The notes beneath the pieces were generated by a model that made no database searches, had not been told where the DNA came from, and was given only the letters and a program-made list of their open reading frames with translations. Shown piece by piece: positions 1 to 64,000 of a DNA stretch of 64,000 nucleotides. Made by a program: the position numbers and the translations under genes. Source of the stretch: Clostridia bacterium (GTDB lineage Bacteria; Bacillota; Clostridia; RGIG6154); the NCBI GenBank assembly GCA_017410375.1, contig JAFQQW010000002.1, positions 1 through 64,000 of the forward strand, written 5' to 3'. Within the stretch, counting starts at the first letter, position 1. Each line of letters opens with the position of its first letter.

Positions 1-315
1 ACAGCAATTTTGTGTGTTGCAAGAGGGAGCTTATTTTAATGTAGTCGCAGCCTAAGCAAGCTCTCTTGTGGTACCCAAAACCGTTTTAACGCTACCGCTA
101 AACGGTTTTGACCACTCCGCCCCGAGCTGACAAAACAGTCCACCGGACTGTTTTGTTTAACCGCTCGCGCATAGCAAAAACGCATTTATCAAAAGAAAAC
201 GCGCAAAATTTTGCGTGTTTTCTTCATTTTGTGTCTTTCTCGTGAGTTTGCACAAACTTTGTTCGTCTTTATACTCGCGTTTTTGCGATCCGGACTTTTT
301 TTACATTCCCTTTTT
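1..315. other. hairpin-rich non-coding stretch
   Basis: No convincing gene is visible. The stretch holds a series of inverted repeats: a bulged stem 20-32/58-68, AAAACCGTTT at 77-86 with its complement at 100-109, a 12-bp stem 130-141/145-156 with a 3-nt loop, a 14-bp arm pair 195-208/209-222 with one mismatch, a short palindrome 245-258, and an outer 10-bp pair 174-183/277-286 that encloses the last two. It lies 3' of the minus-strand lgt operon and could be a structured 3' region, a decayed small mobile repeat or an unrecognised RNA. None of the stems is followed by a convincing T-run. Confidence 0.5.
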
Positions 316-510
316 TTACTCTTTCTTTTCTTCTTGCGGTAGATTGAGTTGTTTTTCAATTCGTTTTAAAGCTATGTAGTTGCAGATTGAGAAAACGGTC
401 GCAACAATACACAAAATGACTGCGACAAAAAAGCAGACAAAACAAAAAACAGTAAACAGACTCACACCCACAATAAAATCGCTGGGCAACGTATTTAAAA
501 AATGAATCAT
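316..510 (-). CDS. small single-pass membrane protein, unknown
   Basis: This 64-aa protein has one long hydrophobic segment (about residues 12-45, rich in V, F, C and I) followed by a charged tail ending EEKKE. An AAGGAG motif sits about 9 nt before the ATG. It starts 15 bp after the lgt stop on the same strand, so it is probably the last gene of the M16-M16-lgt operon. I recognise no family. The tail suggests a short cytoplasmic coiled region. Confidence 0.55.
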   Translation of the reverse strand: MIHFLNTLPSDFIVGVSLFTVFCFVCFFVAVILCIVATVFSICNYIALKRIEKQLNLPQEEKKE

Positions 511-525
511 CCCTTGTTTCTCCTT

Positions 526-1326
526 TCACTTTAACGGTTCTTTATCTTTTTTCATGAGGCGGTACAGCAAAACGGCACCAAGTACCGCAGTGAGCAGGGC
601 AACCACCTGTGAAATACGGAAAGGTCCCCAATAAAGACTGTCGGTACGCAGACCCTCAATAAAAAATCTGCCTACACCATACCAGATGAAATATGTAAAG
701 CACACCTGTCCATCCTTTTTCTTGTGCTTGTTCAGCCATATCAGCAGAAAAACACCGCACAGACTCCAGAGACTCTCATACAAAAAGGTGGGATGCACAA
801 ACACTTCGCTTCCACCCGAGGTGTGAAGTTCCATGCGCCAGGGCAGACTTGTTTCTCCGCCGAACGCCTCGCGGTTGACAAAATTCCCCCATCTGCCGAT
901 GGCTTGTCCTAACATAACCCCCGGCACACACACATCAAACAGCTTTTTCCAGTCAATTTTTTTGTATCTGCAATAGGCATACGCCGCAATGCACGCACCG
1001 ATGATGCCACCGTAAACCGCAAGACCGCCCTCCCAGATTTTAAAAACATCCAAAAGATTGTCTGCATAATGCTCAAAGCGGAACGCGCAGTAATAAAGCC
1101 TTGCACCGATGATGCCGGCAGGGGCACCCCACAGTACAACGTCTAAAATGTTATCGGCGGTTAAATTATGCTGTTTAGCAAGATGTGTACACAAAATAAC
1201 CGCTAAAATGATGCCGGTTGCAATCAGTACGCCGTACCAGTATACATCTTTTCCGAATAAATTGAATGCCACGGGGTTGACATTAAAAGAAATGCCAAGC
1301 CCGGGAAATCCGATATAGGTATCCAT
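526..1326 (-). CDS. lgt: prolipoprotein diacylglyceryl transferase
   Basis: Lgt transfers diacylglycerol from phosphatidylglycerol to the lipobox cysteine of prelipoproteins, in the cytoplasmic membrane. The protein has several hydrophobic helices and the family signature, with a GRWGNFVNREAFGG stretch, an upstream GARLYY and a late YGVGRFFIEGLR. I start at the ATG for MDTYIGFPGLG (266 aa, a normal length), because the longer reading frame only adds sequence shadowing the upstream peptidase gene. It begins 1 bp after that gene's stop, so it is translationally linked to the M16 pair. Lipoproteins such as the one at 30559-31248 are its likely substrates. Confidence 0.95.
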   Translation of the reverse strand: MDTYIGFPGLGISFNVNPVAFNLFGKDVYWYGVLIATGIILAVILCTHLAKQHNLTADNILDVVLWGAPAGIIGARLYYCAFRFEHYADNLLDVFKIWEGGLAVYGGIIGACIAAYAYCRYKKIDWKKLFDVCVPGVMLGQAIGRWGNFVNREAFGGETSLPWRMELHTSGGSEVFVHPTFLYESLWSLCGVFLLIWLNKHKKKDGQVCFTYFIWYGVGRFFIEGLRTDSLYWGPFRISQVVALLTAVLGAVLLYRLMKKDKEPLK

Positions 1327-1327
1327 A

Positions 1328-2602
1328 TTATTTCGGCAAAATGACAGACAAAACGCATCTGTCTTCTGCCAGCTCCTCTCTGATAAATTGTTCCACATCC
1401 TGCTTGCTTACGCTGTCGCACGCTTTTAAATAATCAAAGAAATTGTAGCCCAGAAATGCCGATTCCATCACGTTATGCACAACCGTTTCCACATTGTTGA
1501 AGCGACGGATATATCCGCTTCGGCAAAGGGTAAGCTTGCGGTTAAATTCCGTGTCCTCCACACCGTTTTCCACAGCCGAAGCAATGGTTTTTAAAACTCT
1601 TTCCCGCACCGCTTCGTATTGGTCGCCCTCACCTGAAAGGATTGCATGGCGATACATAGGACAGCACTCAAAATCAAACTCGAAATTTTCGTTGATTAAG
1701 CCTTCATCATACGCATCCAGATAAAAGGCACTGCTTTTACCGAACAAAATATCCAATGCGGTTTTGCCAATAATTTCCTGACGCAAAAGTTCAAAGCCTT
1801 CCGCCTTTTTTATCCCTTTAAAGCCAATCATATACAAAGGAAAGCCTACTGCAAGCTTTTGCTCCGTGTAAGATTTAAGCACTGCAGTTTGCTCTTCCGG
1901 ATAGTGCTTTACAGGCGCTTTTCTCGGCTCTAATCCCGAAAGCATCTGCTCTACCTTACCTGCGATTTCATCCGCATCCAAATCCCCTGCGATAATCAGT
2001 GCCATATTCTCGGGTGCATAATACATGTTATAGCAATCGTACAGAAGCTCAGGGGTAATGCCAGAAATGCTTTCCACGCTGCCCGCAATATCCCGTCTTA
2101 CGGTACAGTCCTTATACATCGCCTCCAGCAGATTCTGGTACACTCTCCAACCCGGCTCGTCTAAATACATGTTGATTTCCTGCCCGATAATGCCCTGCTC
2201 CTTTGCCACATTTTCCTTAGTAAAATAAGGCGTGCGCATCAGGTCGATTAAAATTTCAAGATTTTCTTCCAACTTGTCGGTACAGCTGAAGTTATACGCC
2301 GTACAGCCAAAGGAAGTAAAGGCGTTGGCAGACGCACCGGTTTTTGCATATTTGGAAAAGGCATCTCCCTCTTCGCTTTCAAACAGCTTATGCTCTAAAA
2401 AGTGTGCCAGACCGTCGGGGATACCGTACGTTACACCGTCTTTTTCATAAAAAACATCCACCGACCCGTAATTTGCCGCAAAATAGGCACATTTTTTGGA
2501 AAAACCGGGCTTGGGACAAATATAAATCTTAAGCCCCGACGCATGGGTATACACATATATCTTTTCGTCTAAGGCTTTATGCTCTAACAGAATCCGTTCC
2601 AT
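1328..2602 (-). CDS. M16 family zinc metallopeptidase, YmfH type
   Basis: An M16 (pitrilysin/processing-peptidase family) protein of 424 aa. The inverted zinc motif HFLEH is present in the N-terminal half (context DGLAHFLEHKLFE), followed by a family-typical region with TSFGCTAYNF. It is the catalytic partner of the upstream non-catalytic homologue, a pairing known from Bacillus YmfF/YmfH. The ATG directly follows the upstream stop, with GGAGAAG as ribosome-binding site. Substrate is unknown; processing of exported or signalling peptides is a guess from the family. Confidence 0.88.
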   Translation of the reverse strand: MERILLEHKALDEKIYVYTHASGLKIYICPKPGFSKKCAYFAANYGSVDVFYEKDGVTYGIPDGLAHFLEHKLFESEEGDAFSKYAKTGASANAFTSFGCTAYNFSCTDKLEENLEILIDLMRTPYFTKENVAKEQGIIGQEINMYLDEPGWRVYQNLLEAMYKDCTVRRDIAGSVESISGITPELLYDCYNMYYAPENMALIIAGDLDADEIAGKVEQMLSGLEPRKAPVKHYPEEQTAVLKSYTEQKLAVGFPLYMIGFKGIKKAEGFELLRQEIIGKTALDILFGKSSAFYLDAYDEGLINENFEFDFECCPMYRHAILSGEGDQYEAVRERVLKTIASAVENGVEDTEFNRKLTLCRSGYIRRFNNVETVVHNVMESAFLGYNFFDYLKACDSVSKQDVEQFIREELAEDRCVLSVILPK

Positions 2603-3859
2603 TTATTCTTCTCCTTTTAAAAAGTAGACTGTATCCAAAGTCACGCTGTTTGCCGCCGCAACAATTTCTTCTTTGGTTACGGCATTTAACTGCTCAATCA
2701 CATTTTCGAGTGTGTCCTCTACACCGATTGCCGAAAGATTTGCATAAAAGGTTGCAAGACCTAAGCCGGTATCTGTGATGCCGTTTAACGCATCGGTTAA
2801 ATCGAGCTTTGCCGCTTTAATATCCTCGTCGGTAAAATTGCCCTTCTGCATTTCGGAAAGCTGCACCAAAATTTCGTTTTTTGCCGCCTCGTAGTTTTTG
2901 AATTCAATACCGCTCGAAACAATTAAAATGCCTTTTACATTCACAAACCGCGAGGAAGCATAATAGGCAAGGGACAGCTTTTCACGCACATTCAAAAACA
3001 GCTTTGAATAGGGCGAACTGCCAAACAATGTATCAAACAGCATCATAGAATAAAAGGCAGGGTCGGCACGCATAATGGCAGAGCGGAATCCCATGCAAAG
3101 CTTGCCCTGGGTCACAGGTGCCGATTCTTCCACATATCGCACGGAATCTGCTTTTTTCACATGCACGGGAAGATGGATTTTACGGGTGCGTTCTGCCCGG
3201 ATGGGTAACACATTTTCAAGTGTCCTGCAAACCGCTTCTTTATCAAACTGTTCTGCGAAATAGAACGAAATATCCGCATTCTGAAGCAATGACAAATACG
3301 CCGCATACAGCTTTTCGGGTGTAATCTCGTCTACCGTTTCTTCTGTGCCGTTTTCGTTAATACTGTATTCCTCGTTTTTGCACATTTCTTCAATCAGGCG
3401 CTGGGATGCATATTTTCTTTTATCATTCACCACACCTGCAAGAAAGATTTTCAAATTCTCCTTTTCCCGTTCCACATAGCTTTTACGGAAAGCATTATTC
3501 TCCAGCAACGGACGGAACAGTACCTCTGCACAGAAATCAATCAGCTTTAAAAAGGGGGCTTTCCCTTCTGCATACTTGTCTGCCACCGTTTTAAAGCGGA
3601 GTGCCAGCAACTGACACGCGCCCTGCTTGCTGATATTAAAAGAGCAGGAGGCACCGTAAAGCTCTTCCAGATATACATTCAAATCCCCTGTTTCAGGATA
3701 TTTTGCACAGCCACGCGTTAAAACCGCAGGCAAAAGTGCATTCAGTGCGGCACTTTTTTCATCCAAAGGTGTGCGGATATATACGATAAAGGTTGCCGTT
3801 TTAAACCGGTTGTCCGGCAAAAGACAAACCTCAAATCCGTTAATCGTTCTTTTTTCCAT
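2603..3859 (-). CDS. M16-like peptidase homologue without zinc motif, YmfF type
   Basis: A second M16-fold protein (418 aa from the chosen start). Where the zinc site would fall (around LNALLPAVLTRGCAKYPETGD) there is no HxxEH, so it should be non-catalytic, as is usual for the YmfF member of the pair. The C-terminal half keeps family features such as a GSSPYSKLFLNVREKLSLAYYA-like stretch. The start is the ATG of MEKRTING, set by a GGAGGAAAG ribosome-binding site. Upstream codons to 3910 are probably untranslated leader. An extended -10 (TGCTATAAT) lies at 3920-3925. First gene of the lgt operon. Confidence 0.85.
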   Translation of the reverse strand: MEKRTINGFEVCLLPDNRFKTATFIVYIRTPLDEKSAALNALLPAVLTRGCAKYPETGDLNVYLEELYGASCSFNISKQGACQLLALRFKTVADKYAEGKAPFLKLIDFCAEVLFRPLLENNAFRKSYVEREKENLKIFLAGVVNDKRKYASQRLIEEMCKNEEYSINENGTEETVDEITPEKLYAAYLSLLQNADISFYFAEQFDKEAVCRTLENVLPIRAERTRKIHLPVHVKKADSVRYVEESAPVTQGKLCMGFRSAIMRADPAFYSMMLFDTLFGSSPYSKLFLNVREKLSLAYYASSRFVNVKGILIVSSGIEFKNYEAAKNEILVQLSEMQKGNFTDEDIKAAKLDLTDALNGITDTGLGLATFYANLSAIGVEDTLENVIEQLNAVTKEEIVAAANSVTLDTVYFLKGEE

Positions 3860-3919
3860 TTTCTTTCCTCCAATGCAAGGTACCCGCATGCAAAAAGCAT
3901 CTTCGGGCATACTCTATTT

Positions 3920-3925
3920 ATTATA
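3920..3925 (-). promoter_or_regulatory. extended -10 promoter of the M16-lgt operon
   Basis: On the minus strand this reads TATAAT preceded by TGC, an extended -10. The -35 region is weak. It lies about 60 bp before the YmfF-type start codon. Confidence 0.5.
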
Positions 3926-3958
3926 GCATATATTCTGCAGAAAATCCATAGATTTTTA

Positions 3959-3987
3959 TTGATTTGTAAAGCAAAATCGTGTATAAT
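3959..3987 (+). promoter_or_regulatory. sigma-A promoter for the 96-aa gene
   Basis: TTGATT (3959-3964), a 17-nt spacer and TATAAT (3982-3987). The first hexamer overlaps a possible TTG start, which argues for the downstream ATG at 4031 as the true start. Confidence 0.75.
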
Positions 3988-4030
3988 TAAAGTAAATTCA
4001 TTTACTTTAGCGATTTTAAAGGGGTATTTC

Positions 4031-4321
4031 ATGAAAAAATTTAATCCCGTTTTTAAAGGGAAAAGTTTTAAAATTTTGAATATCTGTTGTGTAAAGTTTC
4101 GGGGAAGCTTTGTGCTTGCCAACCTTCCCAATACCATTTCGGTAACCGGTATTGAGAAATATTACATCAGCATTGAGGACATTTTGCCCTATACACAACG
4201 GGACGGCTCTACCCTTTGCGCGCCCAATTTTCGTGAGCAGCTCCGCTACGAATTCTTAAACCGCCTCAAAAAGCCTGATAAGCATTTAAAAGAAAACAAC
4301 AGACATACTTCCTATTATTAA
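4031..4321 (+). CDS. small protein of unknown function
   Basis: A 96-aa protein starting MKKFNPVFKGKSF. The ATG was chosen because a strong promoter ends only 44 bp upstream and a GGGG-containing ribosome-binding site precedes it. It is basic at the N-terminus, with a central YYISIEDILPYT segment and a lysine- and asparagine-rich tail. It has no signal peptide or membrane helix and no family I recognise. It is a single-gene transcription unit ending in a bidirectional terminator, divergent from the M16 operon and convergent with argB. Confidence 0.6.
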   Translation: MKKFNPVFKGKSFKILNICCVKFRGSFVLANLPNTISVTGIEKYYISIEDILPYTQRDGSTLCAPNFREQLRYEFLNRLKKPDKHLKENNRHTSYY

Positions 4322-4357
4322 AAAAAAGCGATTGCTCTGCTCTGCAATCGCTTTTTT
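4322..4357. terminator. bidirectional terminator
   Basis: GCGATTGC (4328-4335), an 8-nt loop and GCAATCGC (4344-4351), flanked by A- and T-runs on both sides. It separates the 96-aa gene from convergent argB. Confidence 0.85.
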
Positions 4358-4363
4358 AATTCC

Positions 4364-5245
4364 CTATTTCAAAAACATAGTACCAATACCTGTATCGGTA
4401 AAGATTTCCAGCAAAATAGAATGGGGAATACGTCCGTCAATGATATGTACGCGGTTTACCCCTTCCTTTACGGCATGCATGCACGCATTTACTTTTGGTA
4501 CCATACCGCCGGTGATGACGCCGTTTTCAATATAACGGTGTGCGTCGTCAATGTTTAATGCAAACAAAATGTCGCCCTTGCTGTCCTTTACGCCCTCTAC
4601 ATCGGTTAAGAAAATGAGTTTTTCTGCTTTCAGATGCGCTGCAATTTCATTGGCAACGGTGTCAGCATTGATGTTGTAGCTGTTTCCCTCTTTATCAGTA
4701 CCGATTGGTGCGATAACCGGGATGTATCCGCTGTGAATGAGGGTGTCAATCATGTCGGTTCGTACCTTTTTGATTTTGCCCACAAAGCCGATATCCACGG
4801 GATTTCCATCCTCGTCCTCGGTCAGCTTTTCACATTCCATCAGCTTACAGTCAATACCCGATAAACCAATCGCATCTGCACCTTTTGTGTTCAAAAGCGA
4901 AACGATTTCTTTGTTGGTTTTTCCGATTAAGGTCATCTGTGCCACGCGCATGGTGTCCTTGTCAGTCACGCGCAAGCCGTTTTCAAAATGGCTTTCAATA
5001 TTAAAGATTTTTAGGTTTTCGTTGATGTCGGGGCCGCCACCGTGCACCAGTACGGGGTTAATACCGATAAATTTTAAGAGGGTTAAATCCTCCATAACCG
5101 AATTTTTCAGATGGTCATTAATCATGGCGTTGCCACCGTATTTTACAACCACCGTTTTTCCGTTGAGCTTACGGATGTATGGAAGTGCTTCAATCAATAT
5201 GCCCGCTTTTTCAATTAAAACTTGCATTTTTTCTGTATTTTCCAT
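4364..5245 (-). CDS. argB: acetylglutamate kinase
   Basis: ArgB phosphorylates N-acetylglutamate, the second step of arginine synthesis, in the cytoplasm. Visible motifs are [10 protein letters not shown] near the N-terminus, [10 protein letters not shown] (acetylglutamate/ATP binding), GLSGIDC and the late [10 protein letters not shown] loop. The 293-aa length is normal. The start is the ATG of MENTEKMQ, preceded by AAGGAGAAA. It begins 10 bp after argC, so the two form one transcript. Other arg genes are not in the window. Confidence 0.96.
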
Positions 5246-5255
5246 GATTTTCTCC

Positions 5256-6296
5256 TTACAAATAGTATCCGGGCGCCGCAAGACCTGTCTTTTCGTCTAA
5301 ACCAAACAGAATGTTCATGTTCTGGATTGCCTGACCGGACGCACCCTTAATTAAATTATCCAGCGTAGAAATTACAATGACGCGGTTGACTCTCTTATCC
5401 ACCGTAATACCGATTTCCACAAAGTTCGAGCCGGCTACATTTTTAACCTGCGGAATTTTGCCTGCATCCAGCACACGAACAAAGTATTCATTCTTATAGA
5501 ATTCTCTGTACATTTCCACAATTTCCTCGCAGGACAAATCCTTGGAAAGGTTTGCATACATAGTAGAATATATACCGCGCTTAAAGGGTGCTAAGTGAGG
5601 TGTGAAGGTGAGCTTAATGTCTTCGCCTGCCAGAATAGAAAGCTCCTGCTCAATTTCGGAGGTGTGACGGTGGGTTGCTACCTTATAAGCCATCATGGTG
5701 TTATCACATTCGCTGTAGTGATACGCAAGTCCTAAGCCTCTGCCTGCACCGGTTACACCGGATTTGGCATCCACGATAATGGTTTTTGTGTCAATAGCCT
5801 TTGCCGCAGCAAGCGGTGCCATACCCATAATAGAACAGGTGGTAAAGCAACCGGGATTGCCCACAAGAGAAGTCTTTTTAATTTCATCTCTGTGTAATTC
5901 ACAAAGACCGTACGCCTTCACCTTTAAAAGCTCGGGCGCGCAATGGGCATCTTTATACCATTCCTCATACACCTTTACATCGTTGTAACGGAAATCGCCC
6001 GAAAGGTCGATAACCTTAATCCCCTTTGCATAAAGAGCAGGGATAACCTCTTTAGAAGCACCGTGCGGAAGAGCGGTAAATGCCACATCACACTCTCCGG
6101 CAACCTTGTCGATATCCAGCTCCTCGCAAACCAGATTGCAGACATTTTTAAAATTTCCGTAAATTTCATCAATGGGTGTGCCTGCAGTAGAATGGGAAAC
6201 CAGCATCTTGATTTCTGCCTCGGGATGCATGGAAAGCATACGAATCAGCTCTTCCCCCGTGTATCCCGTAGCACCTAAAATTGCAACTTTAATCAT
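5256..6296 (-). CDS. argC: N-acetyl-gamma-glutamyl-phosphate reductase
   Basis: ArgC reduces acetylglutamyl phosphate to the semialdehyde with NADPH, the step after ArgB. The Rossmann motif [12 protein letters not shown] is at the N-terminus. The catalytic cysteine lies in GNPGCFTT, and a histidine-containing [15 protein letters not shown] region follows. 346 aa, normal length. The ATG is supported by AGGAG 9 nt upstream; a TTG three codons earlier abuts that motif and is less likely. Transcribed from its own promoter at 6320-6348. Confidence 0.96.
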
Positions 6297-6319
6297 ATGT
6301 ATCAACTCCTGTTTGCACC

Positions 6320-6348
6320 ATTATACACTATAATGCATAAAAATGCAA
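6320..6348 (-). promoter_or_regulatory. argCB promoter
   Basis: On the minus strand TTGCAT, a 17-nt spacer and TATAAT, just upstream of argC. No arginine operator could be recognised by eye. Confidence 0.75.
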
Positions 6349-6355
6349 GTATTTT

Positions 6356-7594
6356 TTATTTATTCAATAAATTTTTCTTATTTAAATTGTCAAGGGCACT
6401 TTTTAAGCCTAATTTCCCGTAGCTGTAGGTCAGTCCGCCTTGCATATATACAATATAAGGTTCAATCACGGGACCGTCTGCCGAAAGCTCAATGGAGGAG
6501 CCTTGTGTAAACGCACCCGCCGCCATAATCACCTCGTGCTGATAGCCGGGCATTGCCCATGGCTCAGGCAGAACCTTTGAATCTATGGGCGAGCCCATCT
6601 GAATACCCTGACAAAAAGCAATGAGCTTTTCTCTATCCTCTAAACGGATTGCCTGAATAATGTCTGTCCGTTTTTCATCCGATGCCGGGCAAACCGAATA
6701 ACCCAAAGACTCGAACACACCTGCCGCAAGCACCGCGGTTTTTAACGCCGAGCAAACTGCAGAGGGTGCCATAAACAATCCCTGATAAAAGGATTTGTTG
6801 ACCCCTAAGGTCGCCCCGCCCTCTTTGCCGATGCCCGGGCTTGTCATGCGGTTTGCAATGCGCTCGATTATTTTTTTCGAGCCTACAATATACCCCCCTG
6901 TGGGTGCAATGCCGCCGCCGGGATTTTTAATAAGCGAGCCCGCCATCACATCGGCACCTATATTGGTCGGCTCTACCCGTTCGGTAAATTCACCATAGCA
7001 GTTGTCCACAAAGATAATGGCATCTGTTTTGGTTTTCACAAAGCTTAACAGCTTCTCCATTTCCTCCATGTCTAAGGATTTTCTGTAACTGTAGCCCTTA
7101 GAGCGCTGAAGCATCACCATTTTCGGATTATGCTCTGCAATAGCCTTTTCAATGCCTGCATAGTCGGGGGCACCGTTGCTTAACAAATCCACCTGCCCGT
7201 ATGTAACGCCCAGTTCCTTTAAAGAGCCGGGTGCCTCTCCGCGGATGCCGATGGCTTCCTCTAAGGTGTCATAGGGTTTGCCGGTGATGGCGAGCAGATG
7301 GTCTCCGGGGAGCAGAACCCCGAACAGCACCGCCGTTAAAGCATGGGTACCCGAGGTAATGGTATGCCGTACAATGGCATCCTCGGTACCAAAAATCTCG
7401 GCATATATTTCTTCTAAAGTGTCTCTGCCGAAATCGTCATAGCCATAGCCCGAGCTTGAGGCAAAATGCGCTTCATTCACCCCAAACTTCTGAAAGGCAC
7501 GAAGCACCTTTTCGGCATTGTAATATTCATTTTCTTCTAAGACACGGAAAGAGGCTTTTACCTTTTCCTCTGCCGCGCGTATCAAATTATCCAT
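6356..7594 (-). CDS. PLP-dependent enzyme of the methionine gamma-lyase-like / YnbB family
   Basis: A fold-type I PLP enzyme of 412 aa, similar to the proteins often annotated as aluminum resistance or methionine gamma-lyase family. Supporting segments are RHTITSGTHALTAVLFGVL (cofactor phosphate loop), IIFVDNCYGEFTE (the aspartate that pairs with the PLP nitrogen) and SLIKNPGGGIAPTGGY (Schiff-base lysine region). The real reaction is not established in this family. The start is the ATG of MDNLIRAAE, with GGAGG upstream and 1 bp after the preceding stop. Last gene of the murD-M42 operon. Confidence 0.85.
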   Translation of the reverse strand: MDNLIRAAEEKVKASFRVLEENEYYNAEKVLRAFQKFGVNEAHFASSSGYGYDDFGRDTLEEIYAEIFGTEDAIVRHTITSGTHALTAVLFGVLLPGDHLLAITGKPYDTLEEAIGIRGEAPGSLKELGVTYGQVDLLSNGAPDYAGIEKAIAEHNPKMVMLQRSKGYSYRKSLDMEEMEKLLSFVKTKTDAIIFVDNCYGEFTERVEPTNIGADVMAGSLIKNPGGGIAPTGGYIVGSKKIIERIANRMTSPGIGKEGGATLGVNKSFYQGLFMAPSAVCSALKTAVLAAGVFESLGYSVCPASDEKRTDIIQAIRLEDREKLIAFCQGIQMGSPIDSKVLPEPWAMPGYQHEVIMAAGAFTQGSSIELSADGPVIEPYIVYMQGGLTYSYGKLGLKSALDNLNKKNLLNK

Positions 7595-7595
7595 T

Positions 7596-8453
7596 TCAAT
7601 CCTCCAAAAGAGTCTGTACAATTTTTTCAAGGTTGTTTGCCGTTTTTACGCGGATACCCTGACGGACATAGTCCGTAAAAAGGGTTGGAATACCTAATAC
7701 CGCTGTGGTATTCCATGCCGATTTACTTCCTAAAGTCTTTTCGGTATTGTCTGCAGTGCGTGCATACGGGATTTCTGCTTTTTGCAGAGCTTCTTCTAAC
7801 AAAGATGAACTTTCGGCAGAAGCACTAAAGCCTTCTCCAAGCATTTTTAGCGCAAATGTATCGCTTTTGGTTTCTTCAAAAATCAAAGTTTTGTCAGGCT
7901 TTATGGTTTCGGTTGCTGCCTGCAGACCTGTGGTGTTGTGGTGGGAATTTACCCCCAGCACCACACAGATATTCCGCTTGGTTTCGGGCGCGGTTAAAAG
8001 GGCTGCCACAGCTAAACGGTTTGCAATGCTTTTGCCGAGCAGAAGATTTTGTTCCTTGTCGGTTTCGCCTTCAAACTCCCCGTCAAGCACACCGCATCTT
8101 CCCTGCTCTATCCCTTCTCCGCCGTCTGCCATATAGAGATATTTTTTATCTCCTTCTTCACAGACAATGCCGGTATAACCGCCAAAAGACACCGTCATGG
8201 ACGGATAAATCTTACGGCTCCCCAGGTGCGAAAAATACACCTTTTCATTTTTAATTTCCATGGCAAGCACCGCATCCTCATCCAGCGAAGCATACAGCAT
8301 GGTAAGTGCGCCTTCACCGTTGTTCCGGTATACTAAATTACCAAACGCATCCTCTTTAAAATGCGGATATTTCATGGTAATATATTTTTTCAAAATGCCC
8401 TCGTCCCCACAAGGGGCAGGCAAAGCACAAAGCATCTGTAACAAATCTAACAT
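7596..8453 (-). CDS. M42-like protein lacking metal ligands (pseudo-peptidase)
   Basis: This 285-aa protein is a divergent paralogue of the two M42 peptidases encoded upstream. Aligned by eye, their HTDEVAL becomes SLDEDAVL (histidine lost), their FDDRAG becomes IANRLA (bridging aspartate lost), their TQEEVG becomes NSHHNT (catalytic glutamates lost), and the final histidine of the C-terminal YLHAQVG becomes DYVRQG. Such a protein should not hydrolyse peptides; it could be a structural or regulatory subunit of an M42 assembly. The start overlaps the upstream gene by 7 bp, with GGAG upstream. Confidence 0.75.
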   Translation of the reverse strand: MLDLLQMLCALPAPCGDEGILKKYITMKYPHFKEDAFGNLVYRNNGEGALTMLYASLDEDAVLAMEIKNEKVYFSHLGSRKIYPSMTVSFGGYTGIVCEEGDKKYLYMADGGEGIEQGRCGVLDGEFEGETDKEQNLLLGKSIANRLAVAALLTAPETKRNICVVLGVNSHHNTTGLQAATETIKPDKTLIFEETKSDTFALKMLGEGFSASAESSSLLEEALQKAEIPYARTADNTEKTLGSKSAWNTTAVLGIPTLFTDYVRQGIRVKTANNLEKIVQTLLED

Positions 8454-9436
8454 AAGCTTTCTCCTTTCAGATAAGCATCCAAGAGATTGACTGTATTTTT
8501 AAAATCTTCTTTCGCAATCACACCCACCTGCGCATGCAGATACCGGCAGGGACAGGATACTGCCGCAACTTTTTTGCCGTTTGAGGCGATGGCTCTTGCA
8601 TCGTTTCCGCCTGCGGTCACATTTTTAAACTGGTGCGATATATCGGTTTGTGCAAGTCTGCTTCGCACTTCAAGATTTGCAAAGGAAGCACCGTCTGCAA
8701 TGGTAATGGCAGGGCCGTCACCGCAATTTGTGGAACGCTTTTCCTTTTCCACATCCGGCATATCCAGACAGGTTGTGTTTTCCACTACAATATAAACGTC
8801 CGCATCAATCCGTCTTGAGGCAACCGTTGCACCGCGTGTGCCCACCTCTTCCTGGGTGGTGAACACAAACCAGATGTCATGGGCGTAGGTGTTTTTCGCA
8901 AGCTCTGCTAAAATTGCACAGCCCGCACGGTCATCAAAGGCTTTGCCGAATATGTGTGTTTTTGTTTCATGCCAAAACCCTTCAAAATATGCAACATCAC
9001 CCTTTTTGACCACCGTTTCGGCTTGTTCTGCAGAAACCGCGCCAATATCGATATAAAGCTTTTCTAAGGGCAATTTTTCTTTCTTTTGTGCATCGCTCAT
9101 CAGATGCACCGCTCTTGCGCCGATGACACCGGAGATACTGCTCGGACCAACCGTCACCCGTTTGCCCACCAGCACACTTTCGTCAATACCGCCTACGGTG
9201 CGGAATTTCAGCAATCCCTCGGGAGTGATGGAGGAAATAATAAGTGCCACCTCATCGGTGTGCGCAAAAAGTGCCACCGTTTGCCCTAGGTCTGTGCCCT
9301 TTTTAAAAGCATACAGATTCCCGATATTATCCCGAAACACTTTGTCACAGCATGCCTTCATTTTTTCGGTCAGTACCGCTGATACCGTTTCTTCAAAGCC
9401 TGAGGTGCCGTTTAGCAAAGACAGTTGTTTTAGCAT
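8447..9436 (-). CDS. M42 family metallo-aminopeptidase
   Basis: Cytoplasmic dinuclear metal aminopeptidase of the M42 (glutamyl aminopeptidase/endoglucanase M-like) family, 329 aa. Metal and catalytic residues are visible in LFAHTDEVAL, AFDDRAGCAIL (bridging Asp), TTQEEVGTRG (catalytic Glu pair), IVVENTT and the C-terminal RYLHAQVG histidine. M42 enzymes usually form dodecameric TET particles that trim peptides. GGAGG precedes the ATG. It overlaps its upstream paralogue by 7 bp and its downstream paralogue by 7 bp. Confidence 0.92.
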   Translation of the reverse strand: MLKQLSLLNGTSGFEETVSAVLTEKMKACCDKVFRDNIGNLYAFKKGTDLGQTVALFAHTDEVALIISSITPEGLLKFRTVGGIDESVLVGKRVTVGPSSISGVIGARAVHLMSDAQKKEKLPLEKLYIDIGAVSAEQAETVVKKGDVAYFEGFWHETKTHIFGKAFDDRAGCAILAELAKNTYAHDIWFVFTTQEEVGTRGATVASRRIDADVYIVVENTTCLDMPDVEKEKRSTNCGDGPAITIADGASFANLEVRSRLAQTDISHQFKNVTAGGNDARAIASNGKKVAAVSCPCRYLHAQVGVIAKEDFKNTVNLLDAYLKGESLC

Positions 9437-10458
9437 ACTTCCACCTCCGAAACCGCACGGATTTCATCCGCAGAAAGATTTGTAATATAGGCAAAAAGCA
9501 AATCTGCCGTACTTTCAAAATCGTTTATAAACATGGTTTCCACGGGGGTGTGCATATAGCGGATGGGTACAGACAAAAGTCCGCAGGGAATGCCTAAGTT
9601 TTGCACCTGATACATCCACGCATTGGTGCCCGAACACCCCTCTAACACCTCGGTCTGGTACATAATGCCGTTTTTTTCGGCACGGTCCAAAAGGCCCTTA
9701 CTGATTGCTTTATGCATATTCGGTCCCACGCCGATGGCAACACCCTTTGTGCAATCCAACGCCTCGTCCGAGGTTTCGTCGGGGGTTTTGCCAAAGGTTA
9801 CATCCAGAACAATTGCCATATCGCCCTGTACCGCACCGTATTTTGCACCCTTTAACCCCATTTCCTCGCCGGTGGAAAACACCGCCGTCAGGTTAAAGGG
9901 TAATTCAACATCTTGTAGTCGTTTAAAGGTTTCAAGAATCAGTCCACAGCCCACGCGGTTATCTAAGTAAGTACCGCTTACCGCAGACAACATTTCCGCA
10001 AAGCGGGGTGCATAACGGATACGGTCGCCTACACGGATGCTTTCCGCATTGTCACCCGTGTCCACCCAAAGCATGGAAAGGGAGACTACATTTTCCGCAT
10101 CTTTTTTATCCATCAGGTGTGGCGGTTTAGATGCCACTACGCCCGGAATGTGCTCTTTTCCGATTTCCACCAGGGTGTTGGGCAGAATTTTTGCATCCAT
10201 ACCCCCTACCGATGCAACCCGTAAGAAACCTCTTTCGCCCACTTCCTTTACGCAAAGACCTACAGAATCCATATGCGCATCCAGCAAAAGGGTGGGTGCG
10301 TGTTCATTCTTACTCTTTTTAACTGCAATCAGGTTTCCGGCTTTGTCGGTATACACCGCATCGGCTGTGATTTCTTTTTTCAAAGCCTCACGGACTTCAT
10401 CTTCCTCACCCGAAACTCCGAACGCCAAACACAGGCGTTCCAGCTGTTTTATATCCAT
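9430..10458 (-). CDS. M42 family metallo-aminopeptidase
   Basis: Second intact M42 enzyme, 342 aa. Motifs are LLLDAHMDSVG (metal His and Asp), TYLDNRVGCGL (bridging Asp), FSTGEEMGLKG (catalytic Glu pair), IVLDVTFG and the C-terminal RYMHTPVE histidine. It differs enough from the following gene to suggest a different peptide preference. AAGGAG lies 6 nt before the ATG. It begins 9 bp after murD on the same strand, so it is co-transcribed with it. Confidence 0.92.
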   Translation of the reverse strand: MDIKQLERLCLAFGVSGEEDEVREALKKEITADAVYTDKAGNLIAVKKSKNEHAPTLLLDAHMDSVGLCVKEVGERGFLRVASVGGMDAKILPNTLVEIGKEHIPGVVASKPPHLMDKKDAENVVSLSMLWVDTGDNAESIRVGDRIRYAPRFAEMLSAVSGTYLDNRVGCGLILETFKRLQDVELPFNLTAVFSTGEEMGLKGAKYGAVQGDMAIVLDVTFGKTPDETSDEALDCTKGVAIGVGPNMHKAISKGLLDRAEKNGIMYQTEVLEGCSGTNAWMYQVQNLGIPCGLLSVPIRYMHTPVETMFINDFESTADLLFAYITNLSADEIRAVSEVEVC

Positions 10459-10467
10459 ATATTCTCC

Positions 10468-11826
10468 TTACAGATTCATGACAAGCTCTTTAAAGAGGTT
10501 GCCTCTTTCTTCAAAGTTTTTAAACATATCAAAGCTGGTGCTGGCGTTGGACAAAAGCACCACATCGCCATTTTCCGCCTTTTCTCTTGCGGTTTTCACC
10601 ACATCTTCGTATGTAGTAAAGCGCAGAATTTCCACCTTATCGCCATTTTCCGCTTTGCGCACCGCGCTTTCAATGGCATCAGAGGTTGCACCGATTAACA
10701 GCAGGCATTTTACATGCTCTGCAATGGCAGGTCCGATGTCATCATAAGCAATACCCTTGTCTTTACCGCCTGCAATCAAAATCACCTTTTGCGGAAATAC
10801 TTTCAAGGTGTTAATGGTACGGTTCGGACTGGAATCAATGGAGCTATTGTAATACCGAACCCCATCTAAAGTACGCACCAGTTCAATTCTGTGGGGCACA
10901 CCGCCAAAGTCCTTTGCCACATTCACAATGCTCTCTCTGCTTACCAGATCATGCACTGCCCCGATGGCAGTCATGTAGTTTTCCACATTATGATTGCCGG
11001 GAAGCTTGATATCTGCGGTATCCAAAACCGCTTCATCCCCATAGTAAATTACACCGTTTTTTAAATGCAAAAGGGCATCCCCTTTGGAAGAAAAGGTACG
11101 AAGCACCCCTTTTGCTTGTTCCGAAACCTTTAAGGTATCCGCATTGCCTGCATTGGTTACAAATATATCGGATTCACTCTGATAAAGCATGATGTTCTTT
11201 TTCGCATCAATGTATTCCTGATAATCCTTGTGCACATCCAAATGGTTGGGCGAAAGGTTGGTCATCACCGCAATGTGCGGAGATTTCTTAAAGGTCATCA
11301 GCTGAAAGCTGGAAAGCTCCACAACCACCTTATCGTTTTCTTTCACCTGAGCAATATCGGGAAGTAAAGGCTTACCGATGTTACCGCCGAGCCATACCTT
11401 ATAGCCCTCTGCTTTCAACATTTCGGAAATTAAGGTTGTGGTTGTGGTTTTGCCGTCACTGCCCGTTACCGCAATAATCTCGGCAGGACACAAATCGAAA
11501 AACACTTCCATTTCAGAGGTTATGATACTGCCCGAAGCCTTTAGCTCTAAAAATTTCGGGATGTCGGGACGGATACCCGGGGTACGGAAAATGATTTCCC
11601 CATGCATGTTGTCGGGGAATGCATCCCCAAGCACCAACTCAACGCCTCGCTTTTCAAGGTCGTCCGCAACCGCGCCTAACTGTGCTTTTGTTTTCTTGTC
11701 CCCCGCGACTACCTTTGCGCCACAGTCAAGCAGCATGGAAATAAGCGGAATGTTGCTGATTCCCATACCAAACACACCTATTGTTTTGCCTTTTAAGCCT
11801 GCAAAATATTCCTGATATTGCATCAT
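10468..11826 (-). CDS. murD: UDP-N-acetylmuramoylalanine-D-glutamate ligase
   Basis: MurD adds D-glutamate to UDP-MurNAc-L-Ala in cytoplasmic peptidoglycan precursor synthesis, using ATP. The N-terminal GVFGMGISNIP binds the nucleotide, VTGSDGKTTTTTLI is the central-domain P-loop, LSPNHLDVH the Mur signature, and the C-terminal domain has ILIAGGKDKG. About 452 aa, normal length. GGAGG precedes two adjacent ATGs; I give the first, but the second is equally possible. Here murD is outside a dcw cluster and heads an operon of M42 peptidases. Confidence 0.95.
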   Translation of the reverse strand: MMQYQEYFAGLKGKTIGVFGMGISNIPLISMLLDCGAKVVAGDKKTKAQLGAVADDLEKRGVELVLGDAFPDNMHGEIIFRTPGIRPDIPKFLELKASGSIITSEMEVFFDLCPAEIIAVTGSDGKTTTTTLISEMLKAEGYKVWLGGNIGKPLLPDIAQVKENDKVVVELSSFQLMTFKKSPHIAVMTNLSPNHLDVHKDYQEYIDAKKNIMLYQSESDIFVTNAGNADTLKVSEQAKGVLRTFSSKGDALLHLKNGVIYYGDEAVLDTADIKLPGNHNVENYMTAIGAVHDLVSRESIVNVAKDFGGVPHRIELVRTLDGVRYYNSSIDSSPNRTINTLKVFPQKVILIAGGKDKGIAYDDIGPAIAEHVKCLLLIGATSDAIESAVRKAENGDKVEILRFTTYEDVVKTAREKAENGDVVLLSNASTSFDMFKNFEERGNLFKELVMNL

Positions 11827-11854
11827 ACTAACCTCCAAAACTTTCTAATATAAT

Positions 11855-11883
11855 AGTATACCACTTTTTTTGCGGTAAATCAA
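11855..11883 (-). promoter_or_regulatory. murD operon promoter
   Basis: Minus strand TTGATT, a 17-nt spacer and TATACT, 29 bp before the murD start. Confidence 0.7.
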
Positions 11884-12017
11884 TCTTTTTTGCGGTTTGA
11901 AGTAAAAAAAATACACCTTTTTTAAAAATTGCGCAATTTTTTATAAAAAAGAGTATACAAATTCCAAAAATTGTGCTAAAATAATCATAATAATACAGGT
12001 TTGGAGGTTTACAGACC

Positions 12018-12329
12018 ATGAAAGAGGGTAAAATTTTTTCTGTACGACCCATGGGCTACAGCAAAAAGAATGTAAATGCCTATTTGCTGGAGTTGGATGA
12101 GCGGGCACAGCAAAAGCTTGAAGAAGAGCGTCGTAAAAACGAAAAGCTCGCCAAAGAGAATAAAAAATTACAGGAGGCTTTAGAAGCACAGAAAAAAGAG
12201 CTTTCGGCATTAAAGGAACAAACCGACAAACTGAAGGCGGAGCTGGAAACAAAAGCAAAAAAGGCTACGGGTGGTGCCCTTTCCGCCCGCTTTAGAAAGC
12301 AGAAACAGGAGGTAAAAAAACATGCGTGA
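12018..12329 (+). CDS. DivIVA-like coiled-coil protein
   Basis: A 103-aa protein. The N-terminus (VRPMGYSKKNVNAYLLELDE, about residues 9-28) resembles the membrane-binding start of DivIVA/GpsB proteins. It is followed by a continuous coiled coil rich in E, K and Q to about residue 80 and a basic tail. It is shorter than true DivIVA, closer in size to GpsB. It overlaps the following lrp-type gene by 8 bp. A role at the division site or cell pole is an inference from the N-terminus only. Confidence 0.65.
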   Translation: MKEGKIFSVRPMGYSKKNVNAYLLELDERAQQKLEEERRKNEKLAKENKKLQEALEAQKKELSALKEQTDKLKAELETKAKKATGGALSARFRKQKQEVKKHA

Positions 12330-12801
12330 AATCATTAAAATTTTAGAAAAAGACGGCAAAGCAACAGCTGAAAAAATCGCAAAGCAGTTAGGTCGCGATG
12401 TAGAAGAAGTAAAAAAAACCATCAAGCAGATGGAAGAAGATAAGATTATTGCCTGCTACAAAGCGGCAATCAACTGGGAAAAGGTGGACAGCGATTTGGT
12501 GGTTGCCATGATTGAAGTAAAAATCACCCCACAGATTGGCAAAGGCTTTGACAGAGTGGCAGAGCGTATTTACCAGTTCCCCGAAGTTAAAAGTGTGTAC
12601 TTGATGTCTGGCTCGTATGACCTTGCCATTAACATCGAAGGCAAAAATGTGCGTGATATTGCGCGTTTTGTCAGCGAAAAGCTGGCGGCACTGGAATGCG
12701 TAATTTCCACTGCAACCCACTTTGTTCTCAAAAAATATAAAGACGGCGGTGTTATTTTAACCGATGGCCCGAAAGATGACAGAGAGGTGATCGGCATTTG
12801 A
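12322..12801 (+). CDS. Lrp/AsnC family transcriptional regulator
   Basis: 159 aa with an N-terminal helix-turn-helix (about residues 1-50: IAKQLGRDVEEVKKTIKQME) and a C-terminal RAM/AsnC ligand-binding domain (about 62-140: VAMIEVKITPQIG and YLMSGSYDLAI). Members bind amino acids and regulate their metabolism. It overlaps the following aminotransferase by 4 bp. This lrp-aminotransferase pairing is common in Bacillota (YugG/YugH-like), so the regulator probably responds to an amino acid handled by that enzyme. Confidence 0.9.
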   Translation: MREIIKILEKDGKATAEKIAKQLGRDVEEVKKTIKQMEEDKIIACYKAAINWEKVDSDLVVAMIEVKITPQIGKGFDRVAERIYQFPEVKSVYLMSGSYDLAINIEGKNVRDIARFVSEKLAALECVISTATHFVLKKYKDGGVILTDGPKDDREVIGI

Positions 12802-13967
12802 GCTTTTCCTTTGAAATTTCGCCTATTGTTACGGACATCAAGCCCTCGGGCATCCGTAAATTCTTTGACCTGGCAAGTGAAATGACCGATGTGCTGTCCT
12901 TAGGAATCGGTGAACCGGACTTCGTGACCCCCTGGCACATTCGCGATGCAGGTATTATGTCTTTGGAAAAGGGGCAGACCTATTACACCTCAAACGCAGG
13001 CCTATCTGAGCTTAGAGGTGAGCTTTGCACCTATTTAAAAAGACGTTTTGATTTAGAGTATACCCCTGACCAGGCACTTATTACCGTCGGTGGCAGTGAA
13101 GCCATTGACGCAGCTATCCGTGCGCTGATTACCGAAGGGGATGAAGTGATTATCCCCGAGCCGTGCTTTGTTTGCTATGACCCCATTGTGCGCTTGGCGC
13201 ACGGTGTACCGGTGCCGATTGTTACCGAGGAAAAGGATAATTTTATCTTAACCCCCGAAAAATTAAAAGCGGCAATCACACCCAAAACAAAGCTTTTAGT
13301 TCTCCCCTATCCCAACAACCCCACCGGGGCTGTGATGACAAAAGAGCAGTTAGAAGCGATTGCCGAGATTTTAAGAGACACAAATATCGGCATTTTGTCG
13401 GATGAGATTTATGCAGAGCTGACCTATTCGGGCAAGCATTGTTCTATTGCAAATCTTCCCGGTATGCAGGAAAGAACCATCATTGTAAGCGGTTTTTCCA
13501 AGGCATATGCCATGACCGGCTGGCGTTTAGGCTATGCCGTAGGCAACCGCGACGTGATTAAAGCCATGACCAAAATCCATCAGTTTGCCATCATGTCCTC
13601 CCCCACGACCGCGCAGTATGCGGCAATTGAGGCGTTAAAAAACGGCGATGAGGATATTGCGGAAATGGCATCCCAGTATGACGAACGAAGAAGAGTTTTG
13701 ATTGACCGCTTGAACGAAATGGGACTGACCTGCTTTGAAGCTCGCGGTGCCTTTTATGTGTTCCCGTCCATCAAATCCACAGGACTTTCGTCCGAGGAAT
13801 TCTGCAAGCGCCTTCTGGAAACCAAAAAGGTTGCGGTAATCCCGGGCAGTGCCTTTGGCGAATCGGGCGAGGGACATGTGCGTATTTCATATGCCTACTC
13901 CCTAAAAACCATCAACAAAGCGCTCGACCGCATGCAGGAATTTTTAAACGAGCTGAAAGAAGGATAA
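12798..13967 (+). CDS. class I/II aminotransferase
   Basis: 389-aa fold-type I PLP aminotransferase of the aspartate/aromatic group. Visible are the phosphate-binding GGSEAIDAAIRAL, LPYPNNPTGAVM, the ILSDEIYAEL aspartate, the Schiff-base lysine in SGFSKAYAMTGWRLGYA, and the terminal substrate arginine in HVRISYAYS. The start is a TTG inside the overlap with the lrp-type gene; GAGGTG lies about 10 nt upstream, so translation is coupled. Substrate cannot be read from sequence. Confidence 0.9.
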   Translation: MSFSFEISPIVTDIKPSGIRKFFDLASEMTDVLSLGIGEPDFVTPWHIRDAGIMSLEKGQTYYTSNAGLSELRGELCTYLKRRFDLEYTPDQALITVGGSEAIDAAIRALITEGDEVIIPEPCFVCYDPIVRLAHGVPVPIVTEEKDNFILTPEKLKAAITPKTKLLVLPYPNNPTGAVMTKEQLEAIAEILRDTNIGILSDEIYAELTYSGKHCSIANLPGMQERTIIVSGFSKAYAMTGWRLGYAVGNRDVIKAMTKIHQFAIMSSPTTAQYAAIEALKNGDEDIAEMASQYDERRRVLIDRLNEMGLTCFEARGAFYVFPSIKSTGLSSEEFCKRLLETKKVAVIPGSAFGESGEGHVRISYAYSLKTINKALDRMQEFLNELKEG

Positions 13968-13968
13968 T

Positions 13969-14853
13969 ATGACTTTAGCGGTAATTGACTTAGGCTCTAA
14001 TTCTTTGCGCATGGGTGTGTATCAAAAAACGCCTGACGGCATTCAAATGGTGCATCAGGAACGGTATCCCACCCGTCTGAGCGAAGGCTTAAGCGAAGAC
14101 AATTTATTAAAAGATATTGCCATGGAACGCACCGTAAGTGCGTTCCATGCTTTAAAAGAAAGTATCGGCACGTTCTCCGATTGTACCGTAAAATGCGTTG
14201 CCACCGAAGCCCTCCGACGGGCAGAAAACGCGGATGTTTTCTGCAACCGTGTACAAAAAGAAACGGGCATCCGCATCGAAATCATTGACGGGGACAGCGA
14301 AGCCCGATACGGGCTTTATGCCGCTTCCCTTTCCGCTAAAACCGACTCATTTTATATGTTAGATACCGGCGGTGGGAGCTTTGAAGTGGTGCTTTGCGAA
14401 AAGGGTGCCTTAAAGGGACACACGTCTTTGCCCTACGGTGCGGTGGTTTTGACCGAAACCTTCCAGCCCGACCAAAAGGGTATTGATGAAATTTATCCCT
14501 TTGTTTTAAGCAAGATGCAGGAAATTCCGTTTGTACAGAAAAACGGCTATCCCATTGTACTTTTAGGCGGTTCAAACCGCATGATTGGAAACATGTACAC
14601 CTTAACCCACGGCATTCCCTGGGGGGACGGGGTGTGCGTACCTTGCAACGCGGCTAAAGACATTATGCGTCGGATTACCAAAACACCGCTTGAAAAACGC
14701 CTGGAGCTGGTGGGCATGGAGAAAAACCGTGTGGACATCATCACCGCGGGTCTGATGCCCCTTGCGACTCTTCTGCAATGCACCAACGCTGAAAAGCTGA
14801 TTCTTTCCACCAACAGCATCCGCGAAGGTATCGCGGCAGAACTATTACTTTAA
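13969..14853 (+). CDS. Ppx/GppA family phosphatase
   Basis: 294 aa of the exopolyphosphatase / pppGpp phosphatase family (actin-like ATPase fold). Motifs are VIDLGSNSLRMGVY at the N-terminus, DGDSEARYG (GxxEA-like catalytic loop) and MLDTGGGSFEV. Only the two core ribonuclease-H-like domains are present, like short Bacillota members. It begins 1 bp after the aminotransferase stop and closes the operon. Polyphosphate versus (p)ppGpp preference is not decidable here. Confidence 0.88.
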   Translation: MTLAVIDLGSNSLRMGVYQKTPDGIQMVHQERYPTRLSEGLSEDNLLKDIAMERTVSAFHALKESIGTFSDCTVKCVATEALRRAENADVFCNRVQKETGIRIEIIDGDSEARYGLYAASLSAKTDSFYMLDTGGGSFEVVLCEKGALKGHTSLPYGAVVLTETFQPDQKGIDEIYPFVLSKMQEIPFVQKNGYPIVLLGGSNRMIGNMYTLTHGIPWGDGVCVPCNAAKDIMRRITKTPLEKRLELVGMEKNRVDIITAGLMPLATLLQCTNAEKLILSTNSIREGIAAELLL

Positions 14854-14858
14854 AAACC

Positions 14859-14889
14859 AAAGGACTTGGAGCTAAACTCCAAGTCCTTT
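14859..14889. terminator. bidirectional terminator (copy 1 of a repeated hairpin)
   Basis: A 13-bp stem AAAGGACTTGGAG / CTCCAAGTCCTTT with a 5-nt loop. The stop codon of the minus-strand AraC gene lies in the loop. The same stem recurs at 20017-20047. Confidence 0.85.
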
Positions 14890-16119
14890 TTTATATTTCC
14901 CGGGTGTCATTCCCGTTTGCTCTTTAAATTTTCGGATGAAATAGTATTCATTTTCATAGCCGATTTGTCCGGCAATTTCTTTGACCGAAAGACTCCCCTG
15001 CCGCAGAAGCTGTTTTGCATGCTCGATGCGGATATTCTGTAAGTCTTTTTTGGGAGACACCCCAAACCGTGCTTTATAAAGAATGTAAAAATATGGTGTA
15101 CTCATATATGCTTTTTTCGCCATAAGCTCTACTGTCCATTTTTCCTGACAGTTTTCTATAATCGCATTTTTCACCGCAATCAGTCTTCTATGCATCGTGT
15201 CCGTAAGGACCGGTCTTTCTTTTATAATATGTATTTTAGCAATACGGAAAAACAACTCGTGAACCAATGCATCGGTAATTTCTTTTTTAAATGTGATTTG
15301 CTGGTTCATCTCGTACTTGATTTTTTGTATAATATCCGTCACAAAATCGGCTTTATACAAGCTATAAGGCATATCATATTGAAGCCTTGTTCTTTTCATC
15401 AAATCAGTCAAATCATCCTGTATTTCCATCTTATCAAACTTAAGCGGTTTACCATTACTTTCAAAACGGCAGGGCGATGCACTTTTGTAAAGGATTAATG
15501 TCGCCGGCTCTGCCGTTATTTTTTCTTTTTTTGTATGAATGATGACAGGCGTATGAAAATAAAGCAGGACTGAATTTCCGTTCGTGGTCTGTATAAGCTG
15601 TGCAGGTGCTTTTTCAGAATTGTGTTCGCCTTCCCCTTCGTGATTTCCGGAGTCTGCCCACTCAAATTTCACATCTGAAGGTCTGGAATACGCACCGCCT
15701 TTTGCAACCAGTCTGAAATACTCGTTGTTTGTTCCGGCAAAATAATAGGTTCCCACCTTTGTCCACGCGCCCTGACGGTCAACCGTTGCTTCCGAAACCG
15801 AAAGCGGAATGTCATGGACCGTTTCACCGTTTGCATACACTTCGCCCGTCATTTTCACAGGATTTTGATCGGCCCCGTATTTGATATTCCAAAAAGAAAT
15901 AGTATACCGACCCGGACGTAAGTTGTACGGTGTATACTGTGCAAACCCCTCCGGCTCAAGACTGTAATAAGAAGCACCTTTCGAAGTAATTCCGGTTGAA
16001 TTCGCCATTCTGGCAGTTTCCCACCTGCCTTCCATATGAAAGCTACAACGGTTTTCCAAGTTGCCCACAGCAGAATCAGGGAGCTTTGAGGACATAATTT
16101 CCGGGTTAATGACAATCAT
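14872..16119 (-). CDS. AraC-type regulator with an N-terminal golvesin/CBM-like domain
   Basis: 415 aa in three parts. Residues about 22-155 match the golvesin-like repeats of the divergent secreted protein next door: QYTPYNLRPGRYTISFWN, IKYGADQNPVKMTG, DRQGAWTKVGTYYFAGT and NNEYFRLV are nearly the same as in its third repeat. Residues about 170-240 resemble the cupin sensor of AraC regulators (VLLYFHTPVIIHT, ATLILYKS). Residues about 315-412 are the double helix-turn-helix (LSVKEIAGQIGYENEYYFIR). No signal peptide or membrane helix is visible, so it should be cytoplasmic. GAGGTG supports the ATG. An extracellular-type binding domain in an intracellular regulator is unusual and suggests that it senses the ligand bound by the enzyme. 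Confidence 0.85.
   Translation of the reverse strand: MIVINPEIMSSKLPDSAVGNLENRCSFHMEGRWETARMANSTGITSKGASYYSLEPEGFAQYTPYNLRPGRYTISFWNIKYGADQNPVKMTGEVYANGETVHDIPLSVSEATVDRQGAWTKVGTYYFAGTNNEYFRLVAKGGAYSRPSDVKFEWADSGNHEGEGEHNSEKAPAQLIQTTNGNSVLLYFHTPVIIHTKKEKITAEPATLILYKSASPCRFESNGKPLKFDKMEIQDDLTDLMKRTRLQYDMPYSLYKADFVTDIIQKIKYEMNQQITFKKEITDALVHELFFRIAKIHIIKERPVLTDTMHRRLIAVKNAIIENCQEKWTVELMAKKAYMSTPYFYILYKARFGVSPKKDLQNIRIEHAKQLLRQGSLSVKEIAGQIGYENEYYFIRKFKEQTGMTPGKYKKGLGV
14887..14991. repeat. 105-bp direct repeat, left copy
   Basis: About 100 of 105 positions are identical to 21819-21923, in the same orientation. It covers the end of the intact AraC gene (last helix-turn-helix and stop region). 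Confidence 0.85.
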
Positions 16120-16137
16120 TCAATCACCTCTGTTTTC

Positions 16138-16166
16138 ATTATATAAGAAATTATAGAAAAAGTCAA
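16138..16166 (-). promoter_or_regulatory. promoter of the AraC-golvesin regulator
   Basis: Minus strand TTGACT, a 17-nt spacer and TATAAT. The -35 hexamer lies inside the left copy of a 15-bp repeat (16156-16170), which suggests autoregulation. Confidence 0.7.
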
Positions 16167-16267
16167 TTTTTTTAAACATAAATATATTTTTTTGCGTTTT
16201 TACTTCTGATATTATTAAGTAAGGAGCATATTTTATATGTATAACAAAAAATGAAAAAGTCAATTTT
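16156..16267. promoter_or_regulatory. pair of 15-bp direct repeats, candidate AraC operator
   Basis: GAAAAAGTCAATTTT occurs at 16156-16170 and exactly again at 16253-16267, with a 97-bp offset, in the intergenic region between the regulator and the 1214-aa gene. The right copy is also the core of an inverted repeat ATGAAAA-N6-TTTTCAT. Widely spaced direct repeats are typical AraC-family targets. A weak plus-strand promoter may lie near 16316-16345. Confidence 0.5.
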
Positions 16268-16368
16268 CATTTTAAATCCCGAAAAAAATGAATCAATTGG
16301 TCGCATGTATGAATTTTGAAAAGCAAAAAAGTGTTTACTTTTAAAATATTCTAAAAAGGAGAAAAAAT

Positions 16369-19300
16369 ATGAAAAAACAAATTTCCATTATCCTGGTAAT
16401 CTGTTTGCTCTTGTGTCTGACACCCACATCCGCACTGGCGGAAGATACGAATTCAGGTGAAAGCGTACAGCTTGTTACCTTTCAGCGCATCGGCACAACA
16501 GACAGCGGATTTTCTCAGGCAGGTTCATCCTGGAAGGATGCAACTATGCCGGATTCTACCGGCGACACAACCAGAGGCGTAAGTAAATACAGCGGTTCGG
16601 TCGGTCATTATGTCCAGTACACGCCCACCAACTTACAACCTGGCTGGTATGATGTTTCCTTCTGGAACATTAAATATCAGGATAGCCAGAATCCCATGAA
16701 AATGACCGCGACCATTTTTTCAGACAGTGTAACAACCGAAAACATTACCTTAGGTGTAAACACCACCTCTGAAGACCGTGGCGGTATATGGACCAAAATC
16801 GGCACCTACTATTTTGCAGGCACCAATGACGAATATTTACGTCTTGTTGCTTCAGGCGGTTCTCATGCCAGAATCGCGGACGTGAAATTTGAACTGAATG
16901 AGAGCTACCAACCGCCCAAAGCGACCTTCCAGCGCATCGGCACAACAGACAGCGGATTTTCTCAGGCAGGTTCCTCCTGGAAAAATTCAACCATAGCGGA
17001 TTCTACCGGCGACACAACCAGTGGAGTAAGTAAATACAGCGGTTCGGTCGGGCATTATGTCCAGTATACACCTAACAACTTACAACCGGGGTGGTACGAT
17101 GTTTCCTTCTGGAACATTAAATATCAGGATAGCCAGAATCCTATGAAAATGACTGCAACCATCTTTTCAGGCGGTGACACAACCGAAAACATCACTTTAG
17201 GTGTAAACACCACCTCTGAGGACCGTGGCGGTATATGGACCAAAATCGGCACTTACTATTTTGCAGGTACCGATGACGAATATTTACGTCTTGTTGCTTC
17301 AGGCGGTTCTCATGCCAGAATTGCAGACGCAAAATTTGAACTGAATGAAAACTACCAACCGCCCAAAGTGACCACACAGCGCATCGACACAACAGACAGC
17401 GGATTTTCCACCTATGGCGACAACTGGAAACCGGCCAGCATGCCGGATTCTACCGGCAATACTACAAGAGGTGTAAGCTTGTACACCAATTTGACAGGCT
17501 CTTATGCCCAGTACACACCCAAAAATCTGGAGCCGGGGTGGTATGATATATCTTTTTGGAATATCAAATACAGCACAAACCAAAATCCCATCAAAATGAC
17601 CGGTACCGTTTTTGCCAACGGCAAAACAAAGGAAAATATTAAACTTCCCGTAAATACCGAGACAGAGGACCGTCAAGGTATATGGAGTAAAGTCGGCACC
17701 TATTATTTCAGCGGTACCGACGATGAGTATTTCAGGCTTTTTGTATTTGAAAACGGAGAATATGCACGTGTTGCGGATGTAAAATTTGAAAAAAACGACA
17801 GTTTTGTTCCGCCCCCGAGCTTCGGTGATACCGAAATTTCCTTAAACGGCACCGACCGCTTCCACGCAATATCAAAAGAAGGAAATTATTCGGTATACAT
17901 TAACAAAACAGCTGCAACGGACGGACTTTTAACTTTATACGCAAACGGTGCGGAAATTGCCAAGCATTACACAAATGGCGTCGAAACCGGAAAGATTTAT
18001 CTCGGTACTTTTTCCTTCCCGGACGATGCGGATGTTGAGCTTTGCTATGTCCCTCTCACAGGCTCTGCGCCCTCACCCGTAAGTACAGTATATTTTGTAC
18101 CCGCAAGCGGTTCTTACGCCATATATAAAATGTATAATCTGCAAAAAGATGAAGAAGTGTTCTTCTTCAACGCAGGCATGCATAAAATTACGGCAGACAT
18201 TACCAATAATTCAGGCAGTAGCGGCTATTACAAGCTGATCGGTGCAGTTTACGAAAACGGTATTTTAATAAAAAGCGTATCCAGCGAGCGAATATATCTT
18301 GAAAACGGCGAAACCGAAAAGCTTGAAGTACAGGTACCCATCACCAACTCCAAAAACAATACAGAACTGAAAGCTTTTGTGTGGGATGATTTCTCTAATA
18401 TTCGCCCCAAAGTTGTTGCGAAAGCTTTTCAGGCACAGGATGACCGTATTTTCGGTGCTGTAACCATAACGCCCAATACATTTGACAGTACAGGCAGTTG
18501 GACCATAGCCGGAAATTCTTCGGCTTTCACCGGCACCATTCTGTCAGGGAAAACTTCTTCAAGTGCAGAAACAGAACCTGCAACCGTATCCCTTAAGCTG
18601 CCTGAAAACGACTACAGAATATGGGTTCGTACGATAAACTATACAACCAATCCCGATGCCCGTTATTTCAATGTGCGCGTAAACGGCACCGTTTTGGATA
18701 AAACCTTCGGTCAGATAGGTCAGGACGGTCTGTTCTGGGAGGACGGTGGCGTTGTAGCATTAAACGGCGAGACACTGCTTGAAGTGCTTGACACCTCTAA
18801 ATACTACGCAAAAATTGACAGCATTGTAATTACCGACGATCTGGATTACACCCCTGCCGATTCCTTCGAACAAATAACCGAACACGCACCCATACTGACT
18901 AAAAACCCCTCTTCCATGACAGAATCCGCAATGATGGCAGATTTCACCATGGACAAAAACTATGTTGGCGGAAACTACATCTTACATGAAAAAGGAAATA
19001 ATACGGTTCACATTTCGCCCGACTTAAGCGATACAAGTCTTAGCGATGGTTGGTTCTATTGGAACTTTAAAGCAACAAGCGGCTCTGACAGAACTGTAAC
19101 CTTCAAGATTACGGGATGCACACAGGTTATCGGCGCGAGTGGTGCTGTGTACAGTACCGATGGCGGAAATAACTGGTCTTATATTACCGAAAGTGCAAAA
19201 AAGACACAGTTCAGCTATGATTTCAAGGCAAACGAAACAGTACAGTTTGCGGTAACCATTCCGTACCAGTATAGCAACCTGACATCTTATATAGGCACGC

Positions 19301-20013
19301 TTTCGAGCGACAGAGTGGCAGTTTCCACCCTTTGTAAATCGGAAGAAAACCGAGATGTCCCTCTTGTAACCATTGGTAATCCCGATGCAGAAAAGGCAGT
19401 TATACTGACCTCCAGACATCACTGCTGTGAGACAACAGCCTCTTATCATTTGGAAGGCATCATGGATTATCTGTCCCAGGATGCCCCCGATAGTTTGTTT
19501 GACACCTATTGCTTCTACATTGTGCCTATGATGGATGTGGACGGTGTAGAAAACGGCGACCAGGGCAAGGGTCGTGCTCCGCACGATCACAACCGTGACT
19601 ATCAGAAAGACCTCTACAGCTCTGTCCGTGCACTCAAAGCATTTGTAGCGGATAAGGATGTGGAATTCTTCTTAGACCTGCATTGTCCGATGCTTCAGAC
19701 ATCTAAACCCTACCTGTACTACTCCACCGAGGACAAAGATGCGGTTGCTGACTTTAGTGCAATACTTGCAAATGCCACCGCAAACAGCGAATATTCCAAC
19801 CCTATCATCTTTGACGGAAGCCGTGACTACGACTCGGGTGATCACTATGCTGATTGCTCCAGAGGTTACTTCTTCCTGGAAGTTGGTTCTCCCTTCGCTA
19901 CAACCTTGGAATTCCCCTACTCAGGCGAAGTAGGCGATGAATACACCGTGGAAAGAATTTACAACTTTGGTACAGATCTGGCAAAAGCAATTGAAACCTA
20001 TATTACGAAATAA
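16369..20013 (+). CDS. secreted M14 carboxypeptidase with three golvesin-like repeats
   Basis: 1214 aa. Signal peptide about 1-24 (ending SALA). Three tandem 149-aa golvesin/CBM-like repeats start near residues 38, 187 and 336. Further beta domains occupy about 485-690, and a second CBM-like type about 698-830 is shared with the giant proteins at 22457 and 44554. A beta domain at about 850-985 resembles the N-domain of cytosolic carboxypeptidases (WFYWNFKATSG, PYQYSNLTSYIGTL). The M14 catalytic domain follows: H1018 and E1021 in HCCE, N1075-R1076 in HNRDY, H1105 in DLHCP, and catalytic E1181 in TLEFPY. All key residues are present, so it should be active outside the cell, on a peptide, glycopeptide or modified side chain. 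A GGAG site lies 8 nt before the ATG. Confidence 0.85.
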   Translation: MKKQISIILVICLLLCLTPTSALAEDTNSGESVQLVTFQRIGTTDSGFSQAGSSWKDATMPDSTGDTTRGVSKYSGSVGHYVQYTPTNLQPGWYDVSFWNIKYQDSQNPMKMTATIFSDSVTTENITLGVNTTSEDRGGIWTKIGTYYFAGTNDEYLRLVASGGSHARIADVKFELNESYQPPKATFQRIGTTDSGFSQAGSSWKNSTIADSTGDTTSGVSKYSGSVGHYVQYTPNNLQPGWYDVSFWNIKYQDSQNPMKMTATIFSGGDTTENITLGVNTTSEDRGGIWTKIGTYYFAGTDDEYLRLVASGGSHARIADAKFELNENYQPPKVTTQRIDTTDSGFSTYGDNWKPASMPDSTGNTTRGVSLYTNLTGSYAQYTPKNLEPGWYDISFWNIKYSTNQNPIKMTGTVFANGKTKENIKLPVNTETEDRQGIWSKVGTYYFSGTDDEYFRLFVFENGEYARVADVKFEKNDSFVPPPSFGDTEISLNGTDRFHAISKEGNYSVYINKTAATDGLLTLYANGAEIAKHYTNGVETGKIYLGTFSFPDDADVELCYVPLTGSAPSPVSTVYFVPASGSYAIYKMYNLQKDEEVFFFNAGMHKITADITNNSGSSGYYKLIGAVYENGILIKSVSSERIYLENGETEKLEVQVPITNSKNNTELKAFVWDDFSNIRPKVVAKAFQAQDDRIFGAVTITPNTFDSTGSWTIAGNSSAFTGTILSGKTSSSAETEPATVSLKLPENDYRIWVRTINYTTNPDARYFNVRVNGTVLDKTFGQIGQDGLFWEDGGVVALNGETLLEVLDTSKYYAKIDSIVITDDLDYTPADSFEQITEHAPILTKNPSSMTESAMMADFTMDKNYVGGNYILHEKGNNTVHISPDLSDTSLSDGWFYWNFKATSGSDRTVTFKITGCTQVIGASGAVYSTDGGNNWSYITESAKKTQFSYDFKANETVQFAVTIPYQYSNLTSYIGTLSSDRVAVSTLCKSEENRDVPLVTIGNPDAEKAVILTSRHHCCETTASYHLEGIMDYLSQDAPDSLFDTYCFYIVPMMDVDGVENGDQGKGRAPHDHNRDYQKDLYSSVRALKAFVADKDVEFFLDLHCPMLQTSKPYLYYSTEDKDAVADFSAILANATANSEYSNPIIFDGSRDYDSGDHYADCSRGYFFLEVGSPFATTLEFPYSGEVGDEYTVERIYNFGTDLAKAIETYITK
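16480..17820 (+). repeat. three tandem 447-bp coding repeats
   Basis: Repeats with an exact 149-codon period begin at 16480, 16927 and 17374. The first two are close to identical at DNA level over long stretches, and the third is diverged. This points to a recent duplication of the binding module and possible copy-number variation. Confidence 0.85.
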
Positions 20014-20016
20014 ACC

Positions 20017-20047
20017 AAAGGACTTGGAGTTTAACTCCAAGTCCTTT
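20017..20047. terminator. bidirectional terminator (copy 2 of a repeated hairpin)
   Basis: Stem AAAGGACTTGGAGTT / AACTCCAAGTCCTTT with a tiny loop, T-run following. The stem shares its 13 bases with the terminator at 14859-14889, so the AraC plus M14 unit is bracketed by near-identical hairpins. Confidence 0.85.
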
Positions 20048-20054
20048 TTGTTTC

Positions 20055-21722
20055 TTATCCCATAGAGCGCATTCTGTATAAGCCTTCGCCAATTGAGTCG
20101 ATATACACATAACGCCAATGTGAAGTTGACACTGTCCCCCAGGCGTATCTGTCTACATAGCTATAGAAAACGGCATCCTGTGTTGCTTTATCTGTCTCCC
20201 ATTCTCTGCCAAACACCCAACCATCTTCCAAATCTTCTTTTGTTTCGCGATAGTAGGCGGCGTCCAGCCTTTCTGTCATTTCTGCATACCCCGCCTCGTT
20301 TAAAATGATATCGGTTTCTATATACGGTTTTACAAACCACAGCTGACCATCCTCGTAAATTTCCTCTATCCAATAATTATATGTATATTTTTCGATTCCC
20401 GTTTCGGGCAAAGCCACCAGCATCTCTTGCTGAAAAAGTTCAGCTACGGTAAGCTCTTTATCTGTCGGGAAACGGATACTGCCATCTGCATTGTATGAAA
20501 TTGCAATTTCATTCGTAGCACTTTCTCCGCCTTTTTTGTAAAACCTTAATTCAGGAATGGTGTTTTCCGGCATCCACATTGTCGTTTCAAGGCCGTCATC
20601 GGTATAATATCTGACAATATGAATACCTGACCCTATTGAAATCCCGTCACCTATAAAATAACGCACGAAATTCCAATCCATACCGCGACGGATGCCTGCA
20701 AAATCTTCAAGTGTCAATTTTTCACCGCAAGGCTCTAATTTTTGAGTGTCCCACCAAAGGGATATGCGATTAAAACAAGTAATAACCTCTTCTTTTGTGG
20801 TATAATCCTTCGGAACAAATTCCATAGCGCCTTTTCCCTGCAAAATTCCGCGTTCACGCAAGGTATAAACATCTTCTTTTGCCCAATCCGAAATTTGTTC
20901 TTCATCTTTAAACTCTTTTAATTCGCTTAAATAGGGATTTAACTGCGAAGGTGCATATTTCTCCTGCTCCAACGAAACAATCTTTCCTAAAACCTTGGCA
21001 AGCTCTTCACGGGTAATCAAATCAAATGGTGCAAATTCTGTTTCGGTTTTGCCGTTGATAACACCCAGATGATACAGCTTTGCTACTGCCAAATCATTTG
21101 TATCGTCAAAGGGAGCAGAAATTTGCACATTTGTTTCTATTCCGCGGGCATTTAAGAAGCTTTCTGCTATCTGGCAAACCTCAAGACGGTTTATGGGCAA
21201 GGTGTAATTTGCCTCATTCCAGGGTAAGGTGAATTTTAATGTGTGTGCAGTTTCAATATCCTCTTTTGCCCATTCCGAACACTCCGCACTCAAAATAGTA
21301 TTGGTTGTTTCTCCGCTTTTCATCCTTGTAATAAGGGTACGAAAACGCTCAAATTCACCGGGGTTAAACCGATGTGCGTCTCCCGGATACATCGGATTCT
21401 TCCCGATTTGAATGTAAAACCAGTTTTCGTCCAAACGAAAAGCATCACGCGTGCCATCCTGCTTATGCACCGAAATATACCAGTCCTTTTGCTCATCCAA
21501 AATTATAAAATTTTCTCTTACCGGATTTTCGGGTGTTTTCCACAACGCATCAAGATAAAACACGATATCTGCCATTTTCTGCTTGTCCTCAGTCATATAA
21601 ATATCGGCATAATCAAAATTTGTCCCGATTGTAACCTTTATCGGCTCGCTTTCAGCACGTGCCGATAAGTCGCAAAATCCGAGGCATAACAAGAGTCCAA
21701 CAACCAAACACAGCTTCTTCAT
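20055..21722 (-). CDS. exported protein with internal S-layer homology domains
   Basis: 555 aa from the ATG of MKKLCLVVG. Signal peptide about 1-22 (ending ARAE). SLH-like repeats lie in the middle (about 175-335), with LPINRLEVCQIAESFL, AKLYHLGVINGKTETEFAPFDLITREELAKVL-like and ERGILQGKGAMEFVPKDYTTKEEVI-like units, so it is probably held on the cell wall. The C-terminal 220 residues, rich in W, Y and acidic residues, match no family I know. The upstream in-frame ATG touches the AAAGGA motif and is less likely. Single-gene unit with a strong promoter. Confidence 0.75.
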   Translation of the reverse strand: MKKLCLVVGLLLCLGFCDLSARAESEPIKVTIGTNFDYADIYMTEDKQKMADIVFYLDALWKTPENPVRENFIILDEQKDWYISVHKQDGTRDAFRLDENWFYIQIGKNPMYPGDAHRFNPGEFERFRTLITRMKSGETTNTILSAECSEWAKEDIETAHTLKFTLPWNEANYTLPINRLEVCQIAESFLNARGIETNVQISAPFDDTNDLAVAKLYHLGVINGKTETEFAPFDLITREELAKVLGKIVSLEQEKYAPSQLNPYLSELKEFKDEEQISDWAKEDVYTLRERGILQGKGAMEFVPKDYTTKEEVITCFNRISLWWDTQKLEPCGEKLTLEDFAGIRRGMDWNFVRYFIGDGISIGSGIHIVRYYTDDGLETTMWMPENTIPELRFYKKGGESATNEIAISYNADGSIRFPTDKELTVAELFQQEMLVALPETGIEKYTYNYWIEEIYEDGQLWFVKPYIETDIILNEAGYAEMTERLDAAYYRETKEDLEDGWVFGREWETDKATQDAVFYSYVDRYAWGTVSTSHWRYVYIDSIGEGLYRMRSMG

Positions 21723-21747
21723 ACGATTCACCATCCTTTATGTTTTC

Positions 21748-21776
21748 AGTATAACTCTATCCCTCTTCCTTGTCAA
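21748..21776 (-). promoter_or_regulatory. promoter of the SLH-domain gene
   Basis: Minus strand TTGACA, a 17-nt spacer and TATACT. Confidence 0.75.
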
Positions 21777-21800
21777 GCACCGTGGCGCAAGCGTTGCGTT

Positions 21801-21923
21801 TTACGGCACAAGCGTTGATTTTTTATACTGCCCGGGTGTCATTCCCGTCTGCTCTTTAAATTTTCGGATAAAATAGTATTCATTTTCATAGCCGATTTGT
21901 CCGGCAATTTCTTTGACCGGAAG
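21801..21923 (-). pseudogene. remnant of an AraC regulator (C-terminal end only)
   Basis: About 40 codons encode the last part of an AraC helix-turn-helix (VKEIAGQIGYENEYYF then QTGMTPGQYKK), differing from the intact regulator at 14872 mainly at the very end. The rest of the gene is missing; upstream the sequence runs into the barstar promoter. It is a scar of duplication or deletion, not a functional gene. Confidence 0.8.
21819..21923. repeat. 105-bp direct repeat, right copy
   Basis: Partner of 14887-14991 with about five mismatches. The start-to-start distance is 6,932 bp, and the two copies enclose the AraC-golvesin, M14 and SLH genes. Confidence 0.85.
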
Positions 21924-21975
21924 TTTAAATTTGACCCTGAAATCATTAGAGCCATCAGCAGCTGTGTAAATTTTC

Positions 21976-22004
21976 TTGACAAAACACAATTTTTATGGTA
22001 TAAT
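21976..22004 (+). promoter_or_regulatory. consensus promoter of the barstar-like gene
   Basis: TTGACA, a 17-nt spacer and TATAAT, a perfect vegetative promoter 84 bp before the ATG. Confidence 0.85.
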
Positions 22005-22087
22005 TGTTGCGTAGTGCAACATGATGGTGTGAAGCAGTTCCTTCTACCCGGGTTAAAGAAACCGAAACACAAACAAGGAGAAAAATT

Positions 22088-22363
22088 ATGAAAATATATA
22101 ATATTTACTTTTCGGGTGTACAAACCAAGGATGCATTTTACGAAGCCATTATCAGGGCAATGAATTTCCCGGATTGGTGCGGTAAAAATGCCGATGCCAT
22201 TTGGGACATGATGTATATGGATGTAGAATACCCTGCTCATGTTTTTTTACATGACACCGAAACGCTCACCGACTATTTAGAACACGATTTTTCGCTTTTG
22301 CTGGAAACATTTGAAGACGCACGCGAAAAATACAAGGTAGATATAAATGTAACTTGCCTGTAA
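22088..22363 (+). CDS. barstar family protein
   Basis: 91 aa, the size of barstar, the intracellular inhibitor of barnase-type ribonucleases. The family core is visible in FYEAIIRAMNFPDWCGKNADAIWD, followed by the hydrophobic strand HVFLHDTETL and a final helix with FEDAREKY. AAGGAG lies 8 nt before the ATG. No barnase-like RNase gene is in the window, so it is an orphan immunity-type gene beside the AraC remnant. It could protect against an RNase toxin from a neighbour cell or encoded elsewhere. Confidence 0.8.
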   Translation: MKIYNIYFSGVQTKDAFYEAIIRAMNFPDWCGKNADAIWDMMYMDVEYPAHVFLHDTETLTDYLEHDFSLLLETFEDAREKYKVDINVTCL

Positions 22364-22412
22364 CCATCATTTCACATGATACAGATTCATTCGGTAAGAT
22401 CTAACATACCTA

Positions 22413-22450
22413 AAAAAAGAACTCTGTTCAGTAGAACAGAGTTCTTTTTT
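22413..22450. terminator. bidirectional terminator
   Basis: A 17-bp stem including AGAACTCTGTTC and its complement, a 4-nt loop and flanking A/T runs, between the barstar gene and the convergent 1809-aa gene. Confidence 0.9.
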
Positions 22451-22456
22451 ATCATT

Positions 22457-25400
22457 TTAGTTTAAAGGTTTAACGGTACCGCCCTTAACAGTTCTTACAG
22501 AACCGTCTGTTGCGGTAAGCTTTAATTCGTAGCTGAACGGTGCGTTCACATCGTCAGCCTTTACGATAAATTCGTAAGGATAGCTTTCGGTAGAAACCGT
22601 TTTCTTTTCACCGCCTGCGGTATAGGTCATTTCAACCTTTGTTACAGCCGACGGTTTGTCGGTTGCATAAACGTATACATAGTAATCGTTTTCGTTCATC
22701 TGCAGAACGATTGCTTTACCGTTGCCATGGTCATGGTAGGTAGAGCCAATTTCTACGTCTGTGCCCTCTAAGGTGTAGTCAAAGCCTGCAAATGCCGGAG
22801 CCTTAACTTCGGGTGCATCAATTGCTACCGTAATCATGCCCTTAGCAGGAACGGTTACGGTCACCTGACCGTTTTCAACCGTTGCTTCAGACTTGTTGCC
22901 TGCCGCATCATAAATGGTTGCAACGCCCGAAACTGCACCAACCTTTTCACCAAAGGTCAAAGGCGTTGTTACATCGGATGCAGACTGATTCATGAGCATA
23001 AATGCGGCTTTGCCGTCTTTTCTTGCACCAACCCAGTCAATCTGCAGATTGCCGGAATCTAACACCCCTTCGTCAATCCACAGCCACATATCATTCATGT
23101 CATACACATTGCCCGGTGCAAAGCCGTAGTGGTTTGCATAGAAGAATGCATAACCGCTCTGACGAACATAGGGGAATTCAACTTTCTGACCCGAACGGTA
23201 GAATGCCTGGTTGATTAAGAAGTCTTCCAGCATTGCCATAAACGGCGGTAAGTGGTGGTAGTAAACACCCGATACGTCAGGTCCTTTATAAGGATAGTTT
23301 TCCTGATTCTGGATGTTGGTTGCACCGTATCTGCCGTAGTAGTAGCCGGAGTAGTTTGCAAATCTGCCCACCATTGCATTTTCTGCAACGGTTGCTAAGT
23401 ATTCATCACCGGTGTATGCCGCAATTTTCAGCACATCACCAACCCACATGCTCATGATGATGTTACCGGAGTAACCGCCCATTAAGAAGGTGGACGCCTG
23501 CTCTAAGCCTAAGCCGGAGCGTGCCGCTGTCCATGCGTCAACGGTTTCGGAGTAGTCGGTCTGGTCGTTAGGACCTAAAGGCTTCTGCTCGTCACCAACC
23601 CAGCAATGATAGCCGTTAAAGGTGTTTTTGGTGTTGTAGTTTACAAGAAGCTGTTCTGTTCTCTGGTCACCGGTTACGCCGGGCACCCAAAGGGTGGTTA
23701 CCAGATACTGTGCGGTATAGTATGCCGCATCTAAATAACGCTGTTCGCCCGACAATTCATACATATCCACAAGTGCCGGTAGGTTTGCGTAGTAGGTGGT
23801 GTAAATAAAGTCACCGAAAGGCTTTTGCTGTGTCTGATCACCATAAACGGTGCTCTCTAAATATTCGTCAGCCTTCTTCATAGCGCTTTCCAAATACTTC
23901 TTATCACCGGTGTACTGATACAGATACATGTCATCCGAGAAGGGAGTCATGGAGTTGTAGCCGTTGATATTCTTACCTGCCAGGGTGTTCTGAATACCGG
24001 TTTCCAAAAGATACGGAACACGGCCACGGGTCAGTTCGTACAAACCGCCACGTACGTTCATGTTGTAAATATTGATGAAACTACCGATGGGATACGGAAT
24101 CTTTTCGATAGAAACGTAACCGTTGGATGCCGCCAAACCACCTTTGGAGTTGAACTGCAGATTACCGCGGGTCATGAAGTTTGCAATGGTCGGCAAGGTT
24201 CTTTCCACCAGGTAATTTTCATCTTCTGTTAAGAGATAAGTCTGCAGAGCCTGCATCGGGTCTGCAACTGCTGTGGTATTCTTACTTTCAATGTTCCAGT
24301 AAGACTTATCCAGCGGATCCCAACCGGAAAATTCGGGGTCTAAGGAGAGCTTTCTGGTGTTGAAGATTGCTTCGTTCAAGGACGCATAAGTATGCTGTCT
24401 GTAGCTGTCCACACCATAGATATCCTGTGCAATGAATTTATAGCTGTCAAACCAGTCTGCTACACGGGAAATAACTCTGTAGCTGAACGAAGTGGTCTGA
24501 CCGGGAGTGAGGTAGGAATCAGGCGCACCTAAAATCGGTGCAAATGCGATACCCTGATAACCGCCGTCTGTACCCTTCATACCGATACCGTATTCTGCAT
24601 CGGTACGTTTTACTACATCCACACGGGTCATGGACGGGTCGATTACAACACCCTTGGTAACCTTTGCGGTGGTGTATTTGTTGTTTTCAGGCATGGTATA
24701 GGTGCCCATGGGGGTAAACAGATACTGTTCGGAATAAATACCGCCATCTTCGTCTACACGTTTAGACTGTACACGGAAAGGTGCTAAAGCAAAATAGTAC
24801 TGTTCAAAGGTCATCTCATCGCCTTCTGCCGCACCGATGGTGTAGTAGCCATCCATCGTAAAGGACGCATCTACCGAAACTTTAGGAGAATCGGTTTCAT
24901 CCACGATTTCCCAAACTGCATTTATCGTACCAACGTCTGTAGACGCGGTGATTTTTACAGCTTTATCGGATATAGCTTCTATACTTGTGGGCACAAACCA
25001 TTTCAAAACGCCTGCCTTGAATACATCTACACCCATATAAGAGGAAGCCGGCTTATCCGCAGCAGTTAAATACTGGGACTGGAATACATATCTGTCCTGG
25101 GGCGCAATACCCAAAGAAACGGCATTGGCACGGATAACCATATAACCTAACTGTTCGTTTCTGTTGTTGGTCTTAACCCAGGTGCCGTTTACATTGTTAT
25201 AAATTTCGTTCTGGATTACAACACCGTTAGAGGTCTGAACCTGATAGAACTTAACCTGTACTTTATCGTTTCCGATTACGTTTTCAGAAAGAATTGTACC
25301 CTCTTCTCTTGCGTATGCAGGATAGAGCGGAACTTCCACATCAAACGCACGAACAGGTGCTGCCTGCGCAATCAGTTCGCTGTATGCGGTAGAGGGCTGA

Positions 25401-27886
25401 TAATCCATATCGTCTGTAATCAGAATCATGTCACATCTTGCATAGAAGCCGGATGTATCTACCAGTTCTAAAATATGTTCGCCTGCAGTTAAATCCACAT
25501 CGCCTGCAGTCTGCCAGCTGAAGCCGTTGTTCCCGTGTGTACCCATCAGACCGCCAATCTGCTTGCCGTCAATCTGAATGGCAAAGGTACGCTTGGAGGT
25601 ATAGCTGGAGGTATAGTCACGGCTGTGCGCAAATACTCTGTACTTGCCGTCTTTTACAACATTGATTCTTGCTTTTGCGTTCTTTGTAAGCTCAGGTCTG
25701 CCATCCTCAGGCGCTGCATTGTCAGCCTCAGGAATCATACCGCGCATTACACCGCAATCAAAGCTGCCGGTTACCACACCTTCTAAGTCCCATGTACCTA
25801 CATCATAGTAGCTTTCGGGAGTCAGCATGATAAGCTGCGGCGGAATTTCCGCATAAATCCAAACAGTCTGGTTTGCATCATCCCAGGAAACCTTTGCACC
25901 AAGTGCTTCGGATACGAAACGGAGCGGTACTAAAGTTCTGGAATTAACTAAAGTTGCGGGAGAATCCAATGTATATTTTTCACTGCCAACCTTTGCTTCG
26001 GTAGAATCAATGGTTAAGCGGATATCGGTACCGTTACGGGAACCGGTTGCGGTTTGTGTTTCATCGTCCCAGCCAACGGTACAGCCGAGCGCTTCAAAAA
26101 TTGCGCGGAACGGCACCATGGTTCTGTCGTTAATGAGTACCGGCGGAACATCAAAGGTCATATAAGAACCGTTTAAGTTGATGGCAATTTCATCCGCCGG
26201 ACGGTTCGGGTCTTTTTCTGTATTTACCTTTGTGGGACGCATATCACCCATAGCCACTAAGGATTTAATACCGTTGTTGGAGCTGTCGGGAACGAAATCT
26301 AAATTATCGGTAATGATAATCATATCCCATCTGCCGTAGTTACCGGTATGGTCAATAATCTTAATTTCATTCTGTCCTGCAACAAGAGGCAGAACAGCTT
26401 CTTCAAAGCCCCAGTTGGTACCATGTACACCGCATTCTCTTGCGTATACACCGCCCACATGAATCTGGAACTTTCTGCCACTGTTGGCAGGCTGGTCGAA
26501 GCTACGAACCATTACCTTATAGATACCGGTCTTGGGAACGGTAACCGTAAAGGTTGCAGGTTCATTCAAATGCGCTCTGCCGTCCGCCTTGGACATAATG
26601 ATATTCGCTTGCGGACTGCCGTGGGTAATGGGCGAAATCTGCCAGCTACCTAAGTTGGACTCGTCAAAATCCTTTGCAGAAACGACAATATATTCATATT
26701 CGTCGTCTACAAGCGTCTGATCCGCTTCGGGAACATTGGGGTCTGTGATCAACCCTGTAATATTGCTTTCATAAGTACCCTTTACAATGGTTGCCGACTG
26801 GTTTTCAACCGATGCATTTTCGGGCGGAATGTAGGACGGGCTGTTGGTCAGCAAAACGCCCTGAATACGACCGTAGTTTGCACCGCTGTCTACCACTTCA
26901 ACCTGCACATCGCCCTTTTCAAGGTCGATTTCACCGCAGTATTCCCAGGCAAAGCCGTTGACGCCATGCGCGCCCAGAGTACGTTCGGTAAGTTTTCCGT
27001 CTACAGCTACTTTATAGGTACGCACGCCGTCACCGTAGTCACGGGTCCATGCCCACAAATAATATTTACCGGCTGTATTGTTTTTGAAAACAGTAATTGC
27101 AGGCTTCATATTATCAGGCTTCTGTCCGCCGGGAGAACGGAGTACATCCAATGTCGAACCGTCTCTTCCGGGAGAAAGCCATGTACCTAAATGATCACCA
27201 AAAGCGCTTGCACCCAAGAAATATACTTCCTTTTTTTGGGGTTCTTCGCCTTTGGGAAGGTTTTTGTTCACAACGATTTCTTCTTTTTCCACTTCTTCCA
27301 CTTTGGAAACGATTTCGGGTTTGTTTCTTTCAAGCGCACCGCTCATACCCGAAGCATCGTCCGGAAGCCTAACGGTGGGGTTGGTGGAAAGGGCTACCGC
27401 CTCAACACGGGCATAGTTTGCCGAAGAGTCTACCAGCGAAATTTTCACTTCACCTTTCTTAACTTCCACCTTACCTGCTTCCTGCCATTTATATGCATCT
27501 ACACCGTGGTTACCCACTGTGTTGGGAAGCAAGGTATCGCCTACCTTAATCTGACAGGTACGTACACCGCTTACAACCGGATTACCATTGTTGTCAACAC
27601 CACCTGCAAAATCACGCACGCGAACCCACACCGTATAGTTTCCGTTTTCCGGAACCTTAATGGTTACGGTTGCATCCTTCGAATTTGCAGGCTTGTTGCC
27701 GCCGATGGCACGCAATACATACCCATAAGCACCATGTTCTCTGTTTGCCAAAGACCATGTGCCTTTGTTTGTGAAAGCGTCTGCACCAAGCATGATTGTT
27801 GTGTCTGCCGCAAAAGCGGTAACGGTACCGAGCACGGACAGTAACATACAAATTGCAAGAAGCAAACTCAAGCTTTTTCTGAACAT
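22457..27886 (-). CDS. giant secreted multidomain protein, candidate polysaccharide-active enzyme
   Basis: 1809 aa. Signal peptide about 1-27 (TAFA-A). Four CBM-like beta domains lie at about 30-175, 220-355, 398-535 and 683-830, each with a VWVRxRD-type strand and a (G)xHGxxxxxW turn. Between the third and fourth is a copper-amine-oxidase N-terminal-type domain, about 565-680 (TMVPFRAIFEALG, TLVPLRFVSEALG). A beta-rich region spans about 845-1165 and an alpha-helical, toroid-like region about 1170-1605 (EQRYLDAAYYTAQYL, VYYHHLPPFMAMLEDFL). Two C-terminal beta domains follow. The beta plus helical core recurs in the proteins at 38559 and 44554 and recalls sugar-processing enzymes with an (alpha/alpha) barrel, but I cannot name a family or catalytic residues. 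Perfect promoter upstream; divergent from an AraC gene. Confidence 0.75.
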   Translation of the reverse strand: MFRKSLSLLLAICMLLSVLGTVTAFAADTTIMLGADAFTNKGTWSLANREHGAYGYVLRAIGGNKPANSKDATVTIKVPENGNYTVWVRVRDFAGGVDNNGNPVVSGVRTCQIKVGDTLLPNTVGNHGVDAYKWQEAGKVEVKKGEVKISLVDSSANYARVEAVALSTNPTVRLPDDASGMSGALERNKPEIVSKVEEVEKEEIVVNKNLPKGEEPQKKEVYFLGASAFGDHLGTWLSPGRDGSTLDVLRSPGGQKPDNMKPAITVFKNNTAGKYYLWAWTRDYGDGVRTYKVAVDGKLTERTLGAHGVNGFAWEYCGEIDLEKGDVQVEVVDSGANYGRIQGVLLTNSPSYIPPENASVENQSATIVKGTYESNITGLITDPNVPEADQTLVDDEYEYIVVSAKDFDESNLGSWQISPITHGSPQANIIMSKADGRAHLNEPATFTVTVPKTGIYKVMVRSFDQPANSGRKFQIHVGGVYARECGVHGTNWGFEEAVLPLVAGQNEIKIIDHTGNYGRWDMIIITDNLDFVPDSSNNGIKSLVAMGDMRPTKVNTEKDPNRPADEIAINLNGSYMTFDVPPVLINDRTMVPFRAIFEALGCTVGWDDETQTATGSRNGTDIRLTIDSTEAKVGSEKYTLDSPATLVNSRTLVPLRFVSEALGAKVSWDDANQTVWIYAEIPPQLIMLTPESYYDVGTWDLEGVVTGSFDCGVMRGMIPEADNAAPEDGRPELTKNAKARINVVKDGKYRVFAHSRDYTSSYTSKRTFAIQIDGKQIGGLMGTHGNNGFSWQTAGDVDLTAGEHILELVDTSGFYARCDMILITDDMDYQPSTAYSELIAQAAPVRAFDVEVPLYPAYAREEGTILSENVIGNDKVQVKFYQVQTSNGVVIQNEIYNNVNGTWVKTNNRNEQLGYMVIRANAVSLGIAPQDRYVFQSQYLTAADKPASSYMGVDVFKAGVLKWFVPTSIEAISDKAVKITASTDVGTINAVWEIVDETDSPKVSVDASFTMDGYYTIGAAEGDEMTFEQYYFALAPFRVQSKRVDEDGGIYSEQYLFTPMGTYTMPENNKYTTAKVTKGVVIDPSMTRVDVVKRTDAEYGIGMKGTDGGYQGIAFAPILGAPDSYLTPGQTTSFSYRVISRVADWFDSYKFIAQDIYGVDSYRQHTYASLNEAIFNTRKLSLDPEFSGWDPLDKSYWNIESKNTTAVADPMQALQTYLLTEDENYLVERTLPTIANFMTRGNLQFNSKGGLAASNGYVSIEKIPYPIGSFINIYNMNVRGGLYELTRGRVPYLLETGIQNTLAGKNINGYNSMTPFSDDMYLYQYTGDKKYLESAMKKADEYLESTVYGDQTQQKPFGDFIYTTYYANLPALVDMYELSGEQRYLDAAYYTAQYLVTTLWVPGVTGDQRTEQLLVNYNTKNTFNGYHCWVGDEQKPLGPNDQTDYSETVDAWTAARSGLGLEQASTFLMGGYSGNIIMSMWVGDVLKIAAYTGDEYLATVAENAMVGRFANYSGYYYGRYGATNIQNQENYPYKGPDVSGVYYHHLPPFMAMLEDFLINQAFYRSGQKVEFPYVRQSGYAFFYANHYGFAPGNVYDMNDMWLWIDEGVLDSGNLQIDWVGARKDGKAAFMLMNQSASDVTTPLTFGEKVGAVSGVATIYDAAGNKSEATVENGQVTVTVPAKGMITVAIDAPEVKAPAFAGFDYTLEGTDVEIGSTYHDHGNGKAIVLQMNENDYYVYVYATDKPSAVTKVEMTYTAGGEKKTVSTESYPYEFIVKADDVNAPFSYELKLTATDGSVRTVKGGTVKPLN

Positions 27887-27916
27887 GAAATCACACCTTC
27901 CTTTTTTTCTACTATA

Positions 27917-27945
27917 ATTATAAACCGAATGTCTCGTCTTGTCAA
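27917..27945 (-). promoter_or_regulatory. consensus promoter of the 1809-aa gene
   Basis: Minus strand TTGACA, a 17-nt spacer and TATAAT, identical to the vegetative consensus. Confidence 0.85.
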
Positions 27946-28043
27946 CGGATTTTGATTATTCGATTCTATACTTATTTTACCATATAGATTGCGGTTTCAC
28001 AATTACTCAAAATATAAAAAACTTATCCCAAACTATATTTTTC

Positions 28044-28072
28044 TTGCGTATATTGAAAAAATATGCTATACT
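28044..28072 (+). promoter_or_regulatory. promoter of the AraC gene at 28094
   Basis: TTGCGT, a 17-nt spacer and TATACT, 22 bp before the start codon and about 100 bp from the divergent promoter of the giant gene. Confidence 0.7.
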
Positions 28073-28093
28073 GATATTAAAGGAGGTGCATAT

Positions 28094-28840
28094 ATGTTCC
28101 AGTCTGTTCCCGTGGTGCAATCTATTGCACTGTTTTACAGAATTCACCGGCACAAAGGCTTTGTGGCAGAAATTCAGAACCGAAAGAATTCATCCTTGCT
28201 GTTTTGCCTGCACGGAAAGCTGAAATTTGTGACCAACAAAAACGAAGAATTCTATGTAGATAAACTGCATCCTATTTATGTGCCTGCCGGTTCAAGCCAT
28301 CAGCATTTTTGTGTAAAGGACTGTGAGTGTATTCTGTTTGACTTTTATGAACAGACACCCGGTGACAGTATGGCAAACACCGCACCGGTAAACGAAAAAG
28401 AATTGCTCTCCATATATGCTGAAATTACCGCTTTGAGTGCGTTGCCCTCCGTTCCGAATCAGGCGAAAATTATATCCTTGTTTTATCAGCTCTTGTCCCT
28501 TTGCGCCCAGTCCGCACAAATCGGGCAAAACCGATTGCTTGCTCCTGCCTTACAGTACATTTCTTTAGAGTTCCAGAATGTGGATTTATCCCTTCAGCAG
28601 GTGGCAGACGAATGCCACATCAGCAAAATCTATCTGCACAAATTGTTTGTGCAGGAATTCGGCATCACCCCCTTTCGCTACATCACCCATCTTAGGATGG
28701 AGCGGGCAAAGGTTTTGTTGCAGGAAAAATATCCGCCAAAGCAGGTGGCAAAGCTTGTGGGCTACGGCGATATGTACGCCTTCAGCCGTGCCTACAAACG
28801 TCATTTCGGCGTCCCGCCCAGAAATGATTATATCAAATAA
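28094..28840 (+). CDS. AraC family transcriptional regulator
   Basis: 248 aa with an N-terminal cupin-type sensor (about 1-110; LFCLHGKLKFVTNKNEEFYV, PAGSSHQHF) and a C-terminal double helix-turn-helix (about 150-245; LSLQQVADECHISKIYLHKLF, KQVAKLVGYGDMYAFSRAYKR). The start is the ATG preceded by AGGAGGTG; the longer frame runs into the promoter. It is divergent from the 1809-aa gene, whose expression it probably controls in response to a sugar or other small ligand. Confidence 0.85.
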   Translation: MFQSVPVVQSIALFYRIHRHKGFVAEIQNRKNSSLLFCLHGKLKFVTNKNEEFYVDKLHPIYVPAGSSHQHFCVKDCECILFDFYEQTPGDSMANTAPVNEKELLSIYAEITALSALPSVPNQAKIISLFYQLLSLCAQSAQIGQNRLLAPALQYISLEFQNVDLSLQQVADECHISKIYLHKLFVQEFGITPFRYITHLRMERAKVLLQEKYPPKQVAKLVGYGDMYAFSRAYKRHFGVPPRNDYIK

Positions 28841-28863
28841 GATGAAAAGCAAGTAACGGAGCG

Positions 28864-28895
28864 GAAAAAAACAAGCCTGCTATAAGCAGGCTTGT
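28864..28895 (-). terminator. terminator of the rpsF-ssb-rpsR operon
   Basis: ACAAGCCTGC / GCAGGCTTGT stem (28871-28880 and 28886-28895) followed on the minus strand by a run of seven T. It may also stop the convergent AraC transcript. Confidence 0.8.
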
Positions 28896-28920
28896 GTTAA
28901 TTAAGCTCTTGTGTCGCCGA

Positions 28921-29175
28921 TCAATCGCTGGAATAGGGAAGCAGAGCCAAATGTCTTGCTCTTTTGATTGCTTCGGTCAACTGACGCTGATGCTTTGCGC
29001 AGGTACCGGTAATTCTTCTGGGAAGAATCTTGGAACGTTCGGAAACGAAACGTCTCAATTTAGCGGTATCTTTATAGTCGATAGACTGAACTTTGTCCAC
29101 GCAGAACTGGCAAACCTTTTTCTTCGGTTTTCTGGCTCTGGGAGCTCTGTCTTTAAAGTTTTCTCTTTCTGCCAT
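28921..29175 (-). CDS. rpsR: 30S ribosomal protein S18
   Basis: 84 aa, S18 of the small subunit platform, which binds S6. The body is typical ([36 protein letters not shown]). The N-terminal part keeps a CxxC pair ([11 protein letters not shown]), as in zinc-type S18. Last gene of rpsF-ssb-rpsR. Confidence 0.97.
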
Positions 29176-29202
29176 TGCAGTACACCTCCTTAAGTGTTTT
29201 GG

Positions 29203-29670
29203 TTAAAAGGGTAATTCGTCGTCATCGGGAAGCAGTACAAAATCGTCTGCCGCGTTTTGCTGAGGAGCCGCCTGCGGGGCAGTTTGCTGCACGCGGGGTG
29301 CGGTCTGCTGAACAGGTGCGCCCGGCGCCATTCCGGCACCCTGTGCGTCGCCCTTACGTTCTGCAAAATGCAGTTCGTCAACAACCACCTCGGTCACATA
29401 TACGCGTTTCCCGTCTTTGTCATCATACTGTCTTGTCTGAAGATTGCCTGAAAGAGCCAAAAGCTGTCCCTTAGCAAAATACTTTGCTAAAAATTCCGCC
29501 TGATTTCTCCAAGCCACGCAGTTAATAAAATCTGTCTGACGCTGTTCGCCCTGGCGCACGAAATTACGTTCTACAGCCAGAGAAAAGCTTACAACAGATG
29601 CACCTGTCGGTGTGCTTTTTAATTCAGGGTCACGGGTAAGTCTACCCATCAGAATAACTTTGTTTAACAT
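29203..29670 (-). CDS. ssb: single-stranded DNA-binding protein
   Basis: 155 aa. An N-terminal OB fold (about 1-108; MLNKVILMGRLTRDPELK, FINCVAWRNQAEFL) is followed by a Q-, A- and P-rich flexible linker and the acidic tail DDDELPF that recruits partner proteins. It protects single-stranded DNA in replication and repair. The standard Bacillota position between rpsF and rpsR supports the call. Confidence 0.97.
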   Translation of the reverse strand: MLNKVILMGRLTRDPELKSTPTGASVVSFSLAVERNFVRQGEQRQTDFINCVAWRNQAEFLAKYFAKGQLLALSGNLQTRQYDDKDGKRVYVTEVVVDELHFAERKGDAQGAGMAPGAPVQQTAPRVQQTAPQAAPQQNAADDFVLLPDDDELPF

Positions 29671-29689
29671 TCTTCGCTCCTCCGTTTAA

Positions 29690-29983
29690 TCAGTCTTCCT
29701 GCTTAATTACCAGGTAACGCAAGATACCGTCGGTAATCTTAAACTGTCTGTTCAGTTCTGCAGGGAATTCCGGATTGGCAGTAAATTCAACCAAAACATA
29801 GTACCCCTCGTTTAAATCGTCGATTTCATAAGCAAGTCTTCTTTTGCCCCAAGTATCTACTTTAGCAACTTCACCTGCGGAAGAAATCAAAGATGTAAAC
29901 TTTTCAACCAAAGCATTGACAGCTTCTTCACCCTTGGTCATATCCACGATGAAGATTGTTTCATACTTGTTTGTTTTTACCAT
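29690..29983 (-). CDS. rpsF: 30S ribosomal protein S6
   Basis: 97 aa, S6, which forms a heterodimer with S18 on the platform. Typical segments are YETIFIVDMT, WGKRRLAYEIDDLNEGYYVL and ILRYLVIK. The start is the ATG preceded by GAAGGAGGTG; the extra upstream codons are leader. First gene of the operon, driven by the consensus promoter at 30061-30089. Confidence 0.96.
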   Translation of the reverse strand: MVKTNKYETIFIVDMTKGEEAVNALVEKFTSLISSAGEVAKVDTWGKRRLAYEIDDLNEGYYVLVEFTANPEFPAELNRQFKITDGILRYLVIKQED

Positions 29984-30010
29984 CTTTTTACACCTCCTTC
30001 TGGACTTTTG

Positions 30011-30030
30011 ACGCATGCCTTCCCATGCGT
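30011..30030 (-). promoter_or_regulatory. leader hairpin before rpsF
   Basis: ACGCATG / CATGCGT with a 6-nt loop in the untranslated leader. S6-S18 autoregulation through an rpsF leader RNA is known in bacteria, but I do not recognise the canonical bulge, so the role is a guess. Confidence 0.3.
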
Positions 30031-30060
30031 AAGGAATCGCTTAACTTCATAAGCTATACT

Positions 30061-30089
30061 ATTATATACGAACTTTTCCATTTTGTCAA
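30061..30089 (-). promoter_or_regulatory. rpsF operon promoter
   Basis: Minus strand TTGACA, a 17-nt spacer and TATAAT, a perfect consensus. Confidence 0.85.
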
Positions 30090-30102
30090 GTCTTTTTTAT
30101 AT

Positions 30103-30138
30103 AAAAACGTGCCGGCTAAAACCGACACGCACGTTTTT
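30103..30138 (-). terminator. probable terminator after the PF06541-like gene
   Basis: AAAAACGTGC and GCACGTTTTT arms with an internal CGG/CCG pair. The minus-strand descending arm ends in TTTTT. It overlaps the end of the gene and isolates it from the rpsF promoter. Confidence 0.6.
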
Positions 30139-30508
30139 CCCGATTCCTTGCCGAAACATCCAGCAAAAAGATTGCCAGATAGCTTATACAGAACCACAAA
30201 ACCGAAAACAACAGGCTGACCTGCCCCATTATGTGAAGCTTTAAGTTGGAATAATCCCACACACCAAGCTTTAACCAGCGGTTAAGCAAAAGTCCCGAAA
30301 GGAACTCGGCAACCGTGATAAAGCCTGCACAGCACAAAGCCCGAAGTGCTTTTGTGCATTGCTTAAACCGTTTGTTAATCCAATCGATTCCGACAAAACA
30401 GATGCCCCCCAGAACCGTCATGCTCGGATGGGTATAGCCCCGCCACAGAATTTCCAACAGGCTGTAGCCGATTCCTCCTATTATAAATAAAGAAAAGCAA
30501 CGCTTCAT
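30116..30508 (-). CDS. small multi-pass membrane protein, PF06541-like (putative ABC-transporter permease family)
   Basis: 130 aa with about four hydrophobic helices. The patterns IGYSLLEILWRGYTHPSM, CAGFITVAEFLSGLLLN and KLGVWDYSN are those I associate with the CmpB-like family labelled putative ABC transporter permease. No ATPase gene is adjacent, and the real function of this family is unclear. The ATG is chosen because AAGGGGTG lies 6 nt upstream; a GTG three codons earlier sits inside that motif. Confidence 0.65.
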   Translation of the reverse strand: MKRCFSLFIIGGIGYSLLEILWRGYTHPSMTVLGGICFVGIDWINKRFKQCTKALRALCCAGFITVAEFLSGLLLNRWLKLGVWDYSNLKLHIMGQVSLLFSVLWFCISYLAIFLLDVSARNREKRACRF

Positions 30509-30558
30509 ACCAAACACCCCTTTTAAAGATGTATGTAGTTTGCGTTGCTTTTTATTTT

Positions 30559-31248
30559 TTATTCAGCGCAGAAGAACGCTGTGCCTTCTTCCGGGTTATG
30601 GATTGCATAAGAATCCAGTATCGGCTTGAATGAACCGTCATCGTTTCTGCCCGTATTCCACCAGCTTAAGAAATCCTCGGGGAACTGGGTAACATTTGTG
30701 CCCGGCATATATAAATAGAAAGTTTTGCAGTTTTCCATACCGTACGGCGCGGAAGGCACATGCAATGTTTCGTTTTCAATCCATTCCTCGGTCTTTTCAT
30801 TGGTAACCGTCAGGTCTCCAAGGGTCAGTCTGTAGGAATAATCATCAATTTTTTCAATACTTTCAAAATTGCCGATAAAATCACAGAAATAATAGGTACC
30901 CTTGTAACCGTCACCGCCCGAGCCCATATCGATGTCCTGATAATGTCCTTGGAACAAGCCATCCTCGGTTACGGTCATTTCGGTGTACCATCCGCCGGCA
31001 CCGCTGGAAAACCAGAATTCCTTTTGACCTTCAAAAGGCATCACAATCCCGGTTACACTTACCTCGGGTGTTTGTTCTTCTTCGGTCTCGGTCGCTTCCG
31101 CTTCCGTCGCTAAATCGGTTTCAGTTTCCTCTTCCGGAACCGAAATCTGTGTTTCCGTCTCGATTTCTGTATCTTTCTCCGCACAAGCTGTAAAAAGGCT
31201 TACGCAGAGTAACATACACATGCAAAAAAACAGAATTTTTTTATTCAT
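30559..31248 (-). CDS. lipoprotein, paralogue of its upstream neighbour
   Basis: 229 aa from MNKKILFF. The lipobox LFTAC (Cys about 23) follows a hydrophobic signal, then a low-complexity E- and T-rich linker (about 24-60). The folded C-terminal domain has GDGYKGTYYFCDF, DYSYRLTLGDL and YLYMPGTN. This domain aligns by eye with the membrane protein encoded just upstream (YLPGTP, YAATLSELL). Function unknown; possibly an adhesin-like or carbohydrate-binding surface domain. The longer frame upstream is shadow sequence. Confidence 0.7.
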   Translation of the reverse strand: MNKKILFFCMCMLLCVSLFTACAEKDTEIETETQISVPEEETETDLATEAEATETEEEQTPEVSVTGIVMPFEGQKEFWFSSGAGGWYTEMTVTEDGLFQGHYQDIDMGSGGDGYKGTYYFCDFIGNFESIEKIDDYSYRLTLGDLTVTNEKTEEWIENETLHVPSAPYGMENCKTFYLYMPGTNVTQFPEDFLSWWNTGRNDDGSFKPILDSYAIHNPEEGTAFFCAE

Positions 31249-31261
31249 ATAAAACGTCCTT

Positions 31262-32035
31262 TCATTTGTTTCCGAAATAGCCGAGCTTTGACGTCTCACA
31301 AAGCAAAGCATATGTATCCGACATTTCTCCCGGAGCAAAGGCAGCATAAAGCGCACGCATGGATTCGGGAACTTCTTCCTGCGGAGTACCGGGCAGATAC
31401 AAAACAAATTCCTCCCCGGGCTTTAAAACAGATGGCTCCGCGAAAATGTATTTCTTGCCGTCTTCCACCCAGTGACCTGCCTGCTTATTTGTGTAGAGCA
31501 ATTCAGAAAGGGTCGCTGCATAGGCGTGCTCGTTCATCTGCCGGACATTCTGAAGTTTCCCCTGAAACTCACTTTTAACAACATAATCCTCACCGTCCAG
31601 AACCGCCTTGCTGATATAATCTCCCACAAACGAACCGTCCGGTGAAATAACGAAATTTCCGGCTCTGTCTGTGTCACTTGCCAGCTTAAGCTTCACCTCT
31701 GTTTGTAAAGGAAAAACAGCTGTTGTCCCGCTTCCGGTCTGTAAAACCTCATTTTCGGAAGTGTCGGGATTGACAATTTCTTCTTCCGTATTGTCTTTTT
31801 CATCCGACTCTGCCGGGGCTTCAGAAGCTCCGCCCACATAAATGACGGTTGGCTTTGCTTCACGCACCGTGCCGGGATGCTCCATGTTCATGTAGATGGA
31901 TTTAATGGCGATATTCCGACCGTTTCCGTTATCCATGCAAACATCCGCAACACAAATCCCCAACAACAGAAGACATAACAACGACAGCACAATATTCATA
32001 ATCAAGAGCGTTTTTTTGCTGTTTTTCAAACGCAT
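31262..32035 (-). CDS. membrane-anchored extracytoplasmic protein, unknown
   Basis: 257 aa. One N-terminal membrane helix (about 10-31) follows a KNSKK cytoplasmic start. A long disordered segment rich in E, D, S and T (about 65-105) leads to a globular domain homologous to the following lipoprotein (GSFVGDYISK, FVLYLPGTPQEEVP). The pair is therefore a tandem duplication with two anchoring modes. It begins 11 bp after apgM in the yggS-apgM operon, though the functional link is not clear. Confidence 0.65.
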   Translation of the reverse strand: MRLKNSKKTLLIMNIVLSLLCLLLLGICVADVCMDNGNGRNIAIKSIYMNMEHPGTVREAKPTVIYVGGASEAPAESDEKDNTEEEIVNPDTSENEVLQTGSGTTAVFPLQTEVKLKLASDTDRAGNFVISPDGSFVGDYISKAVLDGEDYVVKSEFQGKLQNVRQMNEHAYAATLSELLYTNKQAGHWVEDGKKYIFAEPSVLKPGEEFVLYLPGTPQEEVPESMRALYAAFAPGEMSDTYALLCETSKLGYFGNK

Positions 32036-32046
32036 CCGTCTTCCTC

Positions 32047-33258
32047 CTACAGTGTTTTTTTAATAAGATGCCCCATAAGTTCAGAAGCCTTGTCCAGATA
32101 AACACCTGTGGCTTCGCACATTTTTTCGGTATAAGCTTCCGCACCTTCTTTTTCGTTTGTGCTGTCATAAAGCACAAAGGGTACAGGATCGGAAACGTGC
32201 GTTTTTAAATCCAAAGGGGTGGGATGGTCGGGCATCAGAAGTACCCTGTAGTCCTCTCCTCTTGCCTTTAAATCTGCAATAATGGGCGCAATAATTTTTT
32301 CGTCAATCAGTTCAATGGAGCGCACCTTGTTTTCCACCTCACGACGGTGACCGCATTCGTCGGGGGCTTCTAAATGCATATACAGCATATCATTTTCTTT
32401 CAGAAGTTCAATACCCGCCTGTGCTTTTCCGTCGAAATTGGTATGAATGTTGCCGGTTGCGCCCTCTACATCGGGGCAAACCATTTTAGCAGAAAGCCCG
32501 ATGCCTTTAATCAGGTCAACCGCAGAAACAACCGCACCTTTTACGCCGTACAAATCCGCAAAGGAATCCAAAACCGCCTTTCTGCCCTCGCCCCAGATCC
32601 AGAGAGATACTGCAGGACGCAGACCGCGTGCAATTCTGGCTTTGTTTACGGGGTGGTCTTTTAAGATTTTTTCACTTTTTTCCATGATTTCCTGCAAAAC
32701 ATGGGCATTTTTCCCCTTGGGCAGGTATTCGGTCACTTTCCTATCCGAAATATCATGGGGCGGTGTCAGTTCAAAATCCAACTCACCATTTCTCCAGACC
32801 AGAATATGTCTGTATGAAAAACCGGGATACAGTTGTAAGGTATCGGTATTGAGTTCTTTTGCCAGGTCTGCAATCAATGCATGTGCTTCTTCGGTGGTAA
32901 TTTCGTCTGAGCTGTAATCAATCATGGTCTTATCCGCATAATTCTCCTCGTCCGAAAGGGTGACCAGATTGGCACGGAAGGTAATATCCGCATCATTGAG
33001 CGGCACACCCACCGAAACCGCTTCCAAAGGTGAACGGCCTGTGTAATATTTTTCAGGCGCATAGCCCATAACCGAAAGGTTTGCGGTGTCACTGCCCGGC
33101 TTCATACCCTCGGGTACAGTTTTTGCCATACCGCAAATGCCTTTTTTTGCAAAATAATCCATATTCGGTTTTTTGGCAACCTCCAGCGGGGTTTTGTTGC
33201 CTAATTCCGCGTTGGGGTAATCTGCCATACCGTCTCCCAGAAAAACAATATATTTCAT
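32047..33258 (-). CDS. apgM: 2,3-bisphosphoglycerate-independent phosphoglycerate mutase, archaeal type
   Basis: 403 aa of the alkaline-phosphatase superfamily. It interconverts 3- and 2-phosphoglycerate in glycolysis without the bisphosphate cofactor. Visible are FLGDGMADYP (metal aspartate), KPGSDTANLSVMGY (nucleophile serine), YYTGRSPLEA, HLEAPDECGHRREV (metal ligands) and LMPDHPTPLDLKTH. This archaeal-type form is common in anaerobic Clostridia. It starts 18 bp after yggS. Homologues may have phosphonate-related activity, but the length and motifs fit ApgM. Confidence 0.92.
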   Translation of the reverse strand: MKYIVFLGDGMADYPNAELGNKTPLEVAKKPNMDYFAKKGICGMAKTVPEGMKPGSDTANLSVMGYAPEKYYTGRSPLEAVSVGVPLNDADITFRANLVTLSDEENYADKTMIDYSSDEITTEEAHALIADLAKELNTDTLQLYPGFSYRHILVWRNGELDFELTPPHDISDRKVTEYLPKGKNAHVLQEIMEKSEKILKDHPVNKARIARGLRPAVSLWIWGEGRKAVLDSFADLYGVKGAVVSAVDLIKGIGLSAKMVCPDVEGATGNIHTNFDGKAQAGIELLKENDMLYMHLEAPDECGHRREVENKVRSIELIDEKIIAPIIADLKARGEDYRVLLMPDHPTPLDLKTHVSDPVPFVLYDSTNEKEGAEAYTEKMCEATGVYLDKASELMGHLIKKTL

Positions 33259-33276
33259 GCTTTATGACTTCCTTTC

Positions 33277-33900
33277 TCACTCAAAAATAATTCTGCCGAT
33301 GCGCACCATGGTGGAGCCGTTCTGAATGGCTTCTTCAAAATCTCCGCTCATGCCCATGGACAAAATGCCGTCTTTTAAAACCGAGGCATCAAACGCCTCC
33401 CGTAACCGCTTAAAATATGGATTCGGGTCTTCTCCCAAAGGTGCCATGCCCATCAGACCGCAAAGCCTTATATTCGGCAAGCCTTGTACCTCAGCAATAA
33501 AGGCATCCAAATCCTCGTAGGAAACCCCGAATCGGTCATCAATACCTGTAGAATTGACCTGTACCAGACAATCGGTCACAATGCCCATCGCCTCGGAATG
33601 CTTTTGGATTTCGTTGGCAAGCTTTAAGCTGTCCAGCGAATGAATAAGGGCAACTTTCCCCACAATCTGCTTAACCTTATTGGTCTGCAGATGCCCGAGC
33701 AGATGCCACTCGATATCTTCGGGCAGGTTTTTCTGCTTTTTTAAAAGGTCCTGCACCTTGTTTTCGCCGAACGCCCGTTGTCCCAGCCCGTACACCTCCG
33801 AAATTTCCTCTTCGGTGTGATATTTGCTGACACAAACCAGTTTTACCTCCCGGTTTACCGCCAGGCTGTCCACTTTATTTTTAATTTCTGTATAACGCAT
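33277..33900 (-). CDS. PLP homeostasis protein, YggS family
   Basis: 207 aa, a TIM-barrel PLP-binding protein without known catalysis that buffers free PLP. Motifs are VCVSKYHTEEEI (PLP lysine), GENKVQDL, WHLLGHLQTNKVK, CLVQVNSTGIDDRFG and GMSGDFEEAIQNGSTMVRIGR. It is slightly shorter than usual (about 225-235 aa). The start codon lies only 16 bp beyond the -10, so the mRNA leader must be very short. First gene of the operon with apgM and divergent from mreB. Confidence 0.93.
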   Translation of the reverse strand: MRYTEIKNKVDSLAVNREVKLVCVSKYHTEEEISEVYGLGQRAFGENKVQDLLKKQKNLPEDIEWHLLGHLQTNKVKQIVGKVALIHSLDSLKLANEIQKHSEAMGIVTDCLVQVNSTGIDDRFGVSYEDLDAFIAEVQGLPNIRLCGLMGMAPLGEDPNPYFKRLREAFDASVLKDGILSMGMSGDFEEAIQNGSTMVRIGRIIFE

Positions 33901-33915
33901 AGTATCACCGATACC

Positions 33916-33944
33916 ATTATATCACTAATTTGTTCAGGATGCAA
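33916..33944 (-). promoter_or_regulatory. yggS operon promoter
   Basis: Minus strand TTGCAT, a 17-nt spacer and TATAAT. It is back to back with the mreB promoter, with only 17 bp between the -35 boxes. Confidence 0.75.
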
Positions 33945-33961
33945 GAATTTTCAAAAAAGAA

Positions 33962-33990
33962 TTGATTTTTATTTGCGTTTCATGTATAAT
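33962..33990 (+). promoter_or_regulatory. mreB-family gene promoter
   Basis: TTGATT, a 17-nt spacer and TATAAT, 33 bp before the start codon. Confidence 0.8.
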
Positions 33991-34023
33991 ATTTTTAGAT
34001 ATGGAAAAAAGGAGTCGGCATTC

Positions 34024-35073
34024 ATGTTTGAATTTTTCAAAAACACGTTCCGTTTTGGAACAGATATAGCCATTGATCTTGGCACCTCCACCGTTTTGGT
34101 TTATGTAAAGGACAGAGGTATAGTGATTCGTGAGCCATCCGTAGTTGCCATCGACAAAAAGAACGGCAGAATTGTGAAGGTGGGTATCGAAGCACAGGAA
34201 ATGATTGGCAGAACACCTAAAAACATTGCAGTTATCAAACCTTTGATGGACGGTGTAATTTCGGACTACGAGGCTACTGAGAAAATGCTGAAATATTTCA
34301 TCAGCAAAGTCAACAATTCCAAGCTTTTCAAGCCACGGATTGTGGTGTGTGTGCCCAGCAGTGTAACCGAGGTTGAACAACGGGCAGTTATTGACGCGAC
34401 CATGCATGCAGGCGCCAGAAGTGTGCATCTGATTGAAGAGCCAATCGCGGCGGCATTAGGTGCAGGTATTGACATTTCCAAGCCCTACGGTACCATGATT
34501 GTAGATATCGGTGGCGGCACCACCGACATTGCGGTGATTTCTATGGGCGGTGTAGTAACCGGGCGCTCCATCAACGTAGCCGGTGACAAATTTGATGAAG
34601 CCATCAAAAAATATGTGCGTAAAAAATACAATGTTGCCATTGGCGACCGTACCGCAGAAGAAATCAAAAAGCAAATCGGTGGCGTGTATTTCAGAAGCGA
34701 GCCGGTAAGCTGTACTGCCAAGGGCAGAAATTTAAACACAGGTATGCCCCAGACCATTACCCTTACCTCAGAAGAGGCGTTTGAGGCTTTGGAAGAACCT
34801 ATTTCCGAAATCTGTGAAGCCATCCACCGTGTTATGGAGGATACACCTCCCGAGCTGGTTGGCGACATCACCACCCGCGGTATCACCTTAACCGGTGGCA
34901 GTACCGCCCTATATGGTATTGACTTGCTTCTGCAACGTGAAACCGGCATTCAGGTGGAAATCGCACCCGATGCGGCATCTTGTGTTGCCATCGGCACAGG
35001 TCAATCCCTTGACCGTATCGGTGATATGAACGTACTGGTAAATAACAAATACCGAAATACAATTTCACTTTAA
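34024..35073 (+). CDS. rod shape-determining protein, MreB/Mbl family
   Basis: 349 aa, bacterial actin that organises side-wall peptidoglycan synthesis under the membrane. The amphipathic start MFEFFKNTFRFG is followed by the ATPase motifs DIAIDLGTSTVLVY (phosphate 1), TMIVDIGGGTTDIAVIS (phosphate 2) and GITLTGGSTALYG (adenosine). The ATG was chosen by homology and by the promoter just upstream; the longer frame overlaps yggS. There is no mreC or mreD beside it, so it is probably an Mbl- or MreBH-like paralogue, which is why no symbol is given. Confidence 0.93.
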   Translation: MFEFFKNTFRFGTDIAIDLGTSTVLVYVKDRGIVIREPSVVAIDKKNGRIVKVGIEAQEMIGRTPKNIAVIKPLMDGVISDYEATEKMLKYFISKVNNSKLFKPRIVVCVPSSVTEVEQRAVIDATMHAGARSVHLIEEPIAAALGAGIDISKPYGTMIVDIGGGTTDIAVISMGGVVTGRSINVAGDKFDEAIKKYVRKKYNVAIGDRTAEEIKKQIGGVYFRSEPVSCTAKGRNLNTGMPQTITLTSEEAFEALEEPISEICEAIHRVMEDTPPELVGDITTRGITLTGGSTALYGIDLLLQRETGIQVEIAPDAASCVAIGTGQSLDRIGDMNVLVNNKYRNTISL

Positions 35074-35106
35074 CAAGCGTATCTCATTTTATTCATTTGT
35101 TATCGC

Positions 35107-35144
35107 AAAGGAAACGGACTTGTAAAAAGTCCGTTTCCTTTTTT
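35107..35144 (+). terminator. terminator of the mreB-family gene
   Basis: AAAGGAAACGGACTT (35107-35121), a 5-nt loop, the complementary arm (35127-35141) and a T-run. Confidence 0.9.
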
Positions 35145-35145
35145 A

Positions 35146-35174
35146 TTGCATTTTCGTTCAAAATATGATATACT
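35146..35174 (+). promoter_or_regulatory. promoter of the phosphodiesterase operon
   Basis: TTGCAT, a 17-nt spacer and TATACT, directly after the mreB terminator. Confidence 0.75.
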
Positions 35175-35205
35175 GAATAAAACTACATCTTCGGGAGTTG
35201 ATTTC

Positions 35206-35754
35206 ATGAAACTGATGTTTGCATCCGACATTCACGGTTCTGCGTACTATGCAGAGCAGGTTGTGAAAATTTTTGAAAAAGAACAGGCAGAAAACTTAAT
35301 TCTGCTGGGAGATATTCTCTATCACGGCCCGCGGAACGACCTGCCAAAAGAATATGATCCCAAAAAGGTCATTGCCCTTTTGAATCCCTTAAAGGACAAA
35401 CTGCTTTGTGTCCGCGGAAACTGCGACGGCGAAGTAGACCAGATGGTGCTTGACTTCCCCATCTTAGCCGATTACATCATGCTGTTTTTAGACGGCAAGC
35501 GGGTCTATCTTTCCCACGGACATGTTTATAATCCCGAAAAGCCCATGCCCCTGTCAAAGGGTGATATTTTAATCAACGGACACACCCATGTACATAAGGC
35601 AGAGGATTGCGAAACCTTTACCTATTTAAACCCCGGCTCGGTATCCATTCCGAAAGAAGGGCAGGTACCCAGCTACATGATTTATGAAAACAAAACCTTT
35701 ACCATAAAGAATTTGGACGGAAACAATCTTCTTACATATGAGGTGAAAGCATGA
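35206..35754 (+). CDS. metallophosphoesterase, YfcE family
   Basis: 182 aa of the calcineurin-like phosphoesterase fold. The metal-binding series is complete: FASDIHGS, LLGDILYHG, RGNCDGE, LSHGHVY and INGHTHV. YfcE-type enzymes hydrolyse phosphodiesters in vitro; the natural substrate is unknown. The start is the ATG of MKLMFASD, downstream of the promoter. Its stop overlaps the next start (ATGA), so it is coupled to the DUF554 gene. Confidence 0.9.
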   Translation: MKLMFASDIHGSAYYAEQVVKIFEKEQAENLILLGDILYHGPRNDLPKEYDPKKVIALLNPLKDKLLCVRGNCDGEVDQMVLDFPILADYIMLFLDGKRVYLSHGHVYNPEKPMPLSKGDILINGHTHVHKAEDCETFTYLNPGSVSIPKEGQVPSYMIYENKTFTIKNLDGNNLLTYEVKA

Positions 35755-36434
35755 CAGGTGTATTGGTAAATGTACTGACTGTTCTGGCAGGCAGTATTGT
35801 AGGGCTTTTATTTCACAAGGGCATTTCCAAAAAATATTCTGATGCAGCAATGAAAGCCATCGGTCTTTGCACCCTTTACATTGGCTTCAGCGGTGCTTTG
35901 GACGGCAACAATGTTTTGGTTGTTATTGCATCCATGGTACTTGGCACCCTTTGCGGAACCATGCTTCGCATAGACGATGGTATCAACAATCTCGGCAAAA
36001 AAATCGAAAAGAAATTCAAAAAGAAAAAGGGAAACATTGCAGAAGGCTTTGTGACTGCGTCTCTTTTGTTCTGTGTAGGCTCCATGACCATTATGGGCTC
36101 ACTCAATGCAGGCATCAGCGGTGACAATACTTTGCTTTACACCAAAGCTTTCTTAGACCTTTTTTCCTCTGCGATGCTCGCCTCCTCTCTGGGCATCGGG
36201 GTACTGTTTGCCGCGCTGTTTGTTTTCGTTTTTCAGGGCGGACTTGTGATTCTTGCCGAATACATCGGTCCTTTTTTAACCGACACGGCAATTTGTGAAA
36301 TGAACTGTGTTGGCTCGCTTTTGATTATCGCACTGGGCTTAAATCTGCTGAATGTTGCCAAAATCAAAGTTGCAGATATGTTGCCTGCCATCTTGTTTGC
36401 GGTTATCATCACAAACTTAGTTGCATATTTTTAA
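35751..36434 (+). CDS. DUF554 family membrane protein
   Basis: 227 aa with about six or seven membrane helices and family-typical GVLVNVLTVLAGSIVGLL, AIGLCTLYIGFSGAL and FVTASLLFCVGSMTIMGSL stretches. A lysine-rich cytoplasmic loop (KKIEKKFKKKKG) sits at about residue 85. It belongs to the YdfK/YqgA-like group; function not established. Translationally coupled to the phosphodiesterase gene. Confidence 0.85.
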   Translation: MTGVLVNVLTVLAGSIVGLLFHKGISKKYSDAAMKAIGLCTLYIGFSGALDGNNVLVVIASMVLGTLCGTMLRIDDGINNLGKKIEKKFKKKKGNIAEGFVTASLLFCVGSMTIMGSLNAGISGDNTLLYTKAFLDLFSSAMLASSLGIGVLFAALFVFVFQGGLVILAEYIGPFLTDTAICEMNCVGSLLIIALGLNLLNVAKIKVADMLPAILFAVIITNLVAYF

Positions 36435-36450
36435 AGCAAGGAGGGTATTT

Positions 36451-37020
36451 ATGAAAATATGTGTTTACGGTGCTTCCAGCAATAACATTCATGAAAGTTT
36501 TATAAAAAATACAGAAGAGTTAGGCTTTAAACTGGCAAGTCGCGGACATTCTCTGGTGTTCGGTGGCGGCACAAACGGTCTGATGGGCGCTATAGCACGT
36601 GGTACGACCCGTGGCGGTGGCGAGGTTATCGGGGTTGCGCCCACCTTTTTCAATGTAGACGGCGTACTGTATGAGGCCTGCACAAAAATGATTCCCACTG
36701 AAACCATGCGCGAACGCAAGCAGATTATGGAGGATTTGTCCGATGCATTCATCATGACCCCGGGCGGTATCGGAACCTTTGAAGAGTTTTTTGAAATTTT
36801 AACCTTAAAACAGCTTGCACGCCATGCAAAGCCCATTGCCATTTTTAACGTAGACGGCTTTTATGACCCGTTACTTGCCTTTTTACAGCATGCCATTGAC
36901 GAGGGTTTTATGAACGAAAGAGCAAAGAATATGTTTGACGTTTTTACAGATGCAGACGCGCTTTTGGATTATTTGGAAACCGACAAAAAAGAAGCAATGC
37001 TTTACAAAGATTTTAAATAA
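36451..37020 (+). CDS. LOG family protein (TIGR00730-type Rossmann fold)
   Basis: 189 aa. The nucleotide-binding signature GGGTNGLMGAIARG and the PGGIGTFEEFFEI motif define the LOG / cytokinin riboside monophosphate phosphoribohydrolase family. Such enzymes release free bases from nucleoside monophosphates, but bacterial substrates vary and it is often annotated only by family. AAGGAGGG supports the ATG, which lies 16 bp after the DUF554 stop. Confidence 0.9.
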   Translation: MKICVYGASSNNIHESFIKNTEELGFKLASRGHSLVFGGGTNGLMGAIARGTTRGGGEVIGVAPTFFNVDGVLYEACTKMIPTETMRERKQIMEDLSDAFIMTPGGIGTFEEFFEILTLKQLARHAKPIAIFNVDGFYDPLLAFLQHAIDEGFMNERAKNMFDVFTDADALLDYLETDKKEAMLYKDFK

Positions 37021-37029
37021 GGAGCAGGT

Positions 37030-37689
37030 ATGACTACACTCGAAAAAATCAAAAAAAATAAAGACATTACCACCTACATTCTCATGGCGGACGAGTCCAT
37101 GAAGGCTTTAGGCTATACCGAGCATTCCTTTGCCCATGTGGGAAAGGTTTCAGATACCGCAAAAAACATTTTAGAAACCTTAGGCTATGATGCACACACC
37201 ATTGAACTGGTACAGATTGCGGCATACATGCACGATATCGGAAATCTGGTCAACCGCCAGGAGCATTCCCAGAGCGGTGCGGTAATGGCGTTCCGTATTT
37301 TGTCCGCCTTAGAACTTCCCGCAGAGGATGTGGCAATCATCACCACTGCCATCGGTAACCATGACGAAGGTACGGGTGTTGCAGTAAACGCCGTTGCCGC
37401 GGCACTGATTATTGCGGACAAAACTGATGTGCGCCGCTCCCGTGTACGAAACAGCGATGTGGCAAACTTTGATATCCACGACCGTGTAAATTATTCGGTT
37501 ACCCAATCAGACCTTGAAATTGATACCACGAAAAAATACATCCTGTTAAAGCTTACTGTTGATACAAAATATTCTTCTATTATGGACTACTTTGAAATTT
37601 TCTTAGGACGCATGAGCATGTGCCGTAAAGCGGCAGAAAAATTAGGCTTACGCTTCCGCCTTGAAATCAACGGACAACGATTACTTTAA
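37030..37689 (+). CDS. HD domain phosphohydrolase
   Basis: 219 aa. An HD-type metal site is visible: HSFAHVGKV, then YMHDIGNLVNRQEHSQSGA, then IGNHDEGTG and ADKTDVRRSRVRN. It is probably a cytoplasmic nucleotide or phosphate-ester hydrolase; the substrate is not deducible. GGAG lies 6 nt upstream of the ATG. Last gene of the phosphodiesterase-DUF554-LOG-HD operon, and it ends at a bidirectional terminator. Confidence 0.85.
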   Translation: MTTLEKIKKNKDITTYILMADESMKALGYTEHSFAHVGKVSDTAKNILETLGYDAHTIELVQIAAYMHDIGNLVNRQEHSQSGAVMAFRILSALELPAEDVAIITTAIGNHDEGTGVAVNAVAAALIIADKTDVRRSRVRNSDVANFDIHDRVNYSVTQSDLEIDTTKKYILLKLTVDTKYSSIMDYFEIFLGRMSMCRKAAEKLGLRFRLEINGQRLL

Positions 37690-37692
37690 AAC

Positions 37693-37725
37693 AAAAAAGG
37701 TCGTAGCATTTGCTACGACCTTTTT
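37693..37725. terminator. bidirectional terminator
   Basis: GGTCGTAGCA / TGCTACGACC with A- and T-runs on either side, between convergent genes. Confidence 0.9.
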
Positions 37726-37726
37726 A

Positions 37727-38173
37727 TCATCTTAATGTATATCCACCAAAAAATTTTTTCCTGAACCGACGCAGCTGTTCGCTGCAATCATACCCTGCAT
37801 CATGGGCTTTCTGAAAATAATAAAATGCTAAGTCGAAATTCTTTTTGCAACCGCGTCCTTCGGTATACATAACACCTAAATGAGACGCGGCAACAGGCGC
37901 TTTCTCTGTTTTGCCGTCAGCACATTTTTTCAGCAAGCTGTGTGCCAAACTTATTTCCTCTGCATTCACCCCCACTCGAAGATCCGCATATAAAAGGGCA
38001 AATCCCAAGGCATGCTCAATATCTGCACAAAGCAAGGCATCCTGATCTACCTGCGATCGTGCCTCTTTCAACAAAGAAATTACCTCTTTACAATCGGTAT
38101 CATCCGACAGATTGCTTTGTAATGCAAGCACTTGCTCCCACAGTTCCTTCGCCTTTTCCGTTCCGGACTTCAA
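37727..38173 (-). CDS. small Sel1/TPR-like repeat protein
   Basis: 148 aa, helical and cytoplasmic. It contains one clear Sel1-type unit (ASHLGVMYTEGRGCKKNF then DLAFYYFQKAHDAGYD) preceded by weaker TPR-like helices. Such proteins mediate protein contacts. The start is a TTG with GGAGG 10 nt upstream; no better ATG is available. Divergent from an XRE regulator, with candidate operators between them. Confidence 0.6.
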   Translation of the reverse strand: MKSGTEKAKELWEQVLALQSNLSDDTDCKEVISLLKEARSQVDQDALLCADIEHALGFALLYADLRVGVNAEEISLAHSLLKKCADGKTEKAPVAASHLGVMYTEGRGCKKNFDLAFYYFQKAHDAGYDCSEQLRRFRKKFFGGYTLR

Positions 38174-38205
38174 CGCCTTTACACCTCCACTTCACTTTTG
38201 TTCTC

Positions 38206-38234
38206 ATACTATCACAAAAATCCTCAAAAGTCAA
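38206..38234 (-). promoter_or_regulatory. possible promoter of the Sel1-like gene
   Basis: Minus strand TTGACT, a 17-nt spacer and TAGTAT. Its -35 touches the first candidate XRE operator. Confidence 0.5.
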
Positions 38235-38270
38235 CTCAATTGAGGTAATTTTTTAAACTCAAAAGAGGTA
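38233..38270. promoter_or_regulatory. two candidate XRE operators
   Basis: AACTCAATTGAGGTA (38233-38247) and AACTCAAAAGAGGTA (38256-38270) differ at two central bases, are each near-palindromic (CTCAA-TTGAG type), and are 23 bp apart, about two helical turns. They lie just upstream of the XRE gene and beside the promoter of the divergent gene. Confidence 0.55.
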
Positions 38271-38292
38271 AAATGATTTTGAGGTGATAGTA

Positions 38293-38535
38293 TTGAATAT
38301 CGGAGAAGCAGTAAAGCTTCGCATTTTAGAGCTTTGTAAAATGCGGAAAATCACAGTCAACAAATTGGCAACCATAAGCGGCGTAACCCAATCCACTTTA
38401 AGCAACATAACAGGCGGCAGAAACAACAGCACCACCATCTCCACCATCAAAAAGCTGTGTGACGGCTTAGATATTTCCATTGAGGAGTTTTTCTGTTCCG
38501 AGCTGTTCCGCCATTTAGAACAAGAGATAAAATAA
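38293..38535 (+). CDS. XRE family transcriptional regulator
   Basis: 80 aa, a single Cro/CI-type helix-turn-helix (about residues 5-65): ITVNKLATISGVTQSTLSNI then GGRNNSTTISTIKKLCDGLD. There is no ligand domain. I choose TTG as start because GAGGTG lies 6 nt upstream; the alternative GTG 3 codons earlier is inside that motif. It probably acts on the palindromic repeats directly upstream and so controls itself and the Sel1-like gene. Confidence 0.8.
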   Translation: MNIGEAVKLRILELCKMRKITVNKLATISGVTQSTLSNITGGRNNSTTISTIKKLCDGLDISIEEFFCSELFRHLEQEIK

Positions 38536-38560
38536 AAGAGCCTTTCGGCTCTTTTATTTT
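38529..38560. terminator. bidirectional terminator
   Basis: AAAATAAAAGAGCC and its complement around a TTTC loop. It abuts the stop codon of the 1633-aa gene. Confidence 0.8.
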
Positions 38561-41500
38561 ATTTATGTACTTTGGTTAAGGGGATTTCAAGCTCTGCGCC
38601 GTCTAAGGTAACTAAGGTTGCGGAGAAGCTGAAATCATCTGCATAAGGCAGGGTGAATTCAAAGGGATGCTTTGCATCGGTTACCGTTTCGGTCTTACCG
38701 TTTGCGGTGTAAGAAACGCGCATTTCCTTTACCTGTGCAGGTGTGGAGTCAGCATAGATGTAAACGGTTTCCGTACCTTCGCCAAAGCCTAAAACCATAG
38801 AGCGGATATTACCTGCGGCGGTAGGCTGGAGATTGGAGCTTTCTGCGCCAAACATTGTGCCGTTTTCAGCAGGTGCAAGCTTTGGTGTAATATTTACGCC
38901 GTGAATGGCAAGGGCATATACGCCTTCCTTTGACACATTTACCCTAAAAGTACCGCCTGTGATTTGCTCAACATGCTTAAGCTGTGCATTATTTACCCAT
39001 ACTTCTGCATTGTATGCTTTGTTTTTATCCATACCAAAGGCTTCTAAGTTGATTGCAACATTTGCCGTTACATCCTTTTTGGACTGGTTGGTAAACACAA
39101 TACATAAGGTATCGTCTGCTCTGTAGGTTGCATAGTTCAGCTGCGGATTGTCAATGCTGAGTGCCTTTGCCGGCATATACGGATATGCGTTTTCGATATG
39201 GTAGAACTTACCGGGAAGTGCACCATAAGCATTGGTTTTAACATACGCATAAGAATCCACATAAATACCGTTGGTCTGTACCTGTCCGTTGGTCTTGTCA
39301 TACACATCGGCATATAAGAAGTCCAAAAGCATGGTGATGTGCGGCCAGATGTGGTTGTAATGGAACGAATTATAGGTTAACTGTTCATAAGTCTTAAAGG
39401 GGAAATCCTTTGCCATATACACATCGGTGTAGCCGGTGTTGATGTGATAGCCCGGGAAGTTTTCATATCTGCCCACCACCGCGTGACGTGCTACACTCTT
39501 TAAGAATTCGTCATCGGTGTCTGCGCCGATTTTCATGAAATAGGGCGCATGGAACGACATGAAAATACCTCTGTGACCGTGGCTGGTAAATGCCGCTTCT
39601 GCATGCAGACCGATTTCAGAAACCTTCCATGCCTCAATATCCTTTTCTTCCGCTTCCATGGGCATGATGCCGCGGTTATACGCATATTTGGGTGCCACAT
39701 TGTTTTCGTTGATGTGTACCGTTCCGTCCGGCACGCCGGGGGTGTACCATAAGAACATCGCAAACCGTCTTGCACCAACGTGTGCCGCATCTAAGTATTT
39801 CTGCTCGCCCGTCATTTCATACAGCTCATAAAGCTCTGTATAGTCGGGACAGAAGAAATGCCACCAGCTGGAGCTTACGCTGTTGTAGTCACCCGAAAGA
39901 CCCGAAAGTCTGGTTTCGATATATTTATCTGCGCCTTTTTTTGCAATTTCTAAATAGCTCGGGTCGTTGGTTGCCTTGTAATACACCATCGCCTGCTTCC
40001 AGTCGGTTTTGGCAGGACTTCCCTTTTCGGTCATTTTATCATAGTATGCCTTAACCGTGTTACCGCTCATCTGATAAAGTGCCGCATATTCATTCATTTT
40101 CATAGCAGGCACACCGAGGGCGTTACTGCCCTGGGATGCGGTTTCCACATATTTGTAGGTTAAGTCGTTTCTGGACATCATGTATTCCGAAAGCGGCAAC
40201 GCACGATTGTCGTAAAGAGCTTTGTCGTCATAAACCAGCGCTAAAGATGCCGGATGTACCGCCGACACGTTTTTGGTGGTACCGGGGGCATCGTTTTCGT
40301 AAGAGAACCCTTTGTATTCGGGCATAAACTTGGAATAATAGTCGTTCATGCCGTAGCCAATCATGTTTTCAATGACCTCGTTCATGGAAATGTTGCCGTT
40401 GGAACGGAAATCATAAAAACCGTAGTTTTCGGAAATCAGATCGGGCAAAATCGTTGCCACATCGCCTTTATACACCGAAATTTCGGTGAGCAGGGACACG
40501 GAATCGCCTGCTTTTTTATTGGAGGAGGTGCTTCCGTAGAACGGCAGATATATCTGGGGCTGAATGTTGCCCTCTTTAGACTTTAATACCGCACCGTAAC
40601 GGGAATTTTCGTAGGTGGGAATTTTATAGGGCAAATCCTCCTGCGCTACACCATAGAAAAGGGTATAGCCCTTTGTACGAACTGCCGTACCTGCTGCAGG
40701 CAGATGGTATTCAGGCGTCATATAGGACTGGAGCGGGAATCTGCGTTCGGTCCAAACCATGGGCTGCCAGATTTCCTCCGCCTCAGCTTCGGTAAAGGAC
40801 GGGAAGCCATTATAGCCGAAGGTGAAATAACCGTCTTTTTTGAGGGTATACTCAATTTTAAGCTTGGGATGTGCCGTGCCCTGCTCTAACGAAAGGGTAA
40901 ACTTCGGCACGCCGTATTCGTCCCCTGCAGAAGTAAACACAATCTCGGTATCGGTTGCCGAAACAGAGAAATTGTTGTAGTCTACCACAATACCTGCGCC
41001 AAACAAATTTTCGGTTCTGCCCTCTACCTTGCTTTCCATTTTATGGAATTCATGAGCTTCGCCAATCACCGCACCCTCTGTGCCGTAAAGAGTCCAGGAG
41101 GGAATGTTATAGGTCACTCTGTCTTCTTCCACATTCTGTTGCTTCAAGTCGGGCGCTTTTGCGTTATAAACTGCTCTTCCGCTCGCCTTAAATGCATAGT
41201 TCTGTCCGTCGGTTGTAAGCAAAATATTCCCGTCAGGCGAAACAGATACGACGTATCTTTCATTTTTCAATACATAATTTCCGTTTTCCTGTGCAACCTT
41301 TTGGGACATGGAAAGACGCATAATGCGTTCCATAACCGTTACCGCTTCGGCACGGGTCATGTTATCCGATAAACCCAAAGCACCGTTCGAGCCAATCATA
41401 AGCTTAGACGAAACCACCGCTTCTGCCGCAGTTTTGTCTGCACCCGAAAGGGCATTTAATTCTTCAAACTTGTTTTCTGTAAGCGGTTCCGGCTTGTAAC

Positions 41501-43460
41501 CCAAAACCTGCATGGTGTTATACAGCACATGGGCTAAGGTTAAACGGGTTGCCGTTTCTTCAGGATTGCCGGCCACAGGCGTATTGCTTAAAAGTCCTGC
41601 CGATTCCGCACCCGAAACATACGGGTCGTACCAATTTGCACCGCTTGCGCCCTGCGGAAGCTTTAAGAGATTTAAAAACATGGTTGCAAGCTCGGCGTTG
41701 GTTACCTGCGCATCCGGCTCGAAAGCAGTTGCACTTTTACCGTTGATAATGCCTCTTTGTACTAAATTTTCCACCGTAGCTTTCGCCCAGTGTCCCTGAA
41801 TATCCGGGAAAGTGTTGGCATTAAAAGGGGTGGATTTCTCGGTTGCCCAATCGGGTGCCGGAGGGGCATCCTCGGGAAGCTCTGCGCGCTTTGCTTCGGC
41901 TTCCATGGGCTTGGGCAATTCCTGTGTATCGGGAGATAACTGGAACATCACAGACCCGACTCGGGTGTTTACCGTGGTATCCACTTCCCCTTTTACCAAC
42001 TCCACATATTCATTTCCGCTGCCACCGAATTCAAACACACCGCAATCATGCCAGCCGGACACATACTGTCCTGCATGGGTTACCACCTGCTCAGTCACAC
42101 CGCTGTCGGTATGGATTTTTACGGTGATGGTTTCGTTGTTGTTGGCATAGAACAAATTAAAAAACAATACCCTTACCTTACCTGCCTGCTTGATGCCGGG
42201 ACGGTATTCCGCACGGTCACCGGTGGTAGCAGTATAATAGGTAGAATCTTCATTATAATCCTTCAGCGCGCCGGATTTACCCCACACGCCAAAGAGGGTT
42301 TTGTTGTCGCCATCTTTAATGGGCGAAATAATAATAGTCTGCTTGTCCTGGCTGACAAACACGTTTGAAGGGCTGCCACTCGCCTGCTGTTGTTGCTGCG
42401 CCTGTTCTTCCTTTTCATCCTCTGCAGTATAGCCGATGACCTCTGTGCCTTTTAAAGTGCCCTTTACAGAAACCGATGCACCTTTTTTGGCATAGCCCAC
42501 CGATTCTACACGGCTGTTATAGCCATAAGAAGCACCGATACGGGTCATGCGGATGTACTGACCCGCCGAGCCGTCTGCTTTAAAAGTACCTAAGTGATAC
42601 CAGCCCTGGGGATTGTTATTATGGTCAACCGAGTAAATAAACTTTTTACCGCCCACATACACTTCAAGCTTTGCGGCACCGTCATTTTTGCCGTCCGAAT
42701 GATTCATCAGGTAGTAGTACAAATCCTGCTCTCCGTCTACGCCTGACAAATCCCATTTACCCCATTCATCCTTGATGTTTGTGTATTTCATATAGGTCAC
42801 CGCACCCTTGAATGCGGGAGATGCCTTCCAGTTTGCGGGGGTCTTTACGGTGAATTTATCCGAATCTACGCTGATGATGCTAAGCTCGCCCTGCTTGATA
42901 ACCGATTCACCCGACTGACCGCCGTTTGCTTTCGTGTTATCCGCAATGTCGCCTTTGCTGTCTACCGCCGCGCCTTTCGGGGCATAGCCGACTGCGGATG
43001 CGCGGGTATAAAAGCCGTAGGTCGGACCTGTACGGCTAAGCTTTATGTACTGGTCTTTTGAACCGCTTAAAGAAAAGGTGCCGATTTTGTACCAGCCGGT
43101 TTCCTTTGCGTTGTGATCCACCGTAAAGGAAGTGGTTTTGCCGTCAATGCAAACTTCTAATTTTGCGGTGGCATCATTTAAGCCGTCCGAATGGCTGAAC
43201 GCATGATAGTATAAGTCCTGCTCTCCTTTTACGCCCGATAAGTCCCACATGCACCATTCATTTTCAATATTGGTAAACTGCAGTTTACCGCCGGGGCCTA
43301 TAAGGCTTGTAGATTCTTTCCAGTTCGCCGCGGTTTTCACCGAAAATTGCGCAGAGCCTGCGCCAATTACGGTAAATCCGTCCGCCGCAACCGCCTTCAC
43401 GGGCAGAAGCATAGCAGAAATCAGCGAAAAAGCCAAGAAAATTGCTAAAAATTTCTTCAT
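38559..43460 (-). CDS. giant secreted protein with internal SLH domains, candidate polysaccharide-active enzyme
   Basis: 1633 aa. Signal peptide about 1-26 (AVA-A). Two related beta domains lie at about 28-160 and 195-325 (WDLSGVxGEQDLYY, GWYxxGTF), with a third of golvesin-like type at about 365-508. SLH repeats at about 550-718 (FPDIQGHWAKATVENLVQRG, NMTRAEAVTVMERIM) are unusual in being central rather than terminal. A beta-rich region spans about 725-1000, a helical toroid-like region about 1020-1395 (EQKYLDAAHVGARRF, FHYNHIWPHITMLLDFL), and two C-terminal beta domains follow. Core and tail are homologous to the proteins at 22457 and 44554. It is probably wall-attached and acts on a polymer outside the cell. 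Divergent from an AraC gene. Confidence 0.75.
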   Translation of the reverse strand: MKKFLAIFLAFSLISAMLLPVKAVAADGFTVIGAGSAQFSVKTAANWKESTSLIGPGGKLQFTNIENEWCMWDLSGVKGEQDLYYHAFSHSDGLNDATAKLEVCIDGKTTSFTVDHNAKETGWYKIGTFSLSGSKDQYIKLSRTGPTYGFYTRASAVGYAPKGAAVDSKGDIADNTKANGGQSGESVIKQGELSIISVDSDKFTVKTPANWKASPAFKGAVTYMKYTNIKDEWGKWDLSGVDGEQDLYYYLMNHSDGKNDGAAKLEVYVGGKKFIYSVDHNNNPQGWYHLGTFKADGSAGQYIRMTRIGASYGYNSRVESVGYAKKGASVSVKGTLKGTEVIGYTAEDEKEEQAQQQQQASGSPSNVFVSQDKQTIIISPIKDGDNKTLFGVWGKSGALKDYNEDSTYYTATTGDRAEYRPGIKQAGKVRVLFFNLFYANNNETITVKIHTDSGVTEQVVTHAGQYVSGWHDCGVFEFGGSGNEYVELVKGEVDTTVNTRVGSVMFQLSPDTQELPKPMEAEAKRAELPEDAPPAPDWATEKSTPFNANTFPDIQGHWAKATVENLVQRGIINGKSATAFEPDAQVTNAELATMFLNLLKLPQGASGANWYDPYVSGAESAGLLSNTPVAGNPEETATRLTLAHVLYNTMQVLGYKPEPLTENKFEELNALSGADKTAAEAVVSSKLMIGSNGALGLSDNMTRAEAVTVMERIMRLSMSQKVAQENGNYVLKNERYVVSVSPDGNILLTTDGQNYAFKASGRAVYNAKAPDLKQQNVEEDRVTYNIPSWTLYGTEGAVIGEAHEFHKMESKVEGRTENLFGAGIVVDYNNFSVSATDTEIVFTSAGDEYGVPKFTLSLEQGTAHPKLKIEYTLKKDGYFTFGYNGFPSFTEAEAEEIWQPMVWTERRFPLQSYMTPEYHLPAAGTAVRTKGYTLFYGVAQEDLPYKIPTYENSRYGAVLKSKEGNIQPQIYLPFYGSTSSNKKAGDSVSLLTEISVYKGDVATILPDLISENYGFYDFRSNGNISMNEVIENMIGYGMNDYYSKFMPEYKGFSYENDAPGTTKNVSAVHPASLALVYDDKALYDNRALPLSEYMMSRNDLTYKYVETASQGSNALGVPAMKMNEYAALYQMSGNTVKAYYDKMTEKGSPAKTDWKQAMVYYKATNDPSYLEIAKKGADKYIETRLSGLSGDYNSVSSSWWHFFCPDYTELYELYEMTGEQKYLDAAHVGARRFAMFLWYTPGVPDGTVHINENNVAPKYAYNRGIMPMEAEEKDIEAWKVSEIGLHAEAAFTSHGHRGIFMSFHAPYFMKIGADTDDEFLKSVARHAVVGRYENFPGYHINTGYTDVYMAKDFPFKTYEQLTYNSFHYNHIWPHITMLLDFLYADVYDKTNGQVQTNGIYVDSYAYVKTNAYGALPGKFYHIENAYPYMPAKALSIDNPQLNYATYRADDTLCIVFTNQSKKDVTANVAINLEAFGMDKNKAYNAEVWVNNAQLKHVEQITGGTFRVNVSKEGVYALAIHGVNITPKLAPAENGTMFGAESSNLQPTAAGNIRSMVLGFGEGTETVYIYADSTPAQVKEMRVSYTANGKTETVTDAKHPFEFTLPYADDFSFSATLVTLDGAELEIPLTKVHK

Positions 43461-43518
43461 AAGGGTTGCCCTCCTTTTTAATCTGTGTTATACTGAAAAC
43501 AGACCATTTGTTACTTTA

Positions 43519-43547
43519 AGTATAGCATAGAGTCTGCCTTTTTACAA
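43519..43547 (-). promoter_or_regulatory. promoter of the 1633-aa gene
   Basis: Minus strand TTGTAA, a 17-nt spacer and TATACT. Confidence 0.7.
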
Positions 43548-43590
43548 GACCCTTTATTGCTAAAAAATACACAATAATTGCGGAGGAAAC

Positions 43591-44463
43591 ATGAAGAAAA
43601 ATATTTTCATTCAAAACATGGAGCAACAGCGCTATGCGGAGATTACCAAACCGCTTTACGAACCCGTCCCACGCATTCCGTTGGGGGTTGAAAACTGCGG
43701 AAACGCCCGAATTTTTATGCAATTTAAAAGCATGGAAACCACCCATCGGGGTTTTGTGTGCATGTATGTGGATGAGGGCGAGGGAATCATTTCGTTCGAA
43801 AACAAACACATTTCTTTAAAGAAAGGTAATCTTTTATGCTATCGGGCAACCAACGCAATAATTAAGCTGACAGCCCTTAATCAGTCCTGGTCCTATAAAT
43901 GGATTGACATCAACGGTGATGCCTCTCTTTTTTATTACCGCGAAATTTGTAAGGATATGTTCCCCTCGGCAGTCATTTACAACATGCCTCCCGACACCTT
44001 TTTTCATTATTATAACAGACTGATAAAAAATCTGCTGATTGAATCCAAAAGTGCCTGCTTTAAAAATGCTTCTGTTTTAACGGAATTTTTAACCACCATT
44101 CTTTCGGGTCCCGAGGCACTCCCCCGGGAGGAAGGCAAATACGCCAAAAATTTTGCTACTCTTTTTACATATATGGAAAAGCACTATTTCAACCCCTTGA
44201 CCATTGATGATTTGGCTGCAGTATTCGGCTTCAGCAAATATCATTTTATCCGTGTATTTCAAGAGTACACAGGTGTTTCTCCCATGAAATATCTTTGCAA
44301 GCTCAGAATCGGCAAGGCGGCAGAAAGCTTAGTACTTTCAGACCGCTCGGTAGACGAAATTGCACGCATTGTGGGCTACAACTCCACCTCCCATTTTATC
44401 AGCTATTTTAAAGAAAACACCAACATGACACCTCTGCAATACCGAAAGAATTACAAGAAATAA
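43591..44463 (+). CDS. AraC family transcriptional regulator
   Basis: 290 aa. N-terminal cupin-like sensor about 40-150 (CMYVDEGEGIISFENKHISL, WSYKWIDINGD) and C-terminal double helix-turn-helix about 190-288 (LTIDDLAAVFGFSKYHFIRVF, RSVDEIARIVGYNSTSHFISYF). GGAGGAAA precedes the ATG. It lies between two giant secreted proteins, divergent from one and directly upstream of the other, so it may control both. Confidence 0.87.
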   Translation: MKKNIFIQNMEQQRYAEITKPLYEPVPRIPLGVENCGNARIFMQFKSMETTHRGFVCMYVDEGEGIISFENKHISLKKGNLLCYRATNAIIKLTALNQSWSYKWIDINGDASLFYYREICKDMFPSAVIYNMPPDTFFHYYNRLIKNLLIESKSACFKNASVLTEFLTTILSGPEALPREEGKYAKNFATLFTYMEKHYFNPLTIDDLAAVFGFSKYHFIRVFQEYTGVSPMKYLCKLRIGKAAESLVLSDRSVDEIARIVGYNSTSHFISYFKENTNMTPLQYRKNYKK

Positions 44464-44523
44464 TATCAGTATAACTTAAAAAACATATCACTATAGCAAT
44501 ATACACATATCCTGTCAAACTGT

Positions 44524-44529
44524 TATACT
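44524..44529 (+). promoter_or_regulatory. extended -10 before the 1508-aa gene
   Basis: TATACT preceded by TGT, an extended -10 element; the -35 is poor, which fits an activator-dependent promoter. It lies 25 bp before the start codon. Confidence 0.5.
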
Positions 44530-44553
44530 AAAATAAAAAAAGGAGCGATGCTT

Positions 44554-47500
44554 ATGAAAAAACTATGTCTTTTGCTTGCAGTTTTAATGATTCTACCCTT
44601 GTTTTCTGCAATCATTCCTGCAAGTGCACAGGAAAACGTAAAAGTCGTTTTCAACGGTACACCTATGAAATTCGATGTGCCTCCCGTTATTTTAAACGGC
44701 AGAACGCTTGTGCCTCTCCGTGCAATTTTTGAAGCACTGGGCGCAGAGGTAACCTGGGATGATGCCTCCGAAACCGCTATCGGCGTGCGCCGTGGTGTAA
44801 GAGTTTCGGTAACGGTTGACTCCTCTGCCGCAACCATCAACGGCAAGGCCGTAACGCTTGACCAACCTGCTGTTTTAATGGATGGCAGAACTTTAGTGCC
44901 TCTCCGTTTTATCTCAGAAGCTTATGGCTGTGAGGTAGGCTGGGATGATGCGACACAGACGGTCAGCATTAAAGCAGAACCTGCTTATGCGGCACATCAT
45001 ATAAACGTAAAAATGTTTGAAGAGCTTGGTACCTGGAAATTTTCAGGTAACATGATTGTGGGTACCCAGACAGGTCTTGAGGAAGGTCAAAAGCCGGAAG
45101 AACTTTCCCAGGATGCTGTTGCAAACGTATATATCGACACCCCCGGCAAATACAACCTTTGGGTACGCGACCGTGACTATGCCAACAACCAGCCGGGCAG
45201 CCGTTTCTTCCATATCGCGGTAGACGGCGTTCGCCAGGATAAGGTTTTGGGTGCTCACGGTCAGGAAGGCTTCCGTTGGACATTTGTTTCGGAACTCGAC
45301 CTCACCGAAGGCATGCATGCCTTTGCTTTACAGGACACCTCCTGCTTTTTTGCCCGTTGCGAAGGCTTTTTCCTGACACAGGATTTAGACTACACGCCGG
45401 CTGAAGATGCGGAAGAACTGGCTAAGGTTGCTGTACCTGTAAGTGATTTAGACAACATTCCCATTTCGATTTATCCCGGTTGGAGTAAGCGTGAAATGGA
45501 AGATACAAAAACCGTAACCATCGGCAATGATACCACCAAAATTAATTTTTATGAAGGTATTGGCTTCCGTGGTGCTTTGGTGCAAAACGAAATTCTTGTA
45601 AAAGACAAAAACGGCAATTTTAAATCCGTAAAGGCAAGAAACGAAGAGCTTGGTGTGCTGATGATTTCTGCCGACAAAAGCGTCTTTAAAGGCTACACAG
45701 GCTCTACCTCCGAAGAGGTTGGCGGTGTGACTGCAGAACAGACCATCACCTTAAAGGGCGAAACCTTTACAGCCGCAACCGATAGCCTCTACTTAACAGG
45801 TGTTCCCACCTGGTTTATTCCGCAGTCGGTGGAAAAACTTTCGGATACCGAAGCAGTGCTTTCTTTTGCATCCCAAAACGGTGTGGAATTGAAAGTGACC
45901 TACAGCTTTGACACCGTAAGTCCTGACCCGAAGGTTACAATTGACGCAACCTTTACAAAGGACGGTGCGCACTCTTTCCTGCTCTATAGCGGTGACGAGC
46001 TGACCGACGGAAGCTATGAACAGGTAACCGCACCTTTCCTATATGTAAAAAAATATGTGCCCGATACCGCAACCATGGTACCTGCCTGCTATCTGTTTAC
46101 CCCCATGGCAACCTTTACGGTAAACAAAGACGGTGCGCTTCTTACTAAAGGTATTGCCATGGATCCCCAGTCGGTACCGAGAAGTGTGCCATATCCCGAA
46201 ACCTCACCTTTCTGCTTAACCTTAAGAACACCGACAGGCAATCTGCGCGGTCAGTTTGCGGCACCGCAGTTTGGTACAGAAGAAGCAAACTTTAAAGCAG
46301 GCGACAGCTATTCGGTATCTTATCGTATCATCAATCGCTTTGATGACTGGTATGAAACCTACACCCATGTGGTAACCGATATTTATGACAACACAGATAT
46401 TCGTGAAAACGTATACGGCTCGCTGAATGATGCCATTTACAATCTGGACAAATTAATGTTGGATGACATTTACGGCGGTTGGGATGCCAAAAATATGGGT
46501 TGGTATAATATGGAAGCAAAGGGCGTTTCTTCCCAGGCAAACTTCATGACCGCTGTACAACGCTACTTACTTACAGGCAACGAAGATATGCTGGAAAAAC
46601 GTGCGATTCCCACTTTGGCAAACCTGCTTTCCCGCATAAATGCACATTTCTGCAGACATGACATTGAAACCACCTATACCGATGCACCTACCGTTTTGGC
46701 AGAAGCACCCAAGACTGGTAACGCGGCAGTTTATGCAGGCCTATATGAAATGTCCCAGGGCAGAATGCCGTTTCTGCTGAATACTGCCGTTTCCAAAAAG
46801 GCTGTGGGTGCTGACGTGGACGGTATTACCGCACAATCTGCTTTCTTACGCATCACAGGTGAAGAAAAATATCTCACACAGATTAAAGCAAACGCAGATG
46901 CGTATATCAACAAAACCTTTAATCCCGACGGCAGCTACATGAACGGCTATTTTGACCAGGCATTTGTATTTGGTGACTATCTGCCCAAGGTTGCAGCCTT
47001 TATGTACGCGTATGAAGAAACGGGCGAACAGAAATATTTAGATGCCGCACACGATGCTGCAAAATTACTCTTAACCGCAACCTGGACAACAGGTTACCAT
47101 AATGGCTACGGCAGCGCTCCCTATGAAATCGATCCTGCCGCAACTGAGGCTTTACACAAAATCCGTGCCGACAACAAGGATTCCAACTGGTTCATGCACG
47201 GTTTGACACAATGGAGACTGGGCTATCCTTACGGCGTTTACGGCTTAACCTCCGAAAACCCCGTAAAAATTCCTGCCGAAACCGTAAAAGGCTTCCAGCC
47301 TACCCTTACAGGCTTTGGTACCGAGCATCCGGTAACCCCGGCACACGGCAACTCCATCACCATGAACACCTGGGCACCCTTCTTACAGAGACTTGCGCTC
47401 TACACCGGTGACGAATACTTAAATACCCAGGCAAGAAACGCTTTAATTGGCAGATTCACCAATTATCCGGGTTATTATCAGGACAGATACATTACCCATC

Positions 47501-49080
47501 AGCAACAGCCGAACTACCCCTACGAGGGTCCCGATTACACCTTGGTTTACTGGCATCATATTCCGGTATTCCAGTCCATGCTTGAAGATTTCTTAATCTC
47601 CAGTGCCATTTACCGTTCGGAAGGAAAGTTAGAAATCCCTGCACTCCGTCAGCACGGCTATGCATACTTCCTGACCCAACAGTATGGGCACAAGCCTGCA
47701 AAATTCTATGACGAAGACGGCTTATGGCTGTGGCTGGACAAAGGCGTTATTACCCCCGACAGCGTAAATGTAGACTATGTAATGGGCAGAAAAGACGGCA
47801 AATTTGCAGTTGCTCTGATGAACGAATCCGCATCCGATCTTACCACAAATGTTTCTCTGGACGAAAAGCTCCCCGCGGTTTCGGGTGATGGTGTGCTTTA
47901 TGACAAGGACGGTAACAAATCTGCGCTTGCATTAGGCGACAGACAGTTTACCGTAACCATTCCTGCAAAGAGCATGGTAACCGTTATGCTGAATGTACCG
48001 ACCCTTACTGCACCATCTTATGCATTGGACGAAATCCGCTACACCCTTGACAATCACAAAACTGTAGCAGAACATACCAACGGCTATGGCTATGCATTAC
48101 AGCTTTCTCCTGAAAAATATTATGCATATCTGTATGTAACCGACATGGCAAAAGACATGAAGGCTTTGCATGCGACCTACACCGTAAACGGAAAAACCGA
48201 AACGAGAACCATTTCGGAATATCCCTTTGAAACCATTATTCGGGTAGATGGCAGCGCACCCATTCAGTATACCTTAAAGGCTGAAATGGCAGACGGCAGC
48301 ACCAAAAACTACGGTGGTGGCACATTAGAGCCTCTTCCGCAGGGTGCAGAAACCAATATCGACGGGTTCAAAACCCCCGAGCCTGCCGATTGGGGCAAAA
48401 CAAAAGTTGTTTCGGGTACCTTTATGGGTGTCGGCTCTGCAGGCGGTGTATTCCGTATGGTTGTAGACAACAAGGATATGCCTTTTGCGGTGGAAGCTAA
48501 CAACTTAACCTGCTGTAAGGTTGCCGCAACCGTCACCAACACCGAAACAGGCGAACAGAAGGTTCTTTACACCACTTTAGCGGGCAACGAAATCCGTCCT
48601 ACAAATATTGTTCTTTTAGGACCGCCCACCGAAGAAGTGCCCCTTACCAACTTTAACAAACCCAAATGGGACGTTCAGTTTAACATGTATCCCGTAGGCA
48701 CGCCTGATAAAGACGTGATTGCACCTGAAGTTGACTTTGAAGTGAAACCCGAAGAGCCGGAGCGCGAGCCGGTTGAGCTTAAAGAGCCGCTCACCGTTCC
48801 GCTTCTGGGCATGGGCGTAAACGTGCAGTTCCGCGGTGTGGTTGAATTCAAGAACATTCCCTTTGACATTTATGAAAATGCATTCAAAGGCTATCGGGCA
48901 GAGGTGACCATTACCGAGCTTGCAACCGGCGAGCAAAGAGTTTTGAAGAACGTAATCTTAGGCAACGAAATGCGTTCGACCAACACGGTTATCCTGCTTG
49001 ACTTTACCAAAGAAGTTCCGTCCCAGAATTTCTCTTACGACAAGTATAAGGCAACCATGACCATATATCCCAATAAATAA
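44554..49080 (+). CDS. giant secreted protein, candidate polysaccharide-active enzyme with duplicated C-terminal domain
   Basis: 1508 aa; the second ATG is chosen for its 8-nt spacing to AGGAG. Signal peptide about 1-25 (SASA-Q). Copper-amine-oxidase N-type domain about 30-142 (TLVPLRAIFEALG, TLVPLRFISEAYG), one CBM-like domain about 150-285, a beta-rich region about 300-605, a helical toroid-like region about 620-1060 (EQKYLDAAHDAAKLL, VYWHHIPVFQSMLEDFL), and beta domains to about 1265. The last 240 residues are two copies of a domain with TGEQ-VL, GNE-R-TN and EVP--NF motifs, not seen in the paralogues. No catalytic family recognised. Next to an AraC gene. Confidence 0.75.
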   Translation: MKKLCLLLAVLMILPLFSAIIPASAQENVKVVFNGTPMKFDVPPVILNGRTLVPLRAIFEALGAEVTWDDASETAIGVRRGVRVSVTVDSSAATINGKAVTLDQPAVLMDGRTLVPLRFISEAYGCEVGWDDATQTVSIKAEPAYAAHHINVKMFEELGTWKFSGNMIVGTQTGLEEGQKPEELSQDAVANVYIDTPGKYNLWVRDRDYANNQPGSRFFHIAVDGVRQDKVLGAHGQEGFRWTFVSELDLTEGMHAFALQDTSCFFARCEGFFLTQDLDYTPAEDAEELAKVAVPVSDLDNIPISIYPGWSKREMEDTKTVTIGNDTTKINFYEGIGFRGALVQNEILVKDKNGNFKSVKARNEELGVLMISADKSVFKGYTGSTSEEVGGVTAEQTITLKGETFTAATDSLYLTGVPTWFIPQSVEKLSDTEAVLSFASQNGVELKVTYSFDTVSPDPKVTIDATFTKDGAHSFLLYSGDELTDGSYEQVTAPFLYVKKYVPDTATMVPACYLFTPMATFTVNKDGALLTKGIAMDPQSVPRSVPYPETSPFCLTLRTPTGNLRGQFAAPQFGTEEANFKAGDSYSVSYRIINRFDDWYETYTHVVTDIYDNTDIRENVYGSLNDAIYNLDKLMLDDIYGGWDAKNMGWYNMEAKGVSSQANFMTAVQRYLLTGNEDMLEKRAIPTLANLLSRINAHFCRHDIETTYTDAPTVLAEAPKTGNAAVYAGLYEMSQGRMPFLLNTAVSKKAVGADVDGITAQSAFLRITGEEKYLTQIKANADAYINKTFNPDGSYMNGYFDQAFVFGDYLPKVAAFMYAYEETGEQKYLDAAHDAAKLLLTATWTTGYHNGYGSAPYEIDPAATEALHKIRADNKDSNWFMHGLTQWRLGYPYGVYGLTSENPVKIPAETVKGFQPTLTGFGTEHPVTPAHGNSITMNTWAPFLQRLALYTGDEYLNTQARNALIGRFTNYPGYYQDRYITHQQQPNYPYEGPDYTLVYWHHIPVFQSMLEDFLISSAIYRSEGKLEIPALRQHGYAYFLTQQYGHKPAKFYDEDGLWLWLDKGVITPDSVNVDYVMGRKDGKFAVALMNESASDLTTNVSLDEKLPAVSGDGVLYDKDGNKSALALGDRQFTVTIPAKSMVTVMLNVPTLTAPSYALDEIRYTLDNHKTVAEHTNGYGYALQLSPEKYYAYLYVTDMAKDMKALHATYTVNGKTETRTISEYPFETIIRVDGSAPIQYTLKAEMADGSTKNYGGGTLEPLPQGAETNIDGFKTPEPADWGKTKVVSGTFMGVGSAGGVFRMVVDNKDMPFAVEANNLTCCKVAATVTNTETGEQKVLYTTLAGNEIRPTNIVLLGPPTEEVPLTNFNKPKWDVQFNMYPVGTPDKDVIAPEVDFEVKPEEPEREPVELKEPLTVPLLGMGVNVQFRGVVEFKNIPFDIYENAFKGYRAEVTITELATGEQRVLKNVILGNEMRSTNTVILLDFTKEVPSQNFSYDKYKATMTIYPNK

Positions 49081-49083
49081 TTT

Positions 49084-49119
49084 AAAAAGGAGCTGTAATA
49101 AATTTACAGCTCCTTTTTT
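49084..49119. terminator. bidirectional terminator, end of the exopolysaccharide operon
   Basis: AAGGAGCTGTAA and its complement with flanking A- and T-runs, between the 1508-aa gene and the last EAL gene. Confidence 0.9.
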
Positions 49120-49125
49120 AAACTA

Positions 49126-50043
49126 TTAATACTGCTTAATGAAGGTTTCGCACTCTTCCAGCGGAAGAGGCTTGGAATAGTACCAGCCCTGAATAAAATC
49201 ACACTGGGACTCGGATACAAGAGCGTTTTGTTCTTCTGTCTCTACCCCCTCGCAGATAACAGACAAATTCAAGTTGTGCGCAAGTGCAATAATGCCTGAA
49301 AACAGCTCTTTCCCGCGCTGGGTACCGGTTTTGAGCAGAATGTCGCGGTCAATTTTAACCACATGAATCGGATAATCGCAAAGGTTTGCAAGGGATGTGT
49401 AGCCGCTTCCCAAATCGTCCAGATAAATTCTGAAGCCCAACTCTTTGCAAAGCTCCACATTCCGTTTTGCCGTTTCACGGTCTTTTTCAATCGCATCTTC
49501 GGTAATTTCGATTGCAAGCTTTGATTTATCGAAATCATAGTTTGCCGAAATCTCCTTCAGCTTGTCAATACAGTCCTCTTCCGAAAGCGTGATGCGCGTA
49601 AAATTGCAGGAAATCGAAATATCCTTATACTCGGTATCCTTCCACTTTTCCAGCTGACGGCAGGCAAGCTCAAACATATAAAAATCATGCTTGCTGATAA
49701 GTCCTGTTTCTTCCATTTGCCCGATATAATTGCCGGGACCTACGATTCCGCTTTCAGGCTTATCCCATCTCGAAAGGGCTTCCGCGGAAATGATTTTTTT
49801 GTCCTTGTTATCCACCACAAACTGCAGATACATTTTAAATTCTTTGTTTTCAATGCCCTTTAAAATGCTTTCAAGATGTTTTTCGACTTCTGTTTGCTTC
49901 GCCTTGCTTTCCTTCTTCCCGGCTTTCTTTATAGCCGTCTCGCTTTGCTTTCTTATATTTCGGATACGTAAAATTAATGCTATAACAAACGCAGATTGCA
50001 CCAAAATAACAACCAAAGCCAATATCAGAATTAACTTTTCCAT
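49126..50043 (-). CDS. membrane-anchored EAL-domain cyclic-di-GMP phosphodiesterase
   Basis: 305 aa. One N-terminal membrane helix (about 4-28), a lysine-rich linker, and an EAL domain (about 58-300). The active-site set appears complete: AEALSRW, the Asn in SCNFTRI, the Glu in AIEITED, YLDDLGSGYTSL, VKIDRD, CEGVETEEQ and FIQGWYYSKP. There is no GGDEF partner in the protein. It should cleave cyclic-di-GMP at the membrane. The ATG is preceded by GGGGTG. Last gene of the exopolysaccharide operon. Confidence 0.88.
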   Translation of the reverse strand: MEKLILILALVVILVQSAFVIALILRIRNIRKQSETAIKKAGKKESKAKQTEVEKHLESILKGIENKEFKMYLQFVVDNKDKKIISAEALSRWDKPESGIVGPGNYIGQMEETGLISKHDFYMFELACRQLEKWKDTEYKDISISCNFTRITLSEEDCIDKLKEISANYDFDKSKLAIEITEDAIEKDRETAKRNVELCKELGFRIYLDDLGSGYTSLANLCDYPIHVVKIDRDILLKTGTQRGKELFSGIIALAHNLNLSVICEGVETEEQNALVSESQCDFIQGWYYSKPLPLEECETFIKQY

Positions 50044-50073
50044 GTTATTCACCCCATGAATAATATATTATTT

Positions 50074-51015
50074 TCATTTTTTAAATACTATTTGGTCTTT
50101 TTTTGTGCTTTTTACGGTAGAAGAGATGATGTATTTTGGTCTGCCCTTGATTTCTTCATAAATCCGCGCAATATAGTACCCTATAATACCCAGACTGATC
50201 ATGATGATACTACCGATAAAAATAGTGATAATGATGACAGTTGTCATACCCTCAAGGGCTCTGCCTATGATTTTATCTATCAGTGCCCACACACCGAAAA
50301 CAACTGATATGGCAAGCATTACAATGCCCAGAGCCGTTACGATTTGCATAGGTGCGGTTGAGTAAGAGGAAATGTTGGAAACTGCATATTTCACCAGTCC
50401 GCGGGTAGACCATTTTGACTCTCCGTCCACCCGTTCTGCCACATCATACTCAACCGTTGCTTTATGGTAACCCACCCAGTAGGAAATGGCTCTGAAAAAT
50501 CCCCGTTCGGGCATTTTATTAAGCACATCCACCACCTTTCTGTCCAAAAGCTTGAAGTCGGACGAATTTGCCATATCAAAGCCTGCCATGCGGCTGATTG
50601 CCGAATAGAAAAGCTTTGCACCCAGCTTGTGTGCTTTCTTTTCCTGCCCGCGTGTTGTTTTGATGCCTTCCACTATTTCATAGCCCTGCTCCCAAAGACG
50701 GTACATTTCGACTATTTTTTCGGGCGGATGCTGAAGATCGCAGTCAATGACCACGGCACAATCGCCGTTTGCGGCGGCAAGACCTGCAGAGATGGCAGAT
50801 TCTTTGCCGAAATTTCTGGAAAAATGCAGACCTGAAACGTTGTCCTTTTCTTCCGAAAGTGCTTTGATAATCCGAAAAGTCTGATCCTGCGAGCCGTCAT
50901 CCACAAAGATAATTTCGCTGTCAATTCTGTTTTCCGAGAGCAACGCATGTATCGTGTCATATGCACGTCTGATACACTTTTCTTCGTTATAAGCAGGAAT
51001 AATTACCGATAACAT
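50074..51015 (-). CDS. membrane-bound GT2 glycosyltransferase, DPM1/GtrB-like
   Basis: 313 aa. GT-A domain about 1-225: LSVIIPAYNEEKCI, FVDDGSQDQTF, DCDLQHPP (metal motif) and the GFFRAISYWVG region. Two C-terminal membrane helices lie at about 225-285. This architecture transfers a sugar to polyprenyl phosphate, making a lipid-linked donor for a later step outside the membrane. The start is the ATG of MLSVIIP with GGGGGTG upstream. It lies between the two EAL genes in the operon. Confidence 0.88.
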   Translation of the reverse strand: MLSVIIPAYNEEKCIRRAYDTIHALLSENRIDSEIIFVDDGSQDQTFRIIKALSEEKDNVSGLHFSRNFGKESAISAGLAAANGDCAVVIDCDLQHPPEKIVEMYRLWEQGYEIVEGIKTTRGQEKKAHKLGAKLFYSAISRMAGFDMANSSDFKLLDRKVVDVLNKMPERGFFRAISYWVGYHKATVEYDVAERVDGESKWSTRGLVKYAVSNISSYSTAPMQIVTALGIVMLAISVVFGVWALIDKIIGRALEGMTTVIIITIFIGSIIMISLGIIGYYIARIYEEIKGRPKYIISSTVKSTKKDQIVFKK

Positions 51016-51025
51016 AAAACACCCC

Positions 51026-52408
51026 CTACTGTTTGTCAAACAATGCTTCTAATTGTGTAACCGGCATGGGACGGTAGAAATAATAGCCCTGCAGTATGTC
51101 GCACCCTGCCTTTACAACTGTTTTTTTGTGTTCTTCTGTTTCTATACCTTCACAAAGGGTCTTAAACCCTAAGTCATGTGCCGTTCTGATGATATTTTTC
51201 AGAATTACAAATCCCGCCTCTGTGGTCGCATTTTGTGTAATTGCCTTATCGATTTTCACAATGCTGATATCAAAATCAGTTAAATCGCCAAAGCTGGTGT
51301 AGCCCTTGCCGAAGTCGTCTAAGAGTATCAGGATACCCTTTTCCTTCAGACGTGCCAGATTCTGTATCATTATCATCTTTTCCGCTTCGTTCAGGTTTTT
51401 ATCTTCTAAAATTTCAACCGCAATGCAGGAATAATCAATCCCGTATTTTCCTACTACATTTATAATGTTATCCGCAAGATTCGGGTCACAAAGAGTGTAG
51501 CGCGAGAAATTGATTGTGTAGACATACCGGGTGCGGGTTTCCTTATCGCTTGCAATCCATTTGCAGTTTTTTTCAAAGATATAGTAGTCAAACTTTTCAT
51601 TCAGTCCCACATTATTCACTGCCGAAAGGAAATGATAAGGGGTCAGCACCCCTTCGGTTGCAGAATTTAAGCGCGACAGCACCTCTGCACCTATAATTTT
51701 ATCCGTTTTGGCATCCAGCATCGGTTGATACTCCAGAAAAAATTTGTTATTTTCGATTTCATTCTGTATATTGTTTTCAATTTTTATTTTCCGTTCAAAA
51801 GCTTTGCCGTTTGAGCTGTCCCACTGACAATACAGAACTTTTTTATCCGCCGCCATGCTGCAGGCCTGTTTCGCTCTTGCCAGTGCTGTTTTAAAGGATA
51901 CATCCGTTGCAGCCGTCTGATGATAGCCGAAATGTACATGCACCACATTCACCGCACCGTGGCTGATAAACACTTCGTTGATTTCACGGAAGCACTTTTT
52001 GATGTGATTTTCCAGAACCGAAGCTTCGAGAGTATTAAATGCAACAAAATTTTCGTTGCCGTAAAGAGCCATCTCACCGTCTGCCTGCAAACACAAATGG
52101 CTGAACAAAATCTTCTTAAGTTGCGCATACATTCTGTTCACCTTCGACTCCGAATGCAGTCTTTGCATGCTGTCTAAGGATAGCGAAATATATACGAGAG
52201 AACGGTTTTTCCGCATTGCTCCTGATTTTTCAAAATCATTTTCGATTTTACTTATACCGCAAAAGCTTTTCTCGGCTGTTCCTTTGGCTGTTTTTACCGA
52301 TTTAACCGTAAAATACAGCCCGATAATGCCCATTACAAGAAAAACAATTGCAAGCATGGTTATAATCACATAAGGGTATTCAAATATCTGCGATTCAAAA
52401 AAATTCAT
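51026..52408 (-). CDS. membrane EAL-domain protein with a degenerate GGDEF-like region
   Basis: 460 aa. Membrane helix about 13-35, a GGDEF-like region about 65-200 whose signature has become GNENF (ALYGNENFVAF), and an EAL domain about 215-455. The phosphodiesterase residues look intact: GAEVLSR (EVL variant), NFSRYTL, VEILEDKN, LLDDFGKGYTSF, VKIDKA, CEGIETEEH and LQGYYFYRP. The GGDEF part is probably inactive and may bind a regulator. It starts 14 bp after the preceding glycosyltransferase stop. Confidence 0.85.
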   Translation of the reverse strand: MNFFESQIFEYPYVIITMLAIVFLVMGIIGLYFTVKSVKTAKGTAEKSFCGISKIENDFEKSGAMRKNRSLVYISLSLDSMQRLHSESKVNRMYAQLKKILFSHLCLQADGEMALYGNENFVAFNTLEASVLENHIKKCFREINEVFISHGAVNVVHVHFGYHQTAATDVSFKTALARAKQACSMAADKKVLYCQWDSSNGKAFERKIKIENNIQNEIENNKFFLEYQPMLDAKTDKIIGAEVLSRLNSATEGVLTPYHFLSAVNNVGLNEKFDYYIFEKNCKWIASDKETRTRYVYTINFSRYTLCDPNLADNIINVVGKYGIDYSCIAVEILEDKNLNEAEKMIMIQNLARLKEKGILILLDDFGKGYTSFGDLTDFDISIVKIDKAITQNATTEAGFVILKNIIRTAHDLGFKTLCEGIETEEHKKTVVKAGCDILQGYYFYRPMPVTQLEALFDKQ

Positions 52409-52422
52409 TTTGTAGGCACCTG

Positions 52423-53490
52423 CTATCTCTCTTCAAAAATTGGGAACTCTTTTGTTCCTGCCGTCTGTTTAAGACCTGTCTCGTTTGCTTTTTGCATACA
52501 CTTTTCAATATCCTGCCTTGCCGTTTGTTTTCTTCTGTACACTTCTTGAATCAGAAATACAGGGTTAAAGGAAAGCATGGCTTTTATCACATCCGCCTTT
52601 GGCACACCGCACCGCTTGTATTCTGCAAGAATTTCAAGCAACGCGTAGTTTATATCCCTTTTGGCAAGGCTTTTTTTTGTTTTGGCTCTCAGCCATTTTG
52701 CATATTCTGAAAATTTTGTGATATCGGCATTTTCCTTAAAATAGATTCCGCTGATATAAAAAGCTTGCATCTGCCCGTCCATACCCTCTGCCATTGCTTC
52801 GTAATAGCTTTGCTCCACTTTAAGCACTTCGGTGTGCTGTCGCTCTTGGGTGGTGCTGGTGATTTGCTTATCATGAAGCCGATAAATCAGAAGGCATTCG
52901 GGCAAAATCTCCATTTTCTGCTTTTCCATTGCCATTCTTGTCCAAAGTTCCAAGTCCTCGGTACAGGTAAGTGTAGTATCATACGGAAGCTTTTTCATGA
53001 CCTCTGTTTTTGCAAACACGCCCGGGTGCAGAATGGGGTTTGCCACCAAAAGCATGGCACGAATTGCCTCGTTGTCACACCGACCGCCTGCTCCGCCCGA
53101 CATATATACGCCGTTTTTTAAGGTCATAAATCGGCAGGACGACAACGCGATATCGCTGTGTGCCTCCATAAATGCATATTGCTTTGCAAGTCTGTCGGTC
53201 AAACAGATGTCATCTGCATCCATGCGCGCGATGTACTTGCCCTTTGCAAGCGATATGGCTTTGTTTAAGGATGCGGGAAGTCTTAAATTCACTTCATTGG
53301 TATGCACCCTGATTCTTTCGTCTTTTTGCGAAAAATCCTGAAGGATTTGGGCGGTAGAATCTGCAGAGCAATCATTAATCACAATCAGCTCCCAGTTTTT
53401 AAAGGTCTGCTGTATAACACTTTCAATCGCTTCTTTCAGATACGCTTCGCCGTTATACACGCTCATGATGACCGATACAGCCGGATTCAT
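52423..53490 (-). CDS. GT2 family glycosyltransferase
   Basis: 355 aa, cytoplasmic GT-A enzyme: VSVIMSVYNGEAYLKEAI, VINDCSADST, ARMDADD (metal motif) and TCTEDLELWTRMA (acceptor/base region). The C-terminal 100 residues are helical and lysine-rich. It adds one sugar in polysaccharide repeat assembly; donor and linkage cannot be read. Only 7 bp separate it from the upstream transferase. Confidence 0.88.
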   Translation of the reverse strand: MNPAVSVIMSVYNGEAYLKEAIESVIQQTFKNWELIVINDCSADSTAQILQDFSQKDERIRVHTNEVNLRLPASLNKAISLAKGKYIARMDADDICLTDRLAKQYAFMEAHSDIALSSCRFMTLKNGVYMSGGAGGRCDNEAIRAMLLVANPILHPGVFAKTEVMKKLPYDTTLTCTEDLELWTRMAMEKQKMEILPECLLIYRLHDKQITSTTQERQHTEVLKVEQSYYEAMAEGMDGQMQAFYISGIYFKENADITKFSEYAKWLRAKTKKSLAKRDINYALLEILAEYKRCGVPKADVIKAMLSFNPVFLIQEVYRRKQTARQDIEKCMQKANETGLKQTAGTKEFPIFEER

Positions 53491-53497
53491 AGACTTT

Positions 53498-54517
53498 TCA
53501 CCCTTTCCTTAAGATTTTTTTGATGTTTTTACATGCATTTAAGAAATAAAACGCAATTTTGTAAAGGTTTTTCTGCATCAGAAATACAGAAATTTTGCTT
53601 TTAACAGATATGTTTTCAAACTCTGCCTGCGGAATCAGTTTGGCATGCATCGAATTTTTGACACTTTCACGGATGGCTCTGATGCTTTTAAAATGATTCC
53701 CTTCTGCTGCCGATGCCAATATTGTAAAACACATGAAGCAGGAATACCTGCTTTTTTGTTTTTCAAAATCAGAAAGCTTTACCGCATCGCTTTTTTCAAT
53801 TTCGCGGATTACGTTTTCCACAAGTGCAATTTGCTTTGTATTGAATTCTTTGGACAAGGAATCCTCCCGCACCGTGTAAAGATACGCGGTCTTTTTGCTG
53901 ATATACACACGCTCTGCGTGCAGATAGCAGGGCACGGTACAGCACAAATCCTCCCCTAAAGATATTTTTTCGTTTACCGCAAGCTGATGGGGTGTGAGCA
54001 AGGTTCGTTTTACCGCTTTGCCCGACAGATAATAGGAAACATGATTCATATCCTTGTCCATCAAAAGACGCGGATAAATGTATTGTTTGATTTTATCTTT
54101 TGTGTATAAGCCTTCATCCAGACCATCGTCCGTAAGGTTTACCGTCTGTCCGTTTTTTACCCAGCGGTAGGCAAAGGATACCATGTCACAGTCTGTGTCA
54201 CAGATGATTTTTTTGGCACACTCTAATGTATCCGCTTCTATCAGGTCGTCTGAATCCAAGTTGAACACATATTCCCCCGAAGCGACCTGTATGCCTGCCC
54301 TTCTGGCACTTGCAAGACCGCCGTTGGACTTGTGAATCACCTTCACGCGTGCATCTTTCGCTTTATAGCTGTCACAGATTGCAGGACAGCTGTCAGGAGA
54401 GCCGTCGTCCACTAAAATCAGCTCAAAATCAGAAAAGGTCTGATTCAAAACACTCTCAATGGCACTTTGTAAATATTTTTCAACCTTATAGACGGGTACA
54501 ATTACCGAAAAAAACAT
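53498..54517 (-). CDS. GT2 family glycosyltransferase
   Basis: 339 aa. GT-A motifs are FFSVIVPVYKVEKYL, LVDDGSPDSCPAICD, NGGLASARRAGI and NLDSDDL (metal motif). This is the EpsJ/CapI-like group of capsule and exopolysaccharide transferases. GGAG lies 8 nt upstream of the ATG. Part of the compact operon, 10 bp after the previous gene. Confidence 0.88.
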   Translation of the reverse strand: MFFSVIVPVYKVEKYLQSAIESVLNQTFSDFELILVDDGSPDSCPAICDSYKAKDARVKVIHKSNGGLASARRAGIQVASGEYVFNLDSDDLIEADTLECAKKIICDTDCDMVSFAYRWVKNGQTVNLTDDGLDEGLYTKDKIKQYIYPRLLMDKDMNHVSYYLSGKAVKRTLLTPHQLAVNEKISLGEDLCCTVPCYLHAERVYISKKTAYLYTVREDSLSKEFNTKQIALVENVIREIEKSDAVKLSDFEKQKSRYSCFMCFTILASAAEGNHFKSIRAIRESVKNSMHAKLIPQAEFENISVKSKISVFLMQKNLYKIAFYFLNACKNIKKILRKG

Positions 54518-54527
54518 AAATTTTCTC

Positions 54528-55586
54528 CTATTTGCTTCTTAAGCCGACCAGAATTTTCAGCAAAAGAAACATTCTGTATTTCATGCCGTATGCAAACACG
54601 CGCTGTTTAAGCGGAAGTGTGCCTAAGGGGTAAGTTTTAAGGGTGCTTACCGTTTGCGGATGGGTGCAAACTGCTTTTAATCGTTTCTTTAAGTCGGAAA
54701 ACTTTATTTTGTTTTCTGCCGCATACAGAATTTCCTGCGCACAAATGACTCTGCACATTGCCTGCCAGAATCTGTTTATGTAAATCCGATATTCCTCGGG
54801 CTTGATGTCTTTTTCAAATCGCCTTTCGACCTCTTTTATAAATACAAGGCTTTTTTCAAAGCGGTCTTTTTTATAGGCTTTGGAAATGGAGGAGGCGTTT
54901 CTGCAGTAGTGATAAAATGCTTTGCGGATACCGGTGGCTTTTCGGATGCAGGCGATGTAATCCACCATGAAAAGTGCATCCTCTGACAGCATTTCCCGCT
55001 CGGATTGAAAGGACAGATTATTTTGCTCGATAATCGCTCTGCGGAACAGATTTTTCCAGATGCTCATGCCGTATTTGCTGTCATCTGCATCCTCAGGCGT
55101 TGCCCCCACAATACCCATGCGGAGTTTTTTTAAGCTTTCTTCGGTATCAAAATGTGTATCTTCTTCAAAGTAGGTTTTCCGTTCGCATTCGCCCTTTTCG
55201 CTGAACATATTGCCGTCTACGAACAGCACGCCGGACATCACCAAATCAGAGCTGTACTGCTCCGCTTTGTCGCAAAGGGTCTGAAACATTTCGGGTGCCA
55301 CAAAATCGTCCGAATCCAAAAAACCGATATACTCACCCGTTGCCATCTTCAGCGCTGTATTTCTGGCATACCCTGCACCTTCGTTTTCCTTATGTATCAC
55401 CTTTATACGCGCATCCCTTTCCGCTTTTTCTTTACAGATTGCAAGGGAATTGTCGGTGGATGCATCGTCCACTAAGATAATCTCTATCTCCTGAAGCGTC
55501 TGCTTCTGCAGGGAGCTTATACATCTTTCAAGATATTTTTCTGCATTATAAACGGGAACAATAATGCTTACCTTGGGCTGTGGCAA
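54528..55586 (-). CDS. GT2 family glycosyltransferase
   Basis: 352 aa. GT-A motifs are VSIIVPVYNAEKYLERCI, LVDDASTDNS, NEGAGYARNTAL and FLDSDDF (metal motif), related to its downstream neighbour. I start at a TTG (reading MPQPKVSII) with AGAGGTG about 6 nt upstream; a GTG three codons earlier overlaps the upstream stop as GTGA and is an alternative. The frame extends much further upstream, but that part only shadows the GT4 gene. Confidence 0.82.
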   Translation of the reverse strand: MPQPKVSIIVPVYNAEKYLERCISSLQKQTLQEIEIILVDDASTDNSLAICKEKAERDARIKVIHKENEGAGYARNTALKMATGEYIGFLDSDDFVAPEMFQTLCDKAEQYSSDLVMSGVLFVDGNMFSEKGECERKTYFEEDTHFDTEESLKKLRMGIVGATPEDADDSKYGMSIWKNLFRRAIIEQNNLSFQSEREMLSEDALFMVDYIACIRKATGIRKAFYHYCRNASSISKAYKKDRFEKSLVFIKEVERRFEKDIKPEEYRIYINRFWQAMCRVICAQEILYAAENKIKFSDLKKRLKAVCTHPQTVSTLKTYPLGTLPLKQRVFAYGMKYRMFLLLKILVGLRSK

Positions 55587-55591
55587 TTTTT

Positions 55592-56800
55592 TCACCTCTT
55601 GGCTAATTTTTCGTATTCTTTTACTAAAATATCTGCGTAATCTTCTACACTTAAGATATTGTCTTTTTCCTGCCTGCAGTTTTCTTTTAATGCAGTATAG
55701 TACTCCTCGTTTTCGAGGGTTTCTTTGATTTTTAAAGCAATGCCTTCGGGCGTAGGCTCGGTTACAAGCGTACCTGTTACCCCGTCTTTTACAAGCTCTG
55801 CCATTCCGCCGCTGTTCATGGTTATCACCGGAACGCCCATGCAATGTGCCTCTAAAATAGAGAGCGGACAGTTTTCATAGCACACCGAGGGCAAAAGTAA
55901 GATTTTGGCGTTACCCATCAGTGTCTTTAAGCTTTCCCCGGTCAGAAAGCCTGCAAGAAAGATGTTCGAAATTCCGTTTAACAAATCCGCATCCGGTCCG
56001 CTTCCTGCCACCACAAACCGGTATTCGGGAAGAAGCTTTGCCGTGCCTGCAATATTTTCAATCCCCTTTTCTTTGGACAGTCTGCCGACATACACAATGT
56101 AGTTGTCTGTTTTTTGATTCTCCGAAGAAAATTTTTCTTTGTTGATAAAATTATGTATGGTTTTGGTTTTGCCTTTATAATAGGCTTTTGCGGACAAAAG
56201 CTTGTTTTCTAAAAAATGGCTGGGACAAACAAACAAATCCACCTTTTTATAGGTTTTCAAGAATGCATAAAGCTTTGCTTCGATAACCCCTAAGATGCTT
56301 TTGATTTTAGAGCCGTGAATGCATTTGTTTTTTATGCAGTTGAAATGTGAACCATTTACACATTTTTCGCAAGAGATGTTTTTATCGAAGTTATAAAGCA
56401 GGTGGTTGGGACAAATCATCTGATAGTCATGCACCGTCTGCACCAGCGGAATGCCTTTCTTTTTTACCCCGTAAATGATAGAGGGAGTAAGCTGAAAGTT
56501 TATGTTGTTCATATGCACGATGTCAGGCTTAAAATCCTCAATCACCTGCATAATTTTTTTCTTTGCTTCAAAGGAATAAATAATTTTAAAGGGATACAAA
56601 AATCTGGCTAAGCCTTTCCCGTGAAAGTCCATGTTCTGTGTGTATAAGCCTTTTTTGTTGCCTACTGTATTCTGCGTATCGAGCATGCCGAAAAACTGCA
56701 CCTCATGCCCCATTTTTTCAAGATGCTCTGCTAAGTACAGCATATAGCTTTCACTGCCCCCGCGAGGATAGAGAAACTTATTGACCATTAAAATTTTCAT
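55592..56800 (-). CDS. GT4 family glycosyltransferase
   Basis: 402 aa, GT-B fold retaining transferase. N-terminal KFLYPRGGSESYMLYLAEHL, central YVGRLSKEKGIENIAG (start of the donor domain), LLPSVCYENCPLSILEAHCMG (the E-x7-E region) and GGMAELVKDG. A CEKCVNGSHFNC cysteine motif at about 139-150 suggests a small metal-binding insert. It acts in the cytoplasm on the lipid-linked oligosaccharide. Confidence 0.88.
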   Translation of the reverse strand: MKILMVNKFLYPRGGSESYMLYLAEHLEKMGHEVQFFGMLDTQNTVGNKKGLYTQNMDFHGKGLARFLYPFKIIYSFEAKKKIMQVIEDFKPDIVHMNNINFQLTPSIIYGVKKKGIPLVQTVHDYQMICPNHLLYNFDKNISCEKCVNGSHFNCIKNKCIHGSKIKSILGVIEAKLYAFLKTYKKVDLFVCPSHFLENKLLSAKAYYKGKTKTIHNFINKEKFSSENQKTDNYIVYVGRLSKEKGIENIAGTAKLLPEYRFVVAGSGPDADLLNGISNIFLAGFLTGESLKTLMGNAKILLLPSVCYENCPLSILEAHCMGVPVITMNSGGMAELVKDGVTGTLVTEPTPEGIALKIKETLENEEYYTALKENCRQEKDNILSVEDYADILVKEYEKLAKR

Positions 56801-56809
56801 AACCGTGCT

Positions 56810-58099
56810 TCACTTTCTTTTTTGATTCTCTTTGGAAATATACCCGAACATTTTCTTTTCCCGCCGACGCACATTTTCCTCAAAGGAGTGCCCCATCATC
56901 AGTATAGCAAGAACGCCCGTAAGCAACGGATAGTTCATGGTATTGTCGGTGGTGGATACAATGATTAAGTAAAGGATGAGGATAAACGAAATAATGGCAT
57001 TCTCCACATTTCCTTTTCTTCCGAAATACCATATTCGTACCAGCGTCATGGACAGGAGCCATATAATATAACCCCAAAAGCCAAGATCGATAAAGTGCTG
57101 CAGAAAGTCGTTGTGCACCGATGCAACCCCGACGGACATAAAGGTGTTTAACTGATAGGTTAAAAAGCCGATACCGTTTCCTAAAAAGCCCGGGGAGAAT
57201 TCATAAAATTTATCCACCGCATTATAAATTTCCACACGTCCGCTGGTGTTAATGCCTGCTTTTTCCAGCAGTTCAAAGGCATCCATTTTAATCAGCGCGA
57301 TGTATGCAATCAGCAAACCGATGACAACAATTGTAAAAAACGTAACCAGTCCGCTTGCGGTTTTGAGGTTGTAGCGGGCAATGAATTTTAAAAGATAGCC
57401 AAACAAAAGTGCAATGGCGATAGCGATAATGGCAATACGCTTAAATGCCGATAAAAAGCAGAAAAGGCTTAAGGAAAGCAGGATAAAGTAAAGTATGTTT
57501 TTTTGGGGCTTGTACAGCATATAAATCAGGTACGCCCCAAGACAAAAGGCAAGCTCGTGAATTTCCGCCTGCACGATAATATCGCCCGTTACCCCTGCAA
57601 AGGTGGTAACAAGGGTTATAAATTCGCTGAAATAGCTCGCAAGCCCGTTTTTTGCAATAACGGTTAAGATCATTAAGATGTTGGCAATCAGAATTGCAAC
57701 CAGGTTCATCCAGATGCCTTTTTTGCCGAAAATATAAAGCAGAGCGCCTGCCCCCAATGCCATGGAAAGCATGTTTGCATATATAAAAGAGCTGGAAAGA
57801 CCTCTGGAAATGACACCCACATCCACTTTTTCGGTAAACCATATAAAAAGGGAAACCAAAGTGGTCACCAGAAGCGGAATGCTGTAAATGACCGCATCTG
57901 AAACCGCGGTAAAGCCCCTTGCAATATTGGGCTTGTATAAAAACAGCAAAGTTGCCGAGCCGAACAGAACAAGGGAAAAGGCGTGGCGGTAAGTGATATG
58001 AAGACCCACGTCGATGTATTCGTTTAAAAAATAATACATCAGAATGGCTACCACCATAAAATAAAATTCTTTTGCGCGTTCAAGAATTTTATTTTCCAC
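56810..58099 (-). CDS. O-antigen polymerase/ligase family membrane protein
   Basis: 429 aa with about ten to twelve membrane helices and the large external loop typical of Wzy/WaaL proteins: SGRVEIYNAVDKFY, PGFLGNGIGF and SVHNDFLQHFIDLGFWG. It probably polymerises exported repeat units outside the membrane, with the adjacent Wzz-like proteins setting chain length. The start is GTG, with AAGGAGGG upstream. No Wzx flippase is in the window. Confidence 0.85.
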   Translation of the reverse strand: MENKILERAKEFYFMVVAILMYYFLNEYIDVGLHITYRHAFSLVLFGSATLLFLYKPNIARGFTAVSDAVIYSIPLLVTTLVSLFIWFTEKVDVGVISRGLSSSFIYANMLSMALGAGALLYIFGKKGIWMNLVAILIANILMILTVIAKNGLASYFSEFITLVTTFAGVTGDIIVQAEIHELAFCLGAYLIYMLYKPQKNILYFILLSLSLFCFLSAFKRIAIIAIAIALLFGYLLKFIARYNLKTASGLVTFFTIVVIGLLIAYIALIKMDAFELLEKAGINTSGRVEIYNAVDKFYEFSPGFLGNGIGFLTYQLNTFMSVGVASVHNDFLQHFIDLGFWGYIIWLLSMTLVRIWYFGRKGNVENAIISFILILYLIIVSTTDNTMNYPLLTGVLAILMMGHSFEENVRRREKKMFGYISKENQKRK

Positions 58100-58115
58100 G
58101 CTCTGTCCCTCCTTT

Positions 58116-59975
58116 TTATAGATTTTCTCTTACATCCGAAGTATAGTTCTTTTTATTCGAGATGGCTTCCGAAAGCAGTTTTCTTGCCGTCTTGTTTTCC
58201 TTAAAGGTTTCGGCAATACCGATTTTGTACTCGATTACAACGTTTCTGTGTTCTTCTCTTTCGTCCAGTCTTAAGCGGAAGAGGCGCATGATATCTTCAA
58301 CCGTGATGTAATCCGATTCCTCGGTCAGCATCACAAAGCTTCCGTTGCCGTTATAAATGTACTCGGTTTTGGATTTGCCGAAAGTTTCTTTGATGTAGCT
58401 TGTGAACATTTTGATGATTTCATCACCCACATCCCTTGAGTATTCGCTGTTGATATGCGCCAGATTGGCTATATCCAGCATACAGTATACCACACCGTCA
58501 TCGAGAAGCTTTTTGTCCTTGGATTTTAAGTATTTATCAAAGTATGCCCTGTTGTAAAAGCCGGTGAGATGGTCTGTGTAGAAAATGTAGTTGATGATAT
58601 CGCCTGCTCTGCCCAGCACGATTGCACCGCCACAGCAGAGAATCATCAGGAAGAAGAACGCAATGGCAGTATACAGCATTACATTTACGCTTTCCCGTAC
58701 AGATGCCGAGGACAGTACCGAAATGTAGCTTGCGCCTAAGTATTTGTTATATTCGTCATTGGTTTTCATGGTGGTGTCATAAAGTGCAGTCAAGTCCTTT
58801 AAAAGGGTATCAATCTGACTTTCCACCTCGGCTCTTACCTTTGCATACTGCGCATTACCAAGCTCCGAGCAGGTCATGGAAGACCCTTCGCAGGCACCGC
58901 CGCAAGCACCGGTACAGCTTGTAAAGGTATTTAAAATATAGGTGCAGTATGCCGAATCAATCACCGCATGCTCTATACTTTCATTATGGTCTCTCCAGCT
59001 GTAAACCAGTTCGTCATAAGTAACGGTCTGGTCACCCACATACTCTTCAAGGTTTCGCTCATGCAGATTGTCTAAAATGTATTCGTAGGTAATGTTTGTA
59101 TTGCCCGAATCCCGCATTTTGGTGACATACGCATCAATAACCGTAACAACATCTTCCACAAGGCTTGCATTTTTTTCGTTGGAAATGTTATTGTTGTCTA
59201 TTCTTGTGGTGTAGTCCGAAACCAGAACCGATTTGTTTTTGGTAATCTGATATTTGTAAATGGTAGAGAACAGCGAGGAAACCTTTACCTGTCTTAAATA
59301 ATTAAAATCCTCTGCCAGCTCGGAAAAGGACACACCTGTTTCGGTGGCTCTGTAGTAATTGTTCTGTTCCATGCGCTGATACAAGGTAGAAAGGGTATTA
59401 TCGATGCTTGTATCAATCAGCTCCATCATTTCGATGTAGTCGTAATCGTTTTTGTTGATGTTTTCAATGGTGTTGTTTGCATGGGCAACATTTACATATT
59501 TCTGGCTGAACTGTTCAAAATACACGTCCAGGATTTCGTCTAAGACGGTTCTTGCAAAATCGGGACCTTCTCCGCTGGTTGCCGCAAAGGAAACGATAAA
59601 GGTGCTGGGTTCGTAGATGTATTCCTCGCCCTCTTCAAGCTTTGCGTCCTTTTGTGCAACCTTATCCGCATCTTCGATGGGGGTAATATCAATTCTGGAA
59701 ATTAAGCTGTCCACCGAGTAAATGCCTGTAAGTCCCATTTTATCCACAACCTTGGACATAACGGCGGAGGATTTGATTTCGTTTACATCCAGTTTTTCTC
59801 CCGTGGGGGCTAAGCCCTGCTCTGCCTGTGCATCGTTATAATGAATAACCTCCGATGCGATATAGGTATTGGAAGTGGAAAGCTTAAAATATATCGCATA
59901 GGTTGCCAGAAGGCAAAAAATGACAATGAAAGGCAAAAGCTTTTTTAAATATCTTAATATTTGAAAATTTTTCAT
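58116..59975 (-). CDS. Wzz-like chain-length protein fused to a degenerate GGDEF domain
   Basis: 619 aa. Membrane helix about 14-32, a large external region about 33-430 with the Wzz-type start (TYIASEVIHYNDA) and a long coiled part, a second helix about 432-455, then a cytoplasmic GGDEF domain about 465-615 (YTDHLTGFYNRAYFD, HINSEYSRDVGDEII). The GGDEF signature itself is GNGSF (YNGNGSFVML), so cyclase activity is unlikely. Five cysteines cluster outside (C344, C354, C358, C362, C369). I infer that cyclic-di-GMP or a partner protein controls polymer length or export through the inner domain. AAAGGAGGG precedes the ATG. Confidence 0.82.
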   Translation of the reverse strand: MKNFQILRYLKKLLPFIVIFCLLATYAIYFKLSTSNTYIASEVIHYNDAQAEQGLAPTGEKLDVNEIKSSAVMSKVVDKMGLTGIYSVDSLISRIDITPIEDADKVAQKDAKLEEGEEYIYEPSTFIVSFAATSGEGPDFARTVLDEILDVYFEQFSQKYVNVAHANNTIENINKNDYDYIEMMELIDTSIDNTLSTLYQRMEQNNYYRATETGVSFSELAEDFNYLRQVKVSSLFSTIYKYQITKNKSVLVSDYTTRIDNNNISNEKNASLVEDVVTVIDAYVTKMRDSGNTNITYEYILDNLHERNLEEYVGDQTVTYDELVYSWRDHNESIEHAVIDSAYCTYILNTFTSCTGACGGACEGSSMTCSELGNAQYAKVRAEVESQIDTLLKDLTALYDTTMKTNDEYNKYLGASYISVLSSASVRESVNVMLYTAIAFFFLMILCCGGAIVLGRAGDIINYIFYTDHLTGFYNRAYFDKYLKSKDKKLLDDGVVYCMLDIANLAHINSEYSRDVGDEIIKMFTSYIKETFGKSKTEYIYNGNGSFVMLTEESDYITVEDIMRLFRLRLDEREEHRNVVIEYKIGIAETFKENKTARKLLSEAISNKKNYTSDVRENL

Positions 59976-59989
59976 GTTTTTGCCCTCCT

Positions 59990-61345
59990 TTACGCCTTTT
60001 TAGGAAATTTTTTGGAAATCATATACAGCACAAGTGTTATATATGCAAATGCCGCAAACACTACAAGCGACTTTAATTCGCTCATAAGCGAAACACCATA
60101 GATGCTGACTGCAATACACTGGTTCATTTTATGTCTGGAATATTCTCTGCCCGCTGTAATGGCTTCTGTCTCAAAATCTTTTACACTTTCGTAAACAGAC
60201 TCTATCAGCGCATCTACCTCAGAAAAATTCTGTGCTTGCGGACTGTTTTCGGAAATTTTTCCCATTATCAGATTGTTGTCCATGATTTCTTTTTCATTGG
60301 CAGCAACCTGATTGCTGAATTCAGTCGCCATAACAGACAGCTCGTCCACACCGACTTTGGTTCTGCCCATGTAATATTTCCCCTCCTGGTCCCAGGTGGG
60401 CACTAGTACTACGCGGGTCATTTCCTCGCTGTACATGGCGATTGCATCGTTACAAAGTCTGTAGGACGCCTCGTTTTTCTGACGGTCAAAATCCACATTG
60501 ATATTGCGGTATGTCAGTCTGTCAATATATCCTGCCTTATCCCGCGCAATTCCGTTTTGCAGAATCAGGGATTTTAAATTCTGATTGATTTGCGTTTCTT
60601 TAAACTGATGCACTTTACCTGCAATAGAGTTAAAGGTGCTGCCGCTTTCGGTCACAAAGCTGGGATTTTTCTCTGCCATGCCATAAAGGTAATCTAAAAT
60701 TGCCTGGGCTTCCATGCCGAGATAAGAAACAATGTCCATATATTCCATCTTTGAAAAATCGGGTTTTTCGGGATCTAATTTAAAATTATCGGTATATTTT
60801 TCGATATAGTATTCCTTATAAGCCGAGGTGATGAGCTTAATCACATTTTCAGAGTCCAGATGGTCTGTGTCCTTGGAAGCATGGTATTCTACCGCAAACT
60901 CGGTGGAGATGTGGTACTGGGTTTCGTCTCCGACACCCCCCTGCACGCAAGGATAAACCACCAGGCAGTTTTTAAGCTGTTTGACCGTAACATCCTCCAG
61001 CGCACCTTTTTGTATGGCTCTTTCCACCACCTCGTCGCTGATGATTTCTGCCATATTGTATCTGGTTCCGTTGGAATTGAGTGCCTGGGATGCTTCGGAA
61101 TAGTTCAGCGATACAATGGCATGCACAGATTTTTTAAGCTCGAAATGATTGAAAAATCCGTACACCATGGTGGACACAAAGCACACCAGAATCATCCATG
61201 CACTTAAATATTCTGCGGTTTTAAAAATCTGTGTCCGTTCTGTGCGATTTACATTTTTCAAACGCAACAGTATGGTTACTGCAGATACTGCAAACAACAC
61301 GAAAAACACAAGAATGATTAATTTTTGAAGTAAATCCGTTAACAT
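59990..61345 (-). CDS. Wzz-like polysaccharide chain-length/co-polymerase protein with extra N-terminal helix
   Basis: 451 aa from the ATG that follows GGGAGGGTGG; an ATG seven codons earlier overlaps the upstream stop and is less likely. Helices lie at about 5-25 and 44-65, followed by an external domain of about 350 residues and a final helix about 418-440. The general plan resembles Wzz/PCP proteins but adds one helix and has no tyrosine kinase. It sits next to the Wzz-GGDEF gene, and the two may form one complex. Confidence 0.6.
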   Translation of the reverse strand: MLTDLLQKLIILVFFVLFAVSAVTILLRLKNVNRTERTQIFKTAEYLSAWMILVCFVSTMVYGFFNHFELKKSVHAIVSLNYSEASQALNSNGTRYNMAEIISDEVVERAIQKGALEDVTVKQLKNCLVVYPCVQGGVGDETQYHISTEFAVEYHASKDTDHLDSENVIKLITSAYKEYYIEKYTDNFKLDPEKPDFSKMEYMDIVSYLGMEAQAILDYLYGMAEKNPSFVTESGSTFNSIAGKVHQFKETQINQNLKSLILQNGIARDKAGYIDRLTYRNINVDFDRQKNEASYRLCNDAIAMYSEEMTRVVLVPTWDQEGKYYMGRTKVGVDELSVMATEFSNQVAANEKEIMDNNLIMGKISENSPQAQNFSEVDALIESVYESVKDFETEAITAGREYSRHKMNQCIAVSIYGVSLMSELKSLVVFAAFAYITLVLYMISKKFPKKA

Positions 61346-61365
61346 ATTCTGCCACCCTCCCAACA

Positions 61366-62580
61366 TTAAAATTTGTTGATATCAATAATAACCAGCTCCG
61401 GCTGATTGTTGATGCGAAGCACATTGGAATTTTCCAAGCCCGCGCTTACAATCATGGGCTTGCCTGCGGCATCGTATCTGCCATAAACAAAGCATCCGCT
61501 CCGTTCGGGGAACAAGCCTCCCTCCTTGGTGTATAAAGGCCCGAGCACGGGAACGCGTACCACACCGCCGTGGGTATGTCCGCAAACCATTAAATCGCCC
61601 CAGAAATCCGGTGTAAACTCTTCAAATATAAATGGCTCGTGTACCGCTGTGATTTTCAGATGGTCGGGATTTTCTTCCAGGTAGCTTAAAAATGCTTTTT
61701 CCGAGTAAGACCAGAAGCAGGACGGATTGGAGGTTAAAACCCCGTATATGTCGACATCCATGGTTTTGACTCTGATGGTATCCATTTCGTTTTTCAAAAC
61801 GTTTATACCTGCCTCTTCAAGCTTTTTCTCAAAGGAATCGTCAAGCTTTAAAAGTGCTGTTTCGTCGCGGTTTTCTTTGTTAAAGCCAAACTTTTTGTCC
61901 AGAGCTTTTTCATTCAGCGGGAAGTCGAAGATGCCTTCTACCTCGTTGTTGCCATACACATAATAGGTCGGTGCAAGCTTTGCCAGCTCTTTGCATAAGG
62001 CAACCGCTTCGTCCGCATCTTCTTTTACGGAATCCACCATGTCCCCTGTGCAGATAATCAGATCGGGTTTGAGTTCTTTTACGCGCGCTGACAGTCTTTT
62101 GTTGTTTTTGCCGTAAGAAGCACCGTGCAAATCGGAAAGCTGTACAACCCTTACACAGCTGTCCACCTTGATACTGCTTGTGCTGTAAAAGGTTTCCCTG
62201 AAATTTCTGTTACCGATATAGTTGCAAAGCACCAGAATAACCAGCGTTGCAATACACACAAAAACCATACCGATTGCAAAGAATTTAAATGCCTTAATAT
62301 TCTTTTTAGTTTTTGGGCTGAGGGTATTGTACGCGGTCTGCTTCGCAATTTTTACGGATTTCCCCACGCCGATAACCGAATCAATACACACCTGCAGAGT
62401 TTTCCAGCATTCCTTTTTGAACCGTTTAACATCCTCTGCACCATGGTAGGTCACCAGGACCTGCTTTTCATCCACATCTTCAATGACAAAGGTATCTGCC
62501 CACTTTTCATAAAGGGCATCGGGTGCGATCTCTTTAAAAAGCTCTTTTACTCTTTCCTGATATTTTTCTGTTTTTTCCAT
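61366..62580 (-). CDS. membrane-anchored metallophosphoesterase
   Basis: 404 aa. N-terminal cytoplasmic part about 1-85, a membrane helix about 92-115, and an external calcineurin-like phosphoesterase domain about 135-400 with RVVQLSDLHGASYG, ICTGDMVDS, YGNNEVEG and VCGHTHGGVVRVP metal motifs. It resembles YkuE/YaeI-type enzymes. The N-terminal part (YEKWADTFVIEDVDEKQV, FKKECWKTLQ) recalls the small DnaA N-terminal domain, a weak similarity. It could remove phosphate from lipid carriers during polysaccharide synthesis. The ATG is chosen over a GTG three codons upstream. Confidence 0.82.
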   Translation of the reverse strand: MEKTEKYQERVKELFKEIAPDALYEKWADTFVIEDVDEKQVLVTYHGAEDVKRFKKECWKTLQVCIDSVIGVGKSVKIAKQTAYNTLSPKTKKNIKAFKFFAIGMVFVCIATLVILVLCNYIGNRNFRETFYSTSSIKVDSCVRVVQLSDLHGASYGKNNKRLSARVKELKPDLIICTGDMVDSVKEDADEAVALCKELAKLAPTYYVYGNNEVEGIFDFPLNEKALDKKFGFNKENRDETALLKLDDSFEKKLEEAGINVLKNEMDTIRVKTMDVDIYGVLTSNPSCFWSYSEKAFLSYLEENPDHLKITAVHEPFIFEEFTPDFWGDLMVCGHTHGGVVRVPVLGPLYTKEGGLFPERSGCFVYGRYDAAGKPMIVSAGLENSNVLRINNQPELVIIDINKF

Positions 62581-62616
62581 AGTTTTCACTTTCCTTATCC
62601 AAAAAAGCCTATACTT

Positions 62617-63735
62617 TTATTTCTGATAAAGCCTGCAGGTTGCTTTTACAACCTCCTGCCAGCTGTATTTGTTTAAAACAAATGTATCTGCACCATTCTT
62701 TAGCAGCTCTTTCTGCCTGCTGTCGGTACATAAAAGCTTTAATTTATCCGCCAAATCCGCCACATCGCTTTTTTTAAAGTACATGGCTTTATCCTCTGCA
62801 ACCGCTGTGTTTTCGGGAATATCCGAGCACAAAAGGGCATTGCCGTAAGAAAGTGCCTCCAAAAGGCAAAGGGACATACCTTCTAAGTCTGAGGGCAATA
62901 CGTTTAAGTAGGCATTGGAATAAATTTCATTTAACGTATCCCCCGACACAAAGCCCGTAAAGATAATATTCGGATTCCCTTTTGCCTTTTCCTTAAGCAT
63001 ACGCACATACGCATCGGTATCGCTGGTATCCCCTGCAATCAAAAGCTTTTTGTCCGTTTCAAGGCTCTTATACGCATCAATAAGATAATGAATCCCCTTT
63101 TCCGCGGTCAGTCTTGAAACGATTGCTATGTATTCGTCTTTTTTCAAGCCGTATTTTTCGGTGATGATTTCAGCTTCTTTTTTTTCAGGACGGCTGATGC
63201 CGTTATGAATGATGGTGGTTTCCCGCCCGTAGGTTTCCTTAAAATAATCCTGCGCCGCCTGACTTAAAACAATGACCTCATCTGCATATTTTGCCAGAAT
63301 TTTTTCGCCGAATTTAATATATTTGGAGGCAAAGCCCTTGCCCCATTTTTCTCTCTGCCAATCCAGCCCATGCACGGTGGCAACGCATTTTTTCCCGAAA
63401 AGCTTTGGAATCCAGAGCGCCGCACAGGGACCTTCTGCGTGGAAATGTATTACATCGTAATTGCTAAAGGAAGCCGAAATTGCCGCCGTAAAGGATGCAA
63501 TCATTGCGGCAAAGCCCCTGACGTTTAGTGTCCATGCATTTTTCAGCTTTACGCCCTTATACATTTTGTTTTTTACCGTTCCCACATATTCGTTTTCCAC
63601 TTTATCCGAGGAGCGGTTATAGCAGGTAACCTCATGCCCCATTTCCACAAGCATGGGACAAAGGGTGGTCAGCACATTTTCGATGCCGCCACGTCTTGAG
63701 GGAACAACCTTATGCCCAATCATAGCAATTTTCAT
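62617..63735 (-). CDS. GT4 family glycosyltransferase
   Basis: 372 aa, GT-B fold: KIAMIGHKVVPSRRGGIENVL at the N-terminus, CVATVHGLDWQREKWGKG, YIAIVSRLTAEKGIHYLIDAY (donor domain) and LPSDLEGMSLCLLEALSYG (E-x7-E region). It is similar to enzymes adding the second sugar after the initiating phosphotransferase. GGAGTG supports the ATG. It follows the sugar transferase by 15 bp. Confidence 0.88.
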   Translation of the reverse strand: MKIAMIGHKVVPSRRGGIENVLTTLCPMLVEMGHEVTCYNRSSDKVENEYVGTVKNKMYKGVKLKNAWTLNVRGFAAMIASFTAAISASFSNYDVIHFHAEGPCAALWIPKLFGKKCVATVHGLDWQREKWGKGFASKYIKFGEKILAKYADEVIVLSQAAQDYFKETYGRETTIIHNGISRPEKKEAEIITEKYGLKKDEYIAIVSRLTAEKGIHYLIDAYKSLETDKKLLIAGDTSDTDAYVRMLKEKAKGNPNIIFTGFVSGDTLNEIYSNAYLNVLPSDLEGMSLCLLEALSYGNALLCSDIPENTAVAEDKAMYFKKSDVADLADKLKLLCTDSRQKELLKNGADTFVLNKYSWQEVVKATCRLYQK

Positions 63736-63750
63736 ATTTTTCACTCCAAC

Positions 63751-64000
63751 TTACCGCCCGGTCGCCGTAAGCATGACAAGCGGTGTTTTCAGCATAATTT
63801 TCAAATCATTAAGATATGTTCTGGTTTGTATGTATTCGATATCCATTTCCACCCACTGTTCAAAGGGGATGTCGTTTCTGTTTTTGGAAATCTGCCAGGT
63901 GCAGGTAAGTCCCGGGGTAACCAGCAGACGAAGACGCTGGTAATCGGTATAATACTTTACCTCTCTCGGCAGCGGCGGACGCGGACCTACCAGGGTCATG
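63751..64000 (-). CDS. initiating sugar transferase, C-terminal part (cut by window edge)
   Basis: About 83 codons of a bacterial sugar transferase (polyprenyl glycosylphosphotransferase, WcaJ/EpsL-like), the enzyme that starts repeat-unit synthesis by loading a sugar phosphate on undecaprenyl phosphate. The end signature is clear: LVGPRPPLPREV, RLLVTPGLTCTWQI and EMDIEYI. The N-terminal part lies beyond the window. It marks the upstream end of the visible exopolysaccharide operon. Confidence 0.88.
   Translation of the reverse strand, partial: MTLVGPRPPLPREVKYYTDYQRLRLLVTPGLTCTWQISKNRNDIPFEQWVEMDIEYIQTRTYLNDLKIMLKTPLVMLTATGR

Follow-up and report, generated by a model that had tools for sequence, protein, structure and literature searches.

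The analysed stretch of DNA, referred to below as the window, comprises 64,000 nucleotides at the start of a contig from the draft genome of a Clostridia bacterium. It contains a gene encoding an AraC-family regulator and, facing it, a gene encoding a large secreted protein with a zinc carboxypeptidase domain, named here the enzyme (Table 1). Both open reading frames have the coordinates and strands given in the original prediction, and the two genes are divergent, with 249 bp between them.

Table 1. Features of the regulator/enzyme locus, in window coordinates.
Feature	Position	Strand	Basis or remark
AraC-family regulator, 415 aa	14872..16119	-	ORF; order: golvesin-type domain, low-confidence linker, eroded cupin, HTH
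AraC helix-turn-helix (HTH) DNA-binding domain, residues 331-412	14884..15129	-	Pfam HTH_18; 38/45 conserved positions kept
Cupin-like region, residues ~179-246, subfamily motif HDWFH lost	15382..15585	-	8/21 conserved positions kept
Linker, residues ~158-178, partly low confidence	15586..15648	-	pLDDT <50 at residues 158-170
Regulator residues ~24-157, predicted CBM-like beta-jelly roll of golvesin type	15649..16050	-	blastp; AF2; xanthan lyase match
Sigma-70-type promoter-like site of the regulator, TTGACT-17-TATAAT (11/12)	16138..16166	-	consensus match only
Candidate operator copy 1, GAAAAAGTCAATTTT	16156..16170	+	exact 15-nt direct repeat; overlaps the -35 of the regulator itself
Candidate operator copy 2, identical 15 nt	16253..16267	+	enzyme ATG lies about 100 bp downstream
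Secreted M14 protein (the enzyme), divergent from the regulator, 1214 aa; signal peptide at the N-terminus, golvesin repeats 1-3 and Peptidase_M14	16369..20013	+	ORF, Pfam, hydropathy
Enzyme golvesin repeat 1	16486..16920	+	hmmsearch
Enzyme golvesin repeat 2	16933..17367	+	hmmsearch
Enzyme golvesin repeat 3, nearest to the regulator domain	17380..17817	+	58% identity; hmmsearch
M14 zinc carboxypeptidase domain	19297..19926	+	Pfam PF00246, 48.1 bits vs cut-off 21.6

The frame of the regulator is unbroken and has a plausible ribosome-binding site and promoter, with an SD-like AGAGGTGA directly 5′ of the ATG and a terminator-like stem at the end of the gene. The Pfam models HTH_18 (residues 333-411) and HTH_AraC matched its C-terminal part above their cut-offs (5e-20 and 1e-17, respectively). 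This double HTH domain places the protein in the AraC/XylS family, and as the assignment rests on the HTH it is unaffected by the loss of the cupin described below. As predicted from the sequence alone, neither a signal peptide nor a membrane helix was detected in the regulator by hydropathy (maximum over 19 residues 1.1, versus 2.5 for the signal peptide of the enzyme). A hidden earlier start with a signal peptide was considered and rejected, as in-frame stops lie directly 5′ of the ATG and this ATG has an SD-like site. In the AF2 model of the full-length regulator (mean pLDDT 84, pTM 0.50), the jelly roll, the low-confidence linker, the short strands of the cupin region and the helical HTH form distinct predicted units, the relative placement of which is not fixed by the model given its low pTM. 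Foldseek matched the whole model with AraC-family regulators and with the dimerisation domain of E. coli AraC. Also, a fragment of 105 bp with 95% DNA identity to the 3′ end of the regulator gene (89% over 37 HTH residues) was found at 21817-21921(-), between an SLH gene and a large golvesin gene. We read the fragment as a leftover of a recent partial duplication.

In the enzyme, Pfam recognized Golvesin_C over three stretches and Peptidase_M14 at residues 977-1186, and its sequence shows an HxxE motif in RHHCCE. The nearest paralogue of the enzyme lies on contig C42, beside spore germination genes and without an AraC neighbour. A compact M14 relative without golvesin repeats was also found, a 367-aa ORF (L081, G000:C35:4744-5769) that matches only the C-terminal part of the enzyme (861-1212, 31%).

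The original prediction held that the N-terminal part of the regulator, residues about 22-155, closely matches the three repeats of the enzyme. This was confirmed by blastp, which aligned regulator residues 32-157 with enzyme residues 352-478 (58% identity, E 3e-43), 33-180 with 55-194 (49%, E 4e-41) and 33-153 with 204-324 (53%, E 2e-40). Three matches at E values of about 1e-40 or better exclude chance similarity; the domain itself spans residues ~24-157. The Pfam Golvesin_C model (PF25275) did not match the regulator domain; enzyme repeat 3 also falls below its cut-off (23.4 bits), which indicates that the model is weak for this golvesin subfamily. The domain, which is of full length, was identified as golvesin-type from its homology to the enzyme repeats and from its predicted fold. 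Modelled alone with AF2 (pLDDT 82, pTM 0.80), the domain has as its closest solved structure, according to VIA-align, the C-terminal domain of Paenibacillus xanthan lyase (6F2P residues 906-1040; Z 12.2, rmsd 2.5, 124 residues), followed by CBM35/CBM36 domains (Z 8-10). The predicted fold is of the expected type, and because identity reaches 58%, it is safe to assume that the enzyme repeats share it. For carbohydrate binding by the regulator domain, a predicted CBM-like fold alone is no proof.

The regulator domain groups with the enzyme repeats and with the C42 paralogue in a single clade (support 100/99). It keeps 47 of the 63 columns that are invariant in enzyme repeats 1-3 and in this paralogue, and 25/26 of the invariant residues common to golvesins more widely; the stretches FWNIKY, QNP, KMT and DR-G-W are among those kept in common with the enzyme. 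Other residues invariant in the subfamily are altered (e.g., W71R, Y59F, N109S, T110E), so that the ligand preference of the regulator may differ from that of the enzyme. Protein identity between the domain and the repeats is 53-59% and third codon positions agree at 44-45%, with dN of 0.35-0.42 and dS of about 1.8-2.8. These saturated synonymous sites imply that the domain and the repeats separated long ago, and some of their divergence may predate the fusion. A recent copy of enzyme repeat 3 was rejected as the source of the domain, given this saturation.

The genome-contig search found a single close relative for the AraC part of the regulator, in an uncultured Clostridia genome (L027), and it is the same as the AraC protein of G002, the sister genome in the window's own genus. 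This protein has no golvesin domain, and its gene is convergent beside Ppx/GppA and aminotransferase genes, which are neighbours in the window too. In view of these common neighbours and of the common genus, we took it as the positional orthologue of the regulator. As it lacks the domain, the domain would have been added to a pre-existing AraC gene within this lineage, making the fusion lineage-specific. The relative may instead have lost the domain, but this is less probable, because the domain is absent from all of the 17 homologues collected. At the N-terminus, these homologues have a short conserved stretch (...WPEK...F...R...), which in the fused regulator has been eroded or replaced. The original prediction had coupled absence of the fusion from close relatives with an assembly join: the fusion is indeed absent from the sole orthologue found in the genus, but such a join is unlikely, and we regard the fusion as almost certainly real.

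It had also been predicted that the regulator keeps a separate cupin region and HTH. The HTH is intact and a cupin region is present, still predicted as short strands, but the cupin core is eroded and no Pfam cupin match was obtained in the regulator. Among positions that relatives conserve, those kept in the cupin numbered 8/21 in the regulator and 16/22 in the orthologue L027, and those kept in the linker 10/20 and 17/18. For cupin and linker together, the regulator thus keeps 18/41 positions versus 33/40 in L027 (Fisher p 0.0005); for the HTH the figures are 38/45 and 37/46 (p 0.78). The L027-type cupin core is absent, 13 of the 21 positions differing, including H228F, W230K, F231M and H232E in the HDWFH motif. 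The branch of the regulator is about five times as long as that of L027 (2.08 vs 0.39) in a tree that flags the placement of the regulator as unsure. This pattern of erosion fits a handover of sensing from the cupin to the golvesin-type domain, which we propose from the sequence comparison; a switch of the cupin itself to another ligand would fit it too.

In the genome (2.77 Mb, 69 contigs), golvesin matches number 103 and AraC-type matches roughly 90-100. That golvesin-like modules are normally extracellular, as the original prediction assumed, holds well here: among the 29 golvesin ORFs with a readable start, an N-terminus resembling a signal peptide was recognized in 28 by a simple hydropathy criterion, and the sole exception is the regulator. 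At least 8 further golvesin genes lie next to an AraC gene in divergent orientation, each of these AraC proteins being without a golvesin domain. One example in the window is the gene at 38559-43460(-), divergent from an AraC gene at 43591-44463(+). The sister genome shows the same divergent AraC/golvesin layout (L062). The pairing of a divergent AraC gene with a secreted golvesin gene is thus recurrent in this genome, the regulatory link being putative. Another divergent pair in the window joins a large secreted protein, 22457-27886(-), and an AraC gene, 27989-28840(+). Secreted golvesin proteins are strongly expanded in this lineage: sister genome G002 has 33 matches to the 103 counted here, and at a stricter threshold any match was found in 9/391 genomes of the class.

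The fusion itself was seen once, in one draft genome. A combined golvesin and cupin query of 391 class genomes matched this genome alone, and no second golvesin-AraC fusion was found in nearly 800 sampled class and phylum genomes. At the thresholds used, Golvesin_C was present in 9/391 class genomes and 9/398 phylum genomes, in ORFs of 348-1890 aa. No AraC domain was found in the short golvesin ORFs inspected (three from G002 and, from other genera, the six shortest). These searches scored no more than about ten golvesin candidates per genome, so that fusions in golvesin-rich genomes could escape, and the collections contain one genome per species with 6 genomes from this order, which makes the rarity provisional. 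No relative was found among viral contigs, nor any paper treating golvesin and AraC together in the open-access literature.

The intergenic region contains an exact 15-nt direct repeat (Table 1), and a repeat of such length arose in 15/3000 dinucleotide shuffles. We consider it a candidate operator, as a lead only. Its first copy overlaps the -35 of the regulator and would thus suit autoregulation. The 15 nt hold a TTGACT -35-like element and may partly be promoter sequence. The sole further exact copy in the genome lies on contig C9 (L072 5218-5232), 16 bp ahead of the ATG of a gene for a secreted golvesin protein; this gene has no nearby AraC neighbour, and 19 nt are common to the C9 copy and to copy 1 of the window. 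Copies with one mismatch elsewhere in the genome numbered 8, versus 5 for the control; as this is near chance, no regulon is claimed. Also, positions 16248-16273 form a perfect 10-bp inverted repeat with a 6-nt spacer, AAAATGAAAA-AGTCAA-TTTTCATTTT, which encloses copy 2 and might serve some other dimeric regulator as its site.

We propose, with a probability of about one half, that the golvesin-type domain of the regulator senses a ligand in the cytoplasm and that this sensing is tied to the facing enzyme, which is the best explanation of the locus. The fuller version is more tentative: the regulator would have taken the carbohydrate-binding-type domain of the secreted enzyme as its sensor and given up its cupin, so that regulator and target would read the same ligand, each on its own side of the membrane. 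The ancestor would be an AraC protein that sensed through a cupin and was encoded beside the Ppx/GppA and aminotransferase genes; in this lineage it would have gained an N-terminal golvesin-type domain of the subfamily of the facing M14 enzyme. Selection would then have kept this domain while the cupin core was lost and the DNA-binding domain stayed intact. Outside the cell, the golvesin repeats would hold the enzyme on a glycan or glycopeptide, soluble pieces of which would be released, imported and bound by the regulator domain in the cytoplasm. Binding would alter the conformation or dimerisation of the regulator at the divergent promoter region, possibly at the candidate direct-repeat operator, and the regulator would adjust the enzyme gene and its own gene. 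In this scheme we infer ligand binding, the identity of the ligand, the operator and the direction of control.

The domain could instead be an oligomerisation or stabilising module that took over the dimer role of the eroded cupin, the signal arriving by another route or the regulator being constitutive. N-terminal domains of AraC proteins often dimerise, and conserved positions were lost in cupin and linker alike, as this explanation would lead one to expect. Nevertheless, we find it unlikely: the 47/63 invariant residues kept, including stretches shared with the enzyme, exceed the needs of a scaffold, and although the genome offers many golvesin domains, the regulator has one from the very subfamily, a rare one, that occurs in the facing enzyme. 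Slightly less probable is a functionless domain joined by a chance rearrangement, with a regulator that works through its HTH or is decaying. The long branch of the regulator would agree with this, as would the 105-bp AraC fragment, a sign that the locus rearranges. However, the 415-codon frame is open, conservation of the HTH is normal, and the protein sequence of the domain has been kept despite saturated synonymous sites, bearing in mind that part of the divergence may predate the fusion.

Feedback by the enzyme precursor is improbable. In that case the regulator domain would pair with the repeats of the unexported enzyme, tying transcription to secretion; the two proteins are encoded by neighbours, have domains of the same subfamily and coexist in the cytoplasm before export. 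The logic would be comparable to that of AraC-type activators under the control of secretion chaperones or anti-activators. Binding of golvesin to golvesin is without support, however, and secreted precursors are usually held unfolded until export, which makes a folded partner unlikely. Finally, an assembly artefact that fused two genes is very improbable: the repeats of the neighbouring enzyme gene could confuse an assembler and the fusion is seen in one genome only, but the DNA of the domain, about 60% identical to the enzyme gene, matches it exactly over 21 nt at most, the genes are oppositely oriented, and the regulator gene lies deep inside a 77,888-base contig with its frame intact.

If cytoplasmic sensing by the borrowed domain is true, nature would have built a sensor for a regulator of the simplest type by taking over the module with which the controlled enzyme binds its ligand, and ligands of the enzyme repeats should induce the regulator. 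The fused regulator and the unfused orthologue from the same genus constitute a before-and-after pair. Also, a genome with about 100 golvesin matches, many AraC genes and several divergent pairs is suited to the study of AraC-golvesin matching.

The golvesin/Xly domain was described as carbohydrate-binding in secreted lectins of commensals and was noted in xanthan lyase (PMC9166713). Its CBD-like family (PF25275; IPR033803, CBM6-CBM35-CBM36_like_2) is homologous to the enzyme repeats, and the regulator fold is nearest to the C-terminal domain of 6F2P; secreted otherwise in this genome, on the regulator the domain would stay cytoplasmic. Like AraC/XylS proteins with a cupin sensor (E. coli AraC, Rns), the regulator has a C-terminal domain with two HTH and an N-terminal beta-barrel region, and its gene is divergent from its probable target. 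Unlike them, it has an additional N-terminal golvesin-type jelly roll and has lost the core motif of the cupin subfamily. Carbohydrate-binding modules can work inside the cell, as CBM48 does in AMPK-beta, and in ROK-family repressors and kinases a regulator and a metabolic enzyme share a ligand-binding fold. These families are nevertheless unrelated to the regulator, and neither combines an AraC protein with a module taken from a secreted enzyme. The closest likeness in logic is with the RsgI anti-sigma-I factors, which also carry a binding module akin to modules of the enzymes they control; the GH10 module of RsgI6 of Clostridium thermocellum was reported to be 57% identical to Xyn10D (PMC4711584). 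RsgI proteins span the membrane and display this module outside, whereas the regulator is a soluble one-component DNA-binding protein without export signal and without an RsgI-type transmembrane segment. Thus, a sensor borrowed from its target is already known in membrane-bound RsgI, and the cytoplasmic AraC version appears to be new.

Follow-up and report, generated by a model that had tools for sequence, protein, structure and literature searches.

The window analysed here (64,000 nucleotides, positions 1 to 64,000 of contig JAFQQW010000002.1 from a Clostridia bacterium) encodes a polysaccharide co-polymerase (PCP) fused to a GGDEF domain that is catalytically dead; a diguanylate cyclase and two EAL phosphodiesterases are encoded in the same operon. 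The reading we prefer, to which we give an even chance, is that this protein is a co-polymerase whose dead GGDEF domain links its assembly to the operon's own c-di-GMP circuit, either by binding a nucleotide or by contact with the cyclase. The parts are known; it is their combination, with a regulatory logic that is conserved and testable, that we have not found described.

Domain architecture and modelled fold

The first-pass annotation of this DNA had proposed that two membrane helices flank an external Wzz-like region, and the structural models bear this out with helices at residues 2-34 and 432-461 and fold matches to Wzc and KpsE. GGDEF is the sole Pfam domain in the protein (PF00990, residues 466-604, E 9e-15, 55 bits against a cut-off of 23.8); the window protein has no match to the Wzz profile PF02706, which does match the same N-terminal stretch in five distant relatives, below cut-off (E 9e-5 to 6e-3). 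As a first full-length model (pLDDT 72) left the PCP fold uncertain, residues 1-462 were modelled separately with 24 sequences (pLDDT 82, pTM 0.58), giving the two helices already named, strands at 37-46, 95-100, 125-133 and 418-428, and long helices between them. Foldseek returned eight matches to this model at E ≤0.001, all of them Wzc and occupying ranks 1-8 (best E 4e-6), and via structural realignment ranks 1-17 were all Wzc or KpsE (Z 11.4-13.8), the best Z being 13.8 for Wzc, 12.2 for KpsE and about 10 for WzzE and FepE. Middling Z values arise by chance for helical proteins, and here the PCP family groups above the unrelated rows. On the evidence of these models, residues 1-462 have the predicted fold of a polysaccharide co-polymerase (Wzz/Wzc/KpsE).

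A cytoplasmic GGDEF fold carrying DHLTGFYNRAYF and a GNGSF signature had likewise been read from the sequence, and both are present. Residues 464-612 match the fold of cyclases, with a Z of up to 14.9 to DgcR over 145 residues at an rmsd of 2.9, and in the full-length model a continuous helix (432-471) joins the second transmembrane helix (TM2) to this domain. The PCP-1 and PCP-2 subfamilies carry a proline-rich motif just before or at TM2. Proline is absent from residues 410-455, so the fusion has no such motif before TM2, and by its sequence it is not filed here as a classical PCP-1 or PCP-2. The external part also contains four cysteines spaced C-x3-C-x3-C-x6-C (354, 358, 362, 369), which are invariant in close relatives, are not seen in distant ones and possibly form disulphides or a metal site.

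The gene immediately upstream (59990..61366) encodes a second co-polymerase-like protein, related to the PCP part of the fusion by profile-profile comparison (probability 99.8, E 2e-28, 402 columns) and present in 32 of the 33 related loci described below.

Loss of catalytic residues and conservation of the domain

Alignment with cyclases shows both catalytic acids of the signature to be replaced (G545 and S546 in GNGSF), and the earlier description of the signature as dead is correct. Across 42 distinct sequences the signature reads GNGSF in 33, GNGNF in two, GSDQF in three, GVGQF in three and GGKQF in one; the first two forms comprise all 35 close relatives, and the others belong to distant relatives, where the metal-binding Asp is replaced by K, R or T. 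At least one catalytic acid is missing from every one of the 42, and only the three GSDQF members keep one, on which ground an active cyclase was rejected. The RxxD inhibitory site (I-site) ahead of the signature is also absent from all 42, so classical I-site binding of c-di-GMP is not supported, a classical I-site receptor of the PelD/YdaK/BcsE kind was rejected, and any binding of c-di-GMP would need another site.

Aligning the window protein with 25 close relatives of 71-90% identity gave median dN/dS values of about 0.075 (GGDEF domain) and 0.061 (external domain), which are approximate because synonymous distances approach saturation. Although its synonymous codons vary, the NGNG(S/N)F motif does not change in any of these 26 sequences. 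N509 and D518 are also invariant (26/26), and we take these two residues to align with guanine-contacting positions of PleD-type cyclases. The close and distant branches lost their catalytic residues differently, but the fold, GD and YNGxxxF are common to both. In the degenerate GGDEF-EAL protein encoded nearby, which is also less conserved overall than the fusion, the corresponding motif (LYGxxxF) varies freely among orthologues. The invariance of the GNGSF loop is therefore not just the behaviour of any dead motif in this operon, and the comparison argues that the loop itself does something. By these measures the domain is maintained and is not decaying.

The operon, its spread and the c-di-GMP inventory of the genome

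The operon comprises 20 genes on one strand, separated by gaps of -22 to +35 bp, over 23 kb from position 49126 to contig base 72346 (Table 1); the Wzx-like, Wzy-like, initiating-transferase and glycosyltransferase names rest on sequence reading together with conserved gene order. Orthologues of the operon's EAL proteins retain the EAL catalytic motifs; strict EAL patterns missed some variants and incomplete copies. The N-terminal degenerate GGDEF-like region of the protein at 51026-52408 reads YGNENF and drifts among orthologues. No RxxD product-inhibition site is present in the operon cyclase (contig 70046-72346) or in any of its orthologues for which the signature was read. Close relatives, as well as several distant loci (L054, L055, L155), have a metallophosphoesterase gene next to the PCP pair, which suggests a functional link between this gene and the pair. 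Elsewhere in the window there are very long open reading frames at 22457-27886 (1809 aa), 38559-43460 (1633 aa) and 44548-49080 (1510 aa).

Table 1. Features of the fusion protein and of its operon (window positions unless marked as contig positions)
Feature	Position	Strand	Basis or remark
Membrane-anchored EAL phosphodiesterase, 308 aa	49126..50052	(-)	EAL E 4e-59; last gene of the operon
Dolichol-phosphate-type family 2 glycosyltransferase-like	50074..51039	(-)	Sequence reading, related loci
Degenerate GGDEF-like region + EAL phosphodiesterase, 460 aa	51026..52408	(-)	EAL E 9e-57; EAL residues intact
Family 2 glycosyltransferase-like	52423..53490	(-)	Sequence reading, related loci
Family 2 glycosyltransferase-like	53498..54517	(-)	Sequence reading, related loci
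Family 2 glycosyltransferase-like	54528..55556	(-)	Start uncertain, ORF opens at 55844
Family 4 glycosyltransferase-like	55592..56800	(-)	Sequence reading; conserved position
Wzy-like polymerase / O-antigen ligase family membrane protein	56810..58099	(-)	Sequence reading, related loci
PCP-GGDEF fusion, 619 aa	58116..59975	(-)	ORF fills the interval exactly
Parts of the fusion: TM1 2-34; external co-polymerase domain 37-428; TM2 432-461; degenerate GGDEF 464-612			
Degenerate GGDEF domain, fusion residues 464-612	58140..58586	(-)	Pfam E 9e-15; structural Z to 14.9 vs DgcR
GNGSF codons, residues 543-547	58335..58349	(-)	Sequence; invariance in relatives
Partner co-polymerase-like protein without GGDEF, 458 aa	59990..61366	(-)	Profile-profile homology to the PCP part of the fusion
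Metallophosphoesterase-like membrane protein	61366..62589	(-)	Sequence reading and Monoglobus annotation
Family 4 glycosyltransferase-like	62617..63744	(-)	Sequence reading, related loci
Initiating sugar-phosphate transferase, truncated at the window edge	63751..64000	(-)	
Operon beyond the window: YdjC-like, GtrII-like, GT32, Wzx-like, acetyltransferase, GtrA-like, diguanylate cyclase	to contig 72346		
Diguanylate cyclase, 766 aa	contig 70046-72346		Intact GGDEF; outside the window

A search for Wzz-GGDEF fusions had been proposed as a check; 33 related loci encode the same protein, and distant fusions have the same domain order. The cluster recurs in 33 other metagenome-assembled genomes (MAGs) of gut Clostridia, nearly all from ruminants, with essentially the same gene order as far as the contigs reach; the exceptions are a few genes moved or absent, for example the cyclase and the last EAL gene. 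Chance is excluded by these 33 loci, which belong to other species, and by dN/dS values of about 0.06-0.08 in both large domains. In the ten other genomes of the same class that could be compared for both proteins, the fusion is 77-88% identical to that of the window against 63-74% for rpoB, and the flanks have no synteny to those of the window, the few matches outside the cluster being weak or scattered. Because the cluster is more alike than rpoB and its flanks are unrelated, the simplest reading is that the whole cluster, with sharp edges, moved by horizontal transfer; the relatives are MAGs, and binning errors could affect this reading.

Distant relatives (~30% identity) keep the two-gene pair in other loci, with or without the adjoining metallophosphoesterase, and one distant locus (L060) has a PCP pair without any GGDEF, so that an older PCP pair either gained the GGDEF domain or lost it. 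Viral contigs gave no relative, and the plasmid collection gave one partial match and one distant, nearly full-length relative on a 176-kb record labelled Monoglobus pectinilyticus plasmid 19. The distant PCP pair on this record (L155:16568-20643, NZ_OY725743.1) has a GGDEF protein of 880 aa, longer than that of the window, with an O-antigen ligase family gene annotated beside the pair, and a similar protein of genome G152 (L053) has a long low-complexity tail after its GGDEF domain. A phylum-wide search restricted to the best three candidates per genome, and swamped by ordinary GGDEF domains, found no full-length fusion outside the class of the window.

A profile search of the window's genome (2.77 Mb, 96% complete) found two GGDEF and two EAL matches, all within the operon, and no PilZ match; in another genome carrying the cluster (G181) every GGDEF and EAL match is likewise inside it. 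The Rfam search of the window's contig gave no family at the gathering threshold. Since the GGDEF and EAL matches all lie in the operon, with no PilZ and no Rfam match, the c-di-GMP circuit of the operon needs a reader, for which the dead GGDEF domain is, among the domain types searched, the obvious candidate; a reader of a wholly unfamiliar type could also lie elsewhere in the genome. The first-pass annotation had suggested a receptor of c-di-GMP or a nucleotide that sets polymer length, and the c-di-GMP idea survives in part: the operon's own cyclase and two phosphodiesterases, the only such genes found in the genome, favour it, but the missing RxxD tells against it in its classical form. 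Its other proposal, that the domain replaces the tyrosine kinase usually paired with Wzz, holds for this locus only, as the operon has no tyrosine kinase gene but the genome does have a canonical Wzz-kinase pair on another contig. That pair (contig C40, L125:7235-8683), with a PHP-type protein nearby, includes the only TIGR01007 kinase match of the genome above cut-off.

Proposed coupling, alternatives and known systems

Under the reading we prefer, the dead GGDEF domain would occupy the cytoplasmic place where a tyrosine kinase sits or docks in kinase-type co-polymerases, and the fusion and its partner would form an assembly that surrounds the Wzy polymerase in a Wzx/Wzy pathway. The operon cyclase would make c-di-GMP and the two EAL enzymes would remove it, and the dead domain would couple this circuit, via the helix continuing from TM2, to co-polymerase assembly and so to polymerisation. 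It might do so with a guanine nucleotide (c-di-GMP or GTP) bound in what is left of the active site, or with the cyclase's GGDEF domain as its pairing partner; in either case the nucleotide or partner state would set how the PCP pair oligomerises, and through this the output of Wzy. In cyclases the GGDEF fold functions as a pair with nucleotide bound. In this scheme a complex, the binding of nucleotide and an effect on polymer length are inferred. The remnant active site is a candidate nucleotide site because the guanine positions are kept, and c-di-GMP is favoured as the ligand because the cyclase and phosphodiesterases are in the operon; the binding could be weak, since neither catalytic acid is left and distant members have another residue in place of the metal Asp. 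The structural matches include PDB 3qyy, whose title refers to a novel mode of interaction between a GGDEF domain and c-di-GMP, and this title suggests that other modes of binding exist.

The main rival is a role as a pure scaffold, in which the dead domain would serve assembly or dimerisation and steer PCP oligomerisation through protein contacts, without nucleotide. It fits almost as well as c-di-GMP binding, and we regard it as possible while on the unlikely side. It would account for the loss of the catalytic acids and the I-site while fold and loop are conserved; the pair at L060, which has no GGDEF, suggests that the PCP core may work without this domain, and EcpK offers a precedent for a catalytically dead cytoplasmic partner of a PCP (PMC12004946). 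A scaffold would, however, leave unexplained a cyclase and two phosphodiesterases travelling in the same operon, and N509 and D518, guanine-contact positions by alignment, are invariant in 26/26 sequences. It is improbable that the domain reads GTP or (p)ppGpp instead of c-di-GMP, as a nucleotide or energy gauge gating polymerisation: the kept guanine-contact positions and the absent I-site would suit such a reader, and the PDB holds PleD structures with ppGpp and pppGpp (9g85, 9g86), but the operon has a complete c-di-GMP turnover set and the metal-coordinating acids are lost. That the domain is what remains of a once active cyclase joined to the PCP, now decaying and without a role, is very improbable. 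Although the two branches lost their catalytic residues differently (GNGSF vs GSDQF/GVGQF/GGKQF), a vestigial domain was rejected on motif invariance and on dN/dS (about 0.075), which means strong purifying selection; at least 35 sequences show no decay, and the distant-branch fusions keep the domain order. Least probable of all is residual or altered cyclase activity despite GNGSF; one report describes the non-canonical AGDEF motif of VCA0965 as active (PMC3974145), but AGDEF keeps the acidic positions that are both lost here (G, S), and the operon already has an intact GGDEF cyclase.

Extending the preferred coupling, we tentatively suggest a wider reading, itself somewhat doubtful, in which the fusion represents a phosphorylation-independent branch of co-polymerases whose dead GGDEF domain gates oligomerisation by c-di-GMP or GTP at the remnant site, on a laterally moving 23-kb island that unites cyclase, phosphodiesterases, reader and target and would provide post-translational control of Wzx/Wzy by c-di-GMP in genomes without other GGDEF or EAL genes. 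That c-di-GMP directly controls exopolysaccharide (EPS) machines is established for systems of the synthase type, and a 2025 paper describes the post-translational control of Wzx/Wzy pathways as incompletely understood, contrasting it with c-di-GMP control of synthases (PMC12802240). A PCP fused to a dead GGDEF domain, beside genes that make and destroy c-di-GMP, renders the question of Wzx/Wzy control directly testable, and it hints that c-di-GMP may directly control this type of slime production. Because the operon appears to move as a unit and holds all the GGDEF and EAL genes found in two genomes, it may be a portable second-messenger circuit with a built-in output.

Our search of the open literature, which covered licensed papers, found no description of a fusion between Wzz or another co-polymerase and GGDEF, and the sole paper naming both domains concerns two separate proteins. 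PelD, YdaK and BcsE are c-di-GMP receptors of EPS systems that use the RxxD site of a dead GGDEF domain (PMC8461298, PMC7064775). Like the fusion they tie a dead GGDEF domain to an EPS system, YdaK also with a cyclase partner, but the RxxD that they use is absent from the fusion and none of them is joined to a co-polymerase. The systems of PelD and BcsE are of the synthase type (Pel, cellulose), and that of YdaK is for a putative EPS. Alg44 of the alginate system is, like the fusion, a co-polymerase protein joined to a c-di-GMP-related cytoplasmic domain (PMC8461298). That domain is PilZ, unlike the GGDEF of the fusion, and the pathway is of the synthase type. We take Alg44 not to have the Wzz fold.

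In architecture the fusion is close to the PCP-2 systems Wzc and CpsC-CpsD, which also have an external alpha/beta domain, large and of the same fold, between two transmembrane helices, and a cytoplasmic regulatory domain after TM2; as read from sequence, the operon of the fusion would likewise be of the Wzx/Wzy type. The fusion differs in having GGDEF where they have a P-loop tyrosine kinase, in the absence of a kinase gene from the operon and of a proline-rich motif before TM2, and in an identity of only 10-12% in structural alignment. In kinase-type co-polymerases, cytoplasmic phosphorylation cycles drive PCP assembly and disassembly, and for EcpK, a tyrosine pseudokinase and proposed scaffold of the PCP EpsV in Myxococcus xanthus, an equivalent role without phosphorylation has been proposed (PMC12004946). 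EpsV-EcpK resembles the fusion in that the PCP of a Wzx/Wzy pathway, putative for the fusion, has a cytoplasmic partner without catalytic activity, but there the partner is a separate pseudokinase, whereas here it is a fused pseudo-cyclase in an operon with c-di-GMP enzymes. The fusion also suggests that the cytoplasmic kinase of co-polymerases is exchangeable for another kind of regulatory domain.
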